In this document: positions 1 to 64,000 of the stretch, piece after piece
How positions within the stretch are numbered: position 1 is the first letter of the stretch
Layout of the letters: each line of letters begins with the position of its first letter
Assembly: GCF_917563915.1 (NCBI RefSeq)
Contig: NZ_CAKJTI010000009.1
Location: forward strand, 1 to 64,000
Direction of reading: 5' to 3'
Origin: Bacillus rhizoplanae
Lineage (GTDB): Bacteria > Bacillota > Bacilli > Bacillales > Bacillaceae_G
Length of the DNA stretch: 64,000 nt
The notes under the pieces: model-generated
The model's database searches: none
What the model saw: only the letters and a program-made list of their open reading frames with translations
Told to the model about the DNA's origin: nothing
Made by a program: the position numbers and the translations under genes

Positions 1-15
1 ATATACCTTCATAAG

Positions 16-131
16 TCTGGTAATGATGGCAGAGAGGTCACACCCGTTCCCATACCGAACACGGAAGTTAAGCTCTCTAGCGCCGATGGTAGTTGGGACC
101 TTGTCCCTGTGAGAGTAGGACGTTGCCAGGC
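16..131 (+). rRNA. rrf: 5S ribosomal RNA
   Basis: The sequence is a canonical Bacillus 5S rRNA of about 116 nt, with the conserved loop reading CCGAACACGGAAG near the middle and pairing 5' and 3' ends. It is the last gene of an rRNA operon whose 16S and 23S genes lie upstream of the window. It is followed after 9 nt by the tRNA cluster, as in many Bacillus rrn operons. Confidence 0.96.
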
Positions 132-140
132 TTGTATTAT

Positions 141-215
141 TCCGCAGTAGCTCAGTGGTAGAGCTATCGGCTGTTAACCGATCGGTCGTAGGTTCGAGTC
201 CTACCTGCGGAGCCA
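141..215 (+). tRNA. tRNA-Asn (GTT)
   Basis: The cloverleaf closes with acceptor arms TCCGCAG and CTGCGGA, the anticodon is GTT and CCA is encoded. First tRNA of the cluster behind the 5S gene. Confidence 0.96.
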
Positions 216-218
216 ATT

Positions 219-310
219 GGAGAGCTGTCCGAGATGGCCGAAGGAGCACGATTGGAAATCGTGTATACGTCATAAGCGTATCAAGGGTTCGAATCCCTTG
301 CTCTCCGCCA
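219..310 (+). tRNA. tRNA-Ser (GGA)
   Basis: A 92-nt class II tRNA with a long variable arm, anticodon GGA and encoded CCA. The acceptor GGAGAGC pairs with GCTCTCC. Confidence 0.96.
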
Positions 311-319
311 TAACATTTT

Positions 320-394
320 GGCCCGTTGGTCAAGTGGTTAAGACACCGCCCTTTCACGGCGGTAACACGGGTTCGAATCCCGTACGGGTCACCA
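320..394 (+). tRNA. tRNA-Glu (TTC)
   Basis: The acceptor GGCCCGT pairs with ACGGGTC, the anticodon loop is CTTTCAC (TTC) and CCA is encoded. Confidence 0.96.
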
Positions 395-398
395 CTTT

Positions 399-474
399 GG
401 AGGATTAGCTCAGCTGGGAGAGCACCTGCCTTACAAGCAGGGGGTCGGCGGTTCGATCCCGTCATCCTCCACCA
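399..474 (+). tRNA. tRNA-Val (TAC)
   Basis: The acceptor GGAGGAT pairs with ATCCTCC, the anticodon is TAC and CCA is encoded. Confidence 0.96.
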
Positions 475-494
475 TATAAATTTATAAATATCGT

Positions 495-571
<77 letters not shown>

Positions 572-573
572 AT

Positions 574-649
574 GGTCCCGTGGTGTAGTGGTTAACATGC
601 CTGCCTGTCACGCAGGAGATCGCCGGTTCGACCCCGGTCGGGACCGCCA
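574..649 (+). tRNA. tRNA-Asp (GTC)
   Basis: The acceptor GGTCCCG pairs with CGGGACC, the anticodon is GTC and CCA is encoded. Confidence 0.96.
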
Positions 650-657
650 TTTATGAA

Positions 658-733
<76 letters not shown>

Positions 734-746
734 TTTTAGATATATT

Positions 747-822
<76 letters not shown>

Positions 823-830
823 TGTAAGTC

Positions 831-914
831 GGAGGGGTAGCGAAGTGGCTAAACGCGGCGGACTGTAAATCCGCTCCTTCGGGTTCGGCAGTTCGAATCT
901 GCCCCCCTCCACCA
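831..914 (+). tRNA. tRNA-Tyr (GTA)
   Basis: An 84-nt class II tRNA with a long variable arm. The acceptor GGAGGGG pairs with CCCCTCC, the anticodon is GTA and CCA is encoded. Confidence 0.96.
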
Positions 915-928
915 TTTACATTTTATAT

Positions 929-1002
929 AGGGGCATAGTTTAACGGTAGAACAGAGGTCTCCAAAACCTCCGGCGTGGGTTCGATTCCTACTGCCCCTGC
1001 CA
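929..1002 (+). tRNA. tRNA-Trp (CCA)
   Basis: The acceptor AGGGGCA pairs with TGCCCCT, the anticodon is CCA and the terminal CCA is encoded. Confidence 0.96.
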
Positions 1003-1011
1003 AAACAGCAT

Positions 1012-1088
1012 GGCGGCTGTGGCGAAGTGGTTAACGCATCGGATTGTGGCTCCGACACTCGTGGGTTCGATTCCCATCAGTCGCCCCA
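1012..1088 (+). tRNA. tRNA-His (GTG)
   Basis: The anticodon is GTG. The extra G at position -1 opposite C73, typical of histidine tRNAs, is present at 1012. The acceptor GCGGCTG pairs with CAGTCGC and CCA is encoded. Confidence 0.95.
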
Positions 1089-1102
1089 TTTTTAAATATT
1101 AC

Positions 1103-1131
1103 TTTACAAATTAAATTAGTTATGATAATAT
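1103..1131 (+). promoter_or_regulatory. SigA-type promoter inside the tRNA cluster
   Basis: TTTACA, a 17-nt spacer and TAATAT lie in the only long gap of the cluster (1089-1202), upstream of the last four tRNAs. This suggests that Gln-Gly-Cys-Leu can be transcribed independently of the rrn operon. Inferred from consensus only. Confidence 0.6.
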
Positions 1132-1202
1132 ACTAAATGTCGAGTTTGGATATTTAAAGTAATAAAAATGATAATAAATCATATAATGTATTAATAATTC
1201 GA

Positions 1203-1277
1203 TGGGCTATAGCCAAGCGGTAAGGCAACGGACTTTGACTCCGTCATGCGCTGGTTCGAATCCAGCTAGCCCAGCCA
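1203..1277 (+). tRNA. tRNA-Gln (TTG)
   Basis: The acceptor TGGGCTA pairs with TAGCCCA, the anticodon is TTG and CCA is encoded. Confidence 0.96.
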
Positions 1278-1282
1278 TTTTT

Positions 1283-1357
1283 GCGGAAGTAGTTCAGTGG
1301 TAGAATACAACCTTGCCAAGGTTGGGGTCGCGGGTTCGAATCCCGTCTTCCGCTCCA
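1283..1357 (+). tRNA. tRNA-Gly (GCC)
   Basis: The acceptor GCGGAAG pairs with CTTCCGC, the anticodon is GCC and CCA is encoded. Confidence 0.96.
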
Positions 1358-1367
1358 AATTTAATAT

Positions 1368-1441
<74 letters not shown>

Positions 1442-1447
1442 TATTAT

Positions 1448-1529
1448 GCCGATGTGGCGGAATTGGCAGACGCGCACGACTCAAAATCGTGTTCCGTAAG
1501 GAGTGTCGGTTCGACCCCGACCATCGGTA
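1448..1529 (+). tRNA. tRNA-Leu (CAA)
   Basis: A class II tRNA with a variable arm and anticodon loop CTCAAAA (CAA). The acceptor GCCGATG pairs with CATCGGT. It is the only tRNA here without an encoded CCA: the discriminator A at 1529 is followed by CTG, so the CCA end must be added enzymatically. Confidence 0.94.
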
Positions 1530-1537
1530 CTGTTTAG

Positions 1538-1559
1538 ACGAGGATAACTCGTTTTTTTT
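1538..1559 (+). terminator. terminator of the rrn-tRNA operon
   Basis: The ACGAG/CTCGT stem is followed by eight T, 8 nt after tRNA-Leu. Confidence 0.85.
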
Positions 1560-1604
1560 GTGTTTCTAGACGTATAATAGGCGTGAATAATTTGATTATA
1601 TCAA

Positions 1605-1637
1605 GCGTTTTCTACAGCAGTAGAAAACGTTTTTTTC
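1605..1637 (+). terminator. second intrinsic terminator
   Basis: CGTTTTCTAC and TAGAAAACG form a hairpin followed by seven T. It backs up the terminator at 1538 and insulates the next gene. Confidence 0.75.
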
Positions 1638-1756
1638 TTTCATTTAAATTACAACTTTGTAAGGAAGTTGTAAGAGAAATCGATTGGATATTTTTAAAAA
1701 GCAAGGTATTCTTAAATTAAGAACAATGAATGTTAGAAGAAATGGGGGTGTCTGTT

Positions 1757-2524
1757 GTGAAAGAACGAACAGTACATCGTACTGCCTTTGATCATCATAT
1801 TACTTTAACTCCGATAACAAAAATTTTTTATAGAGCTCTTATATTATTATTATTACTAGGCTGTGCATTATTATTTGCTGGAAATAAAATGATTGAAAAC
1901 AAAGATATAAGTAAATTGAAAGTACCTGTTCATTTTGAGGTGCCAGAGCAGTTAGGTAATGCATTTATTGCAACTGAAGATAAGCGCTTCTATCATCATA
2001 ATGGATTAGACTATATTGCAATTGTCAGAGCGACAGTAGAAAATATAAAGGCTGGTCATGTTGTACAAGGTGGTAGTACAATAACTCAGCAACTTGCAAA
2101 AAATGTTTTTTTAACAAATGAACGAACATTTTCTCGTAAATGGGATGAAGTTTTCTATACAAAAAAAATAGAACGAACATTTACGAAAGATGATATTTTA
2201 AAATTGTACTTAAGTAATATTTATTATGGAGAAGGAGCATGGGGAGTTGAGGAAGCAGCCAAACTTTATTTCGGTAAAGAGGTAGATCAATTAACATTGA
2301 GTGAAAGTGCTATGCTTGCAGCTGTTGTGAAAGCTCCAACTTATTATTCACCAATACAACATTATGATAAAGCTGTAGAAAGACGTGATATTGTGTTAAA
2401 GCTTATGGAGCAAGAAGGGTATATTACTCATGCAGAATATGTACAAGCTACAAATGAAAAGCTTGTCATTCGTCAGGATATTCCTAAAAATCAGCCAGTA
2501 CAGCATGTAAAGGCGGTTAGTTAA
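1757..2524 (+). CDS. GT51 peptidoglycan glycosyltransferase, monofunctional
   Basis: This is a membrane-anchored peptidoglycan glycosyltransferase that polymerises lipid II into glycan strands at the outer face of the membrane. After a short cytoplasmic tail there is one membrane segment around residues 25-45, then only a GT51 domain. The GT51 signatures are the catalytic Glu in ATEDKRFYHHNG and the motif GGSTITQQLAKN, followed by a downstream SESAMLAAVVKAPTYYSP stretch. At 255 residues it lacks the transpeptidase domain of class A penicillin-binding proteins and is therefore monofunctional. I prefer the GTG at 1757 because GGGGGTG at 1744 is well placed as a ribosome site. An ATG at 1730 would give 264 residues but lacks a good site. 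A hairpin terminator follows directly. Confidence 0.88.
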   Translation: MKERTVHRTAFDHHITLTPITKIFYRALILLLLLGCALLFAGNKMIENKDISKLKVPVHFEVPEQLGNAFIATEDKRFYHHNGLDYIAIVRATVENIKAGHVVQGGSTITQQLAKNVFLTNERTFSRKWDEVFYTKKIERTFTKDDILKLYLSNIYYGEGAWGVEEAAKLYFGKEVDQLTLSESAMLAAVVKAPTYYSPIQHYDKAVERRDIVLKLMEQEGYITHAEYVQATNEKLVIRQDIPKNQPVQHVKAVS

Positions 2525-2555
2525 GAGTAAGTTCAAAATGAACTTACTCTTTTTT
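2524..2555 (+). terminator. terminator of the transglycosylase gene
   Basis: GAGTAAGTTCA and TGAACTTACTC form a near-perfect stem followed by a T run. Confidence 0.85.
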
Positions 2556-2709
2556 ATCCCGCTACTTTAGGGCAATAAGGCCCCCATCTCAAGATTTAGA
2601 GAGAGCGAAGAAGATAGGTGGGGGATAACTGCCCGTAAGAGCCTGATTGGTTCAACTAACCATCAGTGGGGGATGAAGAAAATCCCCACTGATGGAAGTT
2701 TCACTTTAC
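2553..2709 (+). repeat. bcr1 repeat, full length
   Basis: A 157-bp copy of the B. cereus group repeat bcr1. It begins TTTATCCCGC, carries the internal blocks AGATAGGTGGGGGATAACTG and GATTGGTTCAACTAACCATC, and ends GGAAGTTTCACTTTAC. The TTTAT ends seen in other copies are here TTTAT and TTTAC. The remaining 2710-2862 holds no gene that I can support. Confidence 0.93.
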
Positions 2710-2868
2710 GTGAATGAATTTAAGCGAAGTGAGACACAATATTGTCACATTTGTTTAATTTTGCTTATTTTGTGAGCAACTTCAATGGACTGTTTATATG
2801 AGAATTGATATCATGAATAATGTATATAAGCATCATACAAAGAATAAAAACATTAAAGAGGAATGTGT

Positions 2869-3519
2869 ATGAAATCAAAAAATATTATAATTCTCGGTGT
2901 TATTTTTTCTATCGCGGTACTTATTGTAATTGGGACAATTGCATATAGCATTGTGAATGATAAGAAGGAAAAAGGAAAAGATACGTTTTTATATGGTACA
3001 CAACAATCGTTAGGAGAGAAAGATGCTCCAATTCATGTTGTTGAGTTTGGAGACTTTAAATGTCCAGCTTGTCGTACATGGGATGCAACAGTATTACCAC
3101 GTTTAAAAGAAGATTATATTAACAAAGGGAAAGTTCAGCTGCATTTTATTAACTTTCCATTCATTGGGAAAGATTCTGATTTAGGAGCAGCTGCCGGGGA
3201 AGCAATTTATAAGCAAGATCCAAAAGCTTTTTGGACATTTTATGATGAAATATATCAAAAGCAACAGAATGAACAAGAAGAGTGGATTACAGAGGATTTA
3301 TTAGTAGATATAGTAAAGCAAAAGCTTCCTAGTATTGATATAACGGAGTTTAAAAAGGATTTAAATAGTAAGGAAGTAAAAGATAAAGTACAGAAGGATC
3401 TTGACCTTGCTCAGAAATTAAAAGTACAAGGTGCACCATCCATATACGTAAATGGTAAGCTTGTTAATCCAGACTACGATAGTATTAAAGCTGCAATTGA
3501 TAAAGAGTCGAAAAAGTGA
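2869..3519 (+). CDS. bdbD: DsbA-family thiol-disulfide oxidoreductase BdbD
   Basis: This is an extracytoplasmic thiol oxidase that introduces disulfide bonds into exported proteins. It has one N-terminal membrane anchor (residues 6-29) and a DsbA-type thioredoxin fold with active site CPAC at residues 65-68. A cis-proline loop (GAPSIYVNGK) lies near the C-terminus. The 216-residue length and sequence resemble B. subtilis BdbD (for example VVEFGDFKCPAC). The start is the ATG at 2869: the ribosome site AAAGAGG ends at 2861, which is 7 nt from this ATG but only 1 nt from the in-frame ATG at 2863. The quinone-coupled partner BdbC is not adjacent, so it must be encoded elsewhere. A strong hairpin terminator follows. 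Confidence 0.9.
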   Translation: MKSKNIIILGVIFSIAVLIVIGTIAYSIVNDKKEKGKDTFLYGTQQSLGEKDAPIHVVEFGDFKCPACRTWDATVLPRLKEDYINKGKVQLHFINFPFIGKDSDLGAAAGEAIYKQDPKAFWTFYDEIYQKQQNEQEEWITEDLLVDIVKQKLPSIDITEFKKDLNSKEVKDKVQKDLDLAQKLKVQGAPSIYVNGKLVNPDYDSIKAAIDKESKK

Positions 3520-3539
3520 TGAGTAATTCATCACTTTTT
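3511..3539 (+). terminator. terminator of bdbD
   Basis: AAAAAGTGATGA and TCATCACTTTTT form a perfect stem that overlaps the stop codon of bdbD. Confidence 0.85.
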
Positions 3540-3560
3540 CGACTTTTTTCGATAAAATTC

Positions 3561-3589
3561 TTGCAACACCTCATATTCCATGCTATACT
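3561..3589 (+). promoter_or_regulatory. promoter of the solitary tRNA-Gly
   Basis: TTGCAA, a 17-nt spacer and TATACT lie 44 nt upstream of the tRNA. This is a near-consensus SigA promoter. Confidence 0.75.
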
Positions 3590-3632
3590 TCTTAACATAA
3601 GTTAACAAAAAATTAATATTTTCTTTATATTT

Positions 3633-3706
3633 GCGGGTGTAGTTTAGTGGTAAAACAAGAGCCTTCCAAGCTCTGGTCGAGAGTTCGATTCTCTTCACCC
3701 GCTCCA
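3633..3706 (+). tRNA. tRNA-Gly (TCC)
   Basis: The acceptor GCGGGTG pairs with CACCCGC, the anticodon loop is CTTCCAA (TCC) and CCA is encoded. It is a single-gene unit with its own promoter and terminator, complementary to the GCC glycine tRNA in the cluster. Confidence 0.96.
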
Positions 3707-3740
3707 GATATCATTCCAAATTTCTATAATAATTGTGATC

Positions 3741-3786
3741 AACGCAGTGTTTCGTTTCTCAGATAAACGAGGTATTGCGTTTTTTT
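3741..3786 (+). terminator. terminator of tRNA-Gly
   Basis: A long imperfect hairpin (AACGCAGT..TCGTTT against AAACGA..ATTGCGTT) is followed by seven T. Confidence 0.8.
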
Positions 3787-3966
3787 ATGTTTGGAATGCA
3801 TGAATATACGTGAAAATAGTAATGTGGAATTTCCTATGATATATATTGTTATAACAAAATGAAATGTTTATCAATTAATATATTGAGAAATAGCGAATTA
3901 TTTGTAAATGTAAATGAAGTATAATTAATGAGGACATTGAAGTGTGAACAGCAACCTCTATATGGA

Positions 3967-4122
3967 TTTTCCCATATTAACGGGCAGTAAGACCCCCACC
4001 TCAAGATTTAGAGAGCAGCGAGGAAGATAGGTGGGGGATAACTACCCGTAAAAGCCCGATTGGTTCAACTAACCATCAGTGGGGGATGAAAAAAAACCCC
4101 ACTGATGGAAGTTTCACTTTAT
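3967..4122 (+). repeat. bcr1 repeat, full length
   Basis: A 156-bp bcr1 copy. The left end is diverged (TTTTCCCATATTAACGGGC) and the right end is intact (GTTTCACTTTAT). Its internal blocks match the copy at 2553. Confidence 0.93.
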
Positions 4123-4300
4123 AAAAAGAAAGGTGGTAAAACTGTTACTGAAAAGAGGCGGAACCTCAATAAGCAGCATATGTTGTATGAATTTAATCAA
4201 CCAACATATATATACCGATGGCTAGGCAAAAAATTAAGCCTATGGGGAACGACACAAACCAAAGTGACGAGATTGGGTTTGTAGAAGCAAGAAAAGTCTA
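4123..4300 (+). other. unexplained leader upstream of queG with overlapping short open frames
   Basis: The 178 bp between bcr1 and queG hold two overlapping open frames. One has no start and runs to the stop at 4281. The other could start at the GTG near 4132 (32 codons). The pairing segments ACAAACC and GGTTTGT (about 4254-4281) could form a hairpin without a T run. I recognise neither a protein family nor a riboswitch. It could be a small-peptide leader, a gene remnant or an RNA element. Confidence 0.3.
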
Positions 4301-4340
4301 AGTGGGTATGTTTGTACACATTTTCAGTAGCAGAGTAAGT

Positions 4341-5480
4341 GTGAACTTCGAACAATTAAAGCAAGATGTGATAGCTTATAGTAAAACAATTGGAATTGAT
4401 AAAATAGGCTTTACAAGCGCTTCACCATTTGAAGAGTTAAAGCAACGACTTATGCAGCAGCAACAATTAGGATATCAATCTGGATTTGAAGAATCGGATA
4501 TAGAGAAAAGAACGAATCCGCAATTATTATTGCCGGGTGCAAAATCAATTATTGCTATTGCATTGGCTTATCCCTCAAAGCTGAAAAATGCACCACTAAG
4601 CAAACCAGGGGAGCGACGAGGCATTTTTTGCCGTGCTTCTTGGGGGAAAGATTATCATCTTATTTTGCGTGATCGTTTAGAGAAGCTGGAAGCATATTTA
4701 ATTGAACGTTTACCGGAGATAGAAGTAAAATCGATGGTAGATACGGGAGAATTAAGTGATCGAGCTGTTTCAGAGCGAGCGGGCATTGGATGGAGTGCAA
4801 AGAATTGCTCCATTATTACACCAGAGTTTGGTTCATATGTCTATTTAGGTGAGATGATTACAAATATTCCTTTTCCTCCAGATACTCCAATTGAAGATCA
4901 ATGCGGGAGTTGTACAAAGTGCATTGATGTGTGTCCAACAGGAGCGCTTGTACAAGGGGGACAATTAAATTCCCAAAAATGTATTGCATTTTTAACGCAA
5001 ACGAAAGGTTTTCTTCCGGAAGAATATCGAGATAAGATTGGAAACCGCATTTACGGGTGTGATACGTGTCAAACTGTTTGTCCAAAAAACAAAGGAAAAG
5101 ATTTTCATAATCATCCGGAAATGGAGCCAGATCCAGAGCTCGTAAAGCCATTATTAAAACCTCTTCTTACGATTAGCAATCGTGATTTTAAAGAAAAGTA
5201 TGGCATTATGTCTGGGTCATGGCGGGGGAAAAAGCCGTTACAGAGAAATGCGATTTTGGCGCTTGCACATTTTAAAGATACGACTGCTATTCCTGATTTA
5301 GTTGCCTTAATGAAAGAAGATCCTCGTCCTGTTATTCGTGGAACGGCAGCGTGGGCACTAGGGAAAATTGGCGGAGAAGGGGTGCAAGAGGCTATTGAAA
5401 AAGCAAAAGAACGAGAGAAAGATGAAGAGGTACTTTATGAAATGAATCGTGGTCTTGAACTATTAGCTGAGAAAAAATAG
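4341..5480 (+). CDS. queG: epoxyqueuosine reductase QueG
   Basis: QueG reduces epoxyqueuosine to queuosine at the wobble base of Asn, Asp, His and Tyr tRNAs. It uses a cobalamin-type cofactor and two [4Fe-4S] clusters. The sequence shows the cluster motifs CGSCTKCIDVCP and CDTCQTVCP in mid-protein, the conserved VDTGELSDRAVSERAGIG stretch and a C-terminal HEAT-like repeat region from about residue 310. I place the start at the GTG at 4341 (379 residues), where alignment to B. subtilis QueG begins (M-N-F-E-Q-L-K). An upstream GTG at 4302 adds 13 residues without family support. It lies ahead of yhbB and trmL in the same order as B. subtilis yhbA-yhbB-cspR, 49 nt from yhbB. Confidence 0.93.
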   Translation: MNFEQLKQDVIAYSKTIGIDKIGFTSASPFEELKQRLMQQQQLGYQSGFEESDIEKRTNPQLLLPGAKSIIAIALAYPSKLKNAPLSKPGERRGIFCRASWGKDYHLILRDRLEKLEAYLIERLPEIEVKSMVDTGELSDRAVSERAGIGWSAKNCSIITPEFGSYVYLGEMITNIPFPPDTPIEDQCGSCTKCIDVCPTGALVQGGQLNSQKCIAFLTQTKGFLPEEYRDKIGNRIYGCDTCQTVCPKNKGKDFHNHPEMEPDPELVKPLLKPLLTISNRDFKEKYGIMSGSWRGKKPLQRNAILALAHFKDTTAIPDLVALMKEDPRPVIRGTAAWALGKIGGEGVQEAIEKAKEREKDEEVLYEMNRGLELLAEKK

Positions 5481-5529
5481 CAGATTATCTTTCCTTCCCT
5501 CATATTGTAATAAGGGGGAGGGAAACATT

Positions 5530-6426
5530 ATGTTTGTAAAACAGCACCTTCAAGAATGTCTTCAAAGGCAATTGGATTATATAGCAAATAAACGTATTGA
5601 TGAACAAGAAATTTCAGATGATATTGTTGATATGTTACAACGTAAACGGGAGCTCTTTAAGCAGCGAAATGCTGAAATTGTAAAGAGTAATGCTAATGTA
5701 TCTTTTATTAGACAGTTAAAAGGCGTTAACTATGATGAGGTAGATTATCAAATTCATTTTCAGTATTTCATTCGTCATCATCATTTATTTTATGTAGAAG
5801 AGGAACAAATGGAGAGGCGTTTACGATTAGAAGCTGGATGTATCACGCAAGATATAATGCTTGGAACATCAATGGATGAACAGAAAATTGGAACGCTAGA
5901 ACGTGAAATAACAAAGGGAAAAGGACAATATGTCCCATACAGTTATAATCGATTAGAGGCAGTGAAATATGCAGAGCGTTGGTGGGATGACCGCAATCCA
6001 GCTTATCAAAACTTCCCTGATAATTGCACAAATTTTATTTCACAATGTCTTCATGCTGGGGAAACACCGATGACTGGATATCCGAATATTCGCAGTGGAT
6101 GGTGGCAGCAAAACAGCCAATGGAGCTGGAGCTGGGCGGTAGCTCATTCTTTTCATTGGTACCTGTCAAGTGCTTCTATAGGACTTCGAGCAAAGCAAAT
6201 GGAGAAACCAGAAGATCTTATGCTTGGAGATGTGATTGTGTATGATTTTGAAAATGATGGAAGATGGAATCATACGACGATTGTCGTAGCAAAAGATGCG
6301 AATGGTATGCCTCTTGTAAATGCGCATTCTGCCAATAGCCGCAGGCGTTATTGGAATTATGAAGATTCAAGTAAGTATACACCGCAAATGAAATATAAGT
6401 TTTTTCATATTCTCGATAACGACTAG
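5530..6426 (+). CDS. yhbB: YhbB-type putative amidase
   Basis: A 298-residue protein with a C-terminal amidase-6 (papain-like) domain. The likely catalytic Cys166 is in NCTNFISQC, a His lies in GRWNHTTIVV, and a polar residue may come from NAHSANSRRR. The first 130 residues are charged and helical. No signal peptide is evident, which is odd for a presumed cell-wall amidase. The ribosome site GGGGGAGGG precedes the ATG. It sits between queG and trmL, as in B. subtilis. The family is associated with peptide-bond hydrolysis in the wall, but the substrate is not known to me. Confidence 0.82.
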   Translation: MFVKQHLQECLQRQLDYIANKRIDEQEISDDIVDMLQRKRELFKQRNAEIVKSNANVSFIRQLKGVNYDEVDYQIHFQYFIRHHHLFYVEEEQMERRLRLEAGCITQDIMLGTSMDEQKIGTLEREITKGKGQYVPYSYNRLEAVKYAERWWDDRNPAYQNFPDNCTNFISQCLHAGETPMTGYPNIRSGWWQQNSQWSWSWAVAHSFHWYLSSASIGLRAKQMEKPEDLMLGDVIVYDFENDGRWNHTTIVVAKDANGMPLVNAHSANSRRRYWNYEDSSKYTPQMKYKFFHILDND

Positions 6427-6481
6427 AGATTTTTTGTCCAAGTGGTATAATACGTAGTAGAAAAAGATTGAGGTGAACATT

Positions 6482-6970
6482 GTGGGAATACATGTTGTTT
6501 TATATCAACCAGAAATTCCAGCGAATACAGGTAATATTGCGCGTACTTGTGCAGCAACGGGTACGGAATTACATTTAATTAGACCGCTTGGATTTTCTAC
6601 TGACGATAAAGCGTTAAAGCGTGCTGGATTAGATTATTGGGAGCACGTAAAAATTACGTATTATGATTCTATTGAGGAATTTTATGAAAAAAATGCAAAT
6701 GGTGAGTTTTTCTACTTAACAAAGTATGGTGAGAAAGCACACACAACATTTGATTATGGCAATGTAGAACAAGATTACTATTTCGTATTTGGAAGAGAAA
6801 CAAACGGTCTTCCAGCAAATGTGATTGAACATAATTTTGATCATTGCTTACGCATCCCAATGACTGATAAAGTCCGTTCTTTAAACCTATCTAACACTGC
6901 AGCAATTTTAATTTATGAGGCATTGCGCCAGCAAAATTATCCGGGGTTAGATGTAGAAATTGTTTATTAA
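6482..6970 (+). CDS. trmL: tRNA (cytidine(34)-2'-O)-methyltransferase TrmL
   Basis: A SPOUT-class methyltransferase that 2'-O-methylates the wobble nucleotide of tRNA-Leu isoacceptors. The N-terminus HVVLYQPEIPANTGNIARTC is the family signature. The knot region follows, with FVFGRETNGLP and IPMTDKVRSLNLSNTAAI near the C-terminus. The start is the GTG at 6482 (162 residues), 6 nt behind the ribosome site GAGGTG. An in-frame GTG at 6473 lies within that ribosome site and is rejected. With queG upstream this makes a small tRNA wobble-modification neighbourhood. A terminator follows. Confidence 0.93.
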   Translation: MGIHVVLYQPEIPANTGNIARTCAATGTELHLIRPLGFSTDDKALKRAGLDYWEHVKITYYDSIEEFYEKNANGEFFYLTKYGEKAHTTFDYGNVEQDYYFVFGRETNGLPANVIEHNFDHCLRIPMTDKVRSLNLSNTAAILIYEALRQQNYPGLDVEIVY

Positions 6971-6996
6971 AAACCGTCATATGACGGTTTTTTTTT
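6969..6996 (+). terminator. terminator of trmL
   Basis: AAAACCGTCAT and ATGACGGTTTT form a stem followed by eight or more T. Confidence 0.9.
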
Positions 6997-7029
6997 GAAA
7001 AAAACTAATATTTTTTAATAAAGGTTTGC

Positions 7030-7212
7030 ATGTGTTTGAAAAAACGACAAATTTTATTAGGGTTGAATATCATTGCCGAAGGAGTAGAGGAGGCAGAACA
7101 AATTCAATTTTTGAAAGAAAAAAATGCGATCTTAGCCCAAGGTTATTATTTTAATAAGCCTCTTTCTATAAGCGATATTGAGAGATTTTATTTTATGACA
7201 GATAAAAAGTGA
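7030..7212 (+). pseudogene. C-terminal remnant of an EAL-domain cyclic-di-GMP phosphodiesterase
   Basis: About 50 codons encode the end of an EAL domain. The stretch GLNIIAEGVEEAEQ carries the catalytic E-G-V-E motif, and FLKEKN...AQGYYFNKPLS matches the family's final strand and helix. A whole EAL domain is about 240 residues, so roughly four fifths is missing. No upstream sequence continues it, and trmL's terminator lies just before. There is no convincing ribosome site. It is most likely a deletion remnant that keeps its original terminator. Confidence 0.8.
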
Positions 7213-7238
7213 TGAGCGTCAAGCTCATCACTTTTTTT
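7204..7238. terminator. bidirectional terminator
   Basis: AAAAAGTGATGAGC and GCTCATCACTTTTTTT form a perfect stem with A and T runs on both sides. It serves the EAL remnant on the plus strand and possibly the small minus-strand ORF. Confidence 0.85.
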
Positions 7239-7326
7239 ATTTTGTTCCTGGCTTATCATTGTATCCTGATGTGAAAATAGCAGTGAGAAATGTGAGCATA
7301 ACACCTAAAATTAATAAAAGTTTCAT
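7237..7326 (-). CDS. putative 29-residue hydrophobic small protein
   Basis: A small ORF beginning M-K-L-L-L-I-L-G-V-M with one predicted membrane segment and a short polar tail ending D-K-P-G-T-K. A purine-rich GGGGGG lies about 9 nt before the ATG. It occupies an otherwise empty gap between the EAL remnant and prkA and ends in the shared terminator. I know of no function. Small single-span peptides of this size are common in Bacillus. Chance is possible, hence the moderate confidence. Confidence 0.5.
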   Translation of the reverse strand: MKLLLILGVMLTFLTAIFTSGYNDKPGTK

Positions 7327-7513
7327 GAGAATTTAGCCCCCCATTCATATTTATCTCCTATTACTTGTATTATATCGAATTTTCTTTCAATTTTGGTAAT
7401 AAAATTTATAAAGTTTGTGTGCGATTTCATTTTGATTCGTACGAATGTTTAAGGACATCCTCGCATACTTTTATAATAATCCGCTTGAACAAGGAGATGG
7501 GGGAGGAGCTATA

Positions 7514-9409
7514 ATGGATATTTTAAAGAAAATCGAACAGCACCGGGAAACAGAAGAACGTTTAAAGTGGGAAGGGACATTTGCTGATTATTTAGAACTT
7601 CTTAAAGAAAGACCATGGGTGGCACAAACAGCACATTCTCGTATTTATAATATGATTAAGGATGCTGGAATTGAGGAAGTAGACGGCCTGAGAAAATATA
7701 ATTTCTTCAGTAATCAATTATTTGGATTAGAAGAAGCATTAGAGCGTCTTGTAGAAGAGTATTTTCATCCATCTGCAAAACGTTTAGATGTAAGAAAACG
7801 GATTTTATTATTAATGGGACCAGTTAGTGGTGGGAAATCTACATTGGTTACGATGTTAAAGCGTGGATTAGAGGCATATTCACATACAGATCGCGGTTCG
7901 GTTTTTGCAATAAAAGGATGCCCAATGCATGAAGATCCGCTTCATCTTATTCCTCATCATTTACGTGATGATTTTTATGTAGAGTATGGCGTACGAATTG
8001 AAGGGAACTTGTCACCATTAAACTTAATGCGCCTGGAAAAAGAGTATGGAGGCAGAATTGAAGATGTAATTGTGGAGCGTATTTTCTTCTCAGAAGATCG
8101 CAGAACAGGGATTGGAACATTTAGTCCATCTGATCCAAAATCACAAGATATTGCTGATTTAACAGGTAGTATTGATTTTTCTACTATTGCTGAATATGGT
8201 TCAGAATCAGATCCACGCGCTTACCGCTTTGACGGAGAATTAAATAAAGCGAACCGTGGGATGATGGAATTTCAAGAGATGTTAAAATGTGACGAAAAGT
8301 TTTTATGGCATTTATTATCGTTAACGCAAGAAGGGAATTTTAAAGCAGGCCGATTTGCACTGATCTCAGCAGATGAATTAATTGTTGCACATACGAACGA
8401 AACAGAATATCGTTCTTTTATTTCTAATAAGAAAAATGAAGCACTTCATTCGCGGATTATTGTAATGCCAGTTCCATATAACTTACGGGTAAGTGAGGAA
8501 GAGCATATTTATGAGAAAATGATTCATGAAAGTGATGTTTCTGATGTTCATATTGCACCGCATACACTTCGCGTTGCAGCAATGTTTACAATCTTAACAC
8601 GCTTAAAAGATCCGAAGCGGCCAGACATCGATTTAATTAAGAAAATGCGTTTATATGATGGTGAAATGGTAGAAGGATACAATTCTATTGATGTAGAGGA
8701 ACTGCAGCGCGAATATCAAGATGAAGGTATGAGTGGAATTGATCCGCGTTATGTTATCAATCGTATTTCTTCTACAATTATTCGTAAAGAAATAGCATCA
8801 ATTAATGCTTTAGATGTATTACGTTCTTTAAAGGATGGATTAGATCAACATCCATCTATTAGCAATGAAGATCGTGAGCGCTATATGAATTTCATTTCAT
8901 TAGCACGTAAAGAGTATGATGAAATTGCGAAGAAAGAAGTACAAAAAGCATTTGTATATTCATATGAAGAATCTGCGAAGACACTTATGGATAATTATTT
9001 AGATAACGTAGAAGCATACTGCAATAAATCAAAACTACGCGATCCATTAACTGGAGAAGAAATGAGTGCGGATGAAAAACTTATGCGCTCTATTGAAGAA
9101 CAAATTGGCATTTCTGAAAATGCGAAGAAAGCGTTCCGTGAAGAGATTTTAATTCGTATCTCTGCATATGCTCGCAAAGGGAAGCGATTTGATTATAATT
9201 CACATGAGCGTCTTCGTGAAGCAATCCAGAAGAAATTATTTGCCGATTTGAAGGATGTTGTGAAGATTACGACTTCAACGAAAACGCCGGATGAAAATCA
9301 GCTGAAGAAAATTAATAATGTTGTAGCACGATTAATTGATGAACATGGCTACAATTCCACATCTGCCAATGAATTATTGCGTTATGTAGGTAGTTTGTTA
9401 AATCGATAA
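7514..9409 (+). CDS. prkA: PrkA serine protein kinase / AAA+ sporulation protein
   Basis: PrkA is a 631-residue protein, the same length as B. subtilis PrkA and strongly similar to it throughout. It has an N-terminal AAA+ ATPase module with Walker A GPVSGGKST at residues 102-110, and a C-terminal kinase-like domain (conserved stretch YNSHERLREAIQKKLFADL). In B. subtilis it is expressed in the mother cell under SigE and influences sporulation; both protein kinase and ATP-dependent protease activities have been proposed for the family. The start is the ATG at 7514 behind GGGGGAGGAG. The open frame extends upstream to 7445 without family support. yhbH follows, as in B. subtilis. Confidence 0.95.
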   Translation: MDILKKIEQHRETEERLKWEGTFADYLELLKERPWVAQTAHSRIYNMIKDAGIEEVDGLRKYNFFSNQLFGLEEALERLVEEYFHPSAKRLDVRKRILLLMGPVSGGKSTLVTMLKRGLEAYSHTDRGSVFAIKGCPMHEDPLHLIPHHLRDDFYVEYGVRIEGNLSPLNLMRLEKEYGGRIEDVIVERIFFSEDRRTGIGTFSPSDPKSQDIADLTGSIDFSTIAEYGSESDPRAYRFDGELNKANRGMMEFQEMLKCDEKFLWHLLSLTQEGNFKAGRFALISADELIVAHTNETEYRSFISNKKNEALHSRIIVMPVPYNLRVSEEEHIYEKMIHESDVSDVHIAPHTLRVAAMFTILTRLKDPKRPDIDLIKKMRLYDGEMVEGYNSIDVEELQREYQDEGMSGIDPRYVINRISSTIIRKEIASINALDVLRSLKDGLDQHPSISNEDRERYMNFISLARKEYDEIAKKEVQKAFVYSYEESAKTLMDNYLDNVEAYCNKSKLRDPLTGEEMSADEKLMRSIEEQIGISENAKKAFREEILIRISAYARKGKRFDYNSHERLREAIQKKLFADLKDVVKITTSTKTPDENQLKKINNVVARLIDEHGYNSTSANELLRYVGSLLNR

Positions 9410-9430
9410 TAATCATAGTTGTAGAAAAAG

Positions 9431-9466
9431 AAAAGCTGTCTCTTGGAAAGGGGCAGTTTTTTTTTT
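9431..9466 (+). terminator. terminator of prkA
   Basis: A CTGTCTCTT / AAGGGGCAG stem with G-U pairs is followed by ten or more T. Confidence 0.75.
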
Positions 9467-9562
9467 ATATTTTATTTTCGACTATAAGAGGTGCTTGTCT
9501 ACTATGAGTAAATTTAAATGCAATCTTATGAATTTATTTGTCAATTATTTTCACCACGAGCA

Positions 9563-9580
9563 TATGATAGAGTAACCAAC
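9563..9580 (+). promoter_or_regulatory. possible SigE promoter for yhbH
   Basis: TCATACAGA near 9571 matches the SigE -10 element (CATACA), with an ATA-containing element about 15 nt upstream. yhbH is SigE-dependent in B. subtilis. The spacing was judged by eye. Confidence 0.35.
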
Positions 9581-9600
9581 CATTCATACAGAAAAAAGTC

Positions 9601-9652
9601 AACACAATACAATATGTTGTGCAGCTGTAAAGTGTGCAACAATGCATTGTGT
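9601..9652 (+). other. nested inverted repeats in the yhbH leader
   Basis: AACACAAT at 9601 pairs with ATTGTGTT at 9645, and inside them TGTTG pairs with CAACA, giving a two-tier hairpin about 130 nt upstream of yhbH. It has a T-rich 3' side but no clean T run. It may be a structured 5' leader or an attenuator. Apart from this and the possible promoter, 9467-9780 holds nothing that I can support. Confidence 0.5.
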
Positions 9653-9780
9653 TTCTTTCTTAATTGTGAAAGTGTATCAGTTTTTTTATTAATGTAAAAG
9701 TAAATTTCTCTTAGTAGGATTTTCGTGTTTTAATCTGTGTTTAAGTGAAAGTATAAAAAATTATGTAAGGAGGGAAAGGA

Positions 9781-10956
9781 ATGGCAGAAGAAAATCAATA
9801 TAATTATACGGTTTCACAGGAAAATTGGTCCCTCCATCGTAAAGGGCATGATGATCAACAACGTCATCAAGAAAAAGTGCAAGAGGCAATAAAAAATAAT
9901 TTACCAGACCTTGTTACAGAAGAAAGTATTATCATGTCCAATGGTAGGGATGTTGTAAAAATACCAATTCGTTCACTAGATGAATATAAAATTCGTTATA
10001 ACTATGATAAAAATAAACATGTTGGTCAAGGAACAGGGGATAGTAAAGTCGGTGATGTCGTAGCGAGAGATGGATCGAGCGGCCAAAAGCAAAAAGGACC
10101 AGGAAAAGGGCAAGGAGCAGGAGACTCTGCAGGAGAAGATTATTACGAGGCGGAAGTATCGATTTTAGAGCTTGAGCAAGCATTTTTTAAAGAATTAGAG
10201 CTTCCTAATTTACAGCGTAAAGAACTGGATGAAAATCGTATTGAACACATTGAATTTAACGACATTCGTAAAACAGGACTTTGGGGAAACATTGATAAAA
10301 AACGGACAATGATATCTGCTTATAAACGAAATGCAATGAATGGCAATCCAGCTTTTCATCCAATAAAACGAGAAGATTTAAAATTCCGTACGTGGAACGA
10401 AGTCTTGAAGCCAGAATCAAAAGCTGTTGTGTTAGCAATGATGGATACGAGCGGTTCGATGGGACTTTGGGAAAAATATATGGCTCGTAGCTTTTTCTTC
10501 TGGATGGCCCGTTTTTTACGTACGAAATATGAAACAGTAGATATTGAATTTATCGCACACCATACAGAAGCAAAAGTTGTTACAGAAGAAGAATTTTTCT
10601 CAAAAGGTGAAAGCGGCGGAACAATTTGTTCATCGGCATACAGAAAAGCATTAGAACTGATTGAAACAAAATATTCTCCGGAACGCTATAACATATACCC
10701 GTTCCACTTCTCGGATGGAGATAATTTAACATCTGATAATGCCCGCTGTGTGAAACTTGTGCAAGAATTAATGAAAGTATCTAATATGTTTGGGTATGGA
10801 GAAGTGAATCAGTATAATCGTCATAGTACACTCATGTCAGCCTATAAAAATGTGAAAGATGAGAAGTTTCGCTATTATATTTTAAAACAAAAAGCTGACG
10901 TGTTTCATGCGATGAAGAGCTTTTTCCGAGAAGAATCGAAGGAAAAGATGGCTTAA
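9781..10956 (+). CDS. yhbH: sporulation protein YhbH (DUF444, VWA-like)
   Basis: A 391-residue member of the YeaH/YhbH (DUF444) family with a von Willebrand A-like fold. A metal-site motif DTSGS occurs at residues 222-226, and a low-complexity glycine/lysine-rich stretch lies around residues 85-120. B. subtilis YhbH is needed for efficient sporulation and is a mother-cell protein. Enterobacterial relatives (YeaH) are encoded beside a PrkA homologue (YeaG), so the pairing with prkA here supports a shared role. The ribosome site AAGGAGGGAAAGG directly precedes the ATG. The gene is expressed separately from prkA, because a terminator and a 300-nt gap intervene. Confidence 0.93.
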
Positions 10957-10980
10957 ACCCCTAAGTGAAGGGGTTTTTTT
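10955..10980 (+). terminator. terminator of yhbH
   Basis: AAACCCCT and AGGGGTTT form a stem followed by seven T, starting at the stop codon. Confidence 0.88.
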
Positions 10981-11128
10981 GTTGATTAAATTATTTGTAT
11001 ATAGGTTTATGTATGGGAGTGTTAAAGTTATTTAATATGGGGTTGGATGGAGTATTTATTTCAACTTCCAAAAGTTGAGGAGTAGTTTTCAATAGATCAT
11101 TACACTAGTTTAAAATATTATGTAGTAG

Positions 11129-11165
11129 AAAAGATTGAGTAGGAAAAACTACTCAATCTTTTTTA
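11129..11165. terminator. inverted repeat with T run at the end of the minus-strand dehydrogenase
   Basis: AAAAGATTGAGTAG and CTACTCAATCTTTT form a 14-bp perfect stem with a 6-nt loop. The T run is better on the plus strand. The minus-strand gene's stop codon (11149-11151) lies inside one arm. Confidence 0.65.
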
Positions 11166-12411
11166 TACGATCAAATAATAAACCATCTGTCGTACTATTT
11201 TCTCCTATTACAAAATCTTTCATATAATAAGAAAGATAATCACCATACTTCGAATTTGTATTTAAAAGAAGTTCATCTACAAAATAACAACCAAGCGGTA
11301 AATTATCGAGTAAGAGGCTAGTGAGGGCACCGTAAACACCGCAAGCCACTTGAAAATAAGTTGCATTTGTTCCGTATTGTGTGTACACATCCTGGGTAGC
11401 AGTGGTGTTGTACATATATACCTCTTTGTCTTTATACACAAGTAAGACACCAATTAAATCTTCACCGATGAGTTGTCCGTTTTCTGGATTTAATACGTGA
11501 TGATTCCAGCTCCATAGTTCATCAATATTATGTTGATTGTCATGAATTAATTGTGTCATATAATCATTGATACGATATAAAAAACCGACCTCCATGTCGT
11601 ATAATTTTCCGAGATTAATTACTTCTTCATGCCCCATTAAACAACCGAAAAACTGTTTCTCTCCTAACGTTACTTTAAATTCTTGTTCATAAGCAGTGTT
11701 ACATAAGAGGATGGGAGTTTGATGTTTCATAAAAAGAGGATAGTTTAAAATGCCTTCTTCTAAAAAACCTGCTGGAGACCATGTCGAGTATACTGTTTTT
11801 TCTTTAATAAGAGTTGGATCATGATAGAAAGTTGTATCGTGTTCGACGATGAAACAAGCAAGGGGGATTTCCGTAGGACTTTGCTTCATTAATTTAATTG
11901 CCATCCATTGGACGACGCCGGGATTCATACCGGAACAAATAATACCTGTCATTTGTGTGAAGGTAGGTTTATGCTCTTCAAAGAAATTTTGTCTTTCTAG
12001 TAAACTGAAGCGTTTTATATGCTCATTCGCATCGATTTTTGGTGATTGCAGTGCTGTATTAATATAATGCACACCAAATTCATTGCAGCATGTTAACATT
12101 TCTACTGCATCTGCTAAGGAAGCATCAATGACTAGGTTTGTCCCCGTTTTTTGTAGATGATTTCGAAATAATGCGTTATCGCTTAGATCGAACACATGGA
12201 ATGTAAAACTCTCGTATAATGCAGGATACATATCTTTAAAATAGGATTGTGGTTTTTGTTTTATGTCAATTAAATGAATCGAACAGTTTTGCAATTGAGA
12301 GTATAAAGGATTATCAATATCTTTCACGGCATGATTTAATAAAGATAAAAATGCGCGAGCAGCGCCGCCGCTGCTTCCAAGTATAGTAAGAATGAGTTGT
12401 TCTTCTTTCAT
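11149..12411 (-). CDS. homospermidine-synthase-like / saccharopine-dehydrogenase-fold protein
   Basis: A 420-residue protein with an N-terminal Rossmann nucleotide-binding segment (ILGSSGGAARAFLSLL). Three features recall bacterial homospermidine synthase: GMNPGVVQWMAIK near residue 165, EHDTTFYHDP, and a TWSPAGFLEEG stretch like the family's W-S-x-x-G-F. Homospermidine synthase transfers an aminobutyl group from one polyamine to another by NAD-dependent imine chemistry. Whether this homologue makes homospermidine is not shown by the sequence, and saccharopine or carboxyspermidine dehydrogenase-like activity is an alternative. The ribosome site GGAGGG precedes the ATG. It is a single-gene unit with no polyamine genes nearby. 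Confidence 0.65.
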   Translation of the reverse strand: MKEEQLILTILGSSGGAARAFLSLLNHAVKDIDNPLYSQLQNCSIHLIDIKQKPQSYFKDMYPALYESFTFHVFDLSDNALFRNHLQKTGTNLVIDASLADAVEMLTCCNEFGVHYINTALQSPKIDANEHIKRFSLLERQNFFEEHKPTFTQMTGIICSGMNPGVVQWMAIKLMKQSPTEIPLACFIVEHDTTFYHDPTLIKEKTVYSTWSPAGFLEEGILNYPLFMKHQTPILLCNTAYEQEFKVTLGEKQFFGCLMGHEEVINLGKLYDMEVGFLYRINDYMTQLIHDNQHNIDELWSWNHHVLNPENGQLIGEDLIGVLLVYKDKEVYMYNTTATQDVYTQYGTNATYFQVACGVYGALTSLLLDNLPLGCYFVDELLLNTNSKYGDYLSYYMKDFVIGENSTTDGLLFDRIKKIE

Positions 12412-12494
12412 GCTTTCCCTCCTATGTGATTAAGATATTCTCTTCACATAAGAAAGGATTATTTGTTTGTCCATAAATGCATAAAAATCCGCTG

Positions 12495-12575
12495 TTTATC
12501 CCGTAAAAGCCTGATTGGTTCAACTAACTATCAGTGGGGGATGAAGGAAAACCCACTGATAGAAGTTTCACTTAA
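12495..12575 (+). repeat. bcr1 repeat, left half deleted
   Basis: TTTATCCCG is joined directly to the block TAAAAGCCTGATTGG, followed by the right end GAAGTTTCACTTA. About half of the element is missing. Confidence 0.88.
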
Positions 12576-12588
12576 TCTATGAATATGG

Positions 12589-12620
12589 AAAAAAACCGCA
12601 GTCTACTTGTAAGACTGCGG
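12589..12620 (-). terminator. terminator of the BCCT transporter gene
   Basis: On the minus strand CCGCAGTCT and AGACTGCGG form a stem followed by seven T. Confidence 0.85.
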
Positions 12621-12641
12621 ATGGAATAGTGAAAAGGATGA

Positions 12642-14192
12642 TTATCCAGTTTTTTGCACACTTTGCGATTTTGGTGTTCGTTGTATTGTAAAAGCTTCTT
12701 TTCGTAATTCTTTAAATAGCGATGTCACCATTAATATAATAACAATTGAAAATGGAAATGCTGCGAGGATTGCTGCAATTTGCAGCGCATTTAAACCACC
12801 TGTTTGTAATAAGATTGCTGCAATTGCCGAAATGGTAAGTCCCCAAATGAGTTTTAAGCGATTGCTAGGAGATAAATTTCCATTACTTGTTTGCATGGCT
12901 ACAACAAACGTCGCGGAGTCCGCAGATGTAACAAAGAATGTGGCGATTAAAATTAACGCAACAATTGTTAGAAATGATGAAAATGGTAAATGAGAAATGA
13001 CAGCAAAAAGACCGGTTTCTATACCGTTTTTTGTAATTTCGTCTGCGATTCCTAACGATTGGAACATCTCCATGTGAATGGCTGTTCCGCCGAATACTGA
13101 AAACCAAAATGTGCAGATTAATGTTGGGACTAATACAACGCCGAAAATAAATTCACGAATTGTGCGTCCGCGTGAAATTCGTGCAATAAATGTACCGACG
13201 AATGGCGACCAAGAAATCCACCATCCCCAATAGAAGAGCGTCCATTTTTCAATCCATGCAGAATCGTGCTCACTAAAAGCACCTAAGTTTAAGCTCATAC
13301 TTGGCAAGGACCCTATATAAGATCCTAATGTCGATATGAAATATTTTATAATAAAAACAGTTGGCCCGAAAATTAAAAAGGAAACGAGTAAAATTCCTGC
13401 AAGGGAAATGTTCAAGTTACTCAAATATTTAATCCCACGATCTAATCCTGTTTGTGCACTCGTTAAATAGAGGACTGTAAAGATTAAAATGAGTACGAGC
13501 TGTGTGCTAACTGTATTGTTAATAGAAGGGAATAAGTAATGTAATCCACTAGCAATTTGCTGTGCACCAATTCCTACGGATGGAACGATTCCGAATACTG
13601 TGGCTAAAACGGCTAAAATATCAACCGTTTTTCCGATAGGTGATGTTTTCGATCGATTAAATAAAGGAGTAACTGCAGCGCTAATTGTACTACCTTTTTG
13701 TTTGCGAAAGGTAAAGTATGCAAGAACTAAAGCGACGATTGCATATAATGACCAAGGGAATAATCCCCAATGGAAGAATGAATATTGCATTGCGAGTTCA
13801 GCACTTTGTTGGCTGCCAGGTTCACCTGTAAGAGGAGCATTTAAATGTGATAGCGGTTCGGAAATGCCATAAAAGACGAGGCCGATTCCCATACCAGCTC
13901 CAAATAACATTGCAATCCATGAAAGGTAACTATATTTTGGTTTTTCATCATCTTTACCAAGACGAATGGAACCGTATTTTGAAAATGCTAAGTACGCGGC
14001 TAAAAGAATCATTGCGGTCATTAATAGAGAGTAAAACCATCCAAAATTACTGAGGATAAAAGAGTTCAAAGACGAGGTAACACTTTGTAAATCATAGCCT
14101 TGTATCCATTTTGCTGGAAGTACACCCCATATAATAAACAAGGTTGTTAGCAAAATAGAGATATAAAATACACTGTTTTCTTTTTTGATCAT
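12642..14192 (-). CDS. BCCT-family glycine betaine/choline/carnitine transporter
   Basis: A 516-residue secondary transporter of the betaine-choline-carnitine family (OpuD/BetL type) with about twelve membrane helices. It imports compatible solutes with sodium or protons during osmotic stress. The family signature GWWISWSPFVGTFIARISRG lies around residues 325-345, and an aromatic-rich stretch typical of the trimethylammonium site is present. The ribosome site AAAGGTGGG precedes the ATG at 14192. It is a single-gene transcript with its own terminator. The exact substrate cannot be read from the sequence. Confidence 0.88.
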   Translation of the reverse strand: MIKKENSVFYISILLTTLFIIWGVLPAKWIQGYDLQSVTSSLNSFILSNFGWFYSLLMTAMILLAAYLAFSKYGSIRLGKDDEKPKYSYLSWIAMLFGAGMGIGLVFYGISEPLSHLNAPLTGEPGSQQSAELAMQYSFFHWGLFPWSLYAIVALVLAYFTFRKQKGSTISAAVTPLFNRSKTSPIGKTVDILAVLATVFGIVPSVGIGAQQIASGLHYLFPSINNTVSTQLVLILIFTVLYLTSAQTGLDRGIKYLSNLNISLAGILLVSFLIFGPTVFIIKYFISTLGSYIGSLPSMSLNLGAFSEHDSAWIEKWTLFYWGWWISWSPFVGTFIARISRGRTIREFIFGVVLVPTLICTFWFSVFGGTAIHMEMFQSLGIADEITKNGIETGLFAVISHLPFSSFLTIVALILIATFFVTSADSATFVVAMQTSNGNLSPSNRLKLIWGLTISAIAAILLQTGGLNALQIAAILAAFPFSIVIILMVTSLFKELRKEAFTIQRTPKSQSVQKTG

Positions 14193-14313
14193 CCAATCCC
14201 ACCTTTAGTTAATAATATTAATAATTATATTAACCATAACAATTTTTAAGAGAGGTGTCAAAATACGATCTTAGAAGTCGATGATAGATAGTAGAAAATG
14301 TAATAGAGGTAAT

Positions 14314-14367
14314 ATAAAGTGAAACTTCCGTCAGTGGGGGGCTTACTGCCCGTTAATGCGGGATAAA
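14314..14367 (-). repeat. bcr1 short derivative (54 bp)
   Basis: Minus-oriented bcr1 reduced to its two ends and bounded by ATAAA on both sides: ATAAAGTGAAACTTCC, then GTCAGTGGGGG joined to CTTACTGCCCGTTAATGC, then GGATAAA. About 100 internal bases are absent. Confidence 0.9.
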
Positions 14368-14696
14368 CTGAAACGTTTACGAATAGAGTTTTGTATATCG
14401 TTTTTTCACCATTTTCTGCCATTTAAGTGCGTTATATTTCCAACAAGTATTGTCAATCATTTTATATAAATAAAGCATTTTTTCTTGAGACGGTCTTTAA
14501 TTTTTGTTTTAAACATTGCTGTTAGCTTTGAGCGATTTTCATCAAATTGTAAATGACAACAAGCTATGCAGGAGGTGTGTATATTTTGTATTTGTTTGTT
14601 AAATAATTCGCATCAATTATTAATGTGTCAACTACGATCAATAGCGATAAACTATAATTTTACATCATTTACCTTTTATTATACCATAATTTTTAG

Positions 14697-14900
14697 ATGA
14701 ATAAAAATGGATCAAAAGCTATTATCTCTGATTTTGTAGGAGTTATAAGTCTTTGTATTGCAACAGCAATTATTAATATTATTTGGTTTTTCATAGTTTT
14801 TCGTTCGCCGTCAGTATCAAGTGGAATTAATTTTCAGAAAATTCTAACGCGCGTACATCTTTACTTTTTATGTAAAATAATATATTATATGGATATATAA
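14697..14900 (+). CDS. doubtful small membrane ORF
   Basis: A 67-codon frame with a hydrophobic core (VGVISLCIATAIINIIWFFI). It ends about 30 nt before a pair of strong hairpins that could terminate it. No proper ribosome site precedes the ATG and the C-terminal third looks like random AT-rich translation. The preceding 14368-14696 is AT-rich, with no gene that I can support. A real small membrane protein is possible, but I would not rely on it. Confidence 0.25.
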   Translation: MNKNGSKAIISDFVGVISLCIATAIINIIWFFIVFRSPSVSSGINFQKILTRVHLYFLCKIIYYMDI

Positions 14901-14929
14901 CATACCGGTTATTTTTGAGGAGGAGCCTG

Positions 14930-14955
14930 TCACTACAGGCTCCTCTTGTGCCTTT
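14930..14955 (+). terminator. strong GC-rich hairpin
   Basis: GAGGAGCCTGT and ACAGGCTCCTC form an 11-bp perfect stem with a 4-nt loop. Only a weak T run follows (CTTTTT 7 nt downstream). Confidence 0.6.
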
Positions 14956-14967
14956 TTAAGGGGTCTG

Positions 14968-14996
14968 TGATGCAGGCCCCTTTTTCTACAGATAAA
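14968..14996 (+). terminator. intrinsic terminator upstream of yuaF
   Basis: AAGGGGTCTG and CAGGCCCCTT form a stem followed by TTT. Together with the hairpin at 14930 it forms a tandem pair that insulates the flotillin operon. Confidence 0.8.
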
Positions 14997-15083
14997 ATGA
15001 CCGAAAATTTTAAAAAAGATAAAATTTGAAAGGGGAGCATACATATAAGAAGATGGACGCATTGATGAAAGGAGGGGGAAGCG

Positions 15084-15626
15084 CTGTTATTTAGCCATGG
15101 ACTTGAAATAATTTACTTATACGGGTTTATTATAACGACATTCATTACTGTTATATATTTATTTTTTAGTGATGTGTTTGAATCATTATTTCACATAGTA
15201 GGCGGACCGACTTCACCTGTAACAATACTATTTAGCTTTCTTGCTATGTTTTGTGGTTTTGGATATATCTTTGAATATATGCTTTCTTGGGGAAGTATTG
15301 TTATTTTTTTCGTTGCCTTTTTTCTTGCGCTTATTGGGGTAATTATGATGAAAATGCTTGTGTTATCTCCGATTGCGAAAGCGGAACAAAATACAGTGCA
15401 GCGCATGGATGAATTTATTGGCTGCAAGGGTGAAGTGCTGATTACGATTCCGAAAGAAGGTTTTGGTGAGGTGCTGGTGTCTTCTCAATTTGGCAGTAAT
15501 GCGATGCCAGCTAAAACGATAGGAAAGAAAGATATTTTACAAGGATCTTATGTCATTGTTGAAGCTGTGCAAGATGGTGTTTTACTTGTGCAAAATTTAG
15601 CTGTTTCTTTAAAGAAACCAAAATGA
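15084..15626 (+). CDS. yuaF: YuaF-like NfeD-family membrane protein, probable CTG start
   Basis: This small NfeD-family protein partners with flotillin. In B. subtilis yuaF and floT (yuaG) form one operon, and YuaF has membrane helices followed by an OB-fold domain. Here three hydrophobic segments are followed by a soluble region (GCKGEVLITIPKEGFGEVLV). The reading frame opens after a stop at 15066, and the first ATG/GTG/TTG codon is the GTG at 15174. That start would lose the first membrane helix and has no ribosome site. An excellent AAAGGAGGGGG at 15068-15078 instead points to CTG at 15084 (180 residues). The gene ends 15 nt before floT, whose ribosome site is AAGGAGG. Confidence 0.8.
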   Translation: MLFSHGLEIIYLYGFIITTFITVIYLFFSDVFESLFHIVGGPTSPVTILFSFLAMFCGFGYIFEYMLSWGSIVIFFVAFFLALIGVIMMKMLVLSPIAKAEQNTVQRMDEFIGCKGEVLITIPKEGFGEVLVSSQFGSNAMPAKTIGKKDILQGSYVIVEAVQDGVLLVQNLAVSLKKPK

Positions 15627-15641
15627 TAAGGAGGATTTAAT

Positions 15642-17174
15642 ATGGTTCCATTAATTATCGGCGGTGTTTTATTAGCGATATTAGCTATCCTTATTTTAGT
15701 CTTTATTACAAAATATCGTACTGTTGGTCCAGATGAAGCGTTGATTGTAACGGGAAGCGGACTAGGCAGTGGAAAAAATGTTGTTACAACAGATGATGGT
15801 AAGAAGATTAAGATTATTCGCGGGGGCGGTACATTTGTTGTGCCAATTATGCAACAAGCAGAACCTCTTAGCTTATTAAACTATAAGTTAGAAGTAGGAA
15901 CGCGTGATACATATACAAAACAAGGTGTTCCTGTAACAGTAAATGGTGTTTCTATTATTAAAGTGGGTTCTACAATTGAAGAAGTATCAACAGCGGCAGA
16001 GCAATATTTAGGGAAAGAAACAGAAGAGCTAAAGGTAGAGGCAAAAGAAGTGTTAGAAGGACATTTGCGAGCAATTCTTTCTTCGATGACAGTAGAAGAT
16101 GCGTATAGTAACAGAGAACAGTTTGCACAGAAAGTACACGAGGTTGCTTCTACTGATTTGAAGAAGATGGGGTTGCGCATTGTATCATTTACTATTAAAG
16201 AAATTAGTGATAAAAACGGATATTTAGATGCACTTGGCCAACCGCAAATTGCGACAGTAAAACGTGATGCACAAATTGCAAACGCAGAACGAGAAAAAGA
16301 AGCACGGATTGAAAAAGCACGTGCCGAAAAAGAAGCAAAAGCAGCAGAGTATCAACGCGATGCACAAATCGCTGAAGCAGAGAAATATAAAGAATTAAAG
16401 GTGCAAGCATATAAAAGAGAGCAAGAACAAGCACGTGCTGATGCAGACCTTTCATATGAATTACAGCAGGCGAAAGCACAACAAGGTGTAACAGAAGAGC
16501 AAATGCGTGTAAAAATTATTGAGCGTGAAAAACAAATTGAATTAGAAGAAAAAGAAATTGCTCGCCGTGAAAAGCAATATGACGCAGAAGTAAAGAAAAA
16601 AGCAGATGCAGATCGTTATGCAGTTGAGCAAGCTGCTGAAGCAGAAAAAGTGAAACAAATTAAAAAAGCAGATGCAGACCAGTATAAAATTGAAGCGGAG
16701 GCAAGAGCACGTGCAGAAGAAGTACGTTTTGAAGGTTTAGCAAAAGCAGAAGTACAGAAAGCCCAAGGTACAGCAGAAGCGGATGTTATTAAACTGAAAG
16801 GTCTTGCTGAAGCAGAAGCAAAACAAAAAATTGCTGAAGCATTTGAACTATACGGTCAAGCAGCGATTATGGATATGGTACTGAAAATGTTACCAAGTTA
16901 TGCGAAAGAAATTGCAAGCCCGCTTAGTAATATCGACAAAATTACAGTTGTGGATACAGGCGGCGGTGGAAAAAACAGCGGTGCTGGTAAAGTAGCAGGC
17001 TATGCAACAGATTTAATGGCAACGATGCAAGAAACATTAAAAGCTTCTTCTGGCATTGATCTAAAAGAATTGCTGGAAAGTTTTGCAGGGAAAGGTGCAG
17101 TGCAGCAACCTGTTAGTGAGAAGCCTGTTGTAGAAGTAGTGGAAGAAAGTAAGAAGGAAAATAGTGGGCAGTAA
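15642..17174 (+). CDS. floT: flotillin FloT (YuaG)
   Basis: A 510-residue flotillin that scaffolds functional membrane microdomains, affecting membrane fluidity, signalling and protein secretion. An N-terminal membrane-inserting hydrophobic segment (residues 2-25) is followed by an SPFH/PHB domain to about residue 190. A long Ala/Glu/Lys-rich coiled-coil region then holds repeated A-E-K motifs (residues about 195-400). The C-terminal region holds a GGGGKNSGAGK linker and an acidic tail. The length matches B. subtilis FloT. It is transcribed with yuaF. The third gene of the B. subtilis operon, yuaI, is not present here. Confidence 0.95.
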   Translation: MVPLIIGGVLLAILAILILVFITKYRTVGPDEALIVTGSGLGSGKNVVTTDDGKKIKIIRGGGTFVVPIMQQAEPLSLLNYKLEVGTRDTYTKQGVPVTVNGVSIIKVGSTIEEVSTAAEQYLGKETEELKVEAKEVLEGHLRAILSSMTVEDAYSNREQFAQKVHEVASTDLKKMGLRIVSFTIKEISDKNGYLDALGQPQIATVKRDAQIANAEREKEARIEKARAEKEAKAAEYQRDAQIAEAEKYKELKVQAYKREQEQARADADLSYELQQAKAQQGVTEEQMRVKIIEREKQIELEEKEIARREKQYDAEVKKKADADRYAVEQAAEAEKVKQIKKADADQYKIEAEARARAEEVRFEGLAKAEVQKAQGTAEADVIKLKGLAEAEAKQKIAEAFELYGQAAIMDMVLKMLPSYAKEIASPLSNIDKITVVDTGGGGKNSGAGKVAGYATDLMATMQETLKASSGIDLKELLESFAGKGAVQQPVSEKPVVEVVEESKKENSGQ

Positions 17175-17181
17175 AAATAAT

Positions 17182-17218
17182 AACCCCTCTAGCGTGTGTC
17201 TAGAGGGGTTGTTATTTT
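17182..17218 (+). terminator. terminator of the flotillin operon
   Basis: AACCCCTCTAG and CTAGAGGGGTT form an 11-bp perfect stem with a 7-nt loop and a T-rich tail. Confidence 0.88.
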
Positions 17219-17343
17219 AGTATAGCTAACTAGAAAATGTAATACAATTCAAATCTTTTAAAATATAAAAGATCTGGAATAACAGTGATAGAATGGGTGA
17301 GGAAAATGAGATTTTGAATAGGAAAGTAAGGAGTAGAGCTTGT

Positions 17344-17598
17344 ATGAAAGCAGTTATTGAAAGTGTCTATAGTCCATGTAATGGAGTAGTAGAAGAAGTG
17401 TTAGTCAATGAAACGTCTCATGTATATGAATGGGAAAAGCTACTTATTATTAGAAATAATAAAGGGGTATTAGAAGAAGCAGCGGTTGGGATTAGTGGAA
17501 ATGTATTATCTGTAGATGTAGTAGTTGGACAGGAAGTAGATACGAATACGCTATTGTGTAAAGTAGAAGATGATTTTTTAATAACGGGATGCGAATAA
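17344..17598 (+). CDS. small biotin/lipoyl-like domain protein
   Basis: An 84-residue protein consisting almost entirely of a barrel-sandwich (biotinyl/lipoyl-like) fold. The half-motifs SPCNGVVEEVLVNE and ISGNVLSVDVVVGQEVDTNT are the typical G-x-V and V-x-x-G-x-x-V pairs. The usual biotin (A/M-M-K) or lipoyl (D-K-A) turn is not present; the turn reads IIRNNKGVL instead, so modification is uncertain. The preferred start is the ATG at 17344, with AAGGAG 9 nt upstream. An open frame back to 17293 has no better ribosome site. No carboxylase or dehydrogenase gene is adjacent, so the partner is unknown. Confidence 0.6.
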   Translation: MKAVIESVYSPCNGVVEEVLVNETSHVYEWEKLLIIRNNKGVLEEAAVGISGNVLSVDVVVGQEVDTNTLLCKVEDDFLITGCE

Positions 17599-17622
17599 AT
17601 TTCATTTTATTAAAATATAAAA

Positions 17623-17670
17623 AAACAAAAACGAGTATGTGTGTAAGTAATACATGTACTCGTTTTTGTT
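17623..17670 (+). terminator. terminator of the lipoyl-like gene
   Basis: ACAAAAACGAGTA and TACTCGTTTTTGT pair around an inner partial stem. Confidence 0.8.
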
Positions 17671-17739
17671 GTAATGAAAAATGATATGCCGAAGGGTTCT
17701 ATTCATTGGTATCCATCAATATTTTTAATATGAATAAAG

Positions 17740-17895
17740 ATTATCCCGCTATTCGTGGGCATTAATCCCCCCACCTGAAGATTGAGAGAAACGAAGAAGA
17801 TAGGTGGGGAATAACTGCCCGTAAAAGCCCGATTGGTGAGAGCTTTCCATCAGTGGGGATGAAGAAAACCCCCACTGATGGAAGTTTCACTTTAT
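17740..17895 (+). repeat. bcr1 repeat, full length (GAGAGC variant)
   Basis: A full bcr1 copy in which the central GGTTCAACTAACC stem is replaced by GGTGAGAGCTTTCC, a second sequence type also seen at 33250 and 37947. It ends GTTTCACTTTAT. Confidence 0.92.
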
Positions 17896-17967
17896 TTTGT
17901 ATTTATTTTTGTTATCACTTTTGATAATATAATCATAAGATATAGTAAAGGAAGTAGGTTTTTATAT

Positions 17968-18513
17968 ATGAAAGAAAAAAAGATGGATATATTATTTCAT
18001 CCAATTCGCTTTCAACTTATTCAAGAGTTTATTGGAGGAGAAAAATTAACAGCAAAGCAGCTTGCTAAAAAATTACCTCATATTCCACAAGCGACGTTAT
18101 ATCGTCATTTAGAAAAATTAACAACAGCACATATTTTACAAGTTGCTCAGGAAACACAAATACGAGGAACTGTTGAAAAATTATATGTGTTAAATATCAG
18201 TATGGCCAGCATTTCACAAAAGGATTTGCAAGATGTAACGAAAGAAGAACATATGCAATATTTCATGATGTTTGTCACACAACTTACAGCAAATTTTAAA
18301 GATTACTTGCAGCAAGATCAGATTGATTTTGAGAAAGATGGAGTGGGGTATCGTCAAGCGAGTTTTTACATGAGTGATGAGGAGTTTCAAGAATTTATAC
18401 AAGAAATGAGTGGCGTATTTTTAAAAGCAATGAAGCGTAAGCCATCTCCAGAGCGAAAGCGAAGAACGCTTTCAACAATTATAATTCCTGAAAGAAATGG
18501 GAAGGGAGAATAA
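17968..18513 (+). CDS. winged-helix transcriptional regulator (ArsR-like)
   Basis: A 181-residue cytoplasmic regulator. Residues 5-75 form a winged helix-turn-helix of the ArsR/HTH_20 type (HPIRFQLIQEF...TAKQLAKKLPHIPQATLYRHLEKL). The remaining region resembles the helical effector or dimerisation part of regulators often paired with transport or hydrolase genes. The start is the ATG at 17968 with AAAGGAAGTAGG upstream. The open frame runs back to 17878 into bcr1, which is not real coding. It lies 5 nt ahead of the hydrolase gene and probably controls it. The ligand is unknown. Confidence 0.75.
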   Translation: MKEKKMDILFHPIRFQLIQEFIGGEKLTAKQLAKKLPHIPQATLYRHLEKLTTAHILQVAQETQIRGTVEKLYVLNISMASISQKDLQDVTKEEHMQYFMMFVTQLTANFKDYLQQDQIDFEKDGVGYRQASFYMSDEEFQEFIQEMSGVFLKAMKRKPSPERKRRTLSTIIIPERNGKGE

Positions 18514-18518
18514 AAAAG

Positions 18519-19463
18519 ATGGGAAAAGAATTGTTCGTTACAATTGAAAGTACGGTTTCACTTCAAGGAACGTTAACAATTCCAGCATATGACGCACCAA
18601 CATACCCAGCTATTTTACTTATTGGTGGAACTGGAAAAGGAGATCGGGATGGAAATGTTCGCGGTTTAAAACTACATTTATATAAAGATTTAGCGGATTA
18701 TTTCACTTCATTAGGATTTGCAACGCTACGTTACGATAAGCGTGGTACGCACAAAAGTGAAGGCGATTATTATAAAACAGGTGTTACAGATTTAATTGAT
18801 GATGGAGTTGCTTGCGTACGTTTTTTAAAGGAGCATCCGCAAATTGATCCAAAGCGAATAGTAATTGTAGGTCATAGTGAAGGGGCTTTACTTGCGCCAG
18901 CTATTTATGTTAGAGAATCAGTTGCTAACTTAATTTTACTTAGCGGCGGAGCTGAGCCTTCGAAAACATTACTTCCAAGACAAATTGAAACGGTAGTGAA
19001 AGAATTGGAAGCAGCATCTGGATTTCGAGGGTGGCTATACCGCTTTTTAAAACTTCCACAACGTATTAAGAAACAGAATGAAGCGGTGATGGAAAAAATA
19101 CAACAATCATCAAATCCTGTTATGCGAATAAAAGGGGCAAAGGTAAATGCAAAGTGGATACGTGAACAATTTCAATACAATGTCGTAGAGTATTTAGAGA
19201 GAGTGACATGTCCTGTTTTAGCGATTACTGGAGATCGAGATATACAAGTGCCGCCAGAACAGGCAAAGGATATTGCGGAATATGTAGCAGGTGAGGCAGA
19301 GTGGCATATCATCCCGAATATGAATCATATTTTACGAGAAATTGAGAAAAATCATACAATGCTAGGTATAATGAAGGAATATAAAGGGCTTGCGGCTAAA
19401 AATATTCAAGAGGAGTTATTGTATGTTATGAAGGAATGGTTAGCAAAATACAATCTTCCATAG
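18519..19463 (+). CDS. alpha/beta-fold hydrolase
   Basis: A 314-residue cytoplasmic serine hydrolase of the alpha/beta fold. The nucleophile elbow is GHSEGAL (about residue 118). The acid is probably the Asp in GDRDIQVPPEQA and the His is in NMNHILRE. The early GGTGKGDRDGN stretch resembles the oxyanion segment of dienelactone-hydrolase or cephalosporin-esterase type enzymes. It shares an operon with the upstream regulator, and its end is close to the ankyrin lipoprotein gene. The substrate cannot be inferred. Confidence 0.82.
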   Translation: MGKELFVTIESTVSLQGTLTIPAYDAPTYPAILLIGGTGKGDRDGNVRGLKLHLYKDLADYFTSLGFATLRYDKRGTHKSEGDYYKTGVTDLIDDGVACVRFLKEHPQIDPKRIVIVGHSEGALLAPAIYVRESVANLILLSGGAEPSKTLLPRQIETVVKELEAASGFRGWLYRFLKLPQRIKKQNEAVMEKIQQSSNPVMRIKGAKVNAKWIREQFQYNVVEYLERVTCPVLAITGDRDIQVPPEQAKDIAEYVAGEAEWHIIPNMNHILREIEKNHTMLGIMKEYKGLAAKNIQEELLYVMKEWLAKYNLP

Positions 19464-19474
19464 GGGATGAGATT

Positions 19475-20200
19475 GTGCAAAGAAGAAACATTTCATTTCT
19501 TGTATTACTTGGAGTATTGGTGGTAATGACGGCTTGTGAAAAACAGAATCAAACTGAGTTTATGATAGTGAAACAGGAAGACGTAGATACAAAGGAAGAG
19601 AACTGGATGGATAAGCAGTTATTACTTTCAGCACAGCTCGGAGATACAGAAACAGTTGTAAAATTGATAAAAAGCGGTGCAGATCTGAATGTAAGAGGTA
19701 CACAAGGGGAAACACCGGTTATGGCAGCAACATATCATAACCATATTGATACTGTGAAAACATTACTGGCAGCAAGAGCAGATGTAAATATCCAAGATAA
19801 TCACAAAGATAATCCATTTTTATATGCTGCAGCAGAGGGGACTTTAGAAATTTTAAAGCTAACAATTGAAGCGGGCGCGGATCCAAAGATAATGAATCAA
19901 TTTGGCGGTACGGCATTAATTCCAGCAGCAGAACGCGGCCATGTTGAAGTTGTAAAGGAACTTCTCACTCATACAGATATCGATGTCAATCATATTAACA
20001 CTCTTGGCTGGACTGCATTAATGGAAGCTGTTCTTTTAGGAAATGGAGGTAAAGAATATCAGCAAATTGTACAGATGTTAATAGAGCACAATGCTGATGT
20101 AAACATTCCCGATAAAGAAGGTATTACCCCTCTCCAACATGCCAAAGAAAGAGGATTTACAAGAATCCAGTCCATACTAGAAAAAGCAGGTGCTTATTGA
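19475..20200 (+). CDS. ankyrin-repeat lipoprotein
   Basis: A 241-residue protein with a lipoprotein-type signal (hydrophobic core then VVMTAC, the Cys at about residue 21) and five to six ankyrin repeats from about residue 55 to the end. Repeat signs include GADLNVRGTQGETPVMAA, ADVNIQDNHKDNPFLYAA and the closing ADVNIPDKEGITPLQHA. The repeats probably mediate binding of an unknown partner on the outer membrane face. The chosen GTG at 19475 has AGGGG about 9 nt upstream; the open frame starts earlier, inside the hydrolase gene. It is likely the third gene of the regulator-hydrolase operon. Confidence 0.8.
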   Translation: MQRRNISFLVLLGVLVVMTACEKQNQTEFMIVKQEDVDTKEENWMDKQLLLSAQLGDTETVVKLIKSGADLNVRGTQGETPVMAATYHNHIDTVKTLLAARADVNIQDNHKDNPFLYAAAEGTLEILKLTIEAGADPKIMNQFGGTALIPAAERGHVEVVKELLTHTDIDVNHINTLGWTALMEAVLLGNGGKEYQQIVQMLIEHNADVNIPDKEGITPLQHAKERGFTRIQSILEKAGAY

Positions 20201-20202
20201 TG

Positions 20203-20242
20203 AAAACACCTCACACGTTTCATTGTGTGAGGTGTTTCTTTT
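20203..20242 (+). terminator. terminator after the ankyrin lipoprotein
   Basis: AAACACCTCACAC and GTGTGAGGTGTTT form a strong stem with a T-rich tail. Confidence 0.9.
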
Positions 20243-20256
20243 AATTATTAAAAGCA

Positions 20257-20340
20257 TTATTTTTGGGTTTGTATCCAAATACCATCTTGGTTTAGAAAAT
20301 ACCACTTACTATTATCTTGAATCCATCCTGTTATGTGTAG
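20257..20340 (-). pseudogene. remnant of a cell-wall-binding repeat protein
   Basis: A minus-strand frame of about 27 codons ends TGWIQDNSKWYFLNQDGIWI plus six residues and a stop. This is the pattern of choline/cell-wall-binding repeats (G-W, K-W-Y-x-L, D-G). Only the last repeat survives and an in-frame stop precedes it, so the gene is a decayed 3' end. Confidence 0.65.
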
Positions 20341-20390
20341 TTATTTTGGTTTTGTGATTCACAAGATAGTTGTGCAGCTTGTAAGATTTT

Positions 20391-20416
20391 TTTATCCCAC
20401 ATTAATGGGCAGTAAG
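20391..20416 (+). repeat. bcr1 left-end fragment
   Basis: TTTATCCCACATTAATGGGCAGTAAG matches the first 26 bases of bcr1. The rest is absent. Confidence 0.8.
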
Positions 20417-20422
20417 TGTGGA

Positions 20423-20502
20423 TTTAAAATAAAGTCGCGATGTTTATAAAAAAGATGCGATGTTTAAAATAAAGTCGCGGCGTTTATAAAAATGTTGCGA
20501 TG
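20423..20502 (+). repeat. four tandem 20-bp imperfect repeats
   Basis: Units at 20423, 20443, 20463 and 20483 follow the pattern TTTAAAATAAAGTCGCGATG with substitutions. Units 1 and 3 are most alike, as are 2 and 4, which suggests duplication of a 40-bp pair. No gene covers it, and a hairpin terminator follows immediately. Confidence 0.85.
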
Positions 20503-20506
20503 CTCT

Positions 20507-20541
20507 ACCCCTTTAGATGGTTATCTAAAGGGGTGTTTTTA
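20507..20541 (+). terminator. intrinsic terminator
   Basis: ACCCCTTTAGAT and ATCTAAAGGGGT pair around GGTT and are followed by TGTTTTTA. Confidence 0.85.
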
Positions 20542-20729
20542 TAGTGAAAAGGAAAAGAACATCTGAATTGAAAGATAGATTAAGGAACTGTTGAGTGACA
20601 ATAAGTTATTCCGTTAAAGGGCCATTTAATGGAATAAGGCTCATAAATATTTGTACTAAGTATTAATAGGTTATGATTGTGAAGAAATTTAGTTAGGGTA
20701 TCAGTCCAGTTTATTAAAAAACAGGAAAT

Positions 20730-20766
20730 AAAAATCCCGTATTCAATAAAAAATACGGGATTTTTA
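20730..20766 (-). terminator. probable terminator of the P450 operon
   Basis: AAAATCCCGTATT and AATACGGGATTTTT form a stem with T runs on both strands, 83 bp downstream of the P450 stop. Confidence 0.8.
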
Positions 20767-20848
20767 TAAATCAGTTTATCTTGTTTCAAGTAACACCTAG
20801 TCGAAAGAAGTTCATTAGTTAAATATTACTTATCTAATTAAGAAAAAT

Positions 20849-23800
20849 TCAGATTCCAGCCCAAACATCTTTTCCGTATCGTCCTTCACGTTGTAAATGA
20901 TCCAACCAATTTCTTGCCTCTTGTTCACTGACTCCATGAATTTCTTGATATGCGTGACAAAGATTATCTTCTACATCCGGAGCCATTCGACTTCCATCAC
21001 CACATATATAAAGGTGGGCACCGTTATCTAATAACGAAATTAAATTAGCTCCATCTTGTTTCATTAAATGCTGTACATATGTTTTTGGATGTCCTTCCAA
21101 GCGAGAAAAAGCTGTGTGTAAAGATATTAAGCCATCTTTTTCATCTTTTTCTAGTTCTGTACAATAGAGATAATCTTTTTCAGGATGACGACAACCGAAA
21201 TACAGATGCGCTTCCCCTAAGTTAACACCTTTGTTCTTTTGGACACGACGCGTTTGTAAGAACCCACGGAATGGTGCAACTCCAGTGCCTGGTCCAACCA
21301 TGATAATTGGTGTTTTTGGATCTTCAGGTAACTGAAACCTTGATTCTGGAGTTCGAATAAAACAAGTAATCTCATCTTCATTGTGACACTGAGCTAAATA
21401 ATTAGAAGCGACACCTTTATATTCTCCTTGTCCACTCCATGCAGGTCCACTAACAACACCGACCGTAATACTTAGACGATCCTGTGCAACAAGTGGAGAG
21501 CTTGAAATAGAATAGTAACGCGGTTTGAGCGCAGGGAGAAGTTCTAAAAAGCGTTCAAACGGGATTTCACACGCTTCATACTTTTCAAGAAGATCTAACA
21601 TTGAAATGCGTTTCTTTAGTATTTGGTCTTGATAAACTCCATCTTCCAATAATGCTTCCAATTCGTATTTATGAGGAGGACAAACTGTAAATGTTGCCAA
21701 TTCCCGTATTTGTGCTCGAGTTGCCGATTCCTGAACCTCAACACTATAGCTAAGAAGGTCAAATAAACTAACAGGACGGTCCAAAGGAAGATGAACTGTA
21801 CTACGTCCACTTGTACTCAGTATGACTTGATCCTTCCCGTTTAATCCAAATCGTTTTAAAATTCGGTTGACATTTTTTCGGCTGTTACTTGGCAGCACTC
21901 CAAGATGGTCGCCTTCCTGATAAGTAACTCCTTCCGGCAAGGCTATCTCAATATGTCGAGTGCCCCGTTCACTTTCAGCTGACTGAAGCTCCTGGCTAGC
22001 AATCACCGTTGCATAAACAGCTTTGTTATTTTGAGCGATCGGATTAGCAGGAGGACCTGAAATCAACTGAACGGAAAGCGATGATTGATGAGACAATGTT
22101 TCGGTTCCCTCTTTCACCTTTAGGCCAAAAGCATTCGAGACATCCTTCCACATGTTCTCTTGCCATTGAGCAAAATCATTCTCGAAATCTCCTCCAGCGT
22201 CAGCCTCTCCTCTTACGGTAAACCTTATGGCACCTTTCTGTTCAAGCTCTTTGTCAATAAATTTCGGAACACTCTGGTAAGTATTCGCCCAATTTCGATC
22301 TCCGCAACCAAAAACTGCATACCTGATCCCTGTACATCCCTCTGTGTCTGATTGCTCCAGCCATTTTACGAACTGAGCGGCATTCTCAGGAGGTTGACCA
22401 TTATATGAAGAAGTTACAATGAGTACCGCACCTTCTTTAGGTAACTTTCCGATATAATCGTTCAATGTTCCCACATCGCTCTGGAAACCCAGTAACCTTG
22501 CATGGTCTGCGAGCTTCCTAGCAAACTCTTCCGCTCTGCCTAAGTTTGAACCATACAATATAAGCAGAGGTAAGTTTTCAGCACCTTCAATTACTTCTTG
22601 TTTTAAATATTGCGAAGCCAGTTTCTTCTTTTCTTCATTTTCCTTCTCCTTCTCATCTGCCAACGGAGGATTCAGTAAAGATGCGACTTGCTTCCCTTCC
22701 CTTAATTTAATTCTAATTCTTAAATTTTCTGGTTTTATGGTCAACGTTTGCTTAATCTTCAACTGATAGTTTTCATAATCAATTAATTCAAACTTTTGAA
22801 GAATCATTCCAAGTACCAGCGTAGCTTCATAAAGTGCGAACTGCATACCAATACAAGCACGTTGACCATTCCCAAATGGCTTATATGCATGATTTGGTAC
22901 TTTGGAAGGGTCTGCGAAACGTTCCGGACGGAATTCTTCTGCATCTTCTCCCCACACTTCTTTATCCCGATGAAGGGCGGGAAGAAGCACGGTCAAACCT
23001 TCACCTTTTTTCACATGATACTGTCCGCCGATTATAGTATCCTCCTTTGGATACACATCAAAAGATGGAGCGGTCGGCCATAACCGTATGGCCTCGTTTA
23101 GAATCATGCGAATGTATTTGAGGTTTAGCACTTGTTTATAAGATGGAGTGGAATCACCGAGGACCTGATCCACTTCTTCGTATGCTTTCTTCAGAACTTC
23201 CGGATGTTTCAGTAAAAAATAAGTCGTAAAGGATAATAAACCACTTGTTGTTTCATGCCCAGCAATTAAGAAGGTAATAATTTGGTATCGGATATTTTCA
23301 TCATCCAACACTTCCCCGGTCTCGGGGTCTTTACTGTTTAACATGCGGGCCAGCAGATCTATCTCTCCATTATTTCCATTAACCTTCCGCGCTTTAATAA
23401 TTTTATCTACCAACGAAAACATGCTTTGTATATCATCTTGGAATTGTCTGTTTTTTCTAATCATCAGAGTATCCATGCCCTTCGAGCGGGCAATTTTATG
23501 CATAGCTTCGTCAAGTGCACGTACCATGCTGTCGATAAATGGATCATGTTTTTCTTTATAAAAACTATTAAATCGGTAGTTAAAACCACAAAGACCGATC
23601 GTATCCAAAGTAAGGCGGGTCATGTCTCCCGGTACATCGATATGATCACTATCGTGATTCAACCGAGCCCATTTCTGAATCAGCTGCGAAGCGATGTCTA
23701 ACATCATGGTATGATATCCCTTCATGGCTTGTTGGCTGAATGTTGGCAGCAATATATTATGGGCTTTTCGCCAGTTTGGCTCCGATGTTTTACTCGTAAA

Positions 23801-24070
23801 CAGACCGTCCCCCGTAAATTCGCGTACATGCACCATATCATTTGCAACATGTTTATCAAAACGATTGATATCACAGACTTCAGTTACCAGTTTGTGTTCA
23901 GAGATACATATTGTTTTAAAACCTGGAGCAGTCAACCGAAATATTGGTCCATATTCTTTCGCTATCTCACAAAAAGAAATAGTAGGTTGACTCATGTCGA
24001 ATAAAGGGTAGTTGCCGAGTGGTCCATATGTTTTGGGTTGTGGAATCCCGCCTGTCTGTTCTTCTCTCAT
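20849..24070 (-). CDS. bifunctional cytochrome P450 / NADPH-P450 reductase (CYP102A, P450 BM3 type)
   Basis: A 1073-residue self-sufficient fatty-acid hydroxylase that uses NADPH and O2 to hydroxylate medium and long-chain fatty acids near the omega end. The N-terminal P450 domain (1-460) carries GHETTS (I helix), the E-x-x-R of the K helix, and the haem-Cys motif [10 protein letters not shown] near residue 400. A diflavin reductase follows with an FMN flavodoxin domain ([13 protein letters not shown]), an FAD domain (RYYSISSSP) and an NADPH site ([14 protein letters not shown]). The opening resembles CYP102A enzymes ([12 protein letters not shown]), and many internal stretches read closer to B. 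subtilis YrhJ/CYP102A3. Codons look richer in G and C than in neighbouring genes, suggesting transfer. It lies 61 nt after a TetR gene, mirroring B. subtilis fatR-yrhJ. Confidence 0.96.
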
Positions 24071-24131
24071 TTTTATCCTCCTTCGAAGTTTGAGATATAA
24101 AGGAAATTATTTAATATTCAACTTTAATTTT

Positions 24132-24674
24132 TCACTCATATTCTTTAGTCCAACTTATTAATTGTTTAATTACTTTTTGTTTTAAGCCTTCATCAATCTT
24201 CCCTATCTTAAAAATTTCCGAATAGCATAATCCATCGATGGCTAATCTAATAATTGCAGCCTTTATTGGCTCGATCTCATCCTTTTCCATTTCTTCATAT
24301 AATTCTTGACAATCATTTTGGAACTTGGAAAGAAGAAGTGGGTTAGTAAACAAAGTTGCGACATATGCAGAAACAAGCCCGTTTGATAAACCAGTATCGT
24401 TTATTGCTGATTCCAAGTAAGCACGATGCCATTTTCCTATGGATTCCGAAGAATTGCTTACTTTATCCCGAACATCCATTAAAAATGCTGACGAATATTC
24501 ATCAATCATACCTTTTATAATTGCGTCCTTATTAGGAAAATGATAGAGTAATCCTCCTTTACTGATACCAGCCTGTTTCGCGACAGCCTCTAATGTCAAT
24601 TTTTCCATACCATAATTCTCAATAATAAAAGAAGCAGCAGCTAATATTTCTTTACGTCTTGAATTGCTCATCAA
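24132..24674 (-). CDS. TetR-family regulator, FatR-like
   Basis: A 180-residue TetR repressor. The N-terminal helix-turn-helix is clear (ENYGMEKLTLEAVAKQAGIS followed by KGGLLYHFPNKDAIIKGMI), and the rest is the helical ligand-binding domain. It is the first gene of an operon with the P450, as is B. subtilis fatR, whose product represses the hydroxylase and is released by fatty acids. That ligand is inferred by analogy. A palindrome overlapping the promoter (24729-24744) is the probable operator for autorepression and control of the P450. The ribosome site AAGGAGG precedes the ATG. Confidence 0.85.
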   Translation of the reverse strand: MMSNSRRKEILAAASFIIENYGMEKLTLEAVAKQAGISKGGLLYHFPNKDAIIKGMIDEYSSAFLMDVRDKVSNSSESIGKWHRAYLESAINDTGLSNGLVSAYVATLFTNPLLLSKFQNDCQELYEEMEKDEIEPIKAAIIRLAIDGLCYSEIFKIGKIDEGLKQKVIKQLISWTKEYE

Positions 24675-24724
24675 AATGACCTCCTTTCTCAGTCAGAAAT
24701 GAATTATTCACTCACTTTAAATTA

Positions 24725-24753
24725 ACTATACCGTCTGGACGGTAACTATGCAA
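24725..24753 (-). promoter_or_regulatory. promoter of the TetR-P450 operon
   Basis: On the minus strand TTGCAT, a 17-nt spacer and TATAGT lie about 50 nt upstream of the TetR start. This is a good SigA promoter and it overlaps the palindrome at 24729-24744. Confidence 0.8.
24729..24744. promoter_or_regulatory. TetR operator palindrome
   Basis: TACCGTC-TG-GACGGTA is a perfect 7-bp inverted repeat with a 2-nt centre. It lies across the spacer and -10 of the promoter, where a bound TetR dimer would block RNA polymerase. Confidence 0.75.
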
Positions 24754-25001
24754 AGTGATAATTGTTATATATATATATAACATCGATTATTTTCATCCTA
24801 AATTATTCCTCCTAGCATTTATCTAACAAAAAGATAGATAACGAACAATGTGTAGTTTATAATGAAAACATGTTGTTTATATTAAAATTATATCGTTTTT
24901 GCTACATAATTCAATTTACATTTAAGACATAAATGTACGATAAGGAACAAAAGGATAAAATCTGTTGTTTAAAATGACAATAACGAACAAGGAGATATAA
25001 G

Positions 25002-25616
25002 ATGTTGAAAAAAACGGATCTGCGGATTATTCGGACAAAGAAATTTATATATGATGCTTTTATCAAACTGATAGCGGAAAAGGGATACGATGCTATTACC
25101 ATTCAAGATATCACAGATGAGGCACTCATTAATCGGGCAACATTTTACTCGCATTACAAGGATAAACAAGATTTGTTAACAAAGCTTAGTGAGGATGCAC
25201 TAGGAGAGTTGACAAGTAAGATGGTCCTATATGCCCATGTGCAGGGACATCAAATAGATCTTTCGAAATTCGAGGAAATTTTACAATCCATATTTGAGTG
25301 TATGGTAAAACATGCAGACTTTTATAAAACCATGCTTGGGCCTAATGGCATTCATGATTTTAACCTACAAATGCAGCAGACTATTATGGATAACCTTGAA
25401 CAAAATTTCATTGAGCTTAAAATTGAAGACCATGACTTAGATATTCCAAAGGATATGGTATTGCATTTCATCACTTCCTGTGTTGTTGGGATAGCAATTT
25501 GGTGGCTTCAAAATGACATGAAATATTCACCGAAATATACTGCACAACAATTAGTGAAGCTTATTACGAAAGGACCCTTGTGTGCAGTGGGTTTTACTTT
25601 ATTTAATGAGGGCTAG
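25002..25616 (+). CDS. TetR/AcrR-family regulator
   Basis: A 204-residue TetR-type regulator divergent from the P450 operon. The helix-turn-helix is at residues 12-55 (FIKLIAEKGYDAITIQDITD followed by NRATFYSHYKDKQDLLTKLS). The C-terminal domain has the TetR_C_8/33 look (MLHFITSCVVGIAIWWLQND-type helix). The ribosome site AAGGAG lies 8 nt before the ATG. The 24754-25001 gap holds two copies of ATAACGAACAA (about 24838 and 24981), possible half-sites. No target gene is obvious besides itself. It is unlike the FatR-like neighbour in its C-terminal half. Confidence 0.85.
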   Translation: MLKKTDLRIIRTKKFIYDAFIKLIAEKGYDAITIQDITDEALINRATFYSHYKDKQDLLTKLSEDALGELTSKMVLYAHVQGHQIDLSKFEEILQSIFECMVKHADFYKTMLGPNGIHDFNLQMQQTIMDNLEQNFIELKIEDHDLDIPKDMVLHFITSCVVGIAIWWLQNDMKYSPKYTAQQLVKLITKGPLCAVGFTLFNEG

Positions 25617-25720
25617 AGTTTCGTTTCATCATTTTTCTCCTTATTTTATTTGTCTGTTTATATTTAGTGTAAGGAAAAAATAATCAAACTTTTTTATAAA
25701 AACCAATCTTAAATCTACTA

Positions 25721-25768
25721 GAAAAGCATCTATTTTGATCAATCTTTTTTCAAAATGGATGCTTTTTA
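25721..25768 (+). terminator. terminator after the second TetR gene
   Basis: GAAAAGCATC(T)ATTTTGA pairs with TCAAAATGGATGCTTTTT across a T-rich loop. Confidence 0.75.
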
Positions 25769-25810
25769 TTTATTGTAAAATGCTGGCTTGTGGGGTATTT
25801 TTGATCAAAC

Positions 25811-25917
25811 TTTATTTCAAAGCTACAGTAAGACCCCTTACCTCAAGATTTAGAGTGAATCGAGGAAGATATAGGTGGGGGATGAAAAAACCCCCACTAA
25901 TGGAAGTTTCACTTTAT
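25811..25917 (+). repeat. bcr1 repeat, internally deleted
   Basis: It begins TTTAT with a decayed left end, then CAGTAAGACC and AGATATAGGTGGGGGATG joined to AAAAAACCCCCACTAATGG, ending GTTTCACTTTAT. The middle block with GATTGG is missing. The flanking 25918-26094 holds nothing else that I can support. Confidence 0.88.
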
Positions 25918-26094
25918 TACAATCATAGCGGAAAATGCAGAAGAACTGTTCTGATTTTTGTTGTTTTATCTTAAAAAACATAGTGTTAGCAAGGACTTTC
26001 AACTTTAGCTATCCTTTGTAAAAAATACGTGCAAGAAGTAGAAAAGTTAATTATACTAGTGCTACATTTCATTTTTATTAAAAGAGGGATTCAG

Positions 26095-26556
26095 ATGAAT
26101 ATGAGTAAGAAAATTTTCACACTAATGTTAGCTTTCACTTTGTTTGCCTTACCAACATTTGCACAAGCAAAAACCTATAGTGGCAGTAAATCATCAGTTT
26201 CATCTCATTCTAGTACCGGAGGGATTAGTACTAAAGGCTCGACTTCTGGCAGCAATCGTTCTTCTGATGGGACATATCATTCAGGTTATAAATCTTCGTC
26301 ATCAAATGTGCAATCGAAGAAACCAGCTTCTGTAGATCGTACACCACAGTCACAGCCAGCTCCTAAGAAATCTAGCTTTTGGGGTCATGCAGCATCATTT
26401 GGGGCAGGAGCTTTACTAGGTAGTATGCTACATCCATTTGGAAATCATGGAGTTGGTGGAGTAGGCGGAAGCTTTTTTTCTAGTGGTTTATTAATAGATA
26501 TTCTCATCATTTTAGGAATTGTTTGGATTATACGCCGTATTTTCGCAAGACGTTAA
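26095..26556 (+). CDS. secreted or membrane Ser/Gly-rich protein of unknown function
   Basis: A 153-residue protein. It has a clear signal peptide (KKIFTLMLAFTLFALPTFAQA, cleavage probably after AQA) and a Ser/Gly/Lys-rich low-complexity region (residues 28-90). A Gly/Ala segment (HAASFGAGALLGSMLHPFG) leads to a C-terminal membrane helix ending in positive residues (VWIIRRIFARR). The layout recalls the N-terminal part of Tim44-like proteins of Bacillus, but the lipid-binding domain is absent. It lies 15 nt ahead of a DUF2653 gene and is probably co-transcribed. Function unknown. Confidence 0.7.
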   Translation: MNMSKKIFTLMLAFTLFALPTFAQAKTYSGSKSSVSSHSSTGGISTKGSTSGSNRSSDGTYHSGYKSSSSNVQSKKPASVDRTPQSQPAPKKSSFWGHAASFGAGALLGSMLHPFGNHGVGGVGGSFFSSGLLIDILIILGIVWIIRRIFARR

Positions 26557-26571
26557 GAAGGAGAGACAACG

Positions 26572-26868
26572 ATGAAGATTTATTTTACTGAACAGGATAT
26601 AGTTGATGCGGTTTGTGTACACGCGGCCTCTATACATGCGTATCGTCCGGAGCAAATTGATGTTGATTTACAGTTTCATCCGAATAGAGGGTTTGGCGCC
26701 AGTGCTCGTTTACCGTACCGAACTGTAGAGCTTGGTGAGCAGGAGTTAATCGATGCAATTGCATTTTATCTAAGGGAATATCACAACTTTATTCCGGAGA
26801 GTTTGCGTATTGATTTACAATTTCATGAGCAAACAGGATTTGCAGCGGATATCGAGGTGGCGTAAATA
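26572..26868 (+). CDS. YxcD-type DUF2653 protein
   Basis: A 98-codon gene including the stop, encoding a small cytoplasmic protein with the look of the YxcD/DUF2653 family. Two internally similar halves are visible: DVDLQFHPNRGFGASA and RIDLQFHEQTGFAADI, each preceded by a helix (YFTEQDIVDAVCVHAA; GEQELIDAIAFYLRE). The protein therefore appears to be an internal duplication. The ribosome site AAGGAGAGA precedes the ATG. It is coupled to the upstream membrane protein gene. No function is known. Confidence 0.75.
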
Positions 26869-26983
26869 AGAAAACCTTCCGTAAGTTAAGTTACTTTAGA
26901 AATATTGTATGAAAAATGCTATTTTACGGAATGAATAGATAGAAATGAAAAAGTAAATTGATTATAGTACATGAAACATGTTT

Positions 26984-27019
26984 AAAAGACTAGCGTCTAA
27001 ATAGACGCTAGTCTTTTAT
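26984..27019 (+). terminator. terminator after the DUF2653 gene
   Basis: AAAAGACTAGCGTCTA and TAGACGCTAGTCTTTT form a near-perfect 16-bp stem followed by ATTTTA. Confidence 0.88.
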
Positions 27020-27113
27020 TTTAGTAACATCTTTTTAGTTTGAAAATTGAGATATTAATAGAGTCTCTCTATAATATGAATTAACTTTTATAATTAGAAA
27101 GAAGGAAATACAT

Positions 27114-27818
27114 ATGAGAAGGACGCTTGTGATAAGTGATGTTCATGGCGAATTAGAGAGATTTGAAAAGTTATTAGAAAAAGTAGAATACAATCCAAAA
27201 GAGGATCGACTCATTTTGCTGGGAGATTATGTAGATCGTGGTCTTAATGCTAAAAAGGTAATTGAAAAAGTAATGCGATTAAAAGAAGCTGGTGCACTAG
27301 TCTTAAAAGGTAATCATGAAGATATGATGATAAAAGCTTTAACGACAGAGGAAGAAAAATTTTGGAATCATTGGGTAAAGAGAAATGGAGGGGATCAAAC
27401 GTTACATAGCTACGGTTTTTCTGAAAGTGATATTGCTGTAAATGAAGAGAAGTTCATAAGACCACAGTTACATTCTGAAGTGTTAGAACAACATTTAGAA
27501 TTTATAAAAAGGTTAGACCACTATATTGAAACAGATGAGTATATTTTTGTTCATGCGGGTGTGCAACCAATGACACCTGTTTCTGAAACAGATGCGCATA
27601 CATTGATGTGGATTAGAAATGAGTTTCATAATGGATATAATGGTGAAAAAACTGTTGTCTTTGGGCATACAGAAACGAAAATTCTTCACGGGGATAACGA
27701 GAATTTTGGCGTGTATTTTGGTGAAAATCGTATCATTGGTATTGATGGAGGGGCTGTATACGGCGGCCAGCTGAACTGTTTAGAATTGCCAAGTCAAAAA
27801 GTATATTCTGTGAAATAA
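27114..27818 (+). CDS. calcineurin-like metallophosphatase
   Basis: A 234-residue protein of the bacterial PPP-type family (Ser/Thr phosphatase PrpE or symmetrical diadenosine-tetraphosphatase type). All metal motifs are visible: DVHGE near the N-terminus, GDYVDRG, GNHEDM, a later HAG (FVHAGVQP) and GHTET near the C-terminus. It is cytoplasmic and expected to bind two metal ions. The choice between protein, Ap4A and other phosphate substrates cannot be made from sequence. Single-gene unit with ribosome site GAAGGAAA and a downstream hairpin. Confidence 0.88.
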   Translation: MRRTLVISDVHGELERFEKLLEKVEYNPKEDRLILLGDYVDRGLNAKKVIEKVMRLKEAGALVLKGNHEDMMIKALTTEEEKFWNHWVKRNGGDQTLHSYGFSESDIAVNEEKFIRPQLHSEVLEQHLEFIKRLDHYIETDEYIFVHAGVQPMTPVSETDAHTLMWIRNEFHNGYNGEKTVVFGHTETKILHGDNENFGVYFGENRIIGIDGGAVYGGQLNCLELPSQKVYSVK

Positions 27819-27856
27819 GAAAGATTTCCTATACAAACGAGCTAATGTAGGGGAAA

Positions 27857-27904
27857 AGAGGAGATAAGGGATCAAAACAATGATGAAATCTTATCTCTTT
27901 TTTA
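27857..27904 (+). terminator. terminator after the metallophosphatase gene
   Basis: GAGATAAG and CTTATCTC pair across a 21-nt loop and are followed by TTTTTT. Confidence 0.7.
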
Positions 27905-27940
27905 GTTGATTGTATTATTCATAATGAATACTCCTCGCTT

Positions 27941-28131
27941 CATTATTTGTTTAATTCCATTACTCCATTTTTTCCGTTTATAAGAACCCGGATTATTGCA
28001 GCCACAATTTCTACCATTTTTTCATCTCTTATCTTTCCTTGTTTTTCGTTTCATTTCTTACTTTTAGTATAGTGAAAAGCTCATTTCGTAACTATTGAAT
28101 TAAGTAGCGTAAGGATTACGTTGTTGTAAAG
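27941..28131. repeat. 191-bp paralogous segment, copy A
   Basis: This segment aligns over its whole length with 34938-35128. Shared blocks include CATTATTTG, TTCATCTCTTATCT, TCCTTGTTTTT, TTTCATTTCTTACTTTTAG, TATAGT and GAACTATTGAATTA-type sequence. It lies directly upstream of the ABC-exporter operon. Confidence 0.85.
27943..28017 (-). pseudogene. micro-ORF copy A (24 codons, frameshifted start)
   Basis: The minus-strand frame from the ATG at 28017 encodes a 24-residue peptide ending N-G-K-N-G-V-M-E-L-N-K, closely similar to the peptide of copy B. The upstream ATG at 28025, which keeps the GGAAAG-type ribosome site, is out of frame because of a 1-nt deletion (ATG AAA AAA TGG TAG). The copy is probably broken or starts internally. 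Confidence 0.45.
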
Positions 28132-28250
28132 AATGAGGTTTAAAGGAATGAAACTAGCAAATTAAAAAATTTATTTTTATTAAGGGAATTTTAAGGAATG
28201 GATTCGATAATAAGTCTTACTTAATGAAGCATAGGAAAGGAGAAACAATT

Positions 28251-29210
28251 TTGAAAAAGTGGATTAGTATTTTAGGGATTCTTACCATTGTACTTGGTGC
28301 AGGGGCTTGGTATGTATTTAAGGATAAATCGCAACCAGTGATGAATCAAGCAGTAAGTGTGGCAGTTCAAAAAGGGAAACTAGATGTGAAAGTAAAGGGT
28401 TCTGGTTCTACTCAATCTATGACAAATGAAGATATTACAGCAGACTCAAATAAAGTAGTTGAGTCAGTATTAGTCTCAGCAAATGATGTAGTGAAAAAAG
28501 GACAGGAGTTAATTACATTTACAGATGGGAGTGATTCAATTGTAGCACCAGCTGATGGAACGATTACATCTATACCAGTGCAAGCTGGAGATCGTGTAAC
28601 GAGTGGGAAGGCTGTTGCTCATATTACAAACTACGGTGATTTAGAAACAGTTATTCAAGTTGATGAATTAGATATTCCAAAAGTACAGGTTGGACAAAGT
28701 GTAACATTAAAAGTGAATTCATTTCCAGATACAACCTATACAGGAAAGGTAACAGATGTAGCGAAGGAAGGAACAGTTTCTAATGGTGTATCCTCCTTTA
28801 ATGTAACGATTCATATTGATAATCCAAAAGATGTGAAAATTGGAATGACAACAGAAGCTAGCATTTTGACTGATAGTAAAGACAATGTTCTATATGTTCC
28901 AGTAGAAGCAGTTCATACAAGAGGAGATCAAAAATTTGTTTTTGTTCAATCCTCAGCATCTTCTTCTAATGGAAAGACAAATATGCAGCAAAAAGTTGTT
29001 AAAGCAGGTATTCATAATGAAGATTCCGTAGAAATTACGGAAGGGTTGCAAGAGGGAGAACATATTCAATTGCCTATGGCTGCACAAGGAAATGGAGCGA
29101 ATAACTACAATAATAAACAAAGAGGCTTCATGATGTCTTCAGGTGGAGGCATGGGAGGAGGCTTCGGCGGCGGAGGTATGAATAGAAATAGAGCTGGAGG
29201 GAGAGGGTGA
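28251..29210 (+). CDS. membrane-fusion subunit of an ABC exporter (MacA/YknX-like)
   Basis: A 319-residue periplasmic-adaptor-type protein that links an ABC permease to the cell exterior. It has an N-terminal membrane anchor (ISILGILTIVLGAGAWYVF), a biotin/lipoyl-like hybrid domain (IVAPADGTITSIPVQAGDRV), a beta-barrel region and a C-terminal MP-like domain. A Gly/Met/Asn-rich tail (residues about 290-319) is unusual. The start is the TTG at 28251, 8 nt after AAAGGAG; an ATG at 28224 lies upstream of that site. It is followed directly by the ATPase gene, giving the YknX-YknY-YknZ order. Substrate unknown; peptides or antimicrobials are typical of the family. Confidence 0.88.
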   Translation: MKKWISILGILTIVLGAGAWYVFKDKSQPVMNQAVSVAVQKGKLDVKVKGSGSTQSMTNEDITADSNKVVESVLVSANDVVKKGQELITFTDGSDSIVAPADGTITSIPVQAGDRVTSGKAVAHITNYGDLETVIQVDELDIPKVQVGQSVTLKVNSFPDTTYTGKVTDVAKEGTVSNGVSSFNVTIHIDNPKDVKIGMTTEASILTDSKDNVLYVPVEAVHTRGDQKFVFVQSSASSSNGKTNMQQKVVKAGIHNEDSVEITEGLQEGEHIQLPMAAQGNGANNYNNKQRGFMMSSGGGMGGGFGGGGMNRNRAGGRG

Positions 29211-29212
29211 GA

Positions 29213-29947
29213 ATGAAACCGATTATTGAGATTCAGAATATGACCAAATCATATGAGATGGGCGGCGAAATTGTACGTGCACTCGATAATGTTTCTCTTA
29301 CAATCTATGAAGGTGATTTTCTCTCCATTATTGGCCCTTCTGGATCAGGAAAATCTACGTTTATGAATATGATTGGTTGCTTAGACCGTCCAGATGATGG
29401 ACAGTATCTATTGGATGGAGATGCAGTAGATAAACTGAATGATAATCAACTAGCCACAATTCGAAACGAAAAAATTGGTTTTATCTTTCAAAACTTTAAT
29501 TTGCTAACGAAATTAACAGCAATTGAAAACGTTGAACTTCCGCTTTTATATCGGGGAATAAGTACAAAAGAAAGAACAAATACCGCGTATAGCTGTTTAG
29601 AAAAAGTTGGGTTGCAAGGGAGAGCTCATCATTTGCCTAGTCAATTGTCAGGTGGACAGCAGCAGCGCGTTGCAATTGCACGCGCTTTAGTTGGAAACCC
29701 ACCAATCTTATTAGCCGATGAGCCGACAGGAGCATTAGATAGCAAAACAAGTGAAGAAATTATTGGGGTAATGAAAGAGCTGCATGTGCAGGGACATACA
29801 ATTATTTTAATTACGCACGATTTAGAAGTAGCAAAACAAGCAAACCGAATTGTTCGTATACAAGATGGACAATTGTTTGAAAGTAGAGGTGAGTACATTG
29901 GGGCTAATACAATCCATCAAAATGGCAATGCGCAGTATCAAAGGTAA
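29213..29947 (+). CDS. ABC transporter ATP-binding protein (MacB/YknY-like)
   Basis: A 244-residue cytoplasmic ATPase of the LolD/MacB group. It has Walker A GPSGSGKS (about residue 45), Q-loop FQNFNLL, signature LSGGQQQR, Walker B ILLADEPTGALD and a switch His in LITHD. The start is the ATG at 29213 within GGAGGGAGAGGG-led sequence, 2 nt after the membrane-fusion gene. Its 3' end overlaps the permease gene by 50 nt, so translation is likely coupled. Confidence 0.93.
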   Translation: MKPIIEIQNMTKSYEMGGEIVRALDNVSLTIYEGDFLSIIGPSGSGKSTFMNMIGCLDRPDDGQYLLDGDAVDKLNDNQLATIRNEKIGFIFQNFNLLTKLTAIENVELPLLYRGISTKERTNTAYSCLEKVGLQGRAHHLPSQLSGGQQQRVAIARALVGNPPILLADEPTGALDSKTSEEIIGVMKELHVQGHTIILITHDLEVAKQANRIVRIQDGQLFESRGEYIGANTIHQNGNAQYQR

Positions 29948-31067
29948 TAAACTACGAGCATTTTTAACGATGCTAGGCATTATTATTGGTGTTTCGTCTG
30001 TTATTGTACTTGTCTCAATTGGTCAAGGCTCAAGTCAAGCTGTAACAAATCAAATTAATAGTTTAGGTACGAATTTGTTAACGATAAATATGATGGGATC
30101 TGACGCGATAAAACTTACTGAACAAGATATTGCAAAGTTTCAAAAGATTGATGGGATAAAAGAAATGTCTCCCGTTGTTTCGGGACGAGTTACTGTAAAA
30201 AATGGGACGCTTTCAACACAAGTATCACTTACTGGAACAAATAGTTCTTATCAGCAAGTACGCGATATGAAAATCAACGAAGGTCGTTTCTTATCAGATA
30301 TGGATGTAGAATATAGACAAAAAGTCATTGTACTTGGTGCGAATACAGCACAAAATTTATTTGGATTTGAAAATCCAGTTGGAAAAGATGTACAAGTAAA
30401 TGGTAGCTCTTTTAAAATAGTAGGTGTACTTGCCTCAAAAGGTGGTTCTATGGGACAAAGCGGTGATGATGTTATTATTATGCCGCTGAGTACAGCGCAG
30501 CGAATTGTAAAGAATACCAGTATACAGACAGTGTATGTACAAGTAAGCAGTGAGGAAAAACTAAATACTGTCATGGCACAAATTGAAAATAAATTAGCTG
30601 GAATGTTCCCGAATAAGCAAGATAACTACAGCGTATTTAATCAAAAAGATTTAGTAGATACGATGAGTTCGGTAACAGGTACAATGACGATGATGCTTGG
30701 AGGAATTGCTTGCATTTCTTTATTAGTTGGCGGGATCGGAATTATGAATATTATGCTTGTATCTGTTTCAGAACGAACGAAAGAAATTGGCATTCGTAAA
30801 GCAATTGGGGCGAAAAGAAAAGATATTTTACTACAATTTCTGATTGAAGCAGTAGTACTAAGTTCACTTGGAGGATTAATCGGAATGGGAATAGGGCTCT
30901 TGGTTGCAAAGATTCTTTCCGTGGCAACAGGTATGACGATTGCTTATTCTGTTCCTGTTATATTGCTTGCATTTTTATTTTCCTTATTAGTAGGAGTTGG
31001 ATTTGGGGTATTTCCAGCCAATAAAGCATCGAAACTGCATCCTATTCAAGCACTTCGATATGAATAG
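29898..31067 (+). CDS. ABC transporter permease, FtsX/MacB type
   Basis: A 389-residue permease. One membrane helix near the N-terminus is followed by a large extracytoplasmic MacB-PCD domain. Three helices follow in the C-terminal FtsX domain, with the conserved GGIGIMNIMLVSVSERTKEI and GIRKAIGAKRKDIL. The best start is the TTG at 29898, 7 nt after AGAGGTG, which gives M-G-L-I-Q-S-I-K. The open frame continues further upstream. It completes a three-gene exporter and is followed by a hairpin and a decayed bcr1 before the two-component genes. Confidence 0.9.
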   Translation: MGLIQSIKMAMRSIKGNKLRAFLTMLGIIIGVSSVIVLVSIGQGSSQAVTNQINSLGTNLLTINMMGSDAIKLTEQDIAKFQKIDGIKEMSPVVSGRVTVKNGTLSTQVSLTGTNSSYQQVRDMKINEGRFLSDMDVEYRQKVIVLGANTAQNLFGFENPVGKDVQVNGSSFKIVGVLASKGGSMGQSGDDVIIMPLSTAQRIVKNTSIQTVYVQVSSEEKLNTVMAQIENKLAGMFPNKQDNYSVFNQKDLVDTMSSVTGTMTMMLGGIACISLLVGGIGIMNIMLVSVSERTKEIGIRKAIGAKRKDILLQFLIEAVVLSSLGGLIGMGIGLLVAKILSVATGMTIAYSVPVILLAFLFSLLVGVGFGVFPANKASKLHPIQALRYE

Positions 31068-31101
31068 AACATGTTATCGGCAGTATTCTTGCCTAGAAAT
31101 T

Positions 31102-31133
31102 GAAGCGATCGCATAATGCGGCCGCTTTCTTTT
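31102..31133 (+). terminator. terminator of the exporter genes
   Basis: AAGCG(A)TCGC and GCGGCCGCTT pair and are followed by a CTTTT run. The stem is imperfect. Confidence 0.6.
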
Positions 31134-31139
31134 GCTAGT

Positions 31140-31287
31140 ATAAAGTGAAATTTCCAATAGCGATTTTTTCCCCTTACTGATTAGCATCATCAATTGGACT
31201 TTTACGGACAGTTATCGTCCACCTATCTTCCTTGTTTTTTAGAATTACGAGGTGAAAGTCTTATTGTTCGTGAATAACGGAAGAAAA
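31140..31287 (-). repeat. decayed bcr1 copy between exporter and response-regulator genes
   Basis: It aligns along its length with minus-oriented bcr1: ATAAAGTGAAATTTCC, CAATTGGACTTTTACGGACA, GTTATCGTCCACCTATCTTC, GAGGTGAAAGTCTTATTG and a terminal GGAAGAAA in place of GGATAAA. Many substitutions mark it as an old insertion. Its end touches the ribosome site of the next gene. Confidence 0.7.
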
Positions 31288-31308
31288 AATAAGAGGTGAA
31301 GAAGTGAG

Positions 31309-31980
31309 ATGCGTTTATTAGTTGTGGAAGATCATCCTCCATTATTGGAGTCAATTACACAAATTTTACGAAATGAATTTGAAGTAGATACGGCAAAAAA
31401 TGGTGAGGAAGGATTATTTCTAGCATTGCAAAATATTTATGATGCAATTCTTCTAGATGTGATGCTTCCAGAGATGGATGGATTTGAAGTAATTCAGCGG
31501 ATTCGAAGTAAAAACATTCAAACGCCTGTTTTATTCCTTACTGCAAAAGACTCTTTGGAAGATCGGGTAAAAGGGTTGGACTTTGGCGGAGATGATTATT
31601 TAGTGAAACCGTTTCAGGCGCCAGAACTTCAAGCGAGAATTCGTGCTTTATTAAGAAGGAGCGGGAGCTTAACAACCAATCAAACGATTCAGTACCGTGG
31701 TATTGAGTTGTTTGGAAAAGAGAAAGATATTCAAGTGGATGAGGTACCTATAAAATTAACGTTAAAGCAATATGAACTATTAGAATATCTGATTCAAAAT
31801 AGTGGGAAGATTTTAATGCGTGAACAAATTTTTGATAGAGTATGGGGATTTAATTCTGATACAACAGTAGCCATTGTAGAGGTATATGTGCATCATTTGC
31901 GAAAGAAGCTGGAGCCATTTGGCTATCATAAAGATATTCAAACTATACGTGGTATTGGATATATCTTAAAAGAACAATGA
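31309..31980 (+). CDS. OmpR-family response regulator
   Basis: A 223-residue two-domain regulator. The receiver has acidic residues E7 and D8, phospho-acceptor Asp50 (LLDVMLPEMDG), a Thr in LFLTAKD and Lys in LVKPF. The C-terminal winged helix ends in the typical TIRGIGYIL. The ribosome site GAGGTGAAG precedes the ATG. Its stop overlaps the kinase start (ATGA), so the pair is translationally coupled. The adjacent ABC exporter is the likely target, an inference from position. Confidence 0.93.
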   Translation: MRLLVVEDHPPLLESITQILRNEFEVDTAKNGEEGLFLALQNIYDAILLDVMLPEMDGFEVIQRIRSKNIQTPVLFLTAKDSLEDRVKGLDFGGDDYLVKPFQAPELQARIRALLRRSGSLTTNQTIQYRGIELFGKEKDIQVDEVPIKLTLKQYELLEYLIQNSGKILMREQIFDRVWGFNSDTTVAIVEVYVHHLRKKLEPFGYHKDIQTIRGIGYILKEQ

Positions 31981-33314
31981 GACAACATAGCATGTTTCAA
32001 AAGACACGCATTCAACTTACGATTTTGAATTCATTAGTATTTATTGTGTTAATTGGTATGTTAGGAAGTGTTATTTATTCATATACACATAAACGGCTAT
32101 ACGAAGGAATAGATGATTCAATAGATAGATTTATTAAGAAACAAGAAAAAGAAGACAAGTCTATTCCAAGTCATTTTGATTTTAACAAAGACCTGCATAT
32201 TGGCGATTCTCGGATTATCGTTTTAAAATGGGATGAAAAGAATCAACTGGTAGGGATGGAACCACGATTTCTAGATCCAAGCTTTTTTGAGAGAAATCAA
32301 TCTAAATTATTTCCTAAAACATTTGGAGAACGGCAGGATATAGAGGTAGAAGGTGTAAACTTTCGGATGATTGCAGCTCAAGGAAATACGGATTTAGGGA
32401 AAGTCACGTTTCAAGTATTGAGGGAAATAAACCCTGAAAAGGAAATGCTGCATACACTTCTACTTATTCTTGTAATTGGATGCAGTATAGGAAGTATATG
32501 TGCGGTGGGAATTGGCTTTTTTTTAGCTGGTAGGGCGCTTGTACCAATTAAGAATGCTTGGCATAAACAGCAGCAGTTTGTTTCAGATGCTTCACATGAA
32601 TTACGAACTCCTTTAGCAGTGATTCAATCTAAAGCGGATGTATTGTTTCAATCTCCTACTGCAACAATAGAAGATAAGGCGATGGATATTTCAACTATAT
32701 CAAAGGAATGCCGACGCTTATCCAAACTAGTTGCAAACTTACTAACATTAGCACGTTCTGATTCAGATCAAATTGAAATGGACAAGAAAACTTTTGCATT
32801 AGATAAATTGCTAAGTGAAATTGTAAATCCTTATTCAGAAATTGCTTTGTATGAAGAAAAAACAATTACGTTAGATGTCGTTCCTTCTATTTTGTTTATG
32901 GGAGATAAAGAGCGTATTCATCAATTAATTGTAATTTTATTAGATAATGCGATGAAGTATACAAATGCAGGTGGAAGTATTAATGTATCTTGCTCTGAAA
33001 CAACAAATGGGATTGTAATCCAAGTAAAAGATGATGGTGTTGGCATCGTTGAAGAAGATATCCCAAAAATTTTCGATCGTTTTTATCAAGGTGATAAAGC
33101 AAGGGCGGCATCAAATGGAGCTGGATTAGGTCTGTCTATTGCAACCTGGATTGTTGAGAAGCATTACGGGAAAATAAAAGTGTATAGCAAAATTGGAGAA
33201 GGTACTTGTTTTGAAATTGTATTTCCAAAGAATCAAAAAGTACGAAATATTTATCCCGCATTAACGGGCAGTAAGACCCCACCCTCAAGATTGAGAGAGA
33301 AGCGAAGAAGATAG
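31977..33314 (+). CDS. sensor histidine kinase with a bcr1-encoded C-terminal tail
   Basis: A 445-residue membrane kinase. Two membrane helices (residues about 13-35 and 160-190) bracket an extracytoplasmic sensor loop of about 120 residues. The HisKA domain carries His207 in SDASHELRTPL, and the ATPase domain has an N box (LLDNAMKYT) and G boxes (DDGVGI, GAGLGLSI). Family homology ends near FEIVFPKNQKVRN. The last 20 or so residues (N-I-Y-P-A-L-T-G-S-K-T-P-P-S and on) are translated from the bcr1 element beginning at 33250, which supplies the stop. Coupled to the upstream response regulator. Confidence 0.92.
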   Translation: MRQHSMFQKTRIQLTILNSLVFIVLIGMLGSVIYSYTHKRLYEGIDDSIDRFIKKQEKEDKSIPSHFDFNKDLHIGDSRIIVLKWDEKNQLVGMEPRFLDPSFFERNQSKLFPKTFGERQDIEVEGVNFRMIAAQGNTDLGKVTFQVLREINPEKEMLHTLLLILVIGCSIGSICAVGIGFFLAGRALVPIKNAWHKQQQFVSDASHELRTPLAVIQSKADVLFQSPTATIEDKAMDISTISKECRRLSKLVANLLTLARSDSDQIEMDKKTFALDKLLSEIVNPYSEIALYEEKTITLDVVPSILFMGDKERIHQLIVILLDNAMKYTNAGGSINVSCSETTNGIVIQVKDDGVGIVEEDIPKIFDRFYQGDKARAASNGAGLGLSIATWIVEKHYGKIKVYSKIGEGTCFEIVFPKNQKVRNIYPALTGSKTPPSRLREKRRR

Positions 33315-33406
33315 GTGGGGGATAACTGCCCGTAAAAGCCCGATTGGTGAGAGCTTTCCATCAGTGGGGGATGAAAAAAACCCCACTGATGGAAGTTTCA
33401 CTTTAT
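33250..33406 (+). repeat. bcr1 repeat, full length, overlapping a kinase gene end
   Basis: A 157-bp element bounded by TTTAT at both ends. It has the GAGAGC central variant. Its first 65 bp are read as the C-terminus of the histidine kinase. Confidence 0.95.
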
Positions 33407-33426
33407 ATGAAAGAAAAATAGGCGAT

Positions 33427-33467
33427 TAAAAAGACGATCTTGTTTTATACAGGGTCGTCTTTTTTTA
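33427..33467 (+). terminator. terminator after the two-component operon
   Basis: AAAAAGACGA and TCGTCTTTTTTT pair across a loop of about 17 nt. It probably belonged to the kinase gene before bcr1 came between them. Confidence 0.8.
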
Positions 33468-33556
33468 AGGGAAAGTTAAGAAATTTTTTTCATAATCAAT
33501 ATATACCTCATGATGAATTACAAATGATAAATGGTGAAAAAAGAAGGGAGAACAAA

Positions 33557-33994
33557 ATGAAAAGAATGAGAAAAATTCATTTTTGGATTGGGTTAATTGC
33601 TTCATTATTTATTTTTATTGAATCTGCAACAGGAATATATATGTATTTTAGTGGAAAAGGTCCCGGTGAAAGAATAGAAGGGGCTGCTAATTTTCAAGAA
33701 CGAGGCTTTGGCAGAAATGGTGATACAGGAAATGTACAAAATGGACAAGACATACAAGCGGGGAATTCTGATTTTAATCAGGGAAGTGCAGCGTCAAATA
33801 GACAATTTTTTCAAGATAGAAGTAACGGGGGATTCAATTCTTTATCAAGATTAGTTAGGGAGTTGCATACAGGAGTGATTGGATTAATCGGTTCTATTGC
33901 AATGCTTATTTTAACAGGGACTGGATTATGTATATCTTTTGTAATGTTGCGAGCAAAATGGAGAACAAAGCGTCAAAAAGAAATAACAGTTTAA
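33557..33994 (+). CDS. PepSY-associated membrane protein
   Basis: A 145-residue protein with a PepSY-associated helix at the N-terminus (RKIHFWIGLIASLFIFIESATGIYMYF). A hydrophilic Gly/Asn/Gln-rich loop follows (residues 34-90), then RLVRELHTGVIGLIGSIAMLILTGTGL as a second helix and a basic tail. Full PepSY-TM proteins have four helices; this is a short two-helix form. The histidines in K-I-H and L-H-T-G resemble haem- or metal-binding positions of the family. The start is the ATG at 33557 behind AAGGGAG. It lies 32 nt ahead of the repeat lipoprotein and is likely co-transcribed with it. Confidence 0.78.
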   Translation: MKRMRKIHFWIGLIASLFIFIESATGIYMYFSGKGPGERIEGAANFQERGFGRNGDTGNVQNGQDIQAGNSDFNQGSAASNRQFFQDRSNGGFNSLSRLVRELHTGVIGLIGSIAMLILTGTGLCISFVMLRAKWRTKRQKEITV

Positions 33995-34026
33995 GTGATA
34001 GTTATGAGGAAGGGAGGAAGTGAAAG

Positions 34027-34857
34027 ATGGTTAGAAAAAATACGTTTGGTCTACTAATTGTTGGAGTATTAAGTCTCGGTGTAATGGGAGGGGCTTCTGC
34101 TTGTACAAATAAGGATGCAAATGAATGGCAATTATCTCAACCTAGTAGTTCACAAGTAAATGGTGGGACTGTACATGCTGCATATACAGAAGATAAAGCG
34201 CAGAATTTAGGAATTGAAACAGAAGGAAAAGAGCTACTTACACTTGAGAAGGAAATTCATGAAACGGAAGTAGAGAAAGAGGCAAATCAGCTGGGGGTTT
34301 CCACAGAAGGAAAAGATGTTGGAACACTTTCTGAAGAAATATATGAAGCAAAGGTTAAAAAAGAGGCGGAAAAACTTGGAATACCAGTAGAGGGAAAAGA
34401 AATTGTAGATTTAATAGCAGAAATTAATAAGATAAAAATAAAAAGTGAAGCAGAAAAATTAGGAGTTTCCACAGAAGGGAAAGAGATTGCCACGATAGCT
34501 GAAGAGCTTTATGGAACAAAAGTAAAAAACGAAGCAAAGCAACTTGGTATTTCAGAAAAGGGAAAAAATATGGAAGCGTTAGCGAAAGAAGTATATGAAA
34601 TGAAAATTCAAACAGAAGCGCAAAACCTTCATATTGATCTGTATGGAAAAGATATTTATCAAGTGCTACAAGAAATTAATGAGCAAAAAGTTTTGCAAGT
34701 TGCAAAAGAACTTGGGATAGATGTAACGGATAAGGATACACAGAAGCTTACAGAGGAAATTGAAAAACAACAACCAGATCGAGTGCAGGACCTTCATTTT
34801 TCACCTTGGATACAAACAGATGCAGATGCATTTTATTATTATTTAACAAGTGGCTGA
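34027..34857 (+). CDS. exported protein with seven 28-residue repeats
   Basis: A 276-residue protein. A signal sequence (FGLLIVGVLSLGVMGGASAC) is followed by Cys26, consistent with a lipoprotein or SPase I cleavage. From residue about 55 it consists of tandem 28-residue units of the form E-A-x-x-L-G-I-x-x-E-G-K-E-I-x-x-L-x-x-E-I-x-x-x-K-V-K-x: six complete units and a partial seventh. Each looks like a helix, turn and helix with high charge. A C-terminal segment (FSPWIQTDADAFYYYLTSG) follows. I do not recognise a named family. It sits with the PepSY-like protein, exporter and two-component genes, so a cell-surface sensing or stress role is a guess. Confidence 0.75.
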   Translation: MVRKNTFGLLIVGVLSLGVMGGASACTNKDANEWQLSQPSSSQVNGGTVHAAYTEDKAQNLGIETEGKELLTLEKEIHETEVEKEANQLGVSTEGKDVGTLSEEIYEAKVKKEAEKLGIPVEGKEIVDLIAEINKIKIKSEAEKLGVSTEGKEIATIAEELYGTKVKNEAKQLGISEKGKNMEALAKEVYEMKIQTEAQNLHIDLYGKDIYQVLQEINEQKVLQVAKELGIDVTDKDTQKLTEEIEKQQPDRVQDLHFSPWIQTDADAFYYYLTSG

Positions 34858-34937
34858 TGTTCTGAAAAGGGAAAAGAAATGAGAAGAAAAAGGAGTTTTC
34901 ATATGATTATATGGGTGATAGTCATTATTCCTTGTCT

Positions 34938-35128
34938 CATTATTTGCTTAACTCCATTGCAATATTTTTATCATTCACTAAAACTAGGAATACTGCTACT
35001 ACAACTTCCATTATTTTTTTCATCTCTTATCTCTCCTTGTTTTTGGTTTCATTTCTTACTTTTAGTATAGTAAAAAGCTTATTTTGGAACTATTGAATTA
35101 GGTGACGTAAGAATTACAGTTTTGTAAG
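34938..35128. repeat. 191-bp paralogous segment, copy B
   Basis: It aligns with 27941-28131 over the same length with scattered substitutions and few indels. It lies at the far end of the exporter/two-component/lipoprotein cassette. Confidence 0.85.
34940..35023 (-). CDS. micro-ORF copy B: 27-residue hydrophobic peptide
   Basis: The minus-strand frame begins M-K-K-I-M-E-V-V-V-A-V-F-L-V-L-V and ends N-D-K-N-I-A-M-E-L-S-K. GGAGAG lies 7 nt before the ATG, and TATACT about 40 nt upstream could be a -10 element. Copy A encodes an aligned peptide (E, V, A, V-L, N, K-N, M-E-L and K conserved). Similarity at protein level despite nucleotide divergence supports coding. Possible roles include a membrane-active peptide or type I toxin, but none is shown. 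Confidence 0.5.
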   Translation of the reverse strand: MKKIMEVVVAVFLVLVNDKNIAMELSK

Positions 35129-35135
35129 GGAAATG

Positions 35136-35669
35136 CTATGGTTTGCCGCCTTCTTCTACATGTATAACAATCTGTCCATATAATCTTTCCCCAATGTATG
35201 CATTTAGTAGCCATAAGCCGGAAGAAGGGAGTAACATACTAGAGGGAAAACTTGTGATATCTTTTGTAATCTCTTGTGGTGTTGTCCAAACATTGCCTGT
35301 TATCTCATCTTGAAAAAAGACAGGAACTGGTTTCGTTGAGCCTTGTTTTAGTGCAATGACAGTTAGTTTTCCAGAGGGGATATTTGGACCCAGAAAGAAC
35401 CACATATATTTATTTGGTTGATTAGCAATCCAAGTAGTATCTGCAATTGCAACCTTATCTTCTATACCTTTTACAGATATTTTATCGTGCTCAAATGATG
35501 GACTTTCCTCCCAATTGACATCCTTAAGGATGCTAAGGTGAAAGAAAGAAGGAATATTATTTTGTGGTTGTATCGTTTCAATTATTTTTGGGGAAGTAGA
35601 TTTTTTTACTGTAGTTGTACAGCCAGCGATGAGACAGGAGAGAAGTAGCACAGTTCCAAGTTTTTTCAT
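35136..35669 (-). CDS. uncharacterised lipoprotein
   Basis: A 177-residue exported lipoprotein with signal KKLGTVLLLSCLIAGC (lipobox L-I-A-G-C, Cys17). The mature part has a beta-rich look with conserved-seeming phrases WFFLGPNIPSGKLTVIALKQ and SGLWLLNAYIGERLYGQIVIHV, suggestive of an immunoglobulin-like or DUF4871-like domain. I cannot name a function. AGGAG lies about 10 nt before the ATG. It precedes micro-ORF B on the same strand by about 110 nt and may be co-transcribed with it. Confidence 0.7.
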   Translation of the reverse strand: MKKLGTVLLLSCLIAGCTTTVKKSTSPKIIETIQPQNNIPSFFHLSILKDVNWEESPSFEHDKISVKGIEDKVAIADTTWIANQPNKYMWFFLGPNIPSGKLTVIALKQGSTKPVPVFFQDEITGNVWTTPQEITKDITSFPSSMLLPSSGLWLLNAYIGERLYGQIVIHVEEGGKP

Positions 35670-35740
35670 TCGGCCACGCTCCTAGGCATATTTGTATTTT
35701 AATTGTATTGGACAAAATAAAGAACAATTCCTGTAAAAGA

Positions 35741-35776
35741 AAAAGAGAGGCAATGCAGATAGCATTGCCTCTTTTC
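35741..35776. terminator. bidirectional terminator
   Basis: AAAGAGAGGCAATGC and GCATTGCCTCTTTT form a 14-bp stem. It overlaps the end of the GNAT gene on the minus strand. Confidence 0.85.
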
Positions 35777-36292
35777 TTATTCGTTTTCTTCATGTAAAAA
35801 CAATACCATGTGTTCTTCGTCCCAATATTGATCGTTATATTTTAACGAACGTTCTTGTACGCCAAATGTTTTAAAGCCTAATGATTCATAGAGTTTTTTA
35901 GCGCCTTCATTGCCAACGACAACATCAAGCATAAGTTGTTCTACTTCTAATTCTTTTGCTTTTTCAATTGCTGCCTGCATAAGTGCCTTACCAGCACCAA
36001 GGCCACGCGCTTTTGGAGAGACATAAACAGCACCGATCTTTGCTTTATGTTCTTGCTTTAAAAATGATTTCGTTTCCAGAGTTGCAACACCGATTAATTC
36101 ACTATCTTTAAAAGCACCAAGTGTGTAATTTTCATTTTGAGATAATATTTCTGCTTTATATTCAACAGGGTCTTCCTTGTTAATGATATCTTCGTAAGAG
36201 GAACTGAACGCTTCTGGATTTTGCTTTAATCCTTCAACGCGAAGTGCTAAATAAATTTCTGCATCCTTTTTTGTCAATACACGAATTTCCAA
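35777..36292 (-). CDS. GNAT-family N-acetyltransferase, paralogue 1
   Basis: A 171-residue GNAT acetyltransferase. The acetyl-CoA loop is in VYVSPKARGLGAGKALMQAA (Q/R-x-x-G-x-G/A pattern), followed by VVGNEGAKKLYESLGF typical of the fold's end. It starts with TTG at 36292, 7-8 nt after GGTG. A second gene about 3.3 kb downstream (39639-40145) is very similar, so the two arose by duplication. The acceptor substrate is unknown. Confidence 0.88.
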   Translation of the reverse strand: MEIRVLTKKDAEIYLALRVEGLKQNPEAFSSSYEDIINKEDPVEYKAEILSQNENYTLGAFKDSELIGVATLETKSFLKQEHKAKIGAVYVSPKARGLGAGKALMQAAIEKAKELEVEQLMLDVVVGNEGAKKLYESLGFKTFGVQERSLKYNDQYWDEEHMVLFLHEENE

Positions 36293-36422
36293 TCATATCA
36301 CCTTCTAAATCTTTGGTAGTTGTACATATACATCTTATATTAAAGTAATAATAATTTCAAAAATATAGTATTTATGGTTAATGTTATTGGTTGAAAATTA
36401 TTTACTAAAATAATAAAAATGT

Positions 36423-37799
36423 CTATTGAATTGGTAATTCTATCATAAATATAGTTCCAATTCCAACTTCACTTGTTACATGTATAGAACCACCATGTAA
36501 TTCTATGATTTCTTTTGCAACAGCTAAGCCAATACCTTTTCCACCAGTTGCTCGCGTTCGGGATTTATCGACCCGGTAGAAGCGTTCAAAAATATGTGGT
36601 AAGTCTTCACCTGGAATTCCCTCTCCTTCATCTTGCACTTGTATAAGAAAAGTATGCGCCTTTTTTAATACTCGTACTGTAATTTGAGAATCTTCATGAG
36701 AATGTTGGTGTGCATTATGTAACAAATTCAGCATGACTTGCTCCATGCGGCGTTCGTCTATGCAGACATATAAATCTTCTGGGCAATATAAAGAGATGCC
36801 TATTTTCTTTTTTTGAAGAGATGGCTTTATTTTTTCAACCATACGCTCTACAAATGGTAGCAGTGAAACAGGTTGCTTTTTTATAGCAAATTGATGTTGT
36901 TCAAGTTGTGCAAGTTCAAATAAATCTTGTACGAGTTCGGTAATATTTTCTGTTTCTTCTTCAATAATTTGTAAATATTCTTCCCGTTCTTCTTTAGATA
37001 AAGACGTTCTTTTTGCAACTTTTGTATATCCTTTTACATATGTGAGCGGGGTTAATAATTCATGTGCAACACTTGCGAGAAACTCATTTCGTTCCTTTTT
37101 CATATAGGTTAGCTCACTAGAAAGCTGTTCAATTGTTTTTGCTAAGCTTCCTAATTCGTCCTTACTCTTAATACCTAATGTAATCGGTTCATTTTGCTTC
37201 ATCATTTTTTCGGTTGCTCGCTTCATTTTGATAAGTGGATTTGTAATAACTCTTGAAAATAAAAACACTAAAATTGTTGTGAGAGCCGCTGTCAATGCAC
37301 CGACGGTAACGAACTGTTTCGTTAAGCGGAAAATCATTTCTTTTATAGAAGCAGTTTCTAAAAACATATGGACATAGCCAATTACTACCCCATATTTTGT
37401 AATAGGACTGACTGTTGAAATATATTTTGATGCTTTCCAGCGATCTTCTGTTACCATTCCGTCTCTAGGAATATACTCAATCTTTTGTTCAAGTTGTTTG
37501 TGGATGTCTTCTGTAATGGGATCGGAAGAAGCTAAAATATTACCTGCTGCATTTGTTATGACGAGTTTCGTATGAGAAGGGGCGTTAGATTCCATCGCCG
37601 CGACATGTTCAATGGCTCGTTCGCTATAGCGTTTTTCAATAATATCACGATACCAATTTCCTTTTTCCAGTAAGGCTGTAGTTTCTTCGTCTACACGCAT
37701 TTGTGCCAGTGTTGTATGAAAGGATACAAATAATATGGATTCAATGCAAAGAGATAATAATAAAAAGTATGTACCAAGTTTTATAGAAAGTTTATTCAT
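36423..37799 (-). CDS. sensor histidine kinase
   Basis: A 458-residue membrane kinase with helices at residues about 7-30 and 160-185 around an extracytoplasmic domain. A HAMP linker and a HisKA domain with SVAHELLTPLTYVKG follow. Note Leu where most kinases have Arg (H-E-L-R-T-P-L). The ATPase domain has NLLHNAHQHS, DEGEGIP and GKGIGLAVAKEI. Its response regulator is encoded upstream on the same strand, separated by about 310 bp that contain two bcr1 elements (37814-38103), so an operon appears to have been split. Confidence 0.9.
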   Translation of the reverse strand: MNKLSIKLGTYFLLLSLCIESILFVSFHTTLAQMRVDEETTALLEKGNWYRDIIEKRYSERAIEHVAAMESNAPSHTKLVITNAAGNILASSDPITEDIHKQLEQKIEYIPRDGMVTEDRWKASKYISTVSPITKYGVVIGYVHMFLETASIKEMIFRLTKQFVTVGALTAALTTILVFLFSRVITNPLIKMKRATEKMMKQNEPITLGIKSKDELGSLAKTIEQLSSELTYMKKERNEFLASVAHELLTPLTYVKGYTKVAKRTSLSKEEREEYLQIIEEETENITELVQDLFELAQLEQHQFAIKKQPVSLLPFVERMVEKIKPSLQKKKIGISLYCPEDLYVCIDERRMEQVMLNLLHNAHQHSHEDSQITVRVLKKAHTFLIQVQDEGEGIPGEDLPHIFERFYRVDKSRTRATGGKGIGLAVAKEIIELHGGSIHVTSEVGIGTIFMIELPIQ

Positions 37800-37813
37800 T
37801 ATGATTCACAACC

Positions 37814-37951
37814 TTTTTCCTGTACTAGCAGGCAGTAAGACTCCCGCCATAAATTTCTGAAGAAATAATGAAATTCGGTAGAAGAAAAACTGCTGGCATA
37901 TGCCTGAGTGGTTCCAATAAAGGTTCTTCACTAGTGGAAGTTTCATTTTAT
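37814..37951 (+). repeat. decayed bcr1 copy
   Basis: It is recognisable from AGGCAGTAAGACTCCCGCC, CTGCTGGCATATGCCTGAGTGG and AGTGGAAGTTTCATTTTAT, with many differences from the others. It shares its right TTTAT with the next copy. Confidence 0.75.
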
Positions 37952-38103
37952 CCCGCATTAACGGGCAGTAAGATCCCCACCTTAAGATTGAGAGAAAAGC
38001 GAAGAAGCTAGGTGGGGGATAACTGCCCGTAAAAGCCCAATTGGTGAGAGCTTTCCATCAGTGCGGGATGAAGAACCCCCCACTGATGGAAGTTTCACTT
38101 TAT
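37947..38103 (+). repeat. bcr1 repeat, full length, in tandem
   Basis: TTTATCCCGCATTAACGGGC to GTTTCACTTTAT, GAGAGC variant. It abuts the decayed copy at 37814-37951 head to tail. Confidence 0.94.
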
Positions 38104-38111
38104 TTTTACGA

Positions 38112-38783
38112 TTAGTTACCTTTCCATTTGTAGCCGATTTTATAAACGGTTTCCAGGTAATCTTCGATAGGGAATCCTGCTTTTCGAAGCTTTTCGCGTA
38201 TATTACGAATGTGAGAATCAACGGTACGATATTCAATATCTGTTTGAAATCCCCATATTTTTTCGATAAGTTCATCACGGCTATAAGCACGGTTTATATT
38301 TTGTAAAAAGAGTCCAAGTAATGAAAATTCAATTGGCGTAAGAGAGAGTTTTTCATCGTAGACAGTCACGGTATGTCTCGTTTTATCCCAGTCAATTCCG
38401 TTAAAGCTTATGAATCCTTCTTTCTTCGTACGACGCAATACAGCTTCAATACGAGCAATTAATACTTGTTCATCAAACGGTTTTGTAATATAGTCGTCAG
38501 CGCCTAAGGTGAGACCTTTTACCATGTCATAATTTTGATTACGTGCTGTTAGCATAATTATGGGTACGCTACTTATTTGCCGAATTTGAAAGCAAGTCTC
38601 CCAGCCGTCCATTTTTGGCATCATCACGTCTAATAAGATAAGATCAAACTCCTTTTGTTGAACGAGTTCAAGTGCTTCTTGTCCTGAAGTTGCCTTTATG
38701 CAAAAATGTCCGCGCGGACTTAAAAATAAATCTAATAAGCGCAGCATGCGTTCTTCATCATCTACTAATAATAGTTTTGCCAT
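38112..38783 (-). CDS. OmpR-family response regulator
   Basis: A 223-residue regulator. The receiver has D8 and D9, phospho-acceptor Asp52 (LLDVMMPKMDG) and Lys in ITKPFDEQ. The winged helix ends in TVYKIGYKWKG. The start is the ATG at 38783, 9 nt after GAGGTG; a GTG at 38795 lies too close to that site. It is the first gene of a former operon with the kinase at 36423-37799. A diverged bcr1 lies just upstream (38817), within 35 nt of the start, so the native promoter may have been displaced. Confidence 0.92.
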   Translation of the reverse strand: MAKLLLVDDEERMLRLLDLFLSPRGHFCIKATSGQEALELVQQKEFDLILLDVMMPKMDGWETCFQIRQISSVPIIMLTARNQNYDMVKGLTLGADDYITKPFDEQVLIARIEAVLRRTKKEGFISFNGIDWDKTRHTVTVYDEKLSLTPIEFSLLGLFLQNINRAYSRDELIEKIWGFQTDIEYRTVDSHIRNIREKLRKAGFPIEDYLETVYKIGYKWKGN

Positions 38784-38816
38784 AATGATGTACACCTCGA
38801 GTTTCCAGTATTTATG

Positions 38817-38970
38817 TTTATCCCGCTATTTGCGGGCAGTAAGACCCTACCTTAATATTCAGAGAGAAGTGAAGAAAATAGGTGGGATCACTGCTGGCAT
38901 GCGCCCGATTGGTTCAACTAACCATCAGTGTGGGATAAAAAACCACTCACTGAAGGAAGTTTCCCTTATA
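38817..38970 (+). repeat. bcr1 repeat, full length, diverged
   Basis: It starts TTTATCCCGCTATTTGCGGGC and retains the CGATTGGTTCAACTAACC block. The right end is altered (GGAAGTTTCCCTTAT). Confidence 0.9.
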
Positions 38971-39064
38971 TATTTTACATGAACTTTTACAAAAAACACT
39001 GTTCATATTATGAAGAAAAGGACAATTGCCATAAAAAATGCACTACTTTTGCAAATCTTTCTTT

Positions 39065-39231
39065 TATAATGAGAATGTAGCAGCACAAAAATACCCTATG
39101 TTGCGACATAACGTCTTGTCATTTTGTTTTTCAAAATGACAAATTCCATTCTATTGTGTAAGTGAGATAGAGAACATTTTTCGTATTCACCTCGCATCGA
39201 ATAAGGAAAATTTCTATCTCACATTTTTTTT
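39065..39231 (+). ncRNA. candidate small RNA with two hairpins
   Basis: TATAAT at 39065 is followed by a perfect 11-bp hairpin (TTGTCATTTTG / CAAAATGACAA, 39116-39142). A larger hairpin follows (GTGAGATAG / CTATCTCAC, 39162-39222, with inner TATTC / GAATA) and ends in nine T. No ORF with a ribosome site lies inside. The structure and terminator suggest an independent small transcript. No clear -35 was found. The rest of 38971-39363 holds nothing else that I can support. Confidence 0.4.
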
Positions 39232-39363
39232 GTTAATAAAGAGGATTTAAATAGTGAATAAAAAGAACAATTCCTTGAAAAGTAGGAACACAATGCAGCT
39301 ATAGTGTGCATTGCATTAATGATGATGACTATCGTTGTTTATGCTAGGAAGTTTTTTTGATTA

Positions 39364-39476
39364 TTATAAAGCAAAATTTTTATCAATGAAGGGTTTCCTT
39401 ACTGATAATGAACTGAGCCAATTGGGCTCTTATAGATGATTTCGTATTAAACACCCGCCTGTTAGAGCGGGATAAA
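39364..39476 (-). repeat. decayed bcr1 copy
   Basis: Bounded by ATAAA on both sides. ATAAAGCAAAATTTTTATCA matches the bcr1 right end. TACTGATAATGAACTGAGCC and AATTGGGCTCTTATAG match the middle, and GAGCGGGATAAA matches the left end. The region holding AGATAGGTGGGG is lost. Confidence 0.65.
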
Positions 39477-39482
39477 AATAAG

Positions 39483-39511
39483 AAGCCTCGCATGTGTGCG
39501 GGGCTTTTTTT
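39483..39511. terminator. terminator-like hairpin
   Basis: AAGCCTCGCA and TGCGGGGCTT form a stem followed by seven T on the plus strand. On the minus strand a T-rich tail also follows, so it may terminate the GNAT paralogue 2 transcript. Confidence 0.75.
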
Positions 39512-39519
39512 AGTGGTCT

Positions 39520-39625
39520 TTTATCCCGCTATTCGCGGGCAGTAAGACCCCCACCTCAAAATTCAGAGAGAAGCGAGGAAGATAGGTGGGGGAGGAAACC
39601 CCCACTGATGGAAGTTTCACTTTAT
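39520..39625 (+). repeat. bcr1 repeat, internally deleted
   Basis: 106 bp, TTTAT at both ends. The left half through AGATAGGTGGGGGA is joined directly to GGAAACCCCCACTGATGG. The GATTGG block is missing. Confidence 0.92.
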
Positions 39626-39638
39626 GTGTAAAAGAAGA

Positions 39639-40145
39639 CTAAGCATTTAAAAATAAAACCATATGCTCTTCATCCCAATATTGTCCGTTATATTTTAAAC
39701 CACGTTCTTGTACGCCATATGTTTGAAAACCAAGTGATTCGTATAGTTTCTTTGCCGGTTCATTTCCGACAACAACATCAAGCATGATTTGTTCTATATC
39801 TAACCTTGGTGCATTTTCAATGATTGTTTCAATTAATGCTCTTCCAGCACCAAGACCACGTGCCTTCGGAGAAACATATACAGAGCCAATTTTTGCTTTA
39901 TGCTCTTGTTTAATAAATGGTTTAATTTCAAGTGTGGCCATGCCAATTAATTCATCGTCTTTAAAAGCGCCTATTGTAAATTTTTCAGGATTATCTAATC
40001 GTTTTGCCATCGCAGTAACAGGATTTTCTTGTTTCATAACATCTTCATAAGAGGAACTAAATGCTTCAGGGTTTTGAGTTAACCCTTCTATGCCAAGCTG
40101 TAAATATATACTTGCATCTTCTTTTGTTAAGACACGAATGTTCAT
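39639..40145 (-). CDS. GNAT-family N-acetyltransferase, paralogue 2
   Basis: A 168-residue GNAT acetyltransferase highly similar to the product of 35777-36292. Shared stretches include NPEAFSSSYED, KQEHKAKIG, VYVSPKARGLGAG and YWDEEHMVLFL. The acetyl-CoA loop is intact. AGGAGG lies 8 nt before the ATG. The pair brackets the two-component genes and probably arose by segmental duplication. Different early residues (N-P-V-T-A-M-A-K against D-P-V-E-Y-K-A-E) suggest divergence of the acceptor site. Confidence 0.88.
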   Translation of the reverse strand: MNIRVLTKEDASIYLQLGIEGLTQNPEAFSSSYEDVMKQENPVTAMAKRLDNPEKFTIGAFKDDELIGMATLEIKPFIKQEHKAKIGSVYVSPKARGLGAGRALIETIIENAPRLDIEQIMLDVVVGNEPAKKLYESLGFQTYGVQERGLKYNGQYWDEEHMVLFLNA

Positions 40146-40235
40146 ACAAGTAACCTCCTAATGGTTTTATGTAATGAAATTATATATTAACTTTATTAAT
40201 TATTCAATAGTTATATATGTTACGTTTTTATAACT

Positions 40236-40264
40236 AAAAAGGTTTCTCATGTGAGAAACCTTTT
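40236..40264 (-). terminator. probable terminator of fdhD
   Basis: AAAAGGTTTCTCA and TGAGAAACCTTTT form a stem with T runs on both strands, downstream of fdhD. Confidence 0.75.
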
Positions 40265-40270
40265 GATTAC

Positions 40271-40350
40271 TTTATTTACTCACCGTAAGAACCCGATTGG
40301 TTTAACTAACCTTTTGGAGAAGAGCGCTCCAAAAGGAAGTTTCACTTTAT
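40271..40350 (+). repeat. bcr1 repeat, right half only
   Basis: TTTAT followed by CCGTAAGAACCCGATTGG, a changed central part (CTTTTGGAGAAGAGCGCTCC) and the right end AAGTTTCACTTTAT. The end supplies the last codons and stop of fdhD. Confidence 0.8.
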
Positions 40351-41142
40351 AAACCCTTCAATTCGTTCTGGATGTGTGTAAATATTACAAGAATCGCCGC
40401 GAATAAAGCCAACAACAGTAATTCCTAAATCATGAGCGAGTTCTAGAGCTAATTTTGTTGGGGCTGATTTTGAGAGGACAATTTCACAGCCGATTTTTGC
40501 CACCTTGAGTAAAATTTCCGATGAAATGCGGCCGCTAAAGGCAATTACTTTTCCGGTTATCGGAATGTTGTTTCGTAAGCAATGACCGTAAATTTTATCT
40601 AAAGCGTTATGACGTCCAATGTCCATTCGTGAAATGAGAATTTGCTTTGCACTACATAATGCGGTGTTATGTACACCGCCTGTTTCTCTAAAAGTAGTAG
40701 AGGATTGCTGTAGATCTTTCATTAAACGAAAGCAATCTTCTGGCTTGAGGGTAATATGAATATCGTGCATCGTTTTTGCTTTTGCAGCATCATTGACAAA
40801 TACAAAGCCTTGTCTGCTTTTCCCGCAGCAAGATGTAACATACCGTTTGTTATAGCAAGTTTGATATAGCGGATTTGTTTGTGATGTTGTTACATGTGCA
40901 AATCCTTTTTCCTTTTGAATCCATAATTGTTCTATATGTTTATAGGAAGGAATAATACCTTCTGATACTAAGAAGCCAACAACCATATCTTCAATATGAT
41001 CGGGTGTACAGACAATCGTTACATATTCTTCACCGTTTAGTTTAATTGTAAGTGGATATTCTGTTACAATTTCATCATCTTTTTGATGAAATGTACCACC
41101 TTGGTAACGGATCATTGTATATGTACTTTGAACAGACTCCAT
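40342..41142 (-). CDS. fdhD: formate dehydrogenase accessory sulfurtransferase FdhD
   Basis: A 266-residue protein that sulfurates the molybdenum cofactor of formate dehydrogenase, moving sulfur from a cysteine desulfurase to bis-MGD. The family's cysteine motif is seen as TSCCGKSRQGF around residue 120. DIGRHNALDKIYGHCL, GRISSEILLKVAKIGCE and SKSAPTKLALELA are the conserved C-terminal blocks. The start is the ATG at 41142 behind AAAGGGG; the open frame begins earlier. The last two codons and the TGA stop come from a bcr1 end. It is divergent from fdhF, the enzyme it serves. Confidence 0.95.
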   Translation of the reverse strand: MESVQSTYTMIRYQGGTFHQKDDEIVTEYPLTIKLNGEEYVTIVCTPDHIEDMVVGFLVSEGIIPSYKHIEQLWIQKEKGFAHVTTSQTNPLYQTCYNKRYVTSCCGKSRQGFVFVNDAAKAKTMHDIHITLKPEDCFRLMKDLQQSSTTFRETGGVHNTALCSAKQILISRMDIGRHNALDKIYGHCLRNNIPITGKVIAFSGRISSEILLKVAKIGCEIVLSKSAPTKLALELAHDLGITVVGFIRGDSCNIYTHPERIEGFIK

Positions 41143-41232
41143 ATGATTTTCCCCTTTATCGATTATTCTCCCATGTTCATCATAAAACAACAGAAAAAGA
41201 AAAGCATTCGTTTTGTATTTTTGCTACATTTC

Positions 41233-41262
41233 TTGGTGATTATTTGTGTTCTACGATATAAT
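41233..41262 (+). promoter_or_regulatory. possible promoter of fdhF
   Basis: TTGGTG, an 18-nt spacer and TATAAT lie about 170 nt upstream of fdhF in the divergent fdhD-fdhF region. The long leader of 41263-41430 holds no other feature that I can support. Confidence 0.5.
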
Positions 41263-41430
41263 AGAATGGTAGTAATATACATCAATTTTAAGCTTATTTT
41301 ATACATCAAGAATCTAACTCTAAGAACTGTTTTCTGTTTTGAAAAAGAGCGTATAGCAACATTGTTTTGAAAACGCATTCAAAATGTATTTAAAACGTGT
41401 TGTACGGTTGGTTGTAAGGAGAGGGGAAAG

Positions 41431-44373
41431 ATGTCAGAACACACAATTCGTGTAACTGTTGATGGTACAGAGTATATTTCATCTGGTAAGAAAACGATAC
41501 TTCAGTTATTAAACGAAAGAGAACTTGAACACCCGCAAATTTGTCACGTACCAGAAGTAGATCCGATTCAGACATGTGATACGTGCATTGTTGAAGTGAA
41601 CGGGAAATTGATGCGTGCTTGCTCAACAAACCTTGAAGAAGGTATGCGTATTGAAAGAAAATCAAAGCGGGCCGTTGAAGCACAAACAGAAGCAATGGAT
41701 CGCTTATTGGAGAATCATCTATTGTATTGTACTGTTTGTGATAATAATAATGGGAATTGTAAAGTGCATAATACAGTGCATATGATGGGAATTGAAGAAC
41801 AGAAATATCCATATGAACCAAAAGTGAGCGCTTCAGAAGTGGATATGTCTCATCCGTTTTATCGTTATGATCCAAATCAATGTATCGCATGCGGGCAATG
41901 TGTAGAAGTATGTCAAAACTTACAAGTAAACGAAACATTATCAATTGATTGGAATTTAGATCGGCCACGTGTGATTTGGGATAATGGCGTATCAATCAAT
42001 GATTCCTCTTGTGTAAGTTGTGGTCAATGTGTAACTGTTTGTCCATGTAATGCCTTAATGGAAAAATCGATGCTTGGGGAAGCAGGTTTTATGACAGGGC
42101 TACAACAAGATGTATTAAATCCAATGATTGATTTTGTGAAAGATGTAGAACCAGGTTATAGCAGTATTTTAGCTGTTTCGGAAGTAGAGGCGGCAATGCG
42201 TAAAACGAAAATAAATAAAACGAAAACCGTTTGTACGTTTTGCGGTGTAGGATGTTCATTTGAAGTATGGACGAAAGATCGTCAAATTTTAAAAGTACAG
42301 CCTGTATCAGATGCACCAGTAAACGGGATTTCAACGTGTGTAAAAGGAAAGTTTGGCTGGGATTTTGTAAATAGTGAAGAACGTATTACAAAACCGCTTA
42401 TCCGTCAAGGGGACATGTTTGTTGAAGCAACTTGGGAAGAAGCGATGGAAGTTGTTGCAGCAAATATGAGTCATATTAAAAATCAATACGGCAGTGATGC
42501 TTTTGGTTTTATTTCTTCGTCTAAAGTAACAAATGAAGAGAACTATTTAATGCAAAAGCTTGCGCGCCAAGTATATGGAACAAATAACGTAGATAACTGT
42601 TCCCGTTACTGTCAATCACCAGCAACAGACGGTCTATTTAAAACTGTAGGTATGGGCGGTGACGCAGGGACAATTAAAGATATCGCAGAGGCTGGACTTG
42701 TTATTATTGTTGGGGCAAACCCAACAGAAGGTCATCCAGTTCTTGCAACGCGTGTGAAACGTGCACATAAACTACATGATCAAAAATTAATCGTGGCTGA
42801 TTTACGTAAACATGAAATGGCAGAGCGTGCCGATTTATTTGTTCATCCGCGTCAAGGTACAGATTATGTCTGGCTTGCAGGTATAACGAAATATATTATC
42901 GATCAAGATTGGCATGATAAAGCATTTTTGGCTGAAAACGTAAAGAATTTTGATGAATATGAAACAATGTTAGAAAAGTATACACTTGATTATACAGAAA
43001 GCATAACAGGCATTTCCAAAGATACATTGAAAGAAATGGCAAAAATGATTCGTGATGCAGATGGAACGTGTGTACTTTGGGGGATGGGTGTAACGCAGAA
43101 TACAGGTGGGAGTACAACATCTGCTGCTATCTCAAACTTGCTGCTTGTAACAGGTAACTACCGTCGTCCTGGTGCAGGAGCATACCCACTGCGTGGACAT
43201 AATAACGTACAAGGTGCTTGTGATATGGCAACATTACCAAACTGGTTGCCTGGTTATCAAGCGGTATCGGATGATGCACTGCGCGCGAAATTTGAAAGAG
43301 CATACGGCGTTTCTATTCCGAAAGATCCAGGGTTAAATAATATTGCGATGCTGATTGCTGCAGAAGCAGGAAAATTACGTGGCATGTATGTCATGGGAGA
43401 AGAAATGGCATTAGTTGATTCTAACGCCAATCATGTGCAGCACATTTTAGAGAATCTTGATTTTCTTATTGTACAAGATATGTTCTTAACAAAAACAGCT
43501 CGTTTTGCAGATGTTATTTTACCGGCAGCACCGAGTTTAGAAAAAGAAGGAACATTTACGAATACAGAACGCCGCATTCAACGTTTATACGAAGTAATGC
43601 CGCCGCTTGGTGATTCGAAACCAGATTGGTGGATCCTTCAAAAGGTAGCTCGTACGCTAGGTGCAAATTGGAATTATGAACATCCAAGCGAAATTATGGA
43701 TGAAATCGCATCACTTGCTCCATTATATTCACAGGCAACATATGACCGTTTAGAAGGATGGAATAGCTTGTGTTGGGGTAGCCATGATGGCAGTGATACA
43801 CCATTATTATATGTAGATGGATTTAATTTCCCAGATAAAAAGGCACGTCTATCACTTGGTGAATGGATACCGCCAGTCGAGGCGCCAGAAGAATATGATT
43901 TATTATTAAATAATGGCCGAATGTTAGAACATTTCCATGAAGGGAATATGACAAAGAAATCAGCAGGTATTTTATCTAAGCTTTCAGAGGTGTTTGTTGA
44001 GATTTCACCAGAACTTGCGGCGCAGCGAAATGTGAAAGATGGAAGTCTCGTAGAACTTGCATCACCGTTTGGAAAAATAAAAGTTCCAGCACTTATCACA
44101 GATCGTGTGACTGGAAACGAATTATATTTACCGATGCATGCAACAGTAAATGAAGAAGCAATTAATATTTTAACAGGAACGGCGACCGATCTTTATACAT
44201 GTACACCAGCGTATAAACAAACGCGTGTGAAAATGCGTGTGCTGCGTGAAAAAGGAAATCGTCCGCTTCCAGCTTCCAACCCGCGAAATAAAAAACGTCA
44301 TCCACAAAATGGTGTAGAAGTAGAGAAGAAATGGCAACGAAAACAATATGTATCACTTGTGGATGAAAACTAG
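41431..44373 (+). CDS. fdhF: formate dehydrogenase catalytic subunit
   Basis: A 980-residue molybdopterin oxidoreductase that oxidises formate to CO2. The N-terminal NuoG-like part holds a [2Fe-2S] domain (CDTC, about residue 50), a His-Cys cluster segment (HLLYCTVCDNNNGNC) and two [4Fe-4S] motifs (CIACGQCVEVC; CVSCGQCVTVCPC). The catalytic part begins near residue 265 with CTFCGVGCSF. The metal ligand is Cys394 in NCSRYCQSPA, so this is a cysteine and not a selenocysteine enzyme. Gln follows where E. coli FdhF has His. Length and layout match B. subtilis YjgC/YrhE. The ribosome site AAGGAGAGGGG precedes the ATG. A DUF1641 gene follows at 11 nt. Confidence 0.95.
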   Translation: MSEHTIRVTVDGTEYISSGKKTILQLLNERELEHPQICHVPEVDPIQTCDTCIVEVNGKLMRACSTNLEEGMRIERKSKRAVEAQTEAMDRLLENHLLYCTVCDNNNGNCKVHNTVHMMGIEEQKYPYEPKVSASEVDMSHPFYRYDPNQCIACGQCVEVCQNLQVNETLSIDWNLDRPRVIWDNGVSINDSSCVSCGQCVTVCPCNALMEKSMLGEAGFMTGLQQDVLNPMIDFVKDVEPGYSSILAVSEVEAAMRKTKINKTKTVCTFCGVGCSFEVWTKDRQILKVQPVSDAPVNGISTCVKGKFGWDFVNSEERITKPLIRQGDMFVEATWEEAMEVVAANMSHIKNQYGSDAFGFISSSKVTNEENYLMQKLARQVYGTNNVDNCSRYCQSPATDGLFKTVGMGGDAGTIKDIAEAGLVIIVGANPTEGHPVLATRVKRAHKLHDQKLIVADLRKHEMAERADLFVHPRQGTDYVWLAGITKYIIDQDWHDKAFLAENVKNFDEYETMLEKYTLDYTESITGISKDTLKEMAKMIRDADGTCVLWGMGVTQNTGGSTTSAAISNLLLVTGNYRRPGAGAYPLRGHNNVQGACDMATLPNWLPGYQAVSDDALRAKFERAYGVSIPKDPGLNNIAMLIAAEAGKLRGMYVMGEEMALVDSNANHVQHILENLDFLIVQDMFLTKTARFADVILPAAPSLEKEGTFTNTERRIQRLYEVMPPLGDSKPDWWILQKVARTLGANWNYEHPSEIMDEIASLAPLYSQATYDRLEGWNSLCWGSHDGSDTPLLYVDGFNFPDKKARLSLGEWIPPVEAPEEYDLLLNNGRMLEHFHEGNMTKKSAGILSKLSEVFVEISPELAAQRNVKDGSLVELASPFGKIKVPALITDRVTGNELYLPMHATVNEEAINILTGTATDLYTCTPAYKQTRVKMRVLREKGNRPLPASNPRNKKRHPQNGVEVEKKWQRKQYVSLVDEN

Positions 44374-44384
44374 GGGGGAGCACT

Positions 44385-44870
44385 GTGGCAAAAGAAATTA
44401 CGATGATTCAAAAAACAGTTTTAACAGAGGAACAAAAGAAACAACACGTCTCTGAAGAGTTATTACAACAAGTAGGAGAGAATCAAGAGGCAATTGAAGA
44501 AACAATTCATTTGTTAGCGCAGCTTCAAAAAGCTGGTTTGCTAGATGCTGCAGTGAGCTTGCTGGCAGCGAAAGAAGATGTTTCGAAAATTGCAATTGAA
44601 CAACTAAACCGTGAACCAGTGAAAAATGCATTAAATAATATGATGGGTGCAGGAGAAGCGCTATCTTCAGTAGACCCAGAAATGACCAAGCAAGTAACAT
44701 CTAGTTTAGTTACAGGTTTACAATATGCAACAGATGAATTAAAAAAAGGGCGGAAAACAAATGTGATGGATTTCTTTAAAGTATTACGAGATCCAGATAT
44801 AAATCGAGCAATTACATTTGGATTTAATTTTTTGAAAGCATTTGGTCAAGGGCTAGAAAAGAAGAAATAA
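44385..44870 (+). CDS. DUF1641 protein (YjgD/YrhD-like)
   Basis: A 161-residue cytoplasmic, mostly helical protein of the DUF1641 family, always found in Bacillus directly after a formate dehydrogenase of this type (yjgC-yjgD, yrhE-yrhD). Conserved features are LLAQLQKAGLLDAAVSLLAA and KTNVMDFFKVLRDPDINRAI. It starts with GTG behind GGGGGGAG, 11 nt after fdhF. A role as accessory or electron-transfer subunit of the dehydrogenase is inferred from gene order. Confidence 0.9.
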   Translation: MAKEITMIQKTVLTEEQKKQHVSEELLQQVGENQEAIEETIHLLAQLQKAGLLDAAVSLLAAKEDVSKIAIEQLNREPVKNALNNMMGAGEALSSVDPEMTKQVTSSLVTGLQYATDELKKGRKTNVMDFFKVLRDPDINRAITFGFNFLKAFGQGLEKKK

Positions 44871-44873
44871 TAA

Positions 44874-44911
44874 GAAAAAGAGCGGTGGATTTAGAATCTA
44901 TCGCTCTTTTA
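44874..44911 (+). terminator. terminator of the formate dehydrogenase operon
   Basis: AAAGAGCGGTGGATT and AATCTATCGCTCTTTT pair with two G-U pairs. Confidence 0.82.
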
Positions 44912-44915
44912 TATG

Positions 44916-44970
44916 TTTATCCCGCTATTTGCGGGCAGTAAAAACCCCACTGATGGAAGTTTCACTTTAT
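44916..44970 (+). repeat. bcr1 short derivative (55 bp)
   Basis: TTTAT at both ends. TTTATCCCGCTATTTGCGGG then CAGTAA is joined to AAACCCCACTGATGG and GTTTCACTTTAT. The whole interior is missing, as at 14314, 59066 and 60403. Confidence 0.93.
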
Positions 44971-45049
44971 AAGAGTGTTCACCGTAAGTAGAATATATTA
45001 TGATGAAAAAGATGGATTTTAAATATAGTTTTAGAATATGGAGGGATTT

Positions 45050-46915
45050 ATGCTACACCGTAAAAAACTATCTATACCAGGGGTCATGAAACATTCCTTT
45101 CAGACGGTAAGATTCGCCTTTGGAAATGTACTATCGTTTCAACTCATGTATAAACTTCTAGCAGCAATTGTCTTTATCCCACTATTCGGTATGATTTTTA
45201 ATAAGCTATTATACTGGGGTGGATATGCAAATGCGACAAATGATGAATTGCTTGCATTTTTAAAAACACCGTATGGAATTGCGGCTATTTTAATTTTATC
45301 TATGCTAGCACTTTTTCTCATTTTTATCGAATTTGCAGTGCTTATTATTATTTCGTATTTTGCACATAAACGACAAAAGGTGAGACTGCGTCCAATTTTA
45401 TATAAAACAGTAACGTATTTACCTTATTTCTTCACATATTGCTTACCAGGATTTATTTTGTATGTTGTGGTTTTATTACCTCTTTTAAGCATCGGTTATC
45501 AATCTGCACTTCTTCCTGAAATTCAGATTCCTAATTTTATTACAGGCGAATTGCTTAAAACAACAATGGGACAAGTTGGATATTATGTCTTTTTCGCCGT
45601 AGTTGCCTATTTAAATCTTCGTTGGATTTTTGTGTTACCTATCATTGTTTTAGAAGAAAAGCCGTTTCGCGTAGCTGCTCGTCAAAGTGCAATGTTAGTA
45701 AAAGAAAACTTTTTTAAAGTCCTGTTCTTTTTAGTGGGATTTTTTATTTCTATAGGCATTGTCTTTTTACTTTTTACAGGTATGTATTTATTGTTACTGC
45801 TCGGGGTATATGAATTCACAAATCCAGAAGGGACATTTGCTTTATTAGCAGAATCTACTCTATCTGTATTTTTAACGAGTACATTTTATTTATTTAGCTT
45901 TATTGTTACCCCGTTTTATATTATGGCGTTGACAAGGTTATATTTACAAAAGGTTCCGGTTGAAGCTGTTTTATTAGAAGAGGGTCTTGATTATTCTAAA
46001 ACAAAAGCAGAGAAATGCTTCTTTAAAAAGCATCGATTGAAATTTATTGGTGTATATATTTGTGGGATTGTCGTAATTGGAATGATTGTGGCTTTTATTG
46101 TAACGTTTATTACGAATTCGTATAAAGAGCCTATTATTATGGCGCACCGTGGTTATATATCGAAAGGAGTAGAGAACACAAAAGAGGCAGTACAAGGAGC
46201 TATTGATGCTAAAGCAGATTATGCGGAAATTGATGTATTGCAAACGAAAGATGGAGAATTGGCCGTTATACACGATTTAAAATTAAAACGTCTTGCGAAT
46301 GCAAATGTACATGTATCAGATTTAACGATGGATGAACTTCGAAAGCTTACTTTAAGTCAAGATGAATTCTCAGGGAAAATTAGTACGCTTGATGAGATTA
46401 TTAAACTCGCAAAAGGGAAAATTAAGCTTAATATAGAAGTGAAGCTCCATGGAAATGAAAATGAAAAGGATTTTGTAAAGAAAGTTTTAAAAACTATTGA
46501 GAGAAATGAATTTGAAAAGCAGTGTGTGATTCAAACATTGCATTACCCGCTTATTAAAGAATTTAAACGTGAAAATCCAGATATAAAAGTAGGATATGTA
46601 CTATATGCAAGCGCAGCAAATTTGAAATATGTTCCAGCAGATTTTTATGTAGCAGAAGAATACATGTTAAATGAGCGCTTAGTACAATCAGCTCGTAAAT
46701 TAAATAAACCGATTTACGTATGGACTGTAAATGATATGGAAAACTTAAGGAAGTATTATAAATTGAATGTGGATGGAATCATTACAGACTATCCAGAAGA
46801 TGCAAGAAGCACGATTAAATTGCTCAAAGAGCAAGAAGAAAATGAAACGGATATGTTTGATAAAATTACCGAAACAACGGAAGACTTATTTTCAAAGCTA
46901 TTTATCCCGCATTAA
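45050..46915 (+). CDS. membrane-anchored glycerophosphodiester phosphodiesterase
   Basis: A 621-residue protein. Residues 1-350 hold about seven or eight membrane helices of the GPDPase membrane-domain type. The C-terminal GDPD catalytic domain starts at IMAHRGYISKGVENT (His366), followed by YAEIDVLQTKDGELAVIHD with the metal-binding Glu, Asp and second His. It cleaves glycerophosphodiesters to glycerol 3-phosphate and an alcohol at the membrane. The start is the ATG at 45050 behind GGAGGG; an ATG at 45038 overlaps that site. The final codons F-I-P-H and the TAA are the first bases of a bcr1 copy, so the native C-terminus was replaced. Confidence 0.9.
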   Translation: MLHRKKLSIPGVMKHSFQTVRFAFGNVLSFQLMYKLLAAIVFIPLFGMIFNKLLYWGGYANATNDELLAFLKTPYGIAAILILSMLALFLIFIEFAVLIIISYFAHKRQKVRLRPILYKTVTYLPYFFTYCLPGFILYVVVLLPLLSIGYQSALLPEIQIPNFITGELLKTTMGQVGYYVFFAVVAYLNLRWIFVLPIIVLEEKPFRVAARQSAMLVKENFFKVLFFLVGFFISIGIVFLLFTGMYLLLLLGVYEFTNPEGTFALLAESTLSVFLTSTFYLFSFIVTPFYIMALTRLYLQKVPVEAVLLEEGLDYSKTKAEKCFFKKHRLKFIGVYICGIVVIGMIVAFIVTFITNSYKEPIIMAHRGYISKGVENTKEAVQGAIDAKADYAEIDVLQTKDGELAVIHDLKLKRLANANVHVSDLTMDELRKLTLSQDEFSGKISTLDEIIKLAKGKIKLNIEVKLHGNENEKDFVKKVLKTIERNEFEKQCVIQTLHYPLIKEFKRENPDIKVGYVLYASAANLKYVPADFYVAEEYMLNERLVQSARKLNKPIYVWTVNDMENLRKYYKLNVDGIITDYPEDARSTIKLLKEQEENETDMFDKITETTEDLFSKLFIPH

Positions 46916-47057
46916 CGGGCAGTAAGACTCCCACCTCAAGATTGAAAAAGAAGCGAAGAAGATAGGTGGGAGATAACTGCCCGTAAAAGCCCGATTGGTT
47001 CAACTAACCATCGGTGGGGGATGAAGAAAATCCCCACCGATGGAAGTTTCACTTTAT
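46901..47057 (+). repeat. bcr1 repeat, full length, overlapping a gene end
   Basis: 157 bp, TTTAT at both ends, GGTTCAACTAACC variant. Its first 15 bases encode the last residues and stop of the phosphodiesterase. Confidence 0.95.
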
Positions 47058-47060
47058 GGA

Positions 47061-47101
47061 AAAATAGGCTGCTAGCTAAATACTAGTAGCCTATTTTTTT
47101 G
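47061..47101 (+). terminator. terminator after the phosphodiesterase gene
   Basis: AAATAGGCTGCTAG and CTAGTAGCCTATTT form a stem followed by seven T, just beyond the bcr1 insertion. Confidence 0.88.
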
Positions 47102-47174
47102 TATAGAGAGATCTGTACTAAATTGTTAGTAGTATAAATAGGATGGTAGAAGAGTACAACAAAGGAGGCCGGGA

Positions 47175-49526
47175 ATGGAACGGTATCGTATCATTGGGAA
47201 AAGTGTTAAGCGAAAAGAAAGTGCTGATAAGGTAACGGGAAGAGCGAAGTATATTAATGATGAAATAGAGGTTGGCACGCTATATGCGAAACTTCTTACG
47301 AGTACATATGCGCATGCTTATATTAAGAGTATAGATATTCGTGAAGCGAAGAAAGTACAAGGCGTACATGCTGTGATTACGGGAGCGGATTATCCTATTC
47401 TTGTCGGTTCAAGCATCGTTGATCGTCCTCCGTTAGCTTTCGAGAAAGTACGATATTTTGGTGAACCTGTTGCGCTTGTTGTAGCGGATAATGAAGCGAT
47501 TGCAAGAGAGGCAGCAACACGAATCCGTGTGATATATGAAGAGCTTCCGGTTATTCGTTCGCCTTTGCAAGCCTATAATGAATCAAACATATTAGTCCAT
47601 GAACATGTGGAACAGTATAAATTAGAAGAAAAAGTATACCCGAAACCGCATACGAATATCGCAAATTGGACAAAAATTCGTAAGGGTGATATTCAAAAAG
47701 GATTTGCTAGCAGTGATGCTGTTGTCGAGGAAACATTTTCTTTTCGGCAATCCGATCATGCAGCGATGGAAACACGGTGTGCTAGGGTAGAAATTAAGCC
47801 TAATGGAGACGTTATTGTCCATTCTACCTCACAAGCCCCTTTTGAAATAAAGAGGCAGTTAAGTAAATCATTTCAAATTGATGAAGGGAAAGTCATTGTA
47901 TATGTACCGTTAGTCGGGGGAGCATACGGCGGGAAAACAGCGGTACAACTTGAATTTTTAGCTTATCTTGCCTCAAAAGCAGTAGGGGGAAGACGAGTTA
48001 CTCTTCGAAATAGTAGAGAGGAAGATTTTATAACATCTCCTGTTCATATCGGTTTACAAGCAAAAGTAAAGCTTGGATGCACAAAAGATGGAAAGCTGCA
48101 AGCAGCAGAAATGTTGTATTTATTTGACGGCGGTGCTTATGCTGATCGGGCAGTAACGATGAGTAAGGCAGCTGGACTGGACTGCACAGGTCCATATGCT
48201 ATCGAGAACATTTGGTGTGATTCGCTTGGTATGTATACAAACCATACATATGCAACGTCGTTTAGAGGTTTTGGACATTCGGAATATACGTTTGTAATGG
48301 AACGAACGATTGATATACTTGCTCAGAAATTAGGAATGTGTCCGCTAATGTTTCGTCTGAAAAATGCCATTAGACCAGGAGATACAACACCGACACAAGT
48401 GCCTGTAACGCCAAGTAATACGGGAGATGTGACAGCGTGCCTACAAAAATTAAAATCGCTTATAAATTGGGAAGAGGGAAATAAAGTTACTCTATCTAAT
48501 GGCATGGTACGTGCAAAAGGGATTAGCTGCTTATGGAAAAATTCGACTACACCAAGTAATGCCGGAGCAGGTGCTGTGTTAACCTTTAACGGTGATGGGA
48601 GTGTAAATATCAATTGCGGTGCTGTTGAAATTGGGCAAGAAACAAAAACAGTGCTAACACAAATGGTTGCAGAGAAAATGAATATGAATACTGATGATGT
48701 ACATGTCATGATGGAGGTCAATACACAAGTTTCTCCAAAACATTGGAAAACAGCAGCGAGTCGAACGACACTCCTTGTTGGAAATGCGGTTGTAATGGCT
48801 GCAGAAGACGCAATGAGACAGTTGCGACAAACGACTTCAAGTTTACTTGGGTACCCTGAGGAAGAATTAGAGATTGCAGGAAAAGAAGTCTATGTGAAAA
48901 CGAATCCGGATATGTATGTACCTTTTTCGAAAATTGTGTTTGGGTATGTAGATTCAAATGGAAATGTAAAAGGAACAGAAGTGGTAGGGAAAGGGAGTTA
49001 CGTACTTGAGGGAATTACAGAAATTGATCATGAGACAGGGAAAGGCAGGCAAGGACCTGAATGGGGAGTAGGAGCGCAAGCGGTAGAAGTGGAGTTTAAC
49101 CCTAAAGACTATACATATCGATTGTTGAATGCTGTAACAGTTGCGGATGCAGGAACAGTTTTAAATAAAAAGGGAGCAGAGACGCAAATTATGGGAGCCA
49201 TGAGTATGGGGTTAAGTTTTGCGACGCGAGAAACATTTCACTATGATGCAAAAGAAAGGAATTTGAATTACCAGTTTCGTTCTTATAAAGTAATCCATTA
49301 CGGACAACAGCCAAAATATGTAGTGGATTTTGTAGAAGTACCGCATGAGCAAGCTGCATTTGGTTCTAGAGGACTTGGGGAACATGGAATTATTGGAATG
49401 CCGGCAGCTTTAGCGAATAGTCTATCAATTGCGGCCGATATTTCACTGCGAAATTTACCGCTTACCCCGGAATTAATTTGGAAAGAAAAGAAAGAAAAGG
49501 AGAAGGGGTCGTATGATACCATTTGA
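47175..49526 (+). CDS. xanthine-dehydrogenase-family molybdenum subunit (PucD/XdhA-like)
   Basis: A 783-residue molybdopterin-binding large subunit of the xanthine oxidase family. Its N-terminal a/b-hammerhead domain is GRAKYINDEIEVGTLYAKLL. The molybdenum domain has GAYGGKTAVQLE, FRGFGHSE, and a C-terminal GSRGLGEHG holding the catalytic Glu. With the FAD and [2Fe-2S] subunits encoded next it forms a three-subunit hydroxylase that oxidises purines, aldehydes or related heterocycles. The substrate cannot be fixed from sequence. The ribosome site AAAGGAGG precedes the ATG. First gene of a five-gene operon in which every junction overlaps or nearly so. Confidence 0.9.
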   Translation: MERYRIIGKSVKRKESADKVTGRAKYINDEIEVGTLYAKLLTSTYAHAYIKSIDIREAKKVQGVHAVITGADYPILVGSSIVDRPPLAFEKVRYFGEPVALVVADNEAIAREAATRIRVIYEELPVIRSPLQAYNESNILVHEHVEQYKLEEKVYPKPHTNIANWTKIRKGDIQKGFASSDAVVEETFSFRQSDHAAMETRCARVEIKPNGDVIVHSTSQAPFEIKRQLSKSFQIDEGKVIVYVPLVGGAYGGKTAVQLEFLAYLASKAVGGRRVTLRNSREEDFITSPVHIGLQAKVKLGCTKDGKLQAAEMLYLFDGGAYADRAVTMSKAAGLDCTGPYAIENIWCDSLGMYTNHTYATSFRGFGHSEYTFVMERTIDILAQKLGMCPLMFRLKNAIRPGDTTPTQVPVTPSNTGDVTACLQKLKSLINWEEGNKVTLSNGMVRAKGISCLWKNSTTPSNAGAGAVLTFNGDGSVNINCGAVEIGQETKTVLTQMVAEKMNMNTDDVHVMMEVNTQVSPKHWKTAASRTTLLVGNAVVMAAEDAMRQLRQTTSSLLGYPEEELEIAGKEVYVKTNPDMYVPFSKIVFGYVDSNGNVKGTEVVGKGSYVLEGITEIDHETGKGRQGPEWGVGAQAVEVEFNPKDYTYRLLNAVTVADAGTVLNKKGAETQIMGAMSMGLSFATRETFHYDAKERNLNYQFRSYKVIHYGQQPKYVVDFVEVPHEQAAFGSRGLGEHGIIGMPAALANSLSIAADISLRNLPLTPELIWKEKKEKEKGSYDTI

Positions 49527-50355
49527 TTTTGAGTATTATCGTCCGAATTCTATTCAAGAAGCAATTCAGCTATTTCATCAGCTAGATAAAGAGGGGAAAA
49601 CACCGCTCTATTATGGAGGCGGTACAGAAATTATTACGATGGGGCGTTTGCAGCGAATTAGAACAAAAGCTGTTATTGATATAAAAGATATTCCAGAATG
49701 TAATGTTTGTGAATGGAAGGACGACAAACTTTTACTTGGTGCAACATTAACGATAACGAATGTTCAAGAAGCGAAAGTATTTCCGCTCCTTGGTGAAACT
49801 GCTGGCCGAGCTGCAGATCGTACAGCAAGAAATAAAATTACAATTGGCGGAAATGTTGCGGGAAGGATTAGATATAGGGAGGCTGTGCTGCCGTTTTTAT
49901 TAGCTGATAGTACATTTGTAATTGCAGGAACAGAGGGTCTTAAATATGTACCTGCTCATCAAGCTTTTATAAAAACACTACAATTACAAAAGGGTGAGTT
50001 TCTTGTACAAATCATTACAGAGCAGCGGTATGTGACAGCACCGTATTATAGTGTGAAAAAACGCCAACTAGAAAAAATTGATTATCCACTTGTGACAGTT
50101 GCAGCGATGAAATATGGCGACGAAATTCGGATGGCGTGCAGCGGTTTATGTGCTTTTCCGTTTCGTTCACTTATGATAGAAGCGGCTTTAAATAATAAAC
50201 ATATTCCATTAGAGAAAAGGATTGAACGTGCCCTAACTCATATTCCTGATCCTGTGTTAGATGATATAAGAGGCTCGCGTGCTTATCGGACATTTGTATT
50301 TCAATATGTACTTCACGATATGCTGATAAAGCTTGAAGGGGCGGGAGAATCATGA
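49513..50355 (+). CDS. xanthine-dehydrogenase-family FAD subunit (PucC-like)
   Basis: A 280-residue FAD-binding subunit of the CO-dehydrogenase medium chain type. It has the FAD motif YYGGGTEI and the second glycine-rich FAD segment NKITIGGNVAGR. It passes electrons from the iron-sulfur subunit to NAD or another acceptor. It overlaps the preceding gene by 14 nt and the next by 4 nt (ATGA), so translation is coupled. AAGGAGAAGGGG lies before the ATG. Confidence 0.9.
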   Translation: MIPFDFEYYRPNSIQEAIQLFHQLDKEGKTPLYYGGGTEIITMGRLQRIRTKAVIDIKDIPECNVCEWKDDKLLLGATLTITNVQEAKVFPLLGETAGRAADRTARNKITIGGNVAGRIRYREAVLPFLLADSTFVIAGTEGLKYVPAHQAFIKTLQLQKGEFLVQIITEQRYVTAPYYSVKKRQLEKIDYPLVTVAAMKYGDEIRMACSGLCAFPFRSLMIEAALNNKHIPLEKRIERALTHIPDPVLDDIRGSRAYRTFVFQYVLHDMLIKLEGAGES

Positions 50356-50819
50356 GAAATGTGCAAATTATTCTTCATGTAAATGGCGAAAGACGAGAAG
50401 TAGTTGCTAGAATGGCTGATACGCTATTACATATATTACGTCACGAACTTGATTTAACAGGAGCGAAGCCTGGCTGTGAAAATGGTGATTGTGGTGCTTG
50501 TACAGTTCTTGTTGAGGGGGTACCAATCAAGTCTTGTATTATGTTAGCTGTTGAAGCAGTTGGAAAGCAAATTACAACGATTGAGGGATTACAAGGGGCA
50601 CCCATACAACAAGCCTTTGAAGAGAAATGGGCGTTCCAATGCGGGTACTGTACACCGGGATTTATTATGAATTGCCACGGACTTGTTACACAAAGGCCTG
50701 ATGCAGATGACCGAACCATTGAAGAATGGTTAAGTTCTAATATTTGCCGATGCACGAGTTATCAAGAAATTGAGGAAGCTGTAAAGTCTGTCTTACACAA
50801 GCAGCGAGGAGATTCATAA
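50352..50819 (+). CDS. xanthine-dehydrogenase-family [2Fe-2S] subunit (PucE-like)
   Basis: A 155-residue iron-sulfur subunit with two [2Fe-2S] clusters. The plant-ferredoxin motif is GCENGDCGACTVLVEG with a later Cys in IKSCIML. The helical cluster motif is QCGYCTPGFIMN followed by NICRCTSYQEI. It transfers electrons from the molybdenum site to FAD. The ATG overlaps the end of the FAD subunit gene, and its stop is TAATG-type, overlapping the start of the next gene by one base. Confidence 0.93.
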   Translation: MRNVQIILHVNGERREVVARMADTLLHILRHELDLTGAKPGCENGDCGACTVLVEGVPIKSCIMLAVEAVGKQITTIEGLQGAPIQQAFEEKWAFQCGYCTPGFIMNCHGLVTQRPDADDRTIEEWLSSNICRCTSYQEIEEAVKSVLHKQRGDS

Positions 50820-51775
50820 TGGCTTCTACATATGATGTATTAGAAGCGTTGTTATGTTGTGAAAAACGCTGTGCGTTAGCGACGATTATTCATGTTGAAG
50901 GATCGGCATATAGAAAAGAAGGAACGATGATGCTTTTCCGAGAGGATGGTACAAAAGTAGGAATGCTAAGTGCAGGCTGCATTGAAGAAGAGCTTTTCTA
51001 CTATGCTGCAGATGTTATGGAGCATAACACTTGGGCTATTCATACATTTAATACGAAAGCAGAAGATGATTTGTCTTGGGGAGTAGGATGTAATGGTGTC
51101 ATTCATGTATTAGTGGAACATATAGATGATACCTATAAAGCGATTTTACAAGAGCTGTATATTCATCTTGCAAATGGCTCCTCCGCTTGGATGGTGAAAA
51201 ATCTTCCTTTAGAGCAAACTGCATTTATATATAATAGTGGCGATACGCTTGGTAATTGGGAAGGATCTATCCCATCGACGACTTGCTTGCAAAATGGTTT
51301 ACAAGATGAATATTATAGCCAACATTTTATACCAAAGCCCCGCCTTTTTGTTTTTGGAGCAGGAGAAGATGCAAAGCCACTCGTTCGTTTTGCGAAAGAA
51401 ACGAGCTTCTTTGTAACAGTTTGCGATTGGCGGGAGGCCTTATGTAATACCGATCACTTTCCAAATGCTGATGCATGTGTAGTTGGTTTTCCAGTAGAAA
51501 TGATACAAAAACTTTCATTACATCCAAGTGATTTTCTTGTAATTATGACGCATCACTTTGAAAAAGATCGACAATTATTGTCTCTCTTGTTAGAACAAAA
51601 CGTTCGTTATATAGGTATTTTAGGACCACGTCATCGTACAGAGCGCTTATTAGAAGGTAAACCAATCTCTCATCAACTCCATTTTCCTGTTGGAATTTCA
51701 ATTGGTGCACAAGGTCCAAGTGAAATTTCCATTAGTATCATGGCTGAAATCATCGGGCAGTTGCGGGGGAAGTGA
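50819..51775 (+). CDS. XdhC/PucA-family molybdenum cofactor insertion protein
   Basis: A 318-residue XdhC/CoxI-family protein. The N-terminal XdhC domain has ATIIHVEGSAYRKEGTMML and AGCIEEEL. A C-terminal Rossmann domain begins RLFVFGAGEDAKPLVRFA and ends GILGPRHRTERLL. The family binds molybdenum cofactor, favours its sulfuration and inserts it into xanthine dehydrogenases, and equals B. subtilis PucA in role. It is the fourth gene of the operon and stops 1 nt before the next start. Confidence 0.9.
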   Translation: MASTYDVLEALLCCEKRCALATIIHVEGSAYRKEGTMMLFREDGTKVGMLSAGCIEEELFYYAADVMEHNTWAIHTFNTKAEDDLSWGVGCNGVIHVLVEHIDDTYKAILQELYIHLANGSSAWMVKNLPLEQTAFIYNSGDTLGNWEGSIPSTTCLQNGLQDEYYSQHFIPKPRLFVFGAGEDAKPLVRFAKETSFFVTVCDWREALCNTDHFPNADACVVGFPVEMIQKLSLHPSDFLVIMTHHFEKDRQLLSLLLEQNVRYIGILGPRHRTERLLEGKPISHQLHFPVGISIGAQGPSEISISIMAEIIGQLRGK

Positions 51776-51776
51776 T

Positions 51777-52367
51777 ATGAAAATCATTGGTGTATACTTG
51801 GCGGCTGGAAATAGTAGACGAATGGGACCGGGAATACATAAACTTTCTCTTCCTTTACATAATGAACCATTAGGTAATGCAGCCCTCAAAACCGCTTTGT
51901 CCTCAAATCTCTCCGACATTATTATTGTCACAAATGACGTGAATTGGGTTTCACAATCATTACGATATGAGAACGTGCACATTTTTTCTTGTTCTCATTC
52001 TAGTCAAGGACAATCACATTCACTTCGCTGCGGTGTTAAGAAGGCAATGCATATGAAAGCGGATGGGATTGTTGTCTTACTTGCTGATCAACCCTTTATT
52101 AAAAAAGAGTTAATTAATGAATTAATAGATTGTTATAAACAAAATGAAACGGTCTATTATGTAGCAGCAAGGTATCGTGGAATTGCAAGACCGCCTGTTT
52201 TGTTTGCAAAGAAAGTATTTCCTTATTTGCAAACATTAAAAGGTGATCAAGGAGCTCGCACTATTTTTCAAGAGTCATTTGTAAAGGGCATAACGATATC
52301 ATATGAAGAAGCGTCCTTTTTTTATGATGTGAATAGTTGGAGTGATTATACGAAAATAATAAAGTGA
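51777..52367 (+). CDS. MobA-like nucleotidyltransferase (PucB/MocA-like)
   Basis: A 196-residue NTP transferase. YLAAGNSRRMG is the nucleotide-binding loop, VVLLADQPFI the Mg-binding Asp region, and RYRGIARPPVLF plus LKGDQGARTIF the active-site stretches shared with MocA and PucB. It attaches CMP or GMP to molybdenum cofactor for the hydroxylase. The start is the ATG at 51777 with GGGGGAAG upstream; the open frame extends back into the previous gene. The last base of its TGA is the first base of an inserted bcr1 copy. Confidence 0.87.
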   Translation: MKIIGVYLAAGNSRRMGPGIHKLSLPLHNEPLGNAALKTALSSNLSDIIIVTNDVNWVSQSLRYENVHIFSCSHSSQGQSHSLRCGVKKAMHMKADGIVVLLADQPFIKKELINELIDCYKQNETVYYVAARYRGIARPPVLFAKKVFPYLQTLKGDQGARTIFQESFVKGITISYEEASFFYDVNSWSDYTKIIK

Positions 52368-52475
52368 TAAAGTGAAACTTCCATCAGGGGTTTTTTTTTT
52401 TATCCCCCACCTATCTTCTTCGCTTTTCTCTTAATCTTGAGGTGGGGGTCTTACTGTCCGTTAATGCGGGATAAA
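52367..52475 (-). repeat. bcr1 repeat, internally deleted, minus orientation
   Basis: ATAAA at both ends. Right end ATAAAGTGAAACTTCCATCA, then GGGG with a T run joined to TATCCCCCACCTATC, through GGTGGGGGTCTTACTGTCC to GCGGGATAAA. The GATTGG block is missing. It lies at the end of the molybdoenzyme operon. Confidence 0.93.
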
Positions 52476-52635
52476 TATTTTTCGAAGATAGTTATTATAT
52501 ATTGAAGAAACTGATATGCTGTTAGCTTCTTAAACATCTCTATCGACATTCATAATCGAGAAGAATCTAGAAAAAGGTTTTTCATCTCGTACTTCTAGTA
52601 GTTCAATTATTGTAGCATTTGTGTTATCCTTGTCC

Positions 52636-52665
52636 GTGTGAGTCTTACTGTTAATGCGGGATAAA
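52636..52665 (-). repeat. bcr1 left-end fragment
   Basis: GTGAGTCTTACTGTTAATGC followed by GGGATAAA matches about 30 bases of the bcr1 left end. The rest of 52476-52792 holds nothing that I can support. Confidence 0.7.
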
Positions 52666-52792
52666 TAGACAGTATATTCATACAACGCTACTGTACTTAA
52701 TAGATAGTGTCATTCTAAAGGTATCATTCTAGTCTTTATAAGCATTTTTAAAAATATGTATATTTTGTGTAATACAAAGAGGTGTTAATCGG

Positions 52793-53581
52793 ATGAAATC
52801 TTATACACAATTTGAGCGAAGAAAATACATACTTGGTGAGTTAGAAAAATACAATCGAGTGATGGTAAATGATTTAGCCAAAGTGTTAAATGTTACCACA
52901 GAAACAATTCGAAGAGATTTAGATATGATGCATAAGGAAGGTAAACTTACAAAAATACATGGTGGTGCAGTTAAGAAAAAAGATCATACCATTGAATTTT
53001 ATTTTGACAAACGTCGATCTGAGAATATTGAAGAAAAACGAAAAATTGCTATGGAAGCAAGTAAATTGGTAGAAGACAATGATATTATTGCAATTGAAAT
53101 TGGAACGACTACGATGCAAATTTTGGATTTCATACATGATAAAAAGAATTTGACAATCCTAACAAACTCGATACCAGCTGTCAATAAAATTATTGAGCTT
53201 AAAGAACAGTACGATTCATTTGATTGTAAATTAATAGTCTTTGGTGGAATATTAAACTCAAATTCATTAGCATTGTCTGGAGAAATGACGTTAAACTATC
53301 TTAATCAATTTACTGTTAATAAATTATTTGCTTCATGTGATGGAATTTCTTTGGAACAGGAACTGACGTGTTCGTATATTGAGGATGCGCAGATTTTTCA
53401 GCAATTAAAGAGAAATGCAAAACAAGTTGTGATGATGATAGATGAGTCAAAGTTTAATTTAACAAAGTTTTATAAAAGCGGAAATTTTGAGGATATCGAT
53501 GCGCTGTATACAAATGCTAAACTCGATGAAAGATGGCAAAATGCGCTATTAAGTAAAGGTATTGAAGTAATAATGGTATAG
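52793..53581 (+). CDS. DeoR-family transcriptional regulator
   Basis: A 262-residue DeoR/GlpR-type repressor. The N-terminal winged helix has the family signature (KYILGELEKYNRVMVNDLAK, VTTETIRRDLD, KIHGGAV). The C-terminal sugar-phosphate-sensing domain has IAIEIGTTTMQIL, a late acidic motif DESKF and the effector loop. The family responds to phosphorylated sugars or glycerol 3-phosphate. It lies just upstream of the ABC uptake operon in the same direction and probably represses it. AAAGAGGTG precedes the ATG. Confidence 0.88.
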   Translation: MKSYTQFERRKYILGELEKYNRVMVNDLAKVLNVTTETIRRDLDMMHKEGKLTKIHGGAVKKKDHTIEFYFDKRRSENIEEKRKIAMEASKLVEDNDIIAIEIGTTTMQILDFIHDKKNLTILTNSIPAVNKIIELKEQYDSFDCKLIVFGGILNSNSLALSGEMTLNYLNQFTVNKLFASCDGISLEQELTCSYIEDAQIFQQLKRNAKQVVMMIDESKFNLTKFYKSGNFEDIDALYTNAKLDERWQNALLSKGIEVIMV

Positions 53582-53598
53582 AAAGAACATCTTAAAGT

Positions 53599-53630
53599 AG
53601 ACTATTTCTTAATGAGAAATAGTCTTTTTT
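53599..53630 (+). terminator. terminator of the DeoR gene
   Basis: AGACTATTTCT and AGAAATAGTCT form a stem with TTTTTT following, so the regulator is transcribed separately from the transport genes. Confidence 0.88.
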
Positions 53631-53663
53631 GTTATGTTTTTTTGTAAATGTATTGTTTTGTTT

Positions 53664-53703
53664 TGTTATTATGTTGATTTTACAATTCGTTAACAAAATA
53701 ACA
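53664..53703 (+). promoter_or_regulatory. possible DeoR operator region upstream of the transport operon
   Basis: TGTTATT (53664) and AATAACA (53697) are inverted copies 26 nt apart in the 120-bp gap ahead of the first permease, with a TTAAC-centred palindrome between. The position fits an operator, but this is an inference. Confidence 0.35.
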
Positions 53704-53752
53704 ACATTGTATTAATAATGTGCCCGTACAATATGAATTAGGAGGTGCAAGA

Positions 53753-54619
53753 ATGCAAATAAAATTATCAAAAGCTGTGTTCTTTTTATTACCGGTTGGA
53801 ATACCTCTAATATTGTTTTGGATCATTCCGAATTTATTTAGTTTAGGTATTAGTTTTACAGACTGGGATTTCATGACTAGTGACTTTAATTTTGTTGGTT
53901 TAGATAACTATATTAATTTGTTTACACAGGATTCTTTTATACAGGCATTGTTAAATACTCTTTATTTTGGAATTGGGACAGTCGTTCCAACGATTGTATT
54001 AGGTTTAGGTTTCGCATTGTTCTTCCGAAAGAAGTTCAGAGGCTCTGCAATTTATCAATTAATGATTTTTTCGCCTTGGGTAACACCAACGGTAGCTGTA
54101 TCCATTGTATGGTCACTTCTATATGAACCTCAATATGGAGCTATCAATAAGGCGCTAGAATTTTTCGGGATACCGGGTTTGGACTGGCTGAAGAGTAGTG
54201 ATACAGCGATGCTAGCGGTCATTATTGTAACGGTATGGAAACTAGTTGGATGGACGATGCTTTTCTATATCGGTGCACTAGAGAAAGTACCAGATAGCTT
54301 GTATGAAGCTGCTAGTATTGATGGAGCAAATTCTTGGCAGAAATTCCGATATGTAACACTACCGATGGTTTCACCAACAACTTTCTTCTTAGTTGTTGTC
54401 AATATCATTACTTCGGTGCAGGCTTATGATCAAATTAAAATTTTAACACAAGGTGGACCGAGTGGTTCGACACGAACGTTACTTTATTTATTCTTCCAAC
54501 AAGCGTTTGAACAGTTCGATATGGGGTCTGCAACGGCAATCGCATTTATTATATTAATCATTACAATTCTACTATCCGTTATTAACAAGATAATAGGTGA
54601 CAAGTGGGTGAATTATTAA
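53753..54619 (+). CDS. ABC transporter permease (UgpA-like)
   Basis: A 288-residue permease of the sugar/glycerol-phosphate (CUT1) family with six membrane helices. The EAA-loop motif that docks the ATPase is seen as EAASIDGANSWQKFRYVTLP near residue 190. Typical late phrases are ILTQGGPSGSTRTLLYLFFQ and FDMGSATAIAF. The start is the ATG at 53753 behind AGGAGGTG. It stops 1 nt before the second permease gene. Confidence 0.92.
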   Translation: MQIKLSKAVFFLLPVGIPLILFWIIPNLFSLGISFTDWDFMTSDFNFVGLDNYINLFTQDSFIQALLNTLYFGIGTVVPTIVLGLGFALFFRKKFRGSAIYQLMIFSPWVTPTVAVSIVWSLLYEPQYGAINKALEFFGIPGLDWLKSSDTAMLAVIIVTVWKLVGWTMLFYIGALEKVPDSLYEAASIDGANSWQKFRYVTLPMVSPTTFFLVVVNIITSVQAYDQIKILTQGGPSGSTRTLLYLFFQQAFEQFDMGSATAIAFIILIITILLSVINKIIGDKWVNY

Positions 54620-54620
54620 G

Positions 54621-55448
54621 ATGAATGATAAGAAAAAGACACCATTAATTTTTAAGCATATCTTTTTGACTTTATCAAGTATCTTGTTTGTTTTTCCATT
54701 CATATGGATGGTACTTGGTTCGTTTAAAACATCCAGTGAAGTATTACAAGGAGGTTTTTGGCCTAAGGAATTTCACTGGGAGAATTATCGTCAAGTATTA
54801 GACATTCTTCCATTTAACACGTATATATTTAATAGTTTTTATACTTCTTTCCTTATTACTATATATGTACTCGTTTCGTCTGCACTCTTTGCTTATATGT
54901 TGGCATTTTATAAGTTCAAAGGGAAGAACTTGACATTTAGTGTTGTCATGGCAACGTATATGATTCCTGGAGCTGTATCGTATGTTCCAGTATATGTGAT
55001 GTTAGGAAAAACGGGCTTACTTAATTCTCACTTTGGATACATTATTACTATGGCTGTTAGTGTATTCGGTATTTTCTATTTAAAACAATCATTCCATAAG
55101 ATTGGTTTTGAAACAGTAGAAGCAGCCAAAATTGATGGAGCAAGTGATTGGCGTATTCTTTGGAAGATTATTTTTCCAATGACGAAATCATCATTTGTAA
55201 CACTAGGTTTGGTTACATTTATTGGAAATTATAACAATTATATTTGGCCAGCTCTTATATTGAATGATGGCAACAAAAAATTAATTACTAACGGAATTGC
55301 TGATTATTTCATTAATAGTTCCTTAGGCCGAGATTGGTCGCACATTATGGTTGCAAGTACAATCGCTACAGTGCCACTCTTAATCGTATTTTTAGTTTTA
55401 CAAAAATGGTTCCTCTCAGGTGTTACTGATTCAGGAATAAAAGGCTAA
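54621..55448 (+). CDS. ABC transporter permease (UgpE-like)
   Basis: A 275-residue CUT1-family permease, partner of the preceding gene. Six helices, with EAAKIDGASDWRILWKIIFP as the ATPase-docking loop near residue 170. It starts 1 nt after the previous stop with no strong ribosome site of its own, indicating translational coupling. The solute-binding protein gene follows at 25 nt. Confidence 0.92.
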   Translation: MNDKKKTPLIFKHIFLTLSSILFVFPFIWMVLGSFKTSSEVLQGGFWPKEFHWENYRQVLDILPFNTYIFNSFYTSFLITIYVLVSSALFAYMLAFYKFKGKNLTFSVVMATYMIPGAVSYVPVYVMLGKTGLLNSHFGYIITMAVSVFGIFYLKQSFHKIGFETVEAAKIDGASDWRILWKIIFPMTKSSFVTLGLVTFIGNYNNYIWPALILNDGNKKLITNGIADYFINSSLGRDWSHIMVASTIATVPLLIVFLVLQKWFLSGVTDSGIKG

Positions 55449-55473
55449 CTAAACATTAAAGGAGACATTCGGG

Positions 55474-56835
55474 ATGAGAAAATTATTAATGCTTTTAACG
55501 ATTTTGTCAGTATTTGTCGGTGCGCTTGCAGGCTGTTCAGGGGGAAAAGGAAATACTGTCAAAGTAAGTAAAGAAGGGGATAAGATTGTTGTTCCGTTTA
55601 TAAACGGCGTAGGTGGTTCACTTGCAGACCAAGTAGATAAGATTGTCGAGGAATACAATAAAAGTCAAGACAAATATGTAGTGAAAACAACAAAAGCAGG
55701 TAACTACGATGAGTCTTATCAAAAGCTTCAAAGTGGATTTGCAGCGAATAACCAAGAGGCAATTGCATTGTTAGGTTCAGACGTCGTTCAAGAATATGCT
55801 AAGAAAAAGTTAATTGTACCTTTAGATCAATATGTTAAAGATGATAAGCAATTTAACAAAGAAGATTATGGAAAAGGTTTTATGAATCAAGCAACAATTG
55901 ATGGGAAATTATATGGAGTTCCTTTTTACGGTACAACTCAAATTTTTTATTACAATAAAAAAGTGTTAGCGGAAAATGGCTTTACACCTGACGATTTAAA
56001 GACGTGGGAAGGTGTAGAAAAAGTAGCTAAAAAAGTAGCAAAACGTGACGCAAGTGGAAATGTCACATACGCAGGTTGGATGCCAATGTGGGGTACGTCA
56101 AACTTAATTGACGCGGTTCGCAGTGCTGGCGGAAATGTTTTAAGTGAAGATGGAACAAAAGTATTAATCAACGATGACACTTGGGTTACAGTATGGGAAA
56201 AATTCCGTACATGGCTTCATGAAGATAAAATTATGAATATTCATTCAGGTGGAACTGGATGGGAATATTGGGATAAAACAATCATTGATTTAGTTGAAGG
56301 TAGAACGTTAGGATATACAGGCTCATCTGGTGACCAAGGATTTGTTTTTAAATCGTTAGGTAAAGGAATGACTGAGCAAGAACGCCTTGACACATTTGGA
56401 GCATTACCACAACCAGCTTGGGGTAATAATAAACCAGCGCCAAAATTAGAAAGTTATTTATTCACATTAACGAGAAATATTGATCCAGAAGTAGCAAAAG
56501 GTGCATATGACTTTATGAAATTTGCTACAAGCACTGAGAAAACGGCTGAATGGTCAATGGCAACAGGCTATATCCCTGTTCGTAACCATGTAACAGATTA
56601 TGCTCCTTATGCTGAATTTGTTAAAAAGCAACCACAAGCATTAGTTCCATTAGAGCAAGCTAATAAATATGGAGTTGCGCCATTTGTGGATCCAACAGGT
56701 GGTAAAATCAATGACGCATTAAATGTAGCTAAGGATAAAGTAGAAATTGAAGGAATCCCTGCAAAACAAGCATTAGATGAAGCGGCTAAAGTTGCACAGG
56801 AAGAATTAGATAAAGCTCTGAAAAAACAGAAATAA
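55474..56835 (+). CDS. ABC transporter solute-binding lipoprotein (UgpB-like)
   Basis: A 453-residue extracellular binding protein anchored by lipid at Cys20 or so (lipobox GALAGC). It belongs to the family 1 (MalE/UgpB) binding proteins, with the early VDKIVEEYNKSQ and GVPFYGTTQIFYYNKKVL motifs. The latter contains the Y-N-K segment of the family. It captures a sugar, glycerol phosphate or glycerophosphodiester and hands it to the two permeases. AAAGGAGA precedes the ATG. A hairpin just after the gene may stabilise the upstream part of the mRNA, as is common after binding-protein genes. Confidence 0.92.
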   Translation: MRKLLMLLTILSVFVGALAGCSGGKGNTVKVSKEGDKIVVPFINGVGGSLADQVDKIVEEYNKSQDKYVVKTTKAGNYDESYQKLQSGFAANNQEAIALLGSDVVQEYAKKKLIVPLDQYVKDDKQFNKEDYGKGFMNQATIDGKLYGVPFYGTTQIFYYNKKVLAENGFTPDDLKTWEGVEKVAKKVAKRDASGNVTYAGWMPMWGTSNLIDAVRSAGGNVLSEDGTKVLINDDTWVTVWEKFRTWLHEDKIMNIHSGGTGWEYWDKTIIDLVEGRTLGYTGSSGDQGFVFKSLGKGMTEQERLDTFGALPQPAWGNNKPAPKLESYLFTLTRNIDPEVAKGAYDFMKFATSTEKTAEWSMATGYIPVRNHVTDYAPYAEFVKKQPQALVPLEQANKYGVAPFVDPTGGKINDALNVAKDKVEIEGIPAKQALDEAAKVAQEELDKALKKQK

Positions 56836-56864
56836 AGTTTTCATGTATTACTTTGTAAAGGAAC

Positions 56865-56897
56865 GAGAGGTGCTTTTGAACCAAAGAGGTACCTCTC
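56865..56897 (+). other. intercistronic hairpin after the binding-protein gene
   Basis: GAGAGGT and ACCTCTC pair, with further partial pairing of TTTTG and CCAAAG inside. No T run follows, so mRNA processing or stability is more likely than full termination. Confidence 0.5.
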
Positions 56898-56941
56898 CTC
56901 TATATTTTGTTAAGTAAAAATAGAAAAAAGGTGTGGAAATT

Positions 56942-58369
56942 ATGATTGAAATGAAAGGTGCCATGACTCTTTCTCCATTCGTAAAAAATAAACATTGTTT
57001 TCTAATGGATTCAACCGATATTGTCAACTTTACATTAACTATCGATCAAGGGATCGGCCGAAAAATTCCGCTTTTACTAATCTTGAGAGACCCTAATGGG
57101 TATGTACGTATACAGTATCAAACGCCAATTGTTGACGAAAAATTGGTTGTTGCAAAAGATCCAAAGTTTTGTTCAGCTGGTTGCGTTGGAGGGGAAATAC
57201 CGTCTGGTAATTGGGAATTAGAAGTAGTATATACCCCTCATTGTGCAGATAAAGCACTAAAGTTTACCGGAAGAAAAATGGACTATAAGGTAAATATATT
57301 AGTGAATGACGAGTTAGAACGAGAATATAATCGAGAGCATTTTTGCAAGGAAAATGTCTTTATTGATGAATACAATTTTGAAAAGGTAATGAATGAAGAG
57401 CATCGTTGGTACAAAGGAGATTTTCATGTCCACACAGATTTAACAGATGGCGAGATGGATGACGAGCTGGCAATGAGCGTATGTGAAAAACAAGAGTTAG
57501 ATTTTTTATATGCGACGGAACACAATATTGTTATGCCGTCTTATCAAAAAGGAAGCACATTGATAATACCATCGATGGAACTTACAACTCCTTACGGTCA
57601 TTACAATGTGTTCGGGATGAAAGAATACGTTAACTTCACAGAGTATTTAGATGAATCGCTTAACGCTAAAAGCATGGATGAACTATTTTCTCTCATGAAA
57701 GAAAAAGACTATTTAATTAGTGTGAATCACGCATTTATGAAACCTTGGACGAACCAAATTAATATTGATTTAGAAAATGTTCATACAATGGAAATCATGT
57801 GTGATCCAACTTATAGCAAAAGCAAACCATCTACTTTAGAAGCTTTAAAGTTCTTCGATCAAATGTGGTTAAATGGTCTTAAAATCTGGGGGATAGGCGG
57901 AAGTGATTCTCATTTACATCCATCTAAAACATTCCCAGGATCTAAGGACCCATCGATTTATGGCGACCCAGGAACGTATGTATTATGTAATGGCTTATCT
58001 ATTAAAAACTTAAAGGATGCTATCCAAAGAGGCAGAATTTATTTTTCTCGATTTAGAAAATTAGAGATAGCTATTCAAAATGAAGGTAAAAACATTTATG
58101 TCGGCGATGAGGCTCAAGGAAATATTCGCTACAACATTCATACAGATAAACCGTGCGAGTGGAGATTGATTGTGAATGGCCAAATGATTGAAAAAGAATT
58201 TGGTAACCAAGTAACTTTTGACTTTTCTTTAAATGAAGGAACATATGCTAGAGTTGAAGGTTGGGAAGATGATGAATTAGTAGCGTTTATAAATCCTATT
58301 CATAATAACGTTAAGCGCAAGAATATTAAAACATGGCATGAAGTTTTAGGAGGACCAGAGGGTGAATAA
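56942..58369 (+). CDS. PHP-domain phosphoesterase (CehA/McbA-like)
   Basis: A 475-residue cytoplasmic hydrolase. An N-terminal beta-rich region (1-150) precedes a PHP metal-dependent phosphoesterase domain. Metal ligands are visible in GDFHVHTDLTDG, YATEHNI, SVNHAF and GGSDSHLHP. A beta-rich C-terminal region follows. In this operon it probably hydrolyses the imported phosphodiester; the family also includes carbamate and other esterases. The start is the ATG at 56942 with AAAAAGGTG upstream. It overlaps the HAD gene by 8 nt. No signal peptide. Confidence 0.85.
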   Translation: MIEMKGAMTLSPFVKNKHCFLMDSTDIVNFTLTIDQGIGRKIPLLLILRDPNGYVRIQYQTPIVDEKLVVAKDPKFCSAGCVGGEIPSGNWELEVVYTPHCADKALKFTGRKMDYKVNILVNDELEREYNREHFCKENVFIDEYNFEKVMNEEHRWYKGDFHVHTDLTDGEMDDELAMSVCEKQELDFLYATEHNIVMPSYQKGSTLIIPSMELTTPYGHYNVFGMKEYVNFTEYLDESLNAKSMDELFSLMKEKDYLISVNHAFMKPWTNQINIDLENVHTMEIMCDPTYSKSKPSTLEALKFFDQMWLNGLKIWGIGGSDSHLHPSKTFPGSKDPSIYGDPGTYVLCNGLSIKNLKDAIQRGRIYFSRFRKLEIAIQNEGKNIYVGDEAQGNIRYNIHTDKPCEWRLIVNGQMIEKEFGNQVTFDFSLNEGTYARVEGWEDDELVAFINPIHNNVKRKNIKTWHEVLGGPEGE

Positions 58370-59069
58370 AGGAATTATTTTTGATAAAGATGGAACACTT
58401 ATACAGCTAGATTCTGTCTGGTACAAAGTTGTTCATCGTGTGCTAGATGATATATTTCAAATGTATCCAAATGAAAAAAGTAAACGAAATGAATACCTAA
58501 AGATTATTGGTATGAGTGATAACGATTTTGAGAGTACGAGTTTACTAGCTTGTCAAACAAATTACTTTATTGCGGCTGCATGGTTTTCGTTATTAGAAAA
58601 TCAAAATGTGGATAAAGAGAGCTTTATTCATGAAGTATGTGCATTATTCAAAAAACACTCTACAGCAGATGATCTCGTATTTACAGAAGTGAAGGGTGCA
58701 AAGGAAACATTAAAATATTTAAAAGATCATGAATATGTAATAGGGGTTGTTACAGCAGACGACATTGATGCAGCTGTTCACTCACTTAAAATGACAGGAT
58801 TATATGATTATGTGGATTTTTTAGGTGCAGATGATGGTGTCAATAAAACAAAACCTGAAAGTGATTTTTATTATATGTTCAAAGAGAAATTTTCACTAAG
58901 TGAAGAAAATGTTTTAATGGTAGGCGATACATTAACAGACATTAAATTTGCAAGAAATAGCAATATTAAAGTAGTGGGCGTCTTATCGGGTGCGAGCAGT
59001 AAGGAAGACTTGGAAGGCGAAGCGGATTATATTTTAGACAGTATGAAGGATATTTCAAAAATTTTATAA
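58362..59069 (+). CDS. HAD-family phosphatase
   Basis: A 235-residue haloacid-dehalogenase phosphatase of the phosphoglycolate-phosphatase type. Motif I is FDKDGTLI with both Asp residues, motif II VTADD, and motif III/IV a Lys in NKTKPES and GDTLTDI. An alpha-helical cap lies between residues 15 and 90. It may dephosphorylate the product of the PHP enzyme. It starts with GTG behind GGAGGACC, overlapping the PHP gene. Its TAA stop lies within the inserted bcr1 short element (59066-59122). Confidence 0.9.
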   Translation: MNKGIIFDKDGTLIQLDSVWYKVVHRVLDDIFQMYPNEKSKRNEYLKIIGMSDNDFESTSLLACQTNYFIAAAWFSLLENQNVDKESFIHEVCALFKKHSTADDLVFTEVKGAKETLKYLKDHEYVIGVVTADDIDAAVHSLKMTGLYDYVDFLGADDGVNKTKPESDFYYMFKEKFSLSEENVLMVGDTLTDIKFARNSNIKVVGVLSGASSKEDLEGEADYILDSMKDISKIL

Positions 59070-59122
59070 AGTGAAACTTCCATCAGTGGGGGGATCTTAC
59101 TGCCCGCGAATAGCGGGATAAA
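59066..59122 (-). repeat. bcr1 short derivative, minus orientation
   Basis: ATAAA at both ends, with TTCCATCAGTGGGG joined to ATCTTACTGCCCGCG and AATAGCGGGATAAA. It lies inside the transport operon, between the phosphatase and the ATPase gene, and provides the stop of the former. Confidence 0.93.
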
Positions 59123-59189
59123 ACAACTGTGTGATTAATATTGGCGATAACAGTATCTTTAAAAATAGTTAAAATTCTAGGAGGCAATT

Positions 59190-60290
59190 ATGGCTCAGCT
59201 ATCATTCAAAAATATTTATAAGAAATATGATCATGATGTGACAATCGTAAAAGATTTTAATCTAGAAGTGAATGATGGGGAATTTATCGTTTTGGTTGGA
59301 CCTTCAGGATGTGGGAAATCGACGACATTACGTATGATTGCAGGACTTGAGGAGATTTCAGAGGGAGATTTTTATATTGATGGAGAGCGTGTAAATGATG
59401 TTACACCGAAAGATCGAGATATCGCAATGGTTTTTCAAAACTACGCTCTTTATCCACATATGACAGTTTATGATAACATGGCGTTCGGCTTAAAGCTGCG
59501 AAAATATAGTAAAACGGAAATTGACCAACGTGTAAAACATGCAGCACAAATCCTTGGACTTGAGCAATATTTAGACCGAAAGCCAAAAGCACTTTCAGGT
59601 GGACAACGTCAGCGTGTTGCATTAGGTCGAGCGATTGTTCGGAATGCAAAAGTTTTCTTAATGGACGAGCCATTATCAAACTTAGATGCGAAGCTGCGCG
59701 TTCAAATGCGTGCCGAGATTACAAAGTTACACCAACAGCTGCAAACAACAACTGTGTACGTTACACATGATCAAATAGAAGCGATGACAATGGCAACACG
59801 CTTAGTGGTGCTAAAGGACGGTATCATCCAACAAGTCGGTACTCCTAAAGAAGTTTATGAAAGACCAGAGAATGTATTTGTCGGAGGCTTTATCGGCTCT
59901 CCTGGAATGAACTTTTTCAAAGGAACATTAACAGAAAATGCTGTTATGATTGATAAATGGAAAATTGAAGTTCCAGAAGAGAAGATGAAAAGTTTACGAA
60001 ACAAAGGGTATGTTAATAAAGAAATTATCATAGGTATACGTCCAGAAGATTTTTATTACGGAAAAACACTTGTAGATTTACCTCATAATACAAAGATAAC
60101 GGTAACTATTGATGTATCAGAATTAATGGGATCAGAAACATATCTTTATTCTAATATCAATGGTCAATCCTTTGTAGCGCGTGTTAACTCCTCAGTTGAT
60201 GTGCATAGTCAATCTGAGATGGATCTAGCTTTGAATATGGACAAAGTTCATTATTTTGATTCTGAAACTGAAAAACGAATTGTTTTATAG
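59190..60290 (+). CDS. ugpC: ABC transporter ATP-binding protein (UgpC/MsmX-like)
   Basis: A 366-residue ATPase of the CUT1 group. It has Walker A GPSGCGKST, Q-loop VFQNYALYPHM, signature LSGGQRQR, Walker B VFLMDEPLSNLD and switch His in YVTHDQ. A C-terminal TOBE/OB regulatory domain follows (IGIRPEDFY). It powers the UgpA/UgpE-like permeases encoded upstream. AGGAGG precedes the ATG. A bcr1 element separates it from the rest of the operon, and no terminator was seen there, so read-through is likely. Confidence 0.94.
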   Translation: MAQLSFKNIYKKYDHDVTIVKDFNLEVNDGEFIVLVGPSGCGKSTTLRMIAGLEEISEGDFYIDGERVNDVTPKDRDIAMVFQNYALYPHMTVYDNMAFGLKLRKYSKTEIDQRVKHAAQILGLEQYLDRKPKALSGGQRQRVALGRAIVRNAKVFLMDEPLSNLDAKLRVQMRAEITKLHQQLQTTTVYVTHDQIEAMTMATRLVVLKDGIIQQVGTPKEVYERPENVFVGGFIGSPGMNFFKGTLTENAVMIDKWKIEVPEEKMKSLRNKGYVNKEIIIGIRPEDFYYGKTLVDLPHNTKITVTIDVSELMGSETYLYSNINGQSFVARVNSSVDVHSQSEMDLALNMDKVHYFDSETEKRIVL

Positions 60291-60346
60291 ATTATCCAAT
60301 AAACAAGTCATCAACAATTCGACAGTATCATATTAATAAATTCTAT

Positions 60347-60378
60347 CAGGCTTATCCCAAACAGGGATAGGCCTTTGT
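60347..60378 (+). terminator. terminator of the transport operon
   Basis: AGGCTTATCCC and GGGATAGGCCT form a stem followed by TTGTTGTTG. A modest T run. Confidence 0.65.
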
Positions 60379-60402
60379 TGTTGATTCATTTCTTTAATTT
60401 TT

Positions 60403-60457
60403 AATAAAGTGAAACTTCCATCAGTGGGGGTCTTACTGCCCGCGAATAGCGGGACAA
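60403..60457 (-). repeat. bcr1 short derivative, minus orientation
   Basis: ATAAAGTGAAACTTCCATCA, then GTGGGG joined to TCTTACTGCCCGCG and AATAGCGGGACAAA. The left-end ATAAA is altered to ACAAA. Confidence 0.92.
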
Positions 60458-60514
60458 AATAGTATTCTTTGCGAATTTCCTATTTTTCTTTAGGGTAAAA
60501 AGAAAGACACTTTG

Positions 60515-60650
60515 GGGACCGTAAATCTATTGTTTGTTATCTATCCTCAAGTCAGTTACCCGAATTTGGTTGCAGATGACATTATTTCTGAAGGTGCAGA
60601 TGAATTGGTGTAAGAAAAAATTATTCGAAATCGTATAGAAACTTATGTAT
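60515..60650 (+). pseudogene. unidentified decayed coding fragment
   Basis: One plus frame from about 60521 reads V-N-L-L-F-V-I-Y-P-Q-V-S-Y-P-N-L-V-A-D-D and continues to a stop at 60612, then resumes E-K-I-I-R-N-R-I-E-T-Y-V to a second stop. The codon bias looks coding, but there is no start, ribosome site or recognised family. The rest of 60651-61050 is AT-rich with nothing that I can support. Confidence 0.3.
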
Positions 60651-61053
60651 GATTTAACTTAGTTATATTTGGTGTTCGTTTAAAAACACGGATTGATGTA
60701 AAAAAATACAAGGATAATGCTCTGTCTTATAAGTAGTTTTGTCTAACTAAACTTAATGACTATAGTATTCGATTTAGCTTTAAAAATTATATTGATAAAG
60801 AAATATATATAAAATTCTAAAGTTTTGTAAAGATGTTAAACTAAAATTCACAGGAAGCATTGATGAATTTTTACCTATATAATCCAACTTATCCTTTCAA
60901 TATTTTCACAACATCTATATGCTTCAAAATATTTTCTGGGAATAATAAAAATGGAATTACAGAAAAGAGAGCGAGAGTATACATACCTCTTAAATAAAGT
61001 ATAATTTCTTATATTTACACTATTCGAAATATAAAAACTTTTATGTTTTGAAT

Positions 61054-61069
61054 ATGTTAGCGTTTTCAT
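61054..61069 (+). promoter_or_regulatory. CcpA catabolite-response element (cre) of ald
   Basis: ATGTTAGCGTTTTCAT matches the cre consensus WTGNAARCGNWWWCAW at 15 of 16 positions. It overlaps the -35 region of the ald promoter, a position that gives repression by CcpA. Confidence 0.75.
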
Positions 61070-61091
61070 AAATGAAAAGTTATGCTAGAAT
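61063..61091 (+). promoter_or_regulatory. probable promoter of ald
   Basis: TTTTCA, a 17-nt spacer and TAGAAT (61086-61091). The -35 element lies within the cre. The leader then carries a near-perfect palindrome AGAAAAAAG-AATTC-CTTTTTTCT (61121-61142) before the ribosome site. Confidence 0.55.
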
Positions 61092-61168
61092 AAATTCATA
61101 AGTTATTAATTATTATAAAAAGAAAAAAGAATTCCTTTTTTCTGTTAATTATAAGGGGGCATTTTATT

Positions 61169-62302
61169 ATGCGTATTGGGGTACCAACAGAAATTAAAAA
61201 CAACGAAAACCGTGTAGCTATGACACCAGCTGGTGTTGTACATTTAATCCGTAACAATCACGAAGTATTCATTGAAAAGGGTGCAGGATTAGGATCAGGT
61301 TTCACTGATGAGCAATATGTAGAAGCAGGAGCAAAAATCGTAGAAACAGCTGAAGAAGCTTGGTCTATGGAAATGGTAATGAAAGTTAAAGAACCAATTG
61401 CAAGTGAATACAAATATTTCCGTGAAGGTTTAGTTTTATTCACTTACTTACACTTAGCTCCAGAACCAGAATTAACAAAAGCATTAATTGAAAATAAAGT
61501 AGCAGCAATCGCTTACGAAACAGTTCAATTAGAAAACCGTTCTTTACCATTACTAGCGCCTATGAGTGAAGTTGCAGGTCGTATGGCAGCACAACTTGGT
61601 GCACAATTCCTTGAGAAAAACAAAGGCGGAAAAGGTATTTTACTTGCAGGTGTTCCAGGAGTAAAACGCGGTAAAGTAACAATTATCGGTGGTGGACAAG
61701 CTGGTACAAATGCAGCTAAAATTGCAGTTGGTCTAGGTGCTGAAGTTACAATTATCGACTTAAGTGCAGAGCGTCTTCGTCAATTAGATGATATTTTCGG
61801 CAACCAAGTGGCAACTTTAATGTCTAATCCTTACAATATTGCACAAGCTGTAAAAGAGTCTGATCTTGTAATCGGTGCAGTATTAATTCCAGGAGCAAAA
61901 GCACCAAAACTTGTAACAGAAGAAATGATCAAGTCTATGGAGCCAGGTTCTGTTGTTGTTGATATCGCAATCGATCAAGGCGGTATTTTTGAAACAACTG
62001 ACCGCATTACAACACATGACAACCCAACTTATGAAAAACACGGCGTAGTTCACTATGCAGTTGCAAACATGCCTGGTGCGGTTCCACGTACATCTACACT
62101 TGCATTAACAAACGTTACAGTACCATATGCAGTACAAATCGCAAACAAAGGCTACAAAAAAGCTTGTCTAGAAAACACTGCATTATTAAAAGGTATTAAC
62201 GCATTAGAAGGCTATGTAACATTCGAAGCGGTTGCAGAAGCTCATGGTGTAGAATATAAAGCAGCAAAAGAATTATTAGAAGCAGAAGCAGTATCTTGCT
62301 AA
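61169..62302 (+). CDS. ald: alanine dehydrogenase
   Basis: A 377-residue NAD-dependent alanine dehydrogenase, which interconverts alanine and pyruvate plus ammonia. It is used in alanine catabolism and is needed for sporulation and spore-germination physiology in Bacillus. The N-terminus [20 protein letters not shown] is the family signature. VMKVKEP and [12 protein letters not shown] hold the substrate Lys and the catalytic His. The NAD fold is [13 protein letters not shown] near residue 175, and the C-terminus has [11 protein letters not shown]. The ribosome site AAGGGGG precedes the ATG. A cre at -115 suggests carbon catabolite control. It lies upstream of an amino-acid permease. Confidence 0.97.
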
Positions 62303-62337
62303 TTTAAATATCGAACAATATTTTCATACATCAAGAT

Positions 62338-62371
62338 AAGAGCTAAGAGAAGTACCTCTTAGCTCTTCTTA
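62338..62371 (+). terminator. terminator of ald
   Basis: AAGAGCTAAGAG and CTCTTAGCTCTT form a perfect 12-bp stem with a TCTT tail. It may be partial, because the permease gene follows only 20 nt later. Confidence 0.78.
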
Positions 62372-62390
62372 CTAGAAGGGGGCAAGAATC

Positions 62391-63806
62391 GTGGCCAACT
62401 TATTCAAAAAGAAATCTGTGGCAAAATTGTTAGATCAAAGTCAAAGTAAGACTTTGACAAAATCATTAGGGGCATTTGATTTAACAATGTTAGGAATTGG
62501 AGCGATTATCGGTACAGGCGTTCTTGTATTAACTGGAATAGTAGCAGCAAGAGATGCTGGTCCAGCTGTTATTTTCTCATTTATGATTGCAGCAATTGTT
62601 TGCGGCTTTGCAGCATTATGTTATGCAGAGGTTGCTACAGCATTACCTGTATCCGGGAGTGTATATACGTACGCATATGCAACAATTGGGGAATTTGTTG
62701 CTCATTTAATGGGATGGACATTATTGTCAGTATATGTTCTAACAACAGCAGCGGTAGCTGGTGGCTGGACTGGTTACTTTAATAATTTAGTGAGTGGAAT
62801 TGGAATAGAAATTCCGAAACAATTATTAACGATTCCAGCTCAGGGTGGAATTGTGAACCTTCCAGCGGTTGTAATTACGTTAGTATTAACATGGTTACTA
62901 TCTCGTGGTACGAAAGAAAGTAAACGTGTAAATAATGCAATGGTATTAATTAAAATTAGTATTGTTGTATTGTTTATTGTGGTTGGTGTGTTCTATGTAA
63001 AACCAACAAACTGGGTGCCGTTTGCACCGTATGGTATAAGTGGGATTTTTGCTGGGGGAGCCGCAGTATTCTTTGCTTTCTTAGGATTTGATGCGTTAGC
63101 AACTTCAGCTGAAGAAGTAAAAAATCCACAGCGTGATTTACCGATTGGTATTATTACATCACTTGCTATTTGTACAGTGATTTATATTGCAGTTTGTCTT
63201 GTTATGACAGGAATGGTGTCATACAAAGAATTAAATGTACCAGAAGCGATGTCTTACGTATTAGAAGTTGTTGGACAGGATAAAGTAGCGGGTATTATTT
63301 CGATTGGTGCAGTAATTGGTATCATGGCCGTAATTTTTGCTTACATTTATGCAACAACACGTGTATTCTTTGCAATGAGCCGTGACGGTTTACTTCCGAA
63401 ATCATTTGCAAAAATTAACAAAAAAACAGAAGCGCCGGTATTTTCAACATGGTTAACAGGTATCGGAAGTGCTTTAATTGCCGGATTTGTCGATTTAAAA
63501 GAATTGTCAAACTTAGCGAATATTGGAGCATTATTAACATTTGCGATGGTAGGTGTTTCTGTACTGATCCTTCGTAAAACACATCCAAAGTTACAACGTG
63601 GCTTTATGGTGCCGCTTGTACCAGCACTACCAATCATTTCGATTGCATGTTGTTTATTCTTAATGGTTAACTTACCGCTGACAACATGGTTATACTTTGG
63701 TGCGTGGCTTGCGTTAGGGGTTATTGTATACTTCGTGTATTCTAAGAAACATAGCCATTTAAAAGAAGATGAAAGTTCGCAAGAGCATTTAAAACAAGCA
63801 AATTAA
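62391..63806 (+). CDS. APC-superfamily amino acid permease
   Basis: A 471-residue transporter with twelve predicted helices of the cationic-amino-acid/YfnA type. The first helix carries the unwound substrate site GIGAIIGTGVLVLTG. GFDALATSAEEVKNPQRDLP (helix 6) and ATTRVFFAMSRDGLLPK are family marks. It starts with GTG behind AAGGGGGC. The position after ald suggests import of alanine or another amino acid for catabolism, an inference. A strong terminator follows. Confidence 0.92.
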   Translation: MANLFKKKSVAKLLDQSQSKTLTKSLGAFDLTMLGIGAIIGTGVLVLTGIVAARDAGPAVIFSFMIAAIVCGFAALCYAEVATALPVSGSVYTYAYATIGEFVAHLMGWTLLSVYVLTTAAVAGGWTGYFNNLVSGIGIEIPKQLLTIPAQGGIVNLPAVVITLVLTWLLSRGTKESKRVNNAMVLIKISIVVLFIVVGVFYVKPTNWVPFAPYGISGIFAGGAAVFFAFLGFDALATSAEEVKNPQRDLPIGIITSLAICTVIYIAVCLVMTGMVSYKELNVPEAMSYVLEVVGQDKVAGIISIGAVIGIMAVIFAYIYATTRVFFAMSRDGLLPKSFAKINKKTEAPVFSTWLTGIGSALIAGFVDLKELSNLANIGALLTFAMVGVSVLILRKTHPKLQRGFMVPLVPALPIISIACCLFLMVNLPLTTWLYFGAWLALGVIVYFVYSKKHSHLKEDESSQEHLKQAN

Positions 63807-63812
63807 AGGGAG

Positions 63813-63850
63813 AAAGCCTTGTGCGTTGGGGAGCGTGCAAGGCTTTTTTA
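63813..63850 (+). terminator. terminator of the permease gene
   Basis: AAAGCCTTGTGCG and (G)TGCAAGGCTTTTTT form a stem with six T. Confidence 0.88.
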
Positions 63851-63919
63851 TGTGCAAAAAGGGAATTGGAAAATCTTGTAGAAATTTGTATGTTGAAAGA
63901 TATAAAAGGGGGAGAAATA

Positions 63920-64000
63920 ATGGCTGTAAAAGAAGAATTAAAAGTTGTAGTTGGAGCAGAAGGATATAACAATAACCCAGGCTGGTTACATACACAAGAA
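63920..64000 (+). CDS. start of a gene cut by the window edge, perhaps a SAM-dependent methyltransferase
   Basis: Twenty-seven codons are visible from the ATG at 63920, with the ribosome site GGGGGAG 7 nt upstream. The opening M-A-V-K-E-E-L-K-V-V-V-G-A with N-N-N-P-G-W-L-H-T-Q recalls class I methyltransferases that begin with a glycine-rich strand and N-P-G-W, but too little is present to be sure. Confidence 0.5.
   Translation, partial: MAVKEELKVVVGAEGYNNNPGWLHTQE

What the first reader, a model, noticed from the sequence alone, without database searches (positions are those of the whole stretch)
27941..35128. Two diverged 191-bp segments bracket an exporter/two-component/repeat-lipoprotein cassette, each with a hydrophobic micro-ORF
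27941-28131 and 34938-35128 align end to end at equal length, 7.0 kb apart and in the same orientation. On the minus strand both encode a peptide of 24-27 residues with matching positions (E, V, A, V-L, N, K-N, M-E-L, K). Copy B has GGAGAG 7 nt before its ATG; copy A has a 1-nt deletion that breaks the long start. Conservation of the peptide despite nucleotide change suggests it was under selection. The repeats may mark duplication or insertion of the cassette, and the peptide could be membrane-active, possibly a type I toxin-like or regulatory peptide.
Basis: partly seen in the sequence, partly recalled or inferred. Interest (0 to 1): 0.72.

Follow-up and report, generated by a model that had tools for sequence, protein, structure and literature searches.

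The report
Duplicated short segment with micro-ORF
Two similar 191-base stretches sit on either side of an exporter and sensor gene cluster, and each may carry a very small gene, but with only two copies and no close relatives available to compare, this looks like a modest local duplication rather than a demonstrated toxin or mobile element.

Summary
In detail: 27941-28131 and 34938-35128 are 80% identical over 190 columns in the same orientation, with no third copy in the window.

The peptide frame alone of six shows milder replacements than chance (P 0.007 and 0.011; next best 0.16), and dN/dS is 0.31/0.93 over 22 codons, but the third-position excess is not significant. The best conserved part is the leader and ribosome-binding site (15 of 114 columns differ, against 24 of 73 in the peptide part). 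Copy A's long start is frameshifted.

The peptides match no family model. Copy A's hydropathy is below a transmembrane threshold, and neither segment has terminal inverted repeats. The bracketed genes look like a separate two-component regulon: two exact TTAAGGGAANNTTAAG boxes lie outside both segments.

No close relative was reached (best PrkA match printed 92%), so the decisive comparison could not be made. Best reading: a duplicated small peptide gene with its leader, copy B intact, copy A decaying.

The parts
27941..28131 (-). Copy A of the duplicated segment
   Evidence: 80% identity to copy B, E 1.5e-44; alignment
34938..35128 (-). Copy B of the duplicated segment
34940..35023 (-). Micro-ORF of copy B, 27 aa plus stop, intact from its ATG
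   Evidence: frame test
27943..28017 (-). Micro-ORF of copy A, 24 aa plus stop, from the inner ATG; the long start is out of frame
35031..35036 (-). Shine-Dalgarno-like GGAGAG (within AAGGAGAG) 7 nt before the copy B ATG; copy A has AAGGAAAG at the same place
   Evidence: sequence
35064..35069 (-). TATACT, -10-like hexamer of copy B, no recognisable -35
   Evidence: by eye; the promoter scan reports no site here
28066..28071 (-). TATACT, -10-like hexamer of copy A, no recognisable -35
   Evidence: by eye; the promoter scan finds none in the region
27858..27900 (.). Stem-loop: probable terminator of the upstream phosphoesterase gene on +, weaker hairpin for a copy A transcript on -
   Evidence: own scan and folding; the standard scan with short loops reports none
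28224..31067 (+). Bracketed genes 1: membrane fusion protein, ATPase, MacB-like permease
   Evidence: Pfam and NCBIfam
31309..33314 (+). Bracketed genes 2: OmpR-type response regulator and histidine kinase
33440..34857 (+). Bracketed genes 3: PepSY_TM protein and repeat-containing probable lipoprotein
   Evidence: Pfam PF03929 for the first; no Pfam family above its cut-off for the second
28180..28195 (+). TTAAGGGAANNTTAAG box upstream of the exporter genes
33465..33480 (+). TTAAGGGAANNTTAAG box upstream of the PepSY/lipoprotein genes

Best explanation
The two segments are an old duplication of one small transcription unit on the minus strand: a short upstream region with a -10-like hexamer, an A-rich unstructured leader with a good ribosome-binding site, and a peptide gene of 24-27 codons. 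Shown: the duplication, the shared open frame and stop, and the uneven conservation. Inferred: that it is transcribed and translated, that copy B is the working copy, and that copy A, with its long start out of frame, is decaying or uses the inner start at lower efficiency. The peptide most likely makes a short hydrophobic or amphipathic segment that associates peripherally with the membrane and acts as a small regulator (inference only). The genes between the copies form a separate two-component-controlled export and envelope regulon, and the copies bracket it either by chance of where the duplicate landed or through an old recombination event.
For: 80% identity at E 1.5e-44. The aligned similarity ends 2 nt past the stop codon in both copies and does not continue at the 5' end. 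Only the peptide frame of six shows conservative replacement (P 0.0066 and 0.011). NG86 dN 0.31, dS 0.93 over 22 codons. Both frames are open, with a chance of staying open of 0.59 or 0.37. The leader, ribosome-binding site and start are better conserved than the rest. The genes between have their own shared box outside both copies.
Against: Only two sequences and 22 codons. Third-position excess not significant (P 0.24) and hydropathy preservation P 0.06. No promoter-like site was found in copy A's region, and neither of the two in copy B's region lies at its TATACT. No homologue in the libraries and collections searched (the weak matches are short). Copy A's long start is broken.
Confidence: 0.5

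Rival explanations
1. A non-coding intergenic duplicate with no present function; the better conserved middle reflects partial gene conversion or chance, and the peptide frame is a coincidence.
For: Conservation is strongest outside the peptide (15 of 114 against 24 of 73 columns; quietest 74-column window P 0.008). No third copy. Third-position excess not significant. Copy A is frameshifted.
Against: The peptide frame alone of six passes the replacement test, and the homology ends at the shared stop codon.
Confidence: 0.27
2. The conserved part is the RNA: a regulatory small RNA or leader, with the peptide incidental.
For: The presumed transcribed leader is better conserved than the peptide part.
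Against: No Rfam match in the window at gathering thresholds beyond 5S rRNA and tRNAs. Folding is no better than shuffles (z 0.41 and -0.75).
Confidence: 0.1
3. Direct repeats left by integration of the exporter/two-component/lipoprotein genes through recombination at one resident copy, or by a duplication that trapped them.
For: The copies are direct repeats at the two edges of the gene cluster. A lipoprotein/two-component/MacB-type neighbourhood occurs elsewhere without them (L073).
Against: No terminal inverted repeats. Loci L064-L073 lack the segments, so they are not part of the system. No empty site could be examined.
Confidence: 0.08
4. A type I toxin-like membrane peptide, controlled in copy B by antisense read-through from the convergent lipoprotein gene.
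For: Short hydrophobic peptide (copy B 19-residue hydropathy 1.69). The standard scan found no terminator in 34780-35180, between the convergent lipoprotein and DUF4871 genes.
Against: Copy A hydropathy 1.28 with an Arg inside the run. No family match. No antisense RNA gene identified. A wider scan shows weak hairpins in and around that interval.
Confidence: 0.05

Closest known systems
Interspersed intergenic repeats bcr1-bcr18 of the Bacillus cereus group
   Same: Short intergenic repeated segments; 84 of 165 and 62 of 155 copies in two strains are reported as part of an mRNA (passages of PMC3446304 seen).
   Different: The sequences of bcr1-bcr18 were not available (the defining paper is not held), so identity is untested. 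Here there are two copies in 64 kb and no terminal inverted repeats, whereas bcr1-bcr3 are called MITE-like.
[quoted passage not shown]
   Same: Very short hydrophobic peptide with a good ribosome-binding site.
   Different: No transmembrane helix in copy A by simple hydropathy, no antitoxin RNA shown, no family match (passages of PMC6562991).
Ordinary Bacillus gene starts (ribosome-binding site, MKK, hydrophobic N-terminus)
   Same: Five of the 12 weak matches in other genomes are gene starts of this kind (L036, L038, L040, L043, L046).
   Different: Those frames stay open through the context read; here both copies stop at the same codon after 24-27 residues.

Membership tests
Type I toxin (B. 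subtilis TxpA/BsrG/BsrE kind) | Peptide under 60 aa with an alpha-helical transmembrane domain | tested here: inconclusive
   Length met. Best 19-residue Kyte-Doolittle mean 1.69 in copy B (borderline), 1.28 in copy A (below the usual 1.6, threshold recalled). Feature as in passages of PMC6562991.
Type I toxin (B. subtilis TxpA/BsrG/BsrE kind) | Matches a known family model | tested here: not met
   0 families for each of 3 peptides (the two micro-ORF peptides and a 55-aa + strand ORF of copy B) in Pfam, PHROGs and NCBIfam at E up to 10
Type I toxin (B. subtilis TxpA/BsrG/BsrE kind) | Antisense RNA antitoxin | not testable with these tools
   Needs RNA data. The scan finds 2 promoter-like sites near copy B against 1.8 expected.
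MITE-like or other mobile repeat | Terminal inverted repeats | tested here: not met
   The inverted repeats found (9-14 nt) lie inside the segments or have one arm outside; none joins the two ends
MITE-like or other mobile repeat | Many copies per genome | tested here: inconclusive
   Two copies in 64 kb. No genome is held for the window.
bcr1-bcr18 repeats | Sequence identity to a bcr family | not testable with these tools
   Defining paper not held; no Rfam match at the segments
Protein-coding small gene | Conserved frame with milder replacements than chance | tested here: inconclusive
   P 0.0066 and 0.011 in the peptide frame, other frames at least 0.16; third-position excess P 0.24; dN/dS 0.31/0.93 on 22 codons

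The most novel reading that the evidence does not exclude
A previously undescribed small-peptide gene whose two diverged copies flank a two-component export regulon, with copy B's mRNA facing read-through transcription from the regulon's last gene, so that induction of the regulon would silence the peptide by antisense. (That it is undescribed rests only on the library and collection searches named in this report.)
Probability: 0.06. Interest if true: 0.5.

Novelty: new member of a known kind. Interest (0 to 1): 0.2.

Why it matters
If the peptide is made, it would add a small, probably unannotated peptide gene beside a two-component export regulon in a Bacillus-like genome. If not, it is a reminder that a short shared frame in a two-copy repeat is weak evidence for a gene. 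Either outcome is of local interest.

Tried and rejected
Third or diverged copies in the window: profile search with two sequences, none beyond noise. Homologues by DNA: copy B against plasmids and phages, none; viral contigs by two exact patterns, none. Copy B in 150 genomes of one order gave 12 genomes with one short weak match each, read: five are starts of longer genes with MKK and a hydrophobic N-terminus (L036, L038, L040, L043, L046), two more are gene starts without it (L039, L044), and four look like chance matches (L035, L037, L042, L045). The twelfth, L041, shares 22 bases and can be read as a short hydrophobic frame beginning MKKIMEV; it has no clear ribosome-binding site by eye and was not followed up. 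Copy A in 397 genomes of that order gave 0 at E 1e-5 (only 2 candidates per genome were scored). Copy B in the 14 genomes of another order gave one genome with six 25-base matches. The tool itself warns that an empty answer shows little where no positive genome is held, and the PrkA yardstick agrees: best identity 92% among the matches printed (371 of 397 genomes matched; not all matches are printed).

Homologues by peptide: tblastn in plasmids and phages, none; family libraries, none. Neighbouring proteins as a way to near relatives: lipoprotein and DUF4871 protein in viral contigs, none (in 61, 11 stretches matched a pattern but none was confirmed); DUF4871 family in 4 genomes, 0, and 0 in the 14 control genomes; DUF4871 protein in plasmids, 2 records at 33% and 29%; phosphoesterase in 24 genomes, 14 matched, best 56%. 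The cassette DNA in plasmids gave 144 records, none covering 80% of it, the best 31% at 69% identity.

Structured RNA: not supported. Mobile element with inverted ends: not supported. A plus-strand 55-aa ORF over copy B (34903-35070) has a good ribosome-binding site by eye, but its frame has a stop in copy A and no conservative replacement. A DUF3963 annotation of 21 codons near a similar exporter on a plasmid (L064) does not resemble the peptide by eye. Synteny of the phosphoesterase with the cassette: I printed rows for 9 of the 20 loci; none shows the fusion protein, permease, PepSY protein or lipoprotein, though L002 has an ATPase relative (62%), L003 ATPases and a regulator/kinase pair (about 22-32%), and L013 an ATPase (34%). 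Defence-family models for four proteins of the region: none. Solved-structure sequences for the lipoprotein: none. Literature: six searches; passages read in three papers; nothing on this segment was seen, and I make no claim that it is not in print.

Full report
What is there. They align over 190 columns at 80% identity, in the same orientation, with starts 6,997 nt apart. A profile made from the two finds both at E below 1e-57 and nothing else in the 64 kb better than E 0.42. Their 5' flanks are unrelated (shuffle P 0.93 global, 0.99 local). Their 3' flanks are not significantly similar over 60 nt (P 0.10); over 100 nt one of two scores is nominally low (global P 0.0075, local P 0.23), which I treat as unproven. 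The aligned similarity runs from about 106 nt upstream of the ATG to 2 nt past the shared stop codon. Copy A lies between a phosphoesterase gene and the exporter genes; copy B lies between the convergent lipoprotein and DUF4871 genes, 7 nt from the end of the DUF4871 gene.

The micro-ORF. Copy B reads 27 codons from an ATG with GGAGAG 7 nt upstream. In copy A the long start is out of frame and only an inner ATG opens the shared frame, 24 codons. To test coding, the 21 substitutions in the shared 22 codons were placed at random on matching bases. The observed replacements are milder than chance in the peptide frame only: P 0.0066 (B to A) and 0.011 (A to B), against 0.16 or more in the other five frames (first run P 0.0068). 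NG86 gives dN 0.31 and dS 0.93; of 22 codons 8 are identical, 4 synonymous and 10 changed. The excess of third-position changes, 9 of 21, is not significant (P 0.24), and hydropathy preservation is marginal (P 0.06). Corrected for six frames this is suggestive, not decisive.

Where the conservation is. Columns 2-115, through the start codon and the A-run behind it, differ at 15 of 114; columns 116-188 differ at 24 of 73 (Fisher P 0.0016 for a split chosen after seeing the data). The quietest 74-column window has 6 differences (shuffle P 0.008). The better conserved part is thus the upstream region, leader and ribosome-binding site. It is unstructured as RNA together with the ORF (z 0.41 and -0.75) and has no Rfam match. 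A TATACT hexamer stands in both copies by eye, but the promoter scan finds no site in copy A's region and, of two in copy B's region, none there. A short palindrome, GTAATNCTTAC, is kept in both (2 found, 0.18 expected), but since the copies are related by descent that says little.

Is it a toxin or a mobile element? The two peptides have no match in Pfam, PHROGs or NCBIfam at E up to 10. The best 19-residue hydropathy is 1.69 for copy B and 1.28 for copy A, which has an Arg inside its hydrophobic run; a transmembrane helix, which the review of B. subtilis type I toxins names as typical (passages of PMC6562991), is doubtful. No antitoxin RNA could be identified. The segments have no terminal inverted repeats.

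The genes between. They encode a MacA/MacB-type exporter, an OmpR-type response regulator and kinase, a PepSY_TM protein and a repeat-containing probable lipoprotein. An exact TTAAGGGAANNTTAAG box stands upstream of the exporter genes and upstream of the PepSY/lipoprotein genes and nowhere else in the window at up to one mismatch (2 found, 0.06 expected, 0 of 100 shuffles with 2), as expected for binding sites of the response regulator (inference). Both boxes lie outside the 191-nt segments. Relatives of the lipoprotein were found in 13 of 398 genomes of the class. I read the neighbourhoods of nine of these 13 (L065-L073): four have regulator and kinase genes next to the lipoprotein (L065, L068, L070, L073; in most the pair is closer to the window's second two-component system than to the bracketed one), one of the four a MacB-type exporter as well (L073), and one more an ATPase relative beside it (L067). 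None of the nine, nor the plasmid locus L064, has the segments by blastn at E 0.01 or a two-sequence profile at E 0.1. The segments are therefore not an intrinsic part of that system.

What could not be tested. No genome is held for the window. The named genome collection returned 20 loci for the neighbouring phosphoesterase with best identity 74%, and the best PrkA match printed for 397 genomes of one order is 92%, so I infer that the window's nearest relatives were not among the sequences reached. The absence of the segment from 397 genomes, plasmids, phages and viral contigs therefore carries little weight.

Verdict. A real, old, two-copy local duplication, most likely of a small peptide gene with its leader, copy B intact and copy A decaying (0.5); a functionless non-coding duplicate is the main rival (0.27). 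The toxin and cassette-insertion readings are not supported by the present evidence.

Noticed in passing
window 28180-28195 and 33465-33480: Exact TTAAGGGAANNTTAAG box (11-nt direct-repeat spacing) upstream of the exporter genes and of the PepSY/lipoprotein genes; 2 found against 0.06 expected. Probable response-regulator sites.
   Followed up: partly
window 2554-2720, 3967-4133, 17740-17906, 33251-33417, 37948-38114, 46902-47068 and shorter pieces: A dense interspersed repeat of about 167 nt; its 23-nt core occurs 13 times in 64 kb at up to one mismatch. The core is present in 73 of 397 genomes of one order, up to 80 copies in one, and a 76% match to the repeat lies on a Pseudalkalibacillus plasmid.
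   Followed up: partly
window 33251-33314: The last 21 residues and the stop of the histidine kinase 31977-33314 are encoded by a copy of that interspersed repeat.
   Followed up: partly
window 35791-36090 and 39644-39943: Two GNAT acetyltransferase genes, 76% identical over 300 nt, flank a second two-component system (36423-38795): another local duplication around a sensor pair.
   Followed up: partly
window 20423-20502: Three overlapping 40-nt copies spaced 20 nt apart, a short tandem array.
   Followed up: no
window 34858-35135: No standard terminator between the convergent lipoprotein and DUF4871 genes; only weak hairpins in a wider scan.
   Followed up: partly
window 20849-24070: Single-chain cytochrome P450-reductase fusion of 1073 aa (P450, flavodoxin, FAD and NAD domains); resembles CYP102 enzymes from recall.
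   Followed up: no
   Followed up: partly
   Followed up: no
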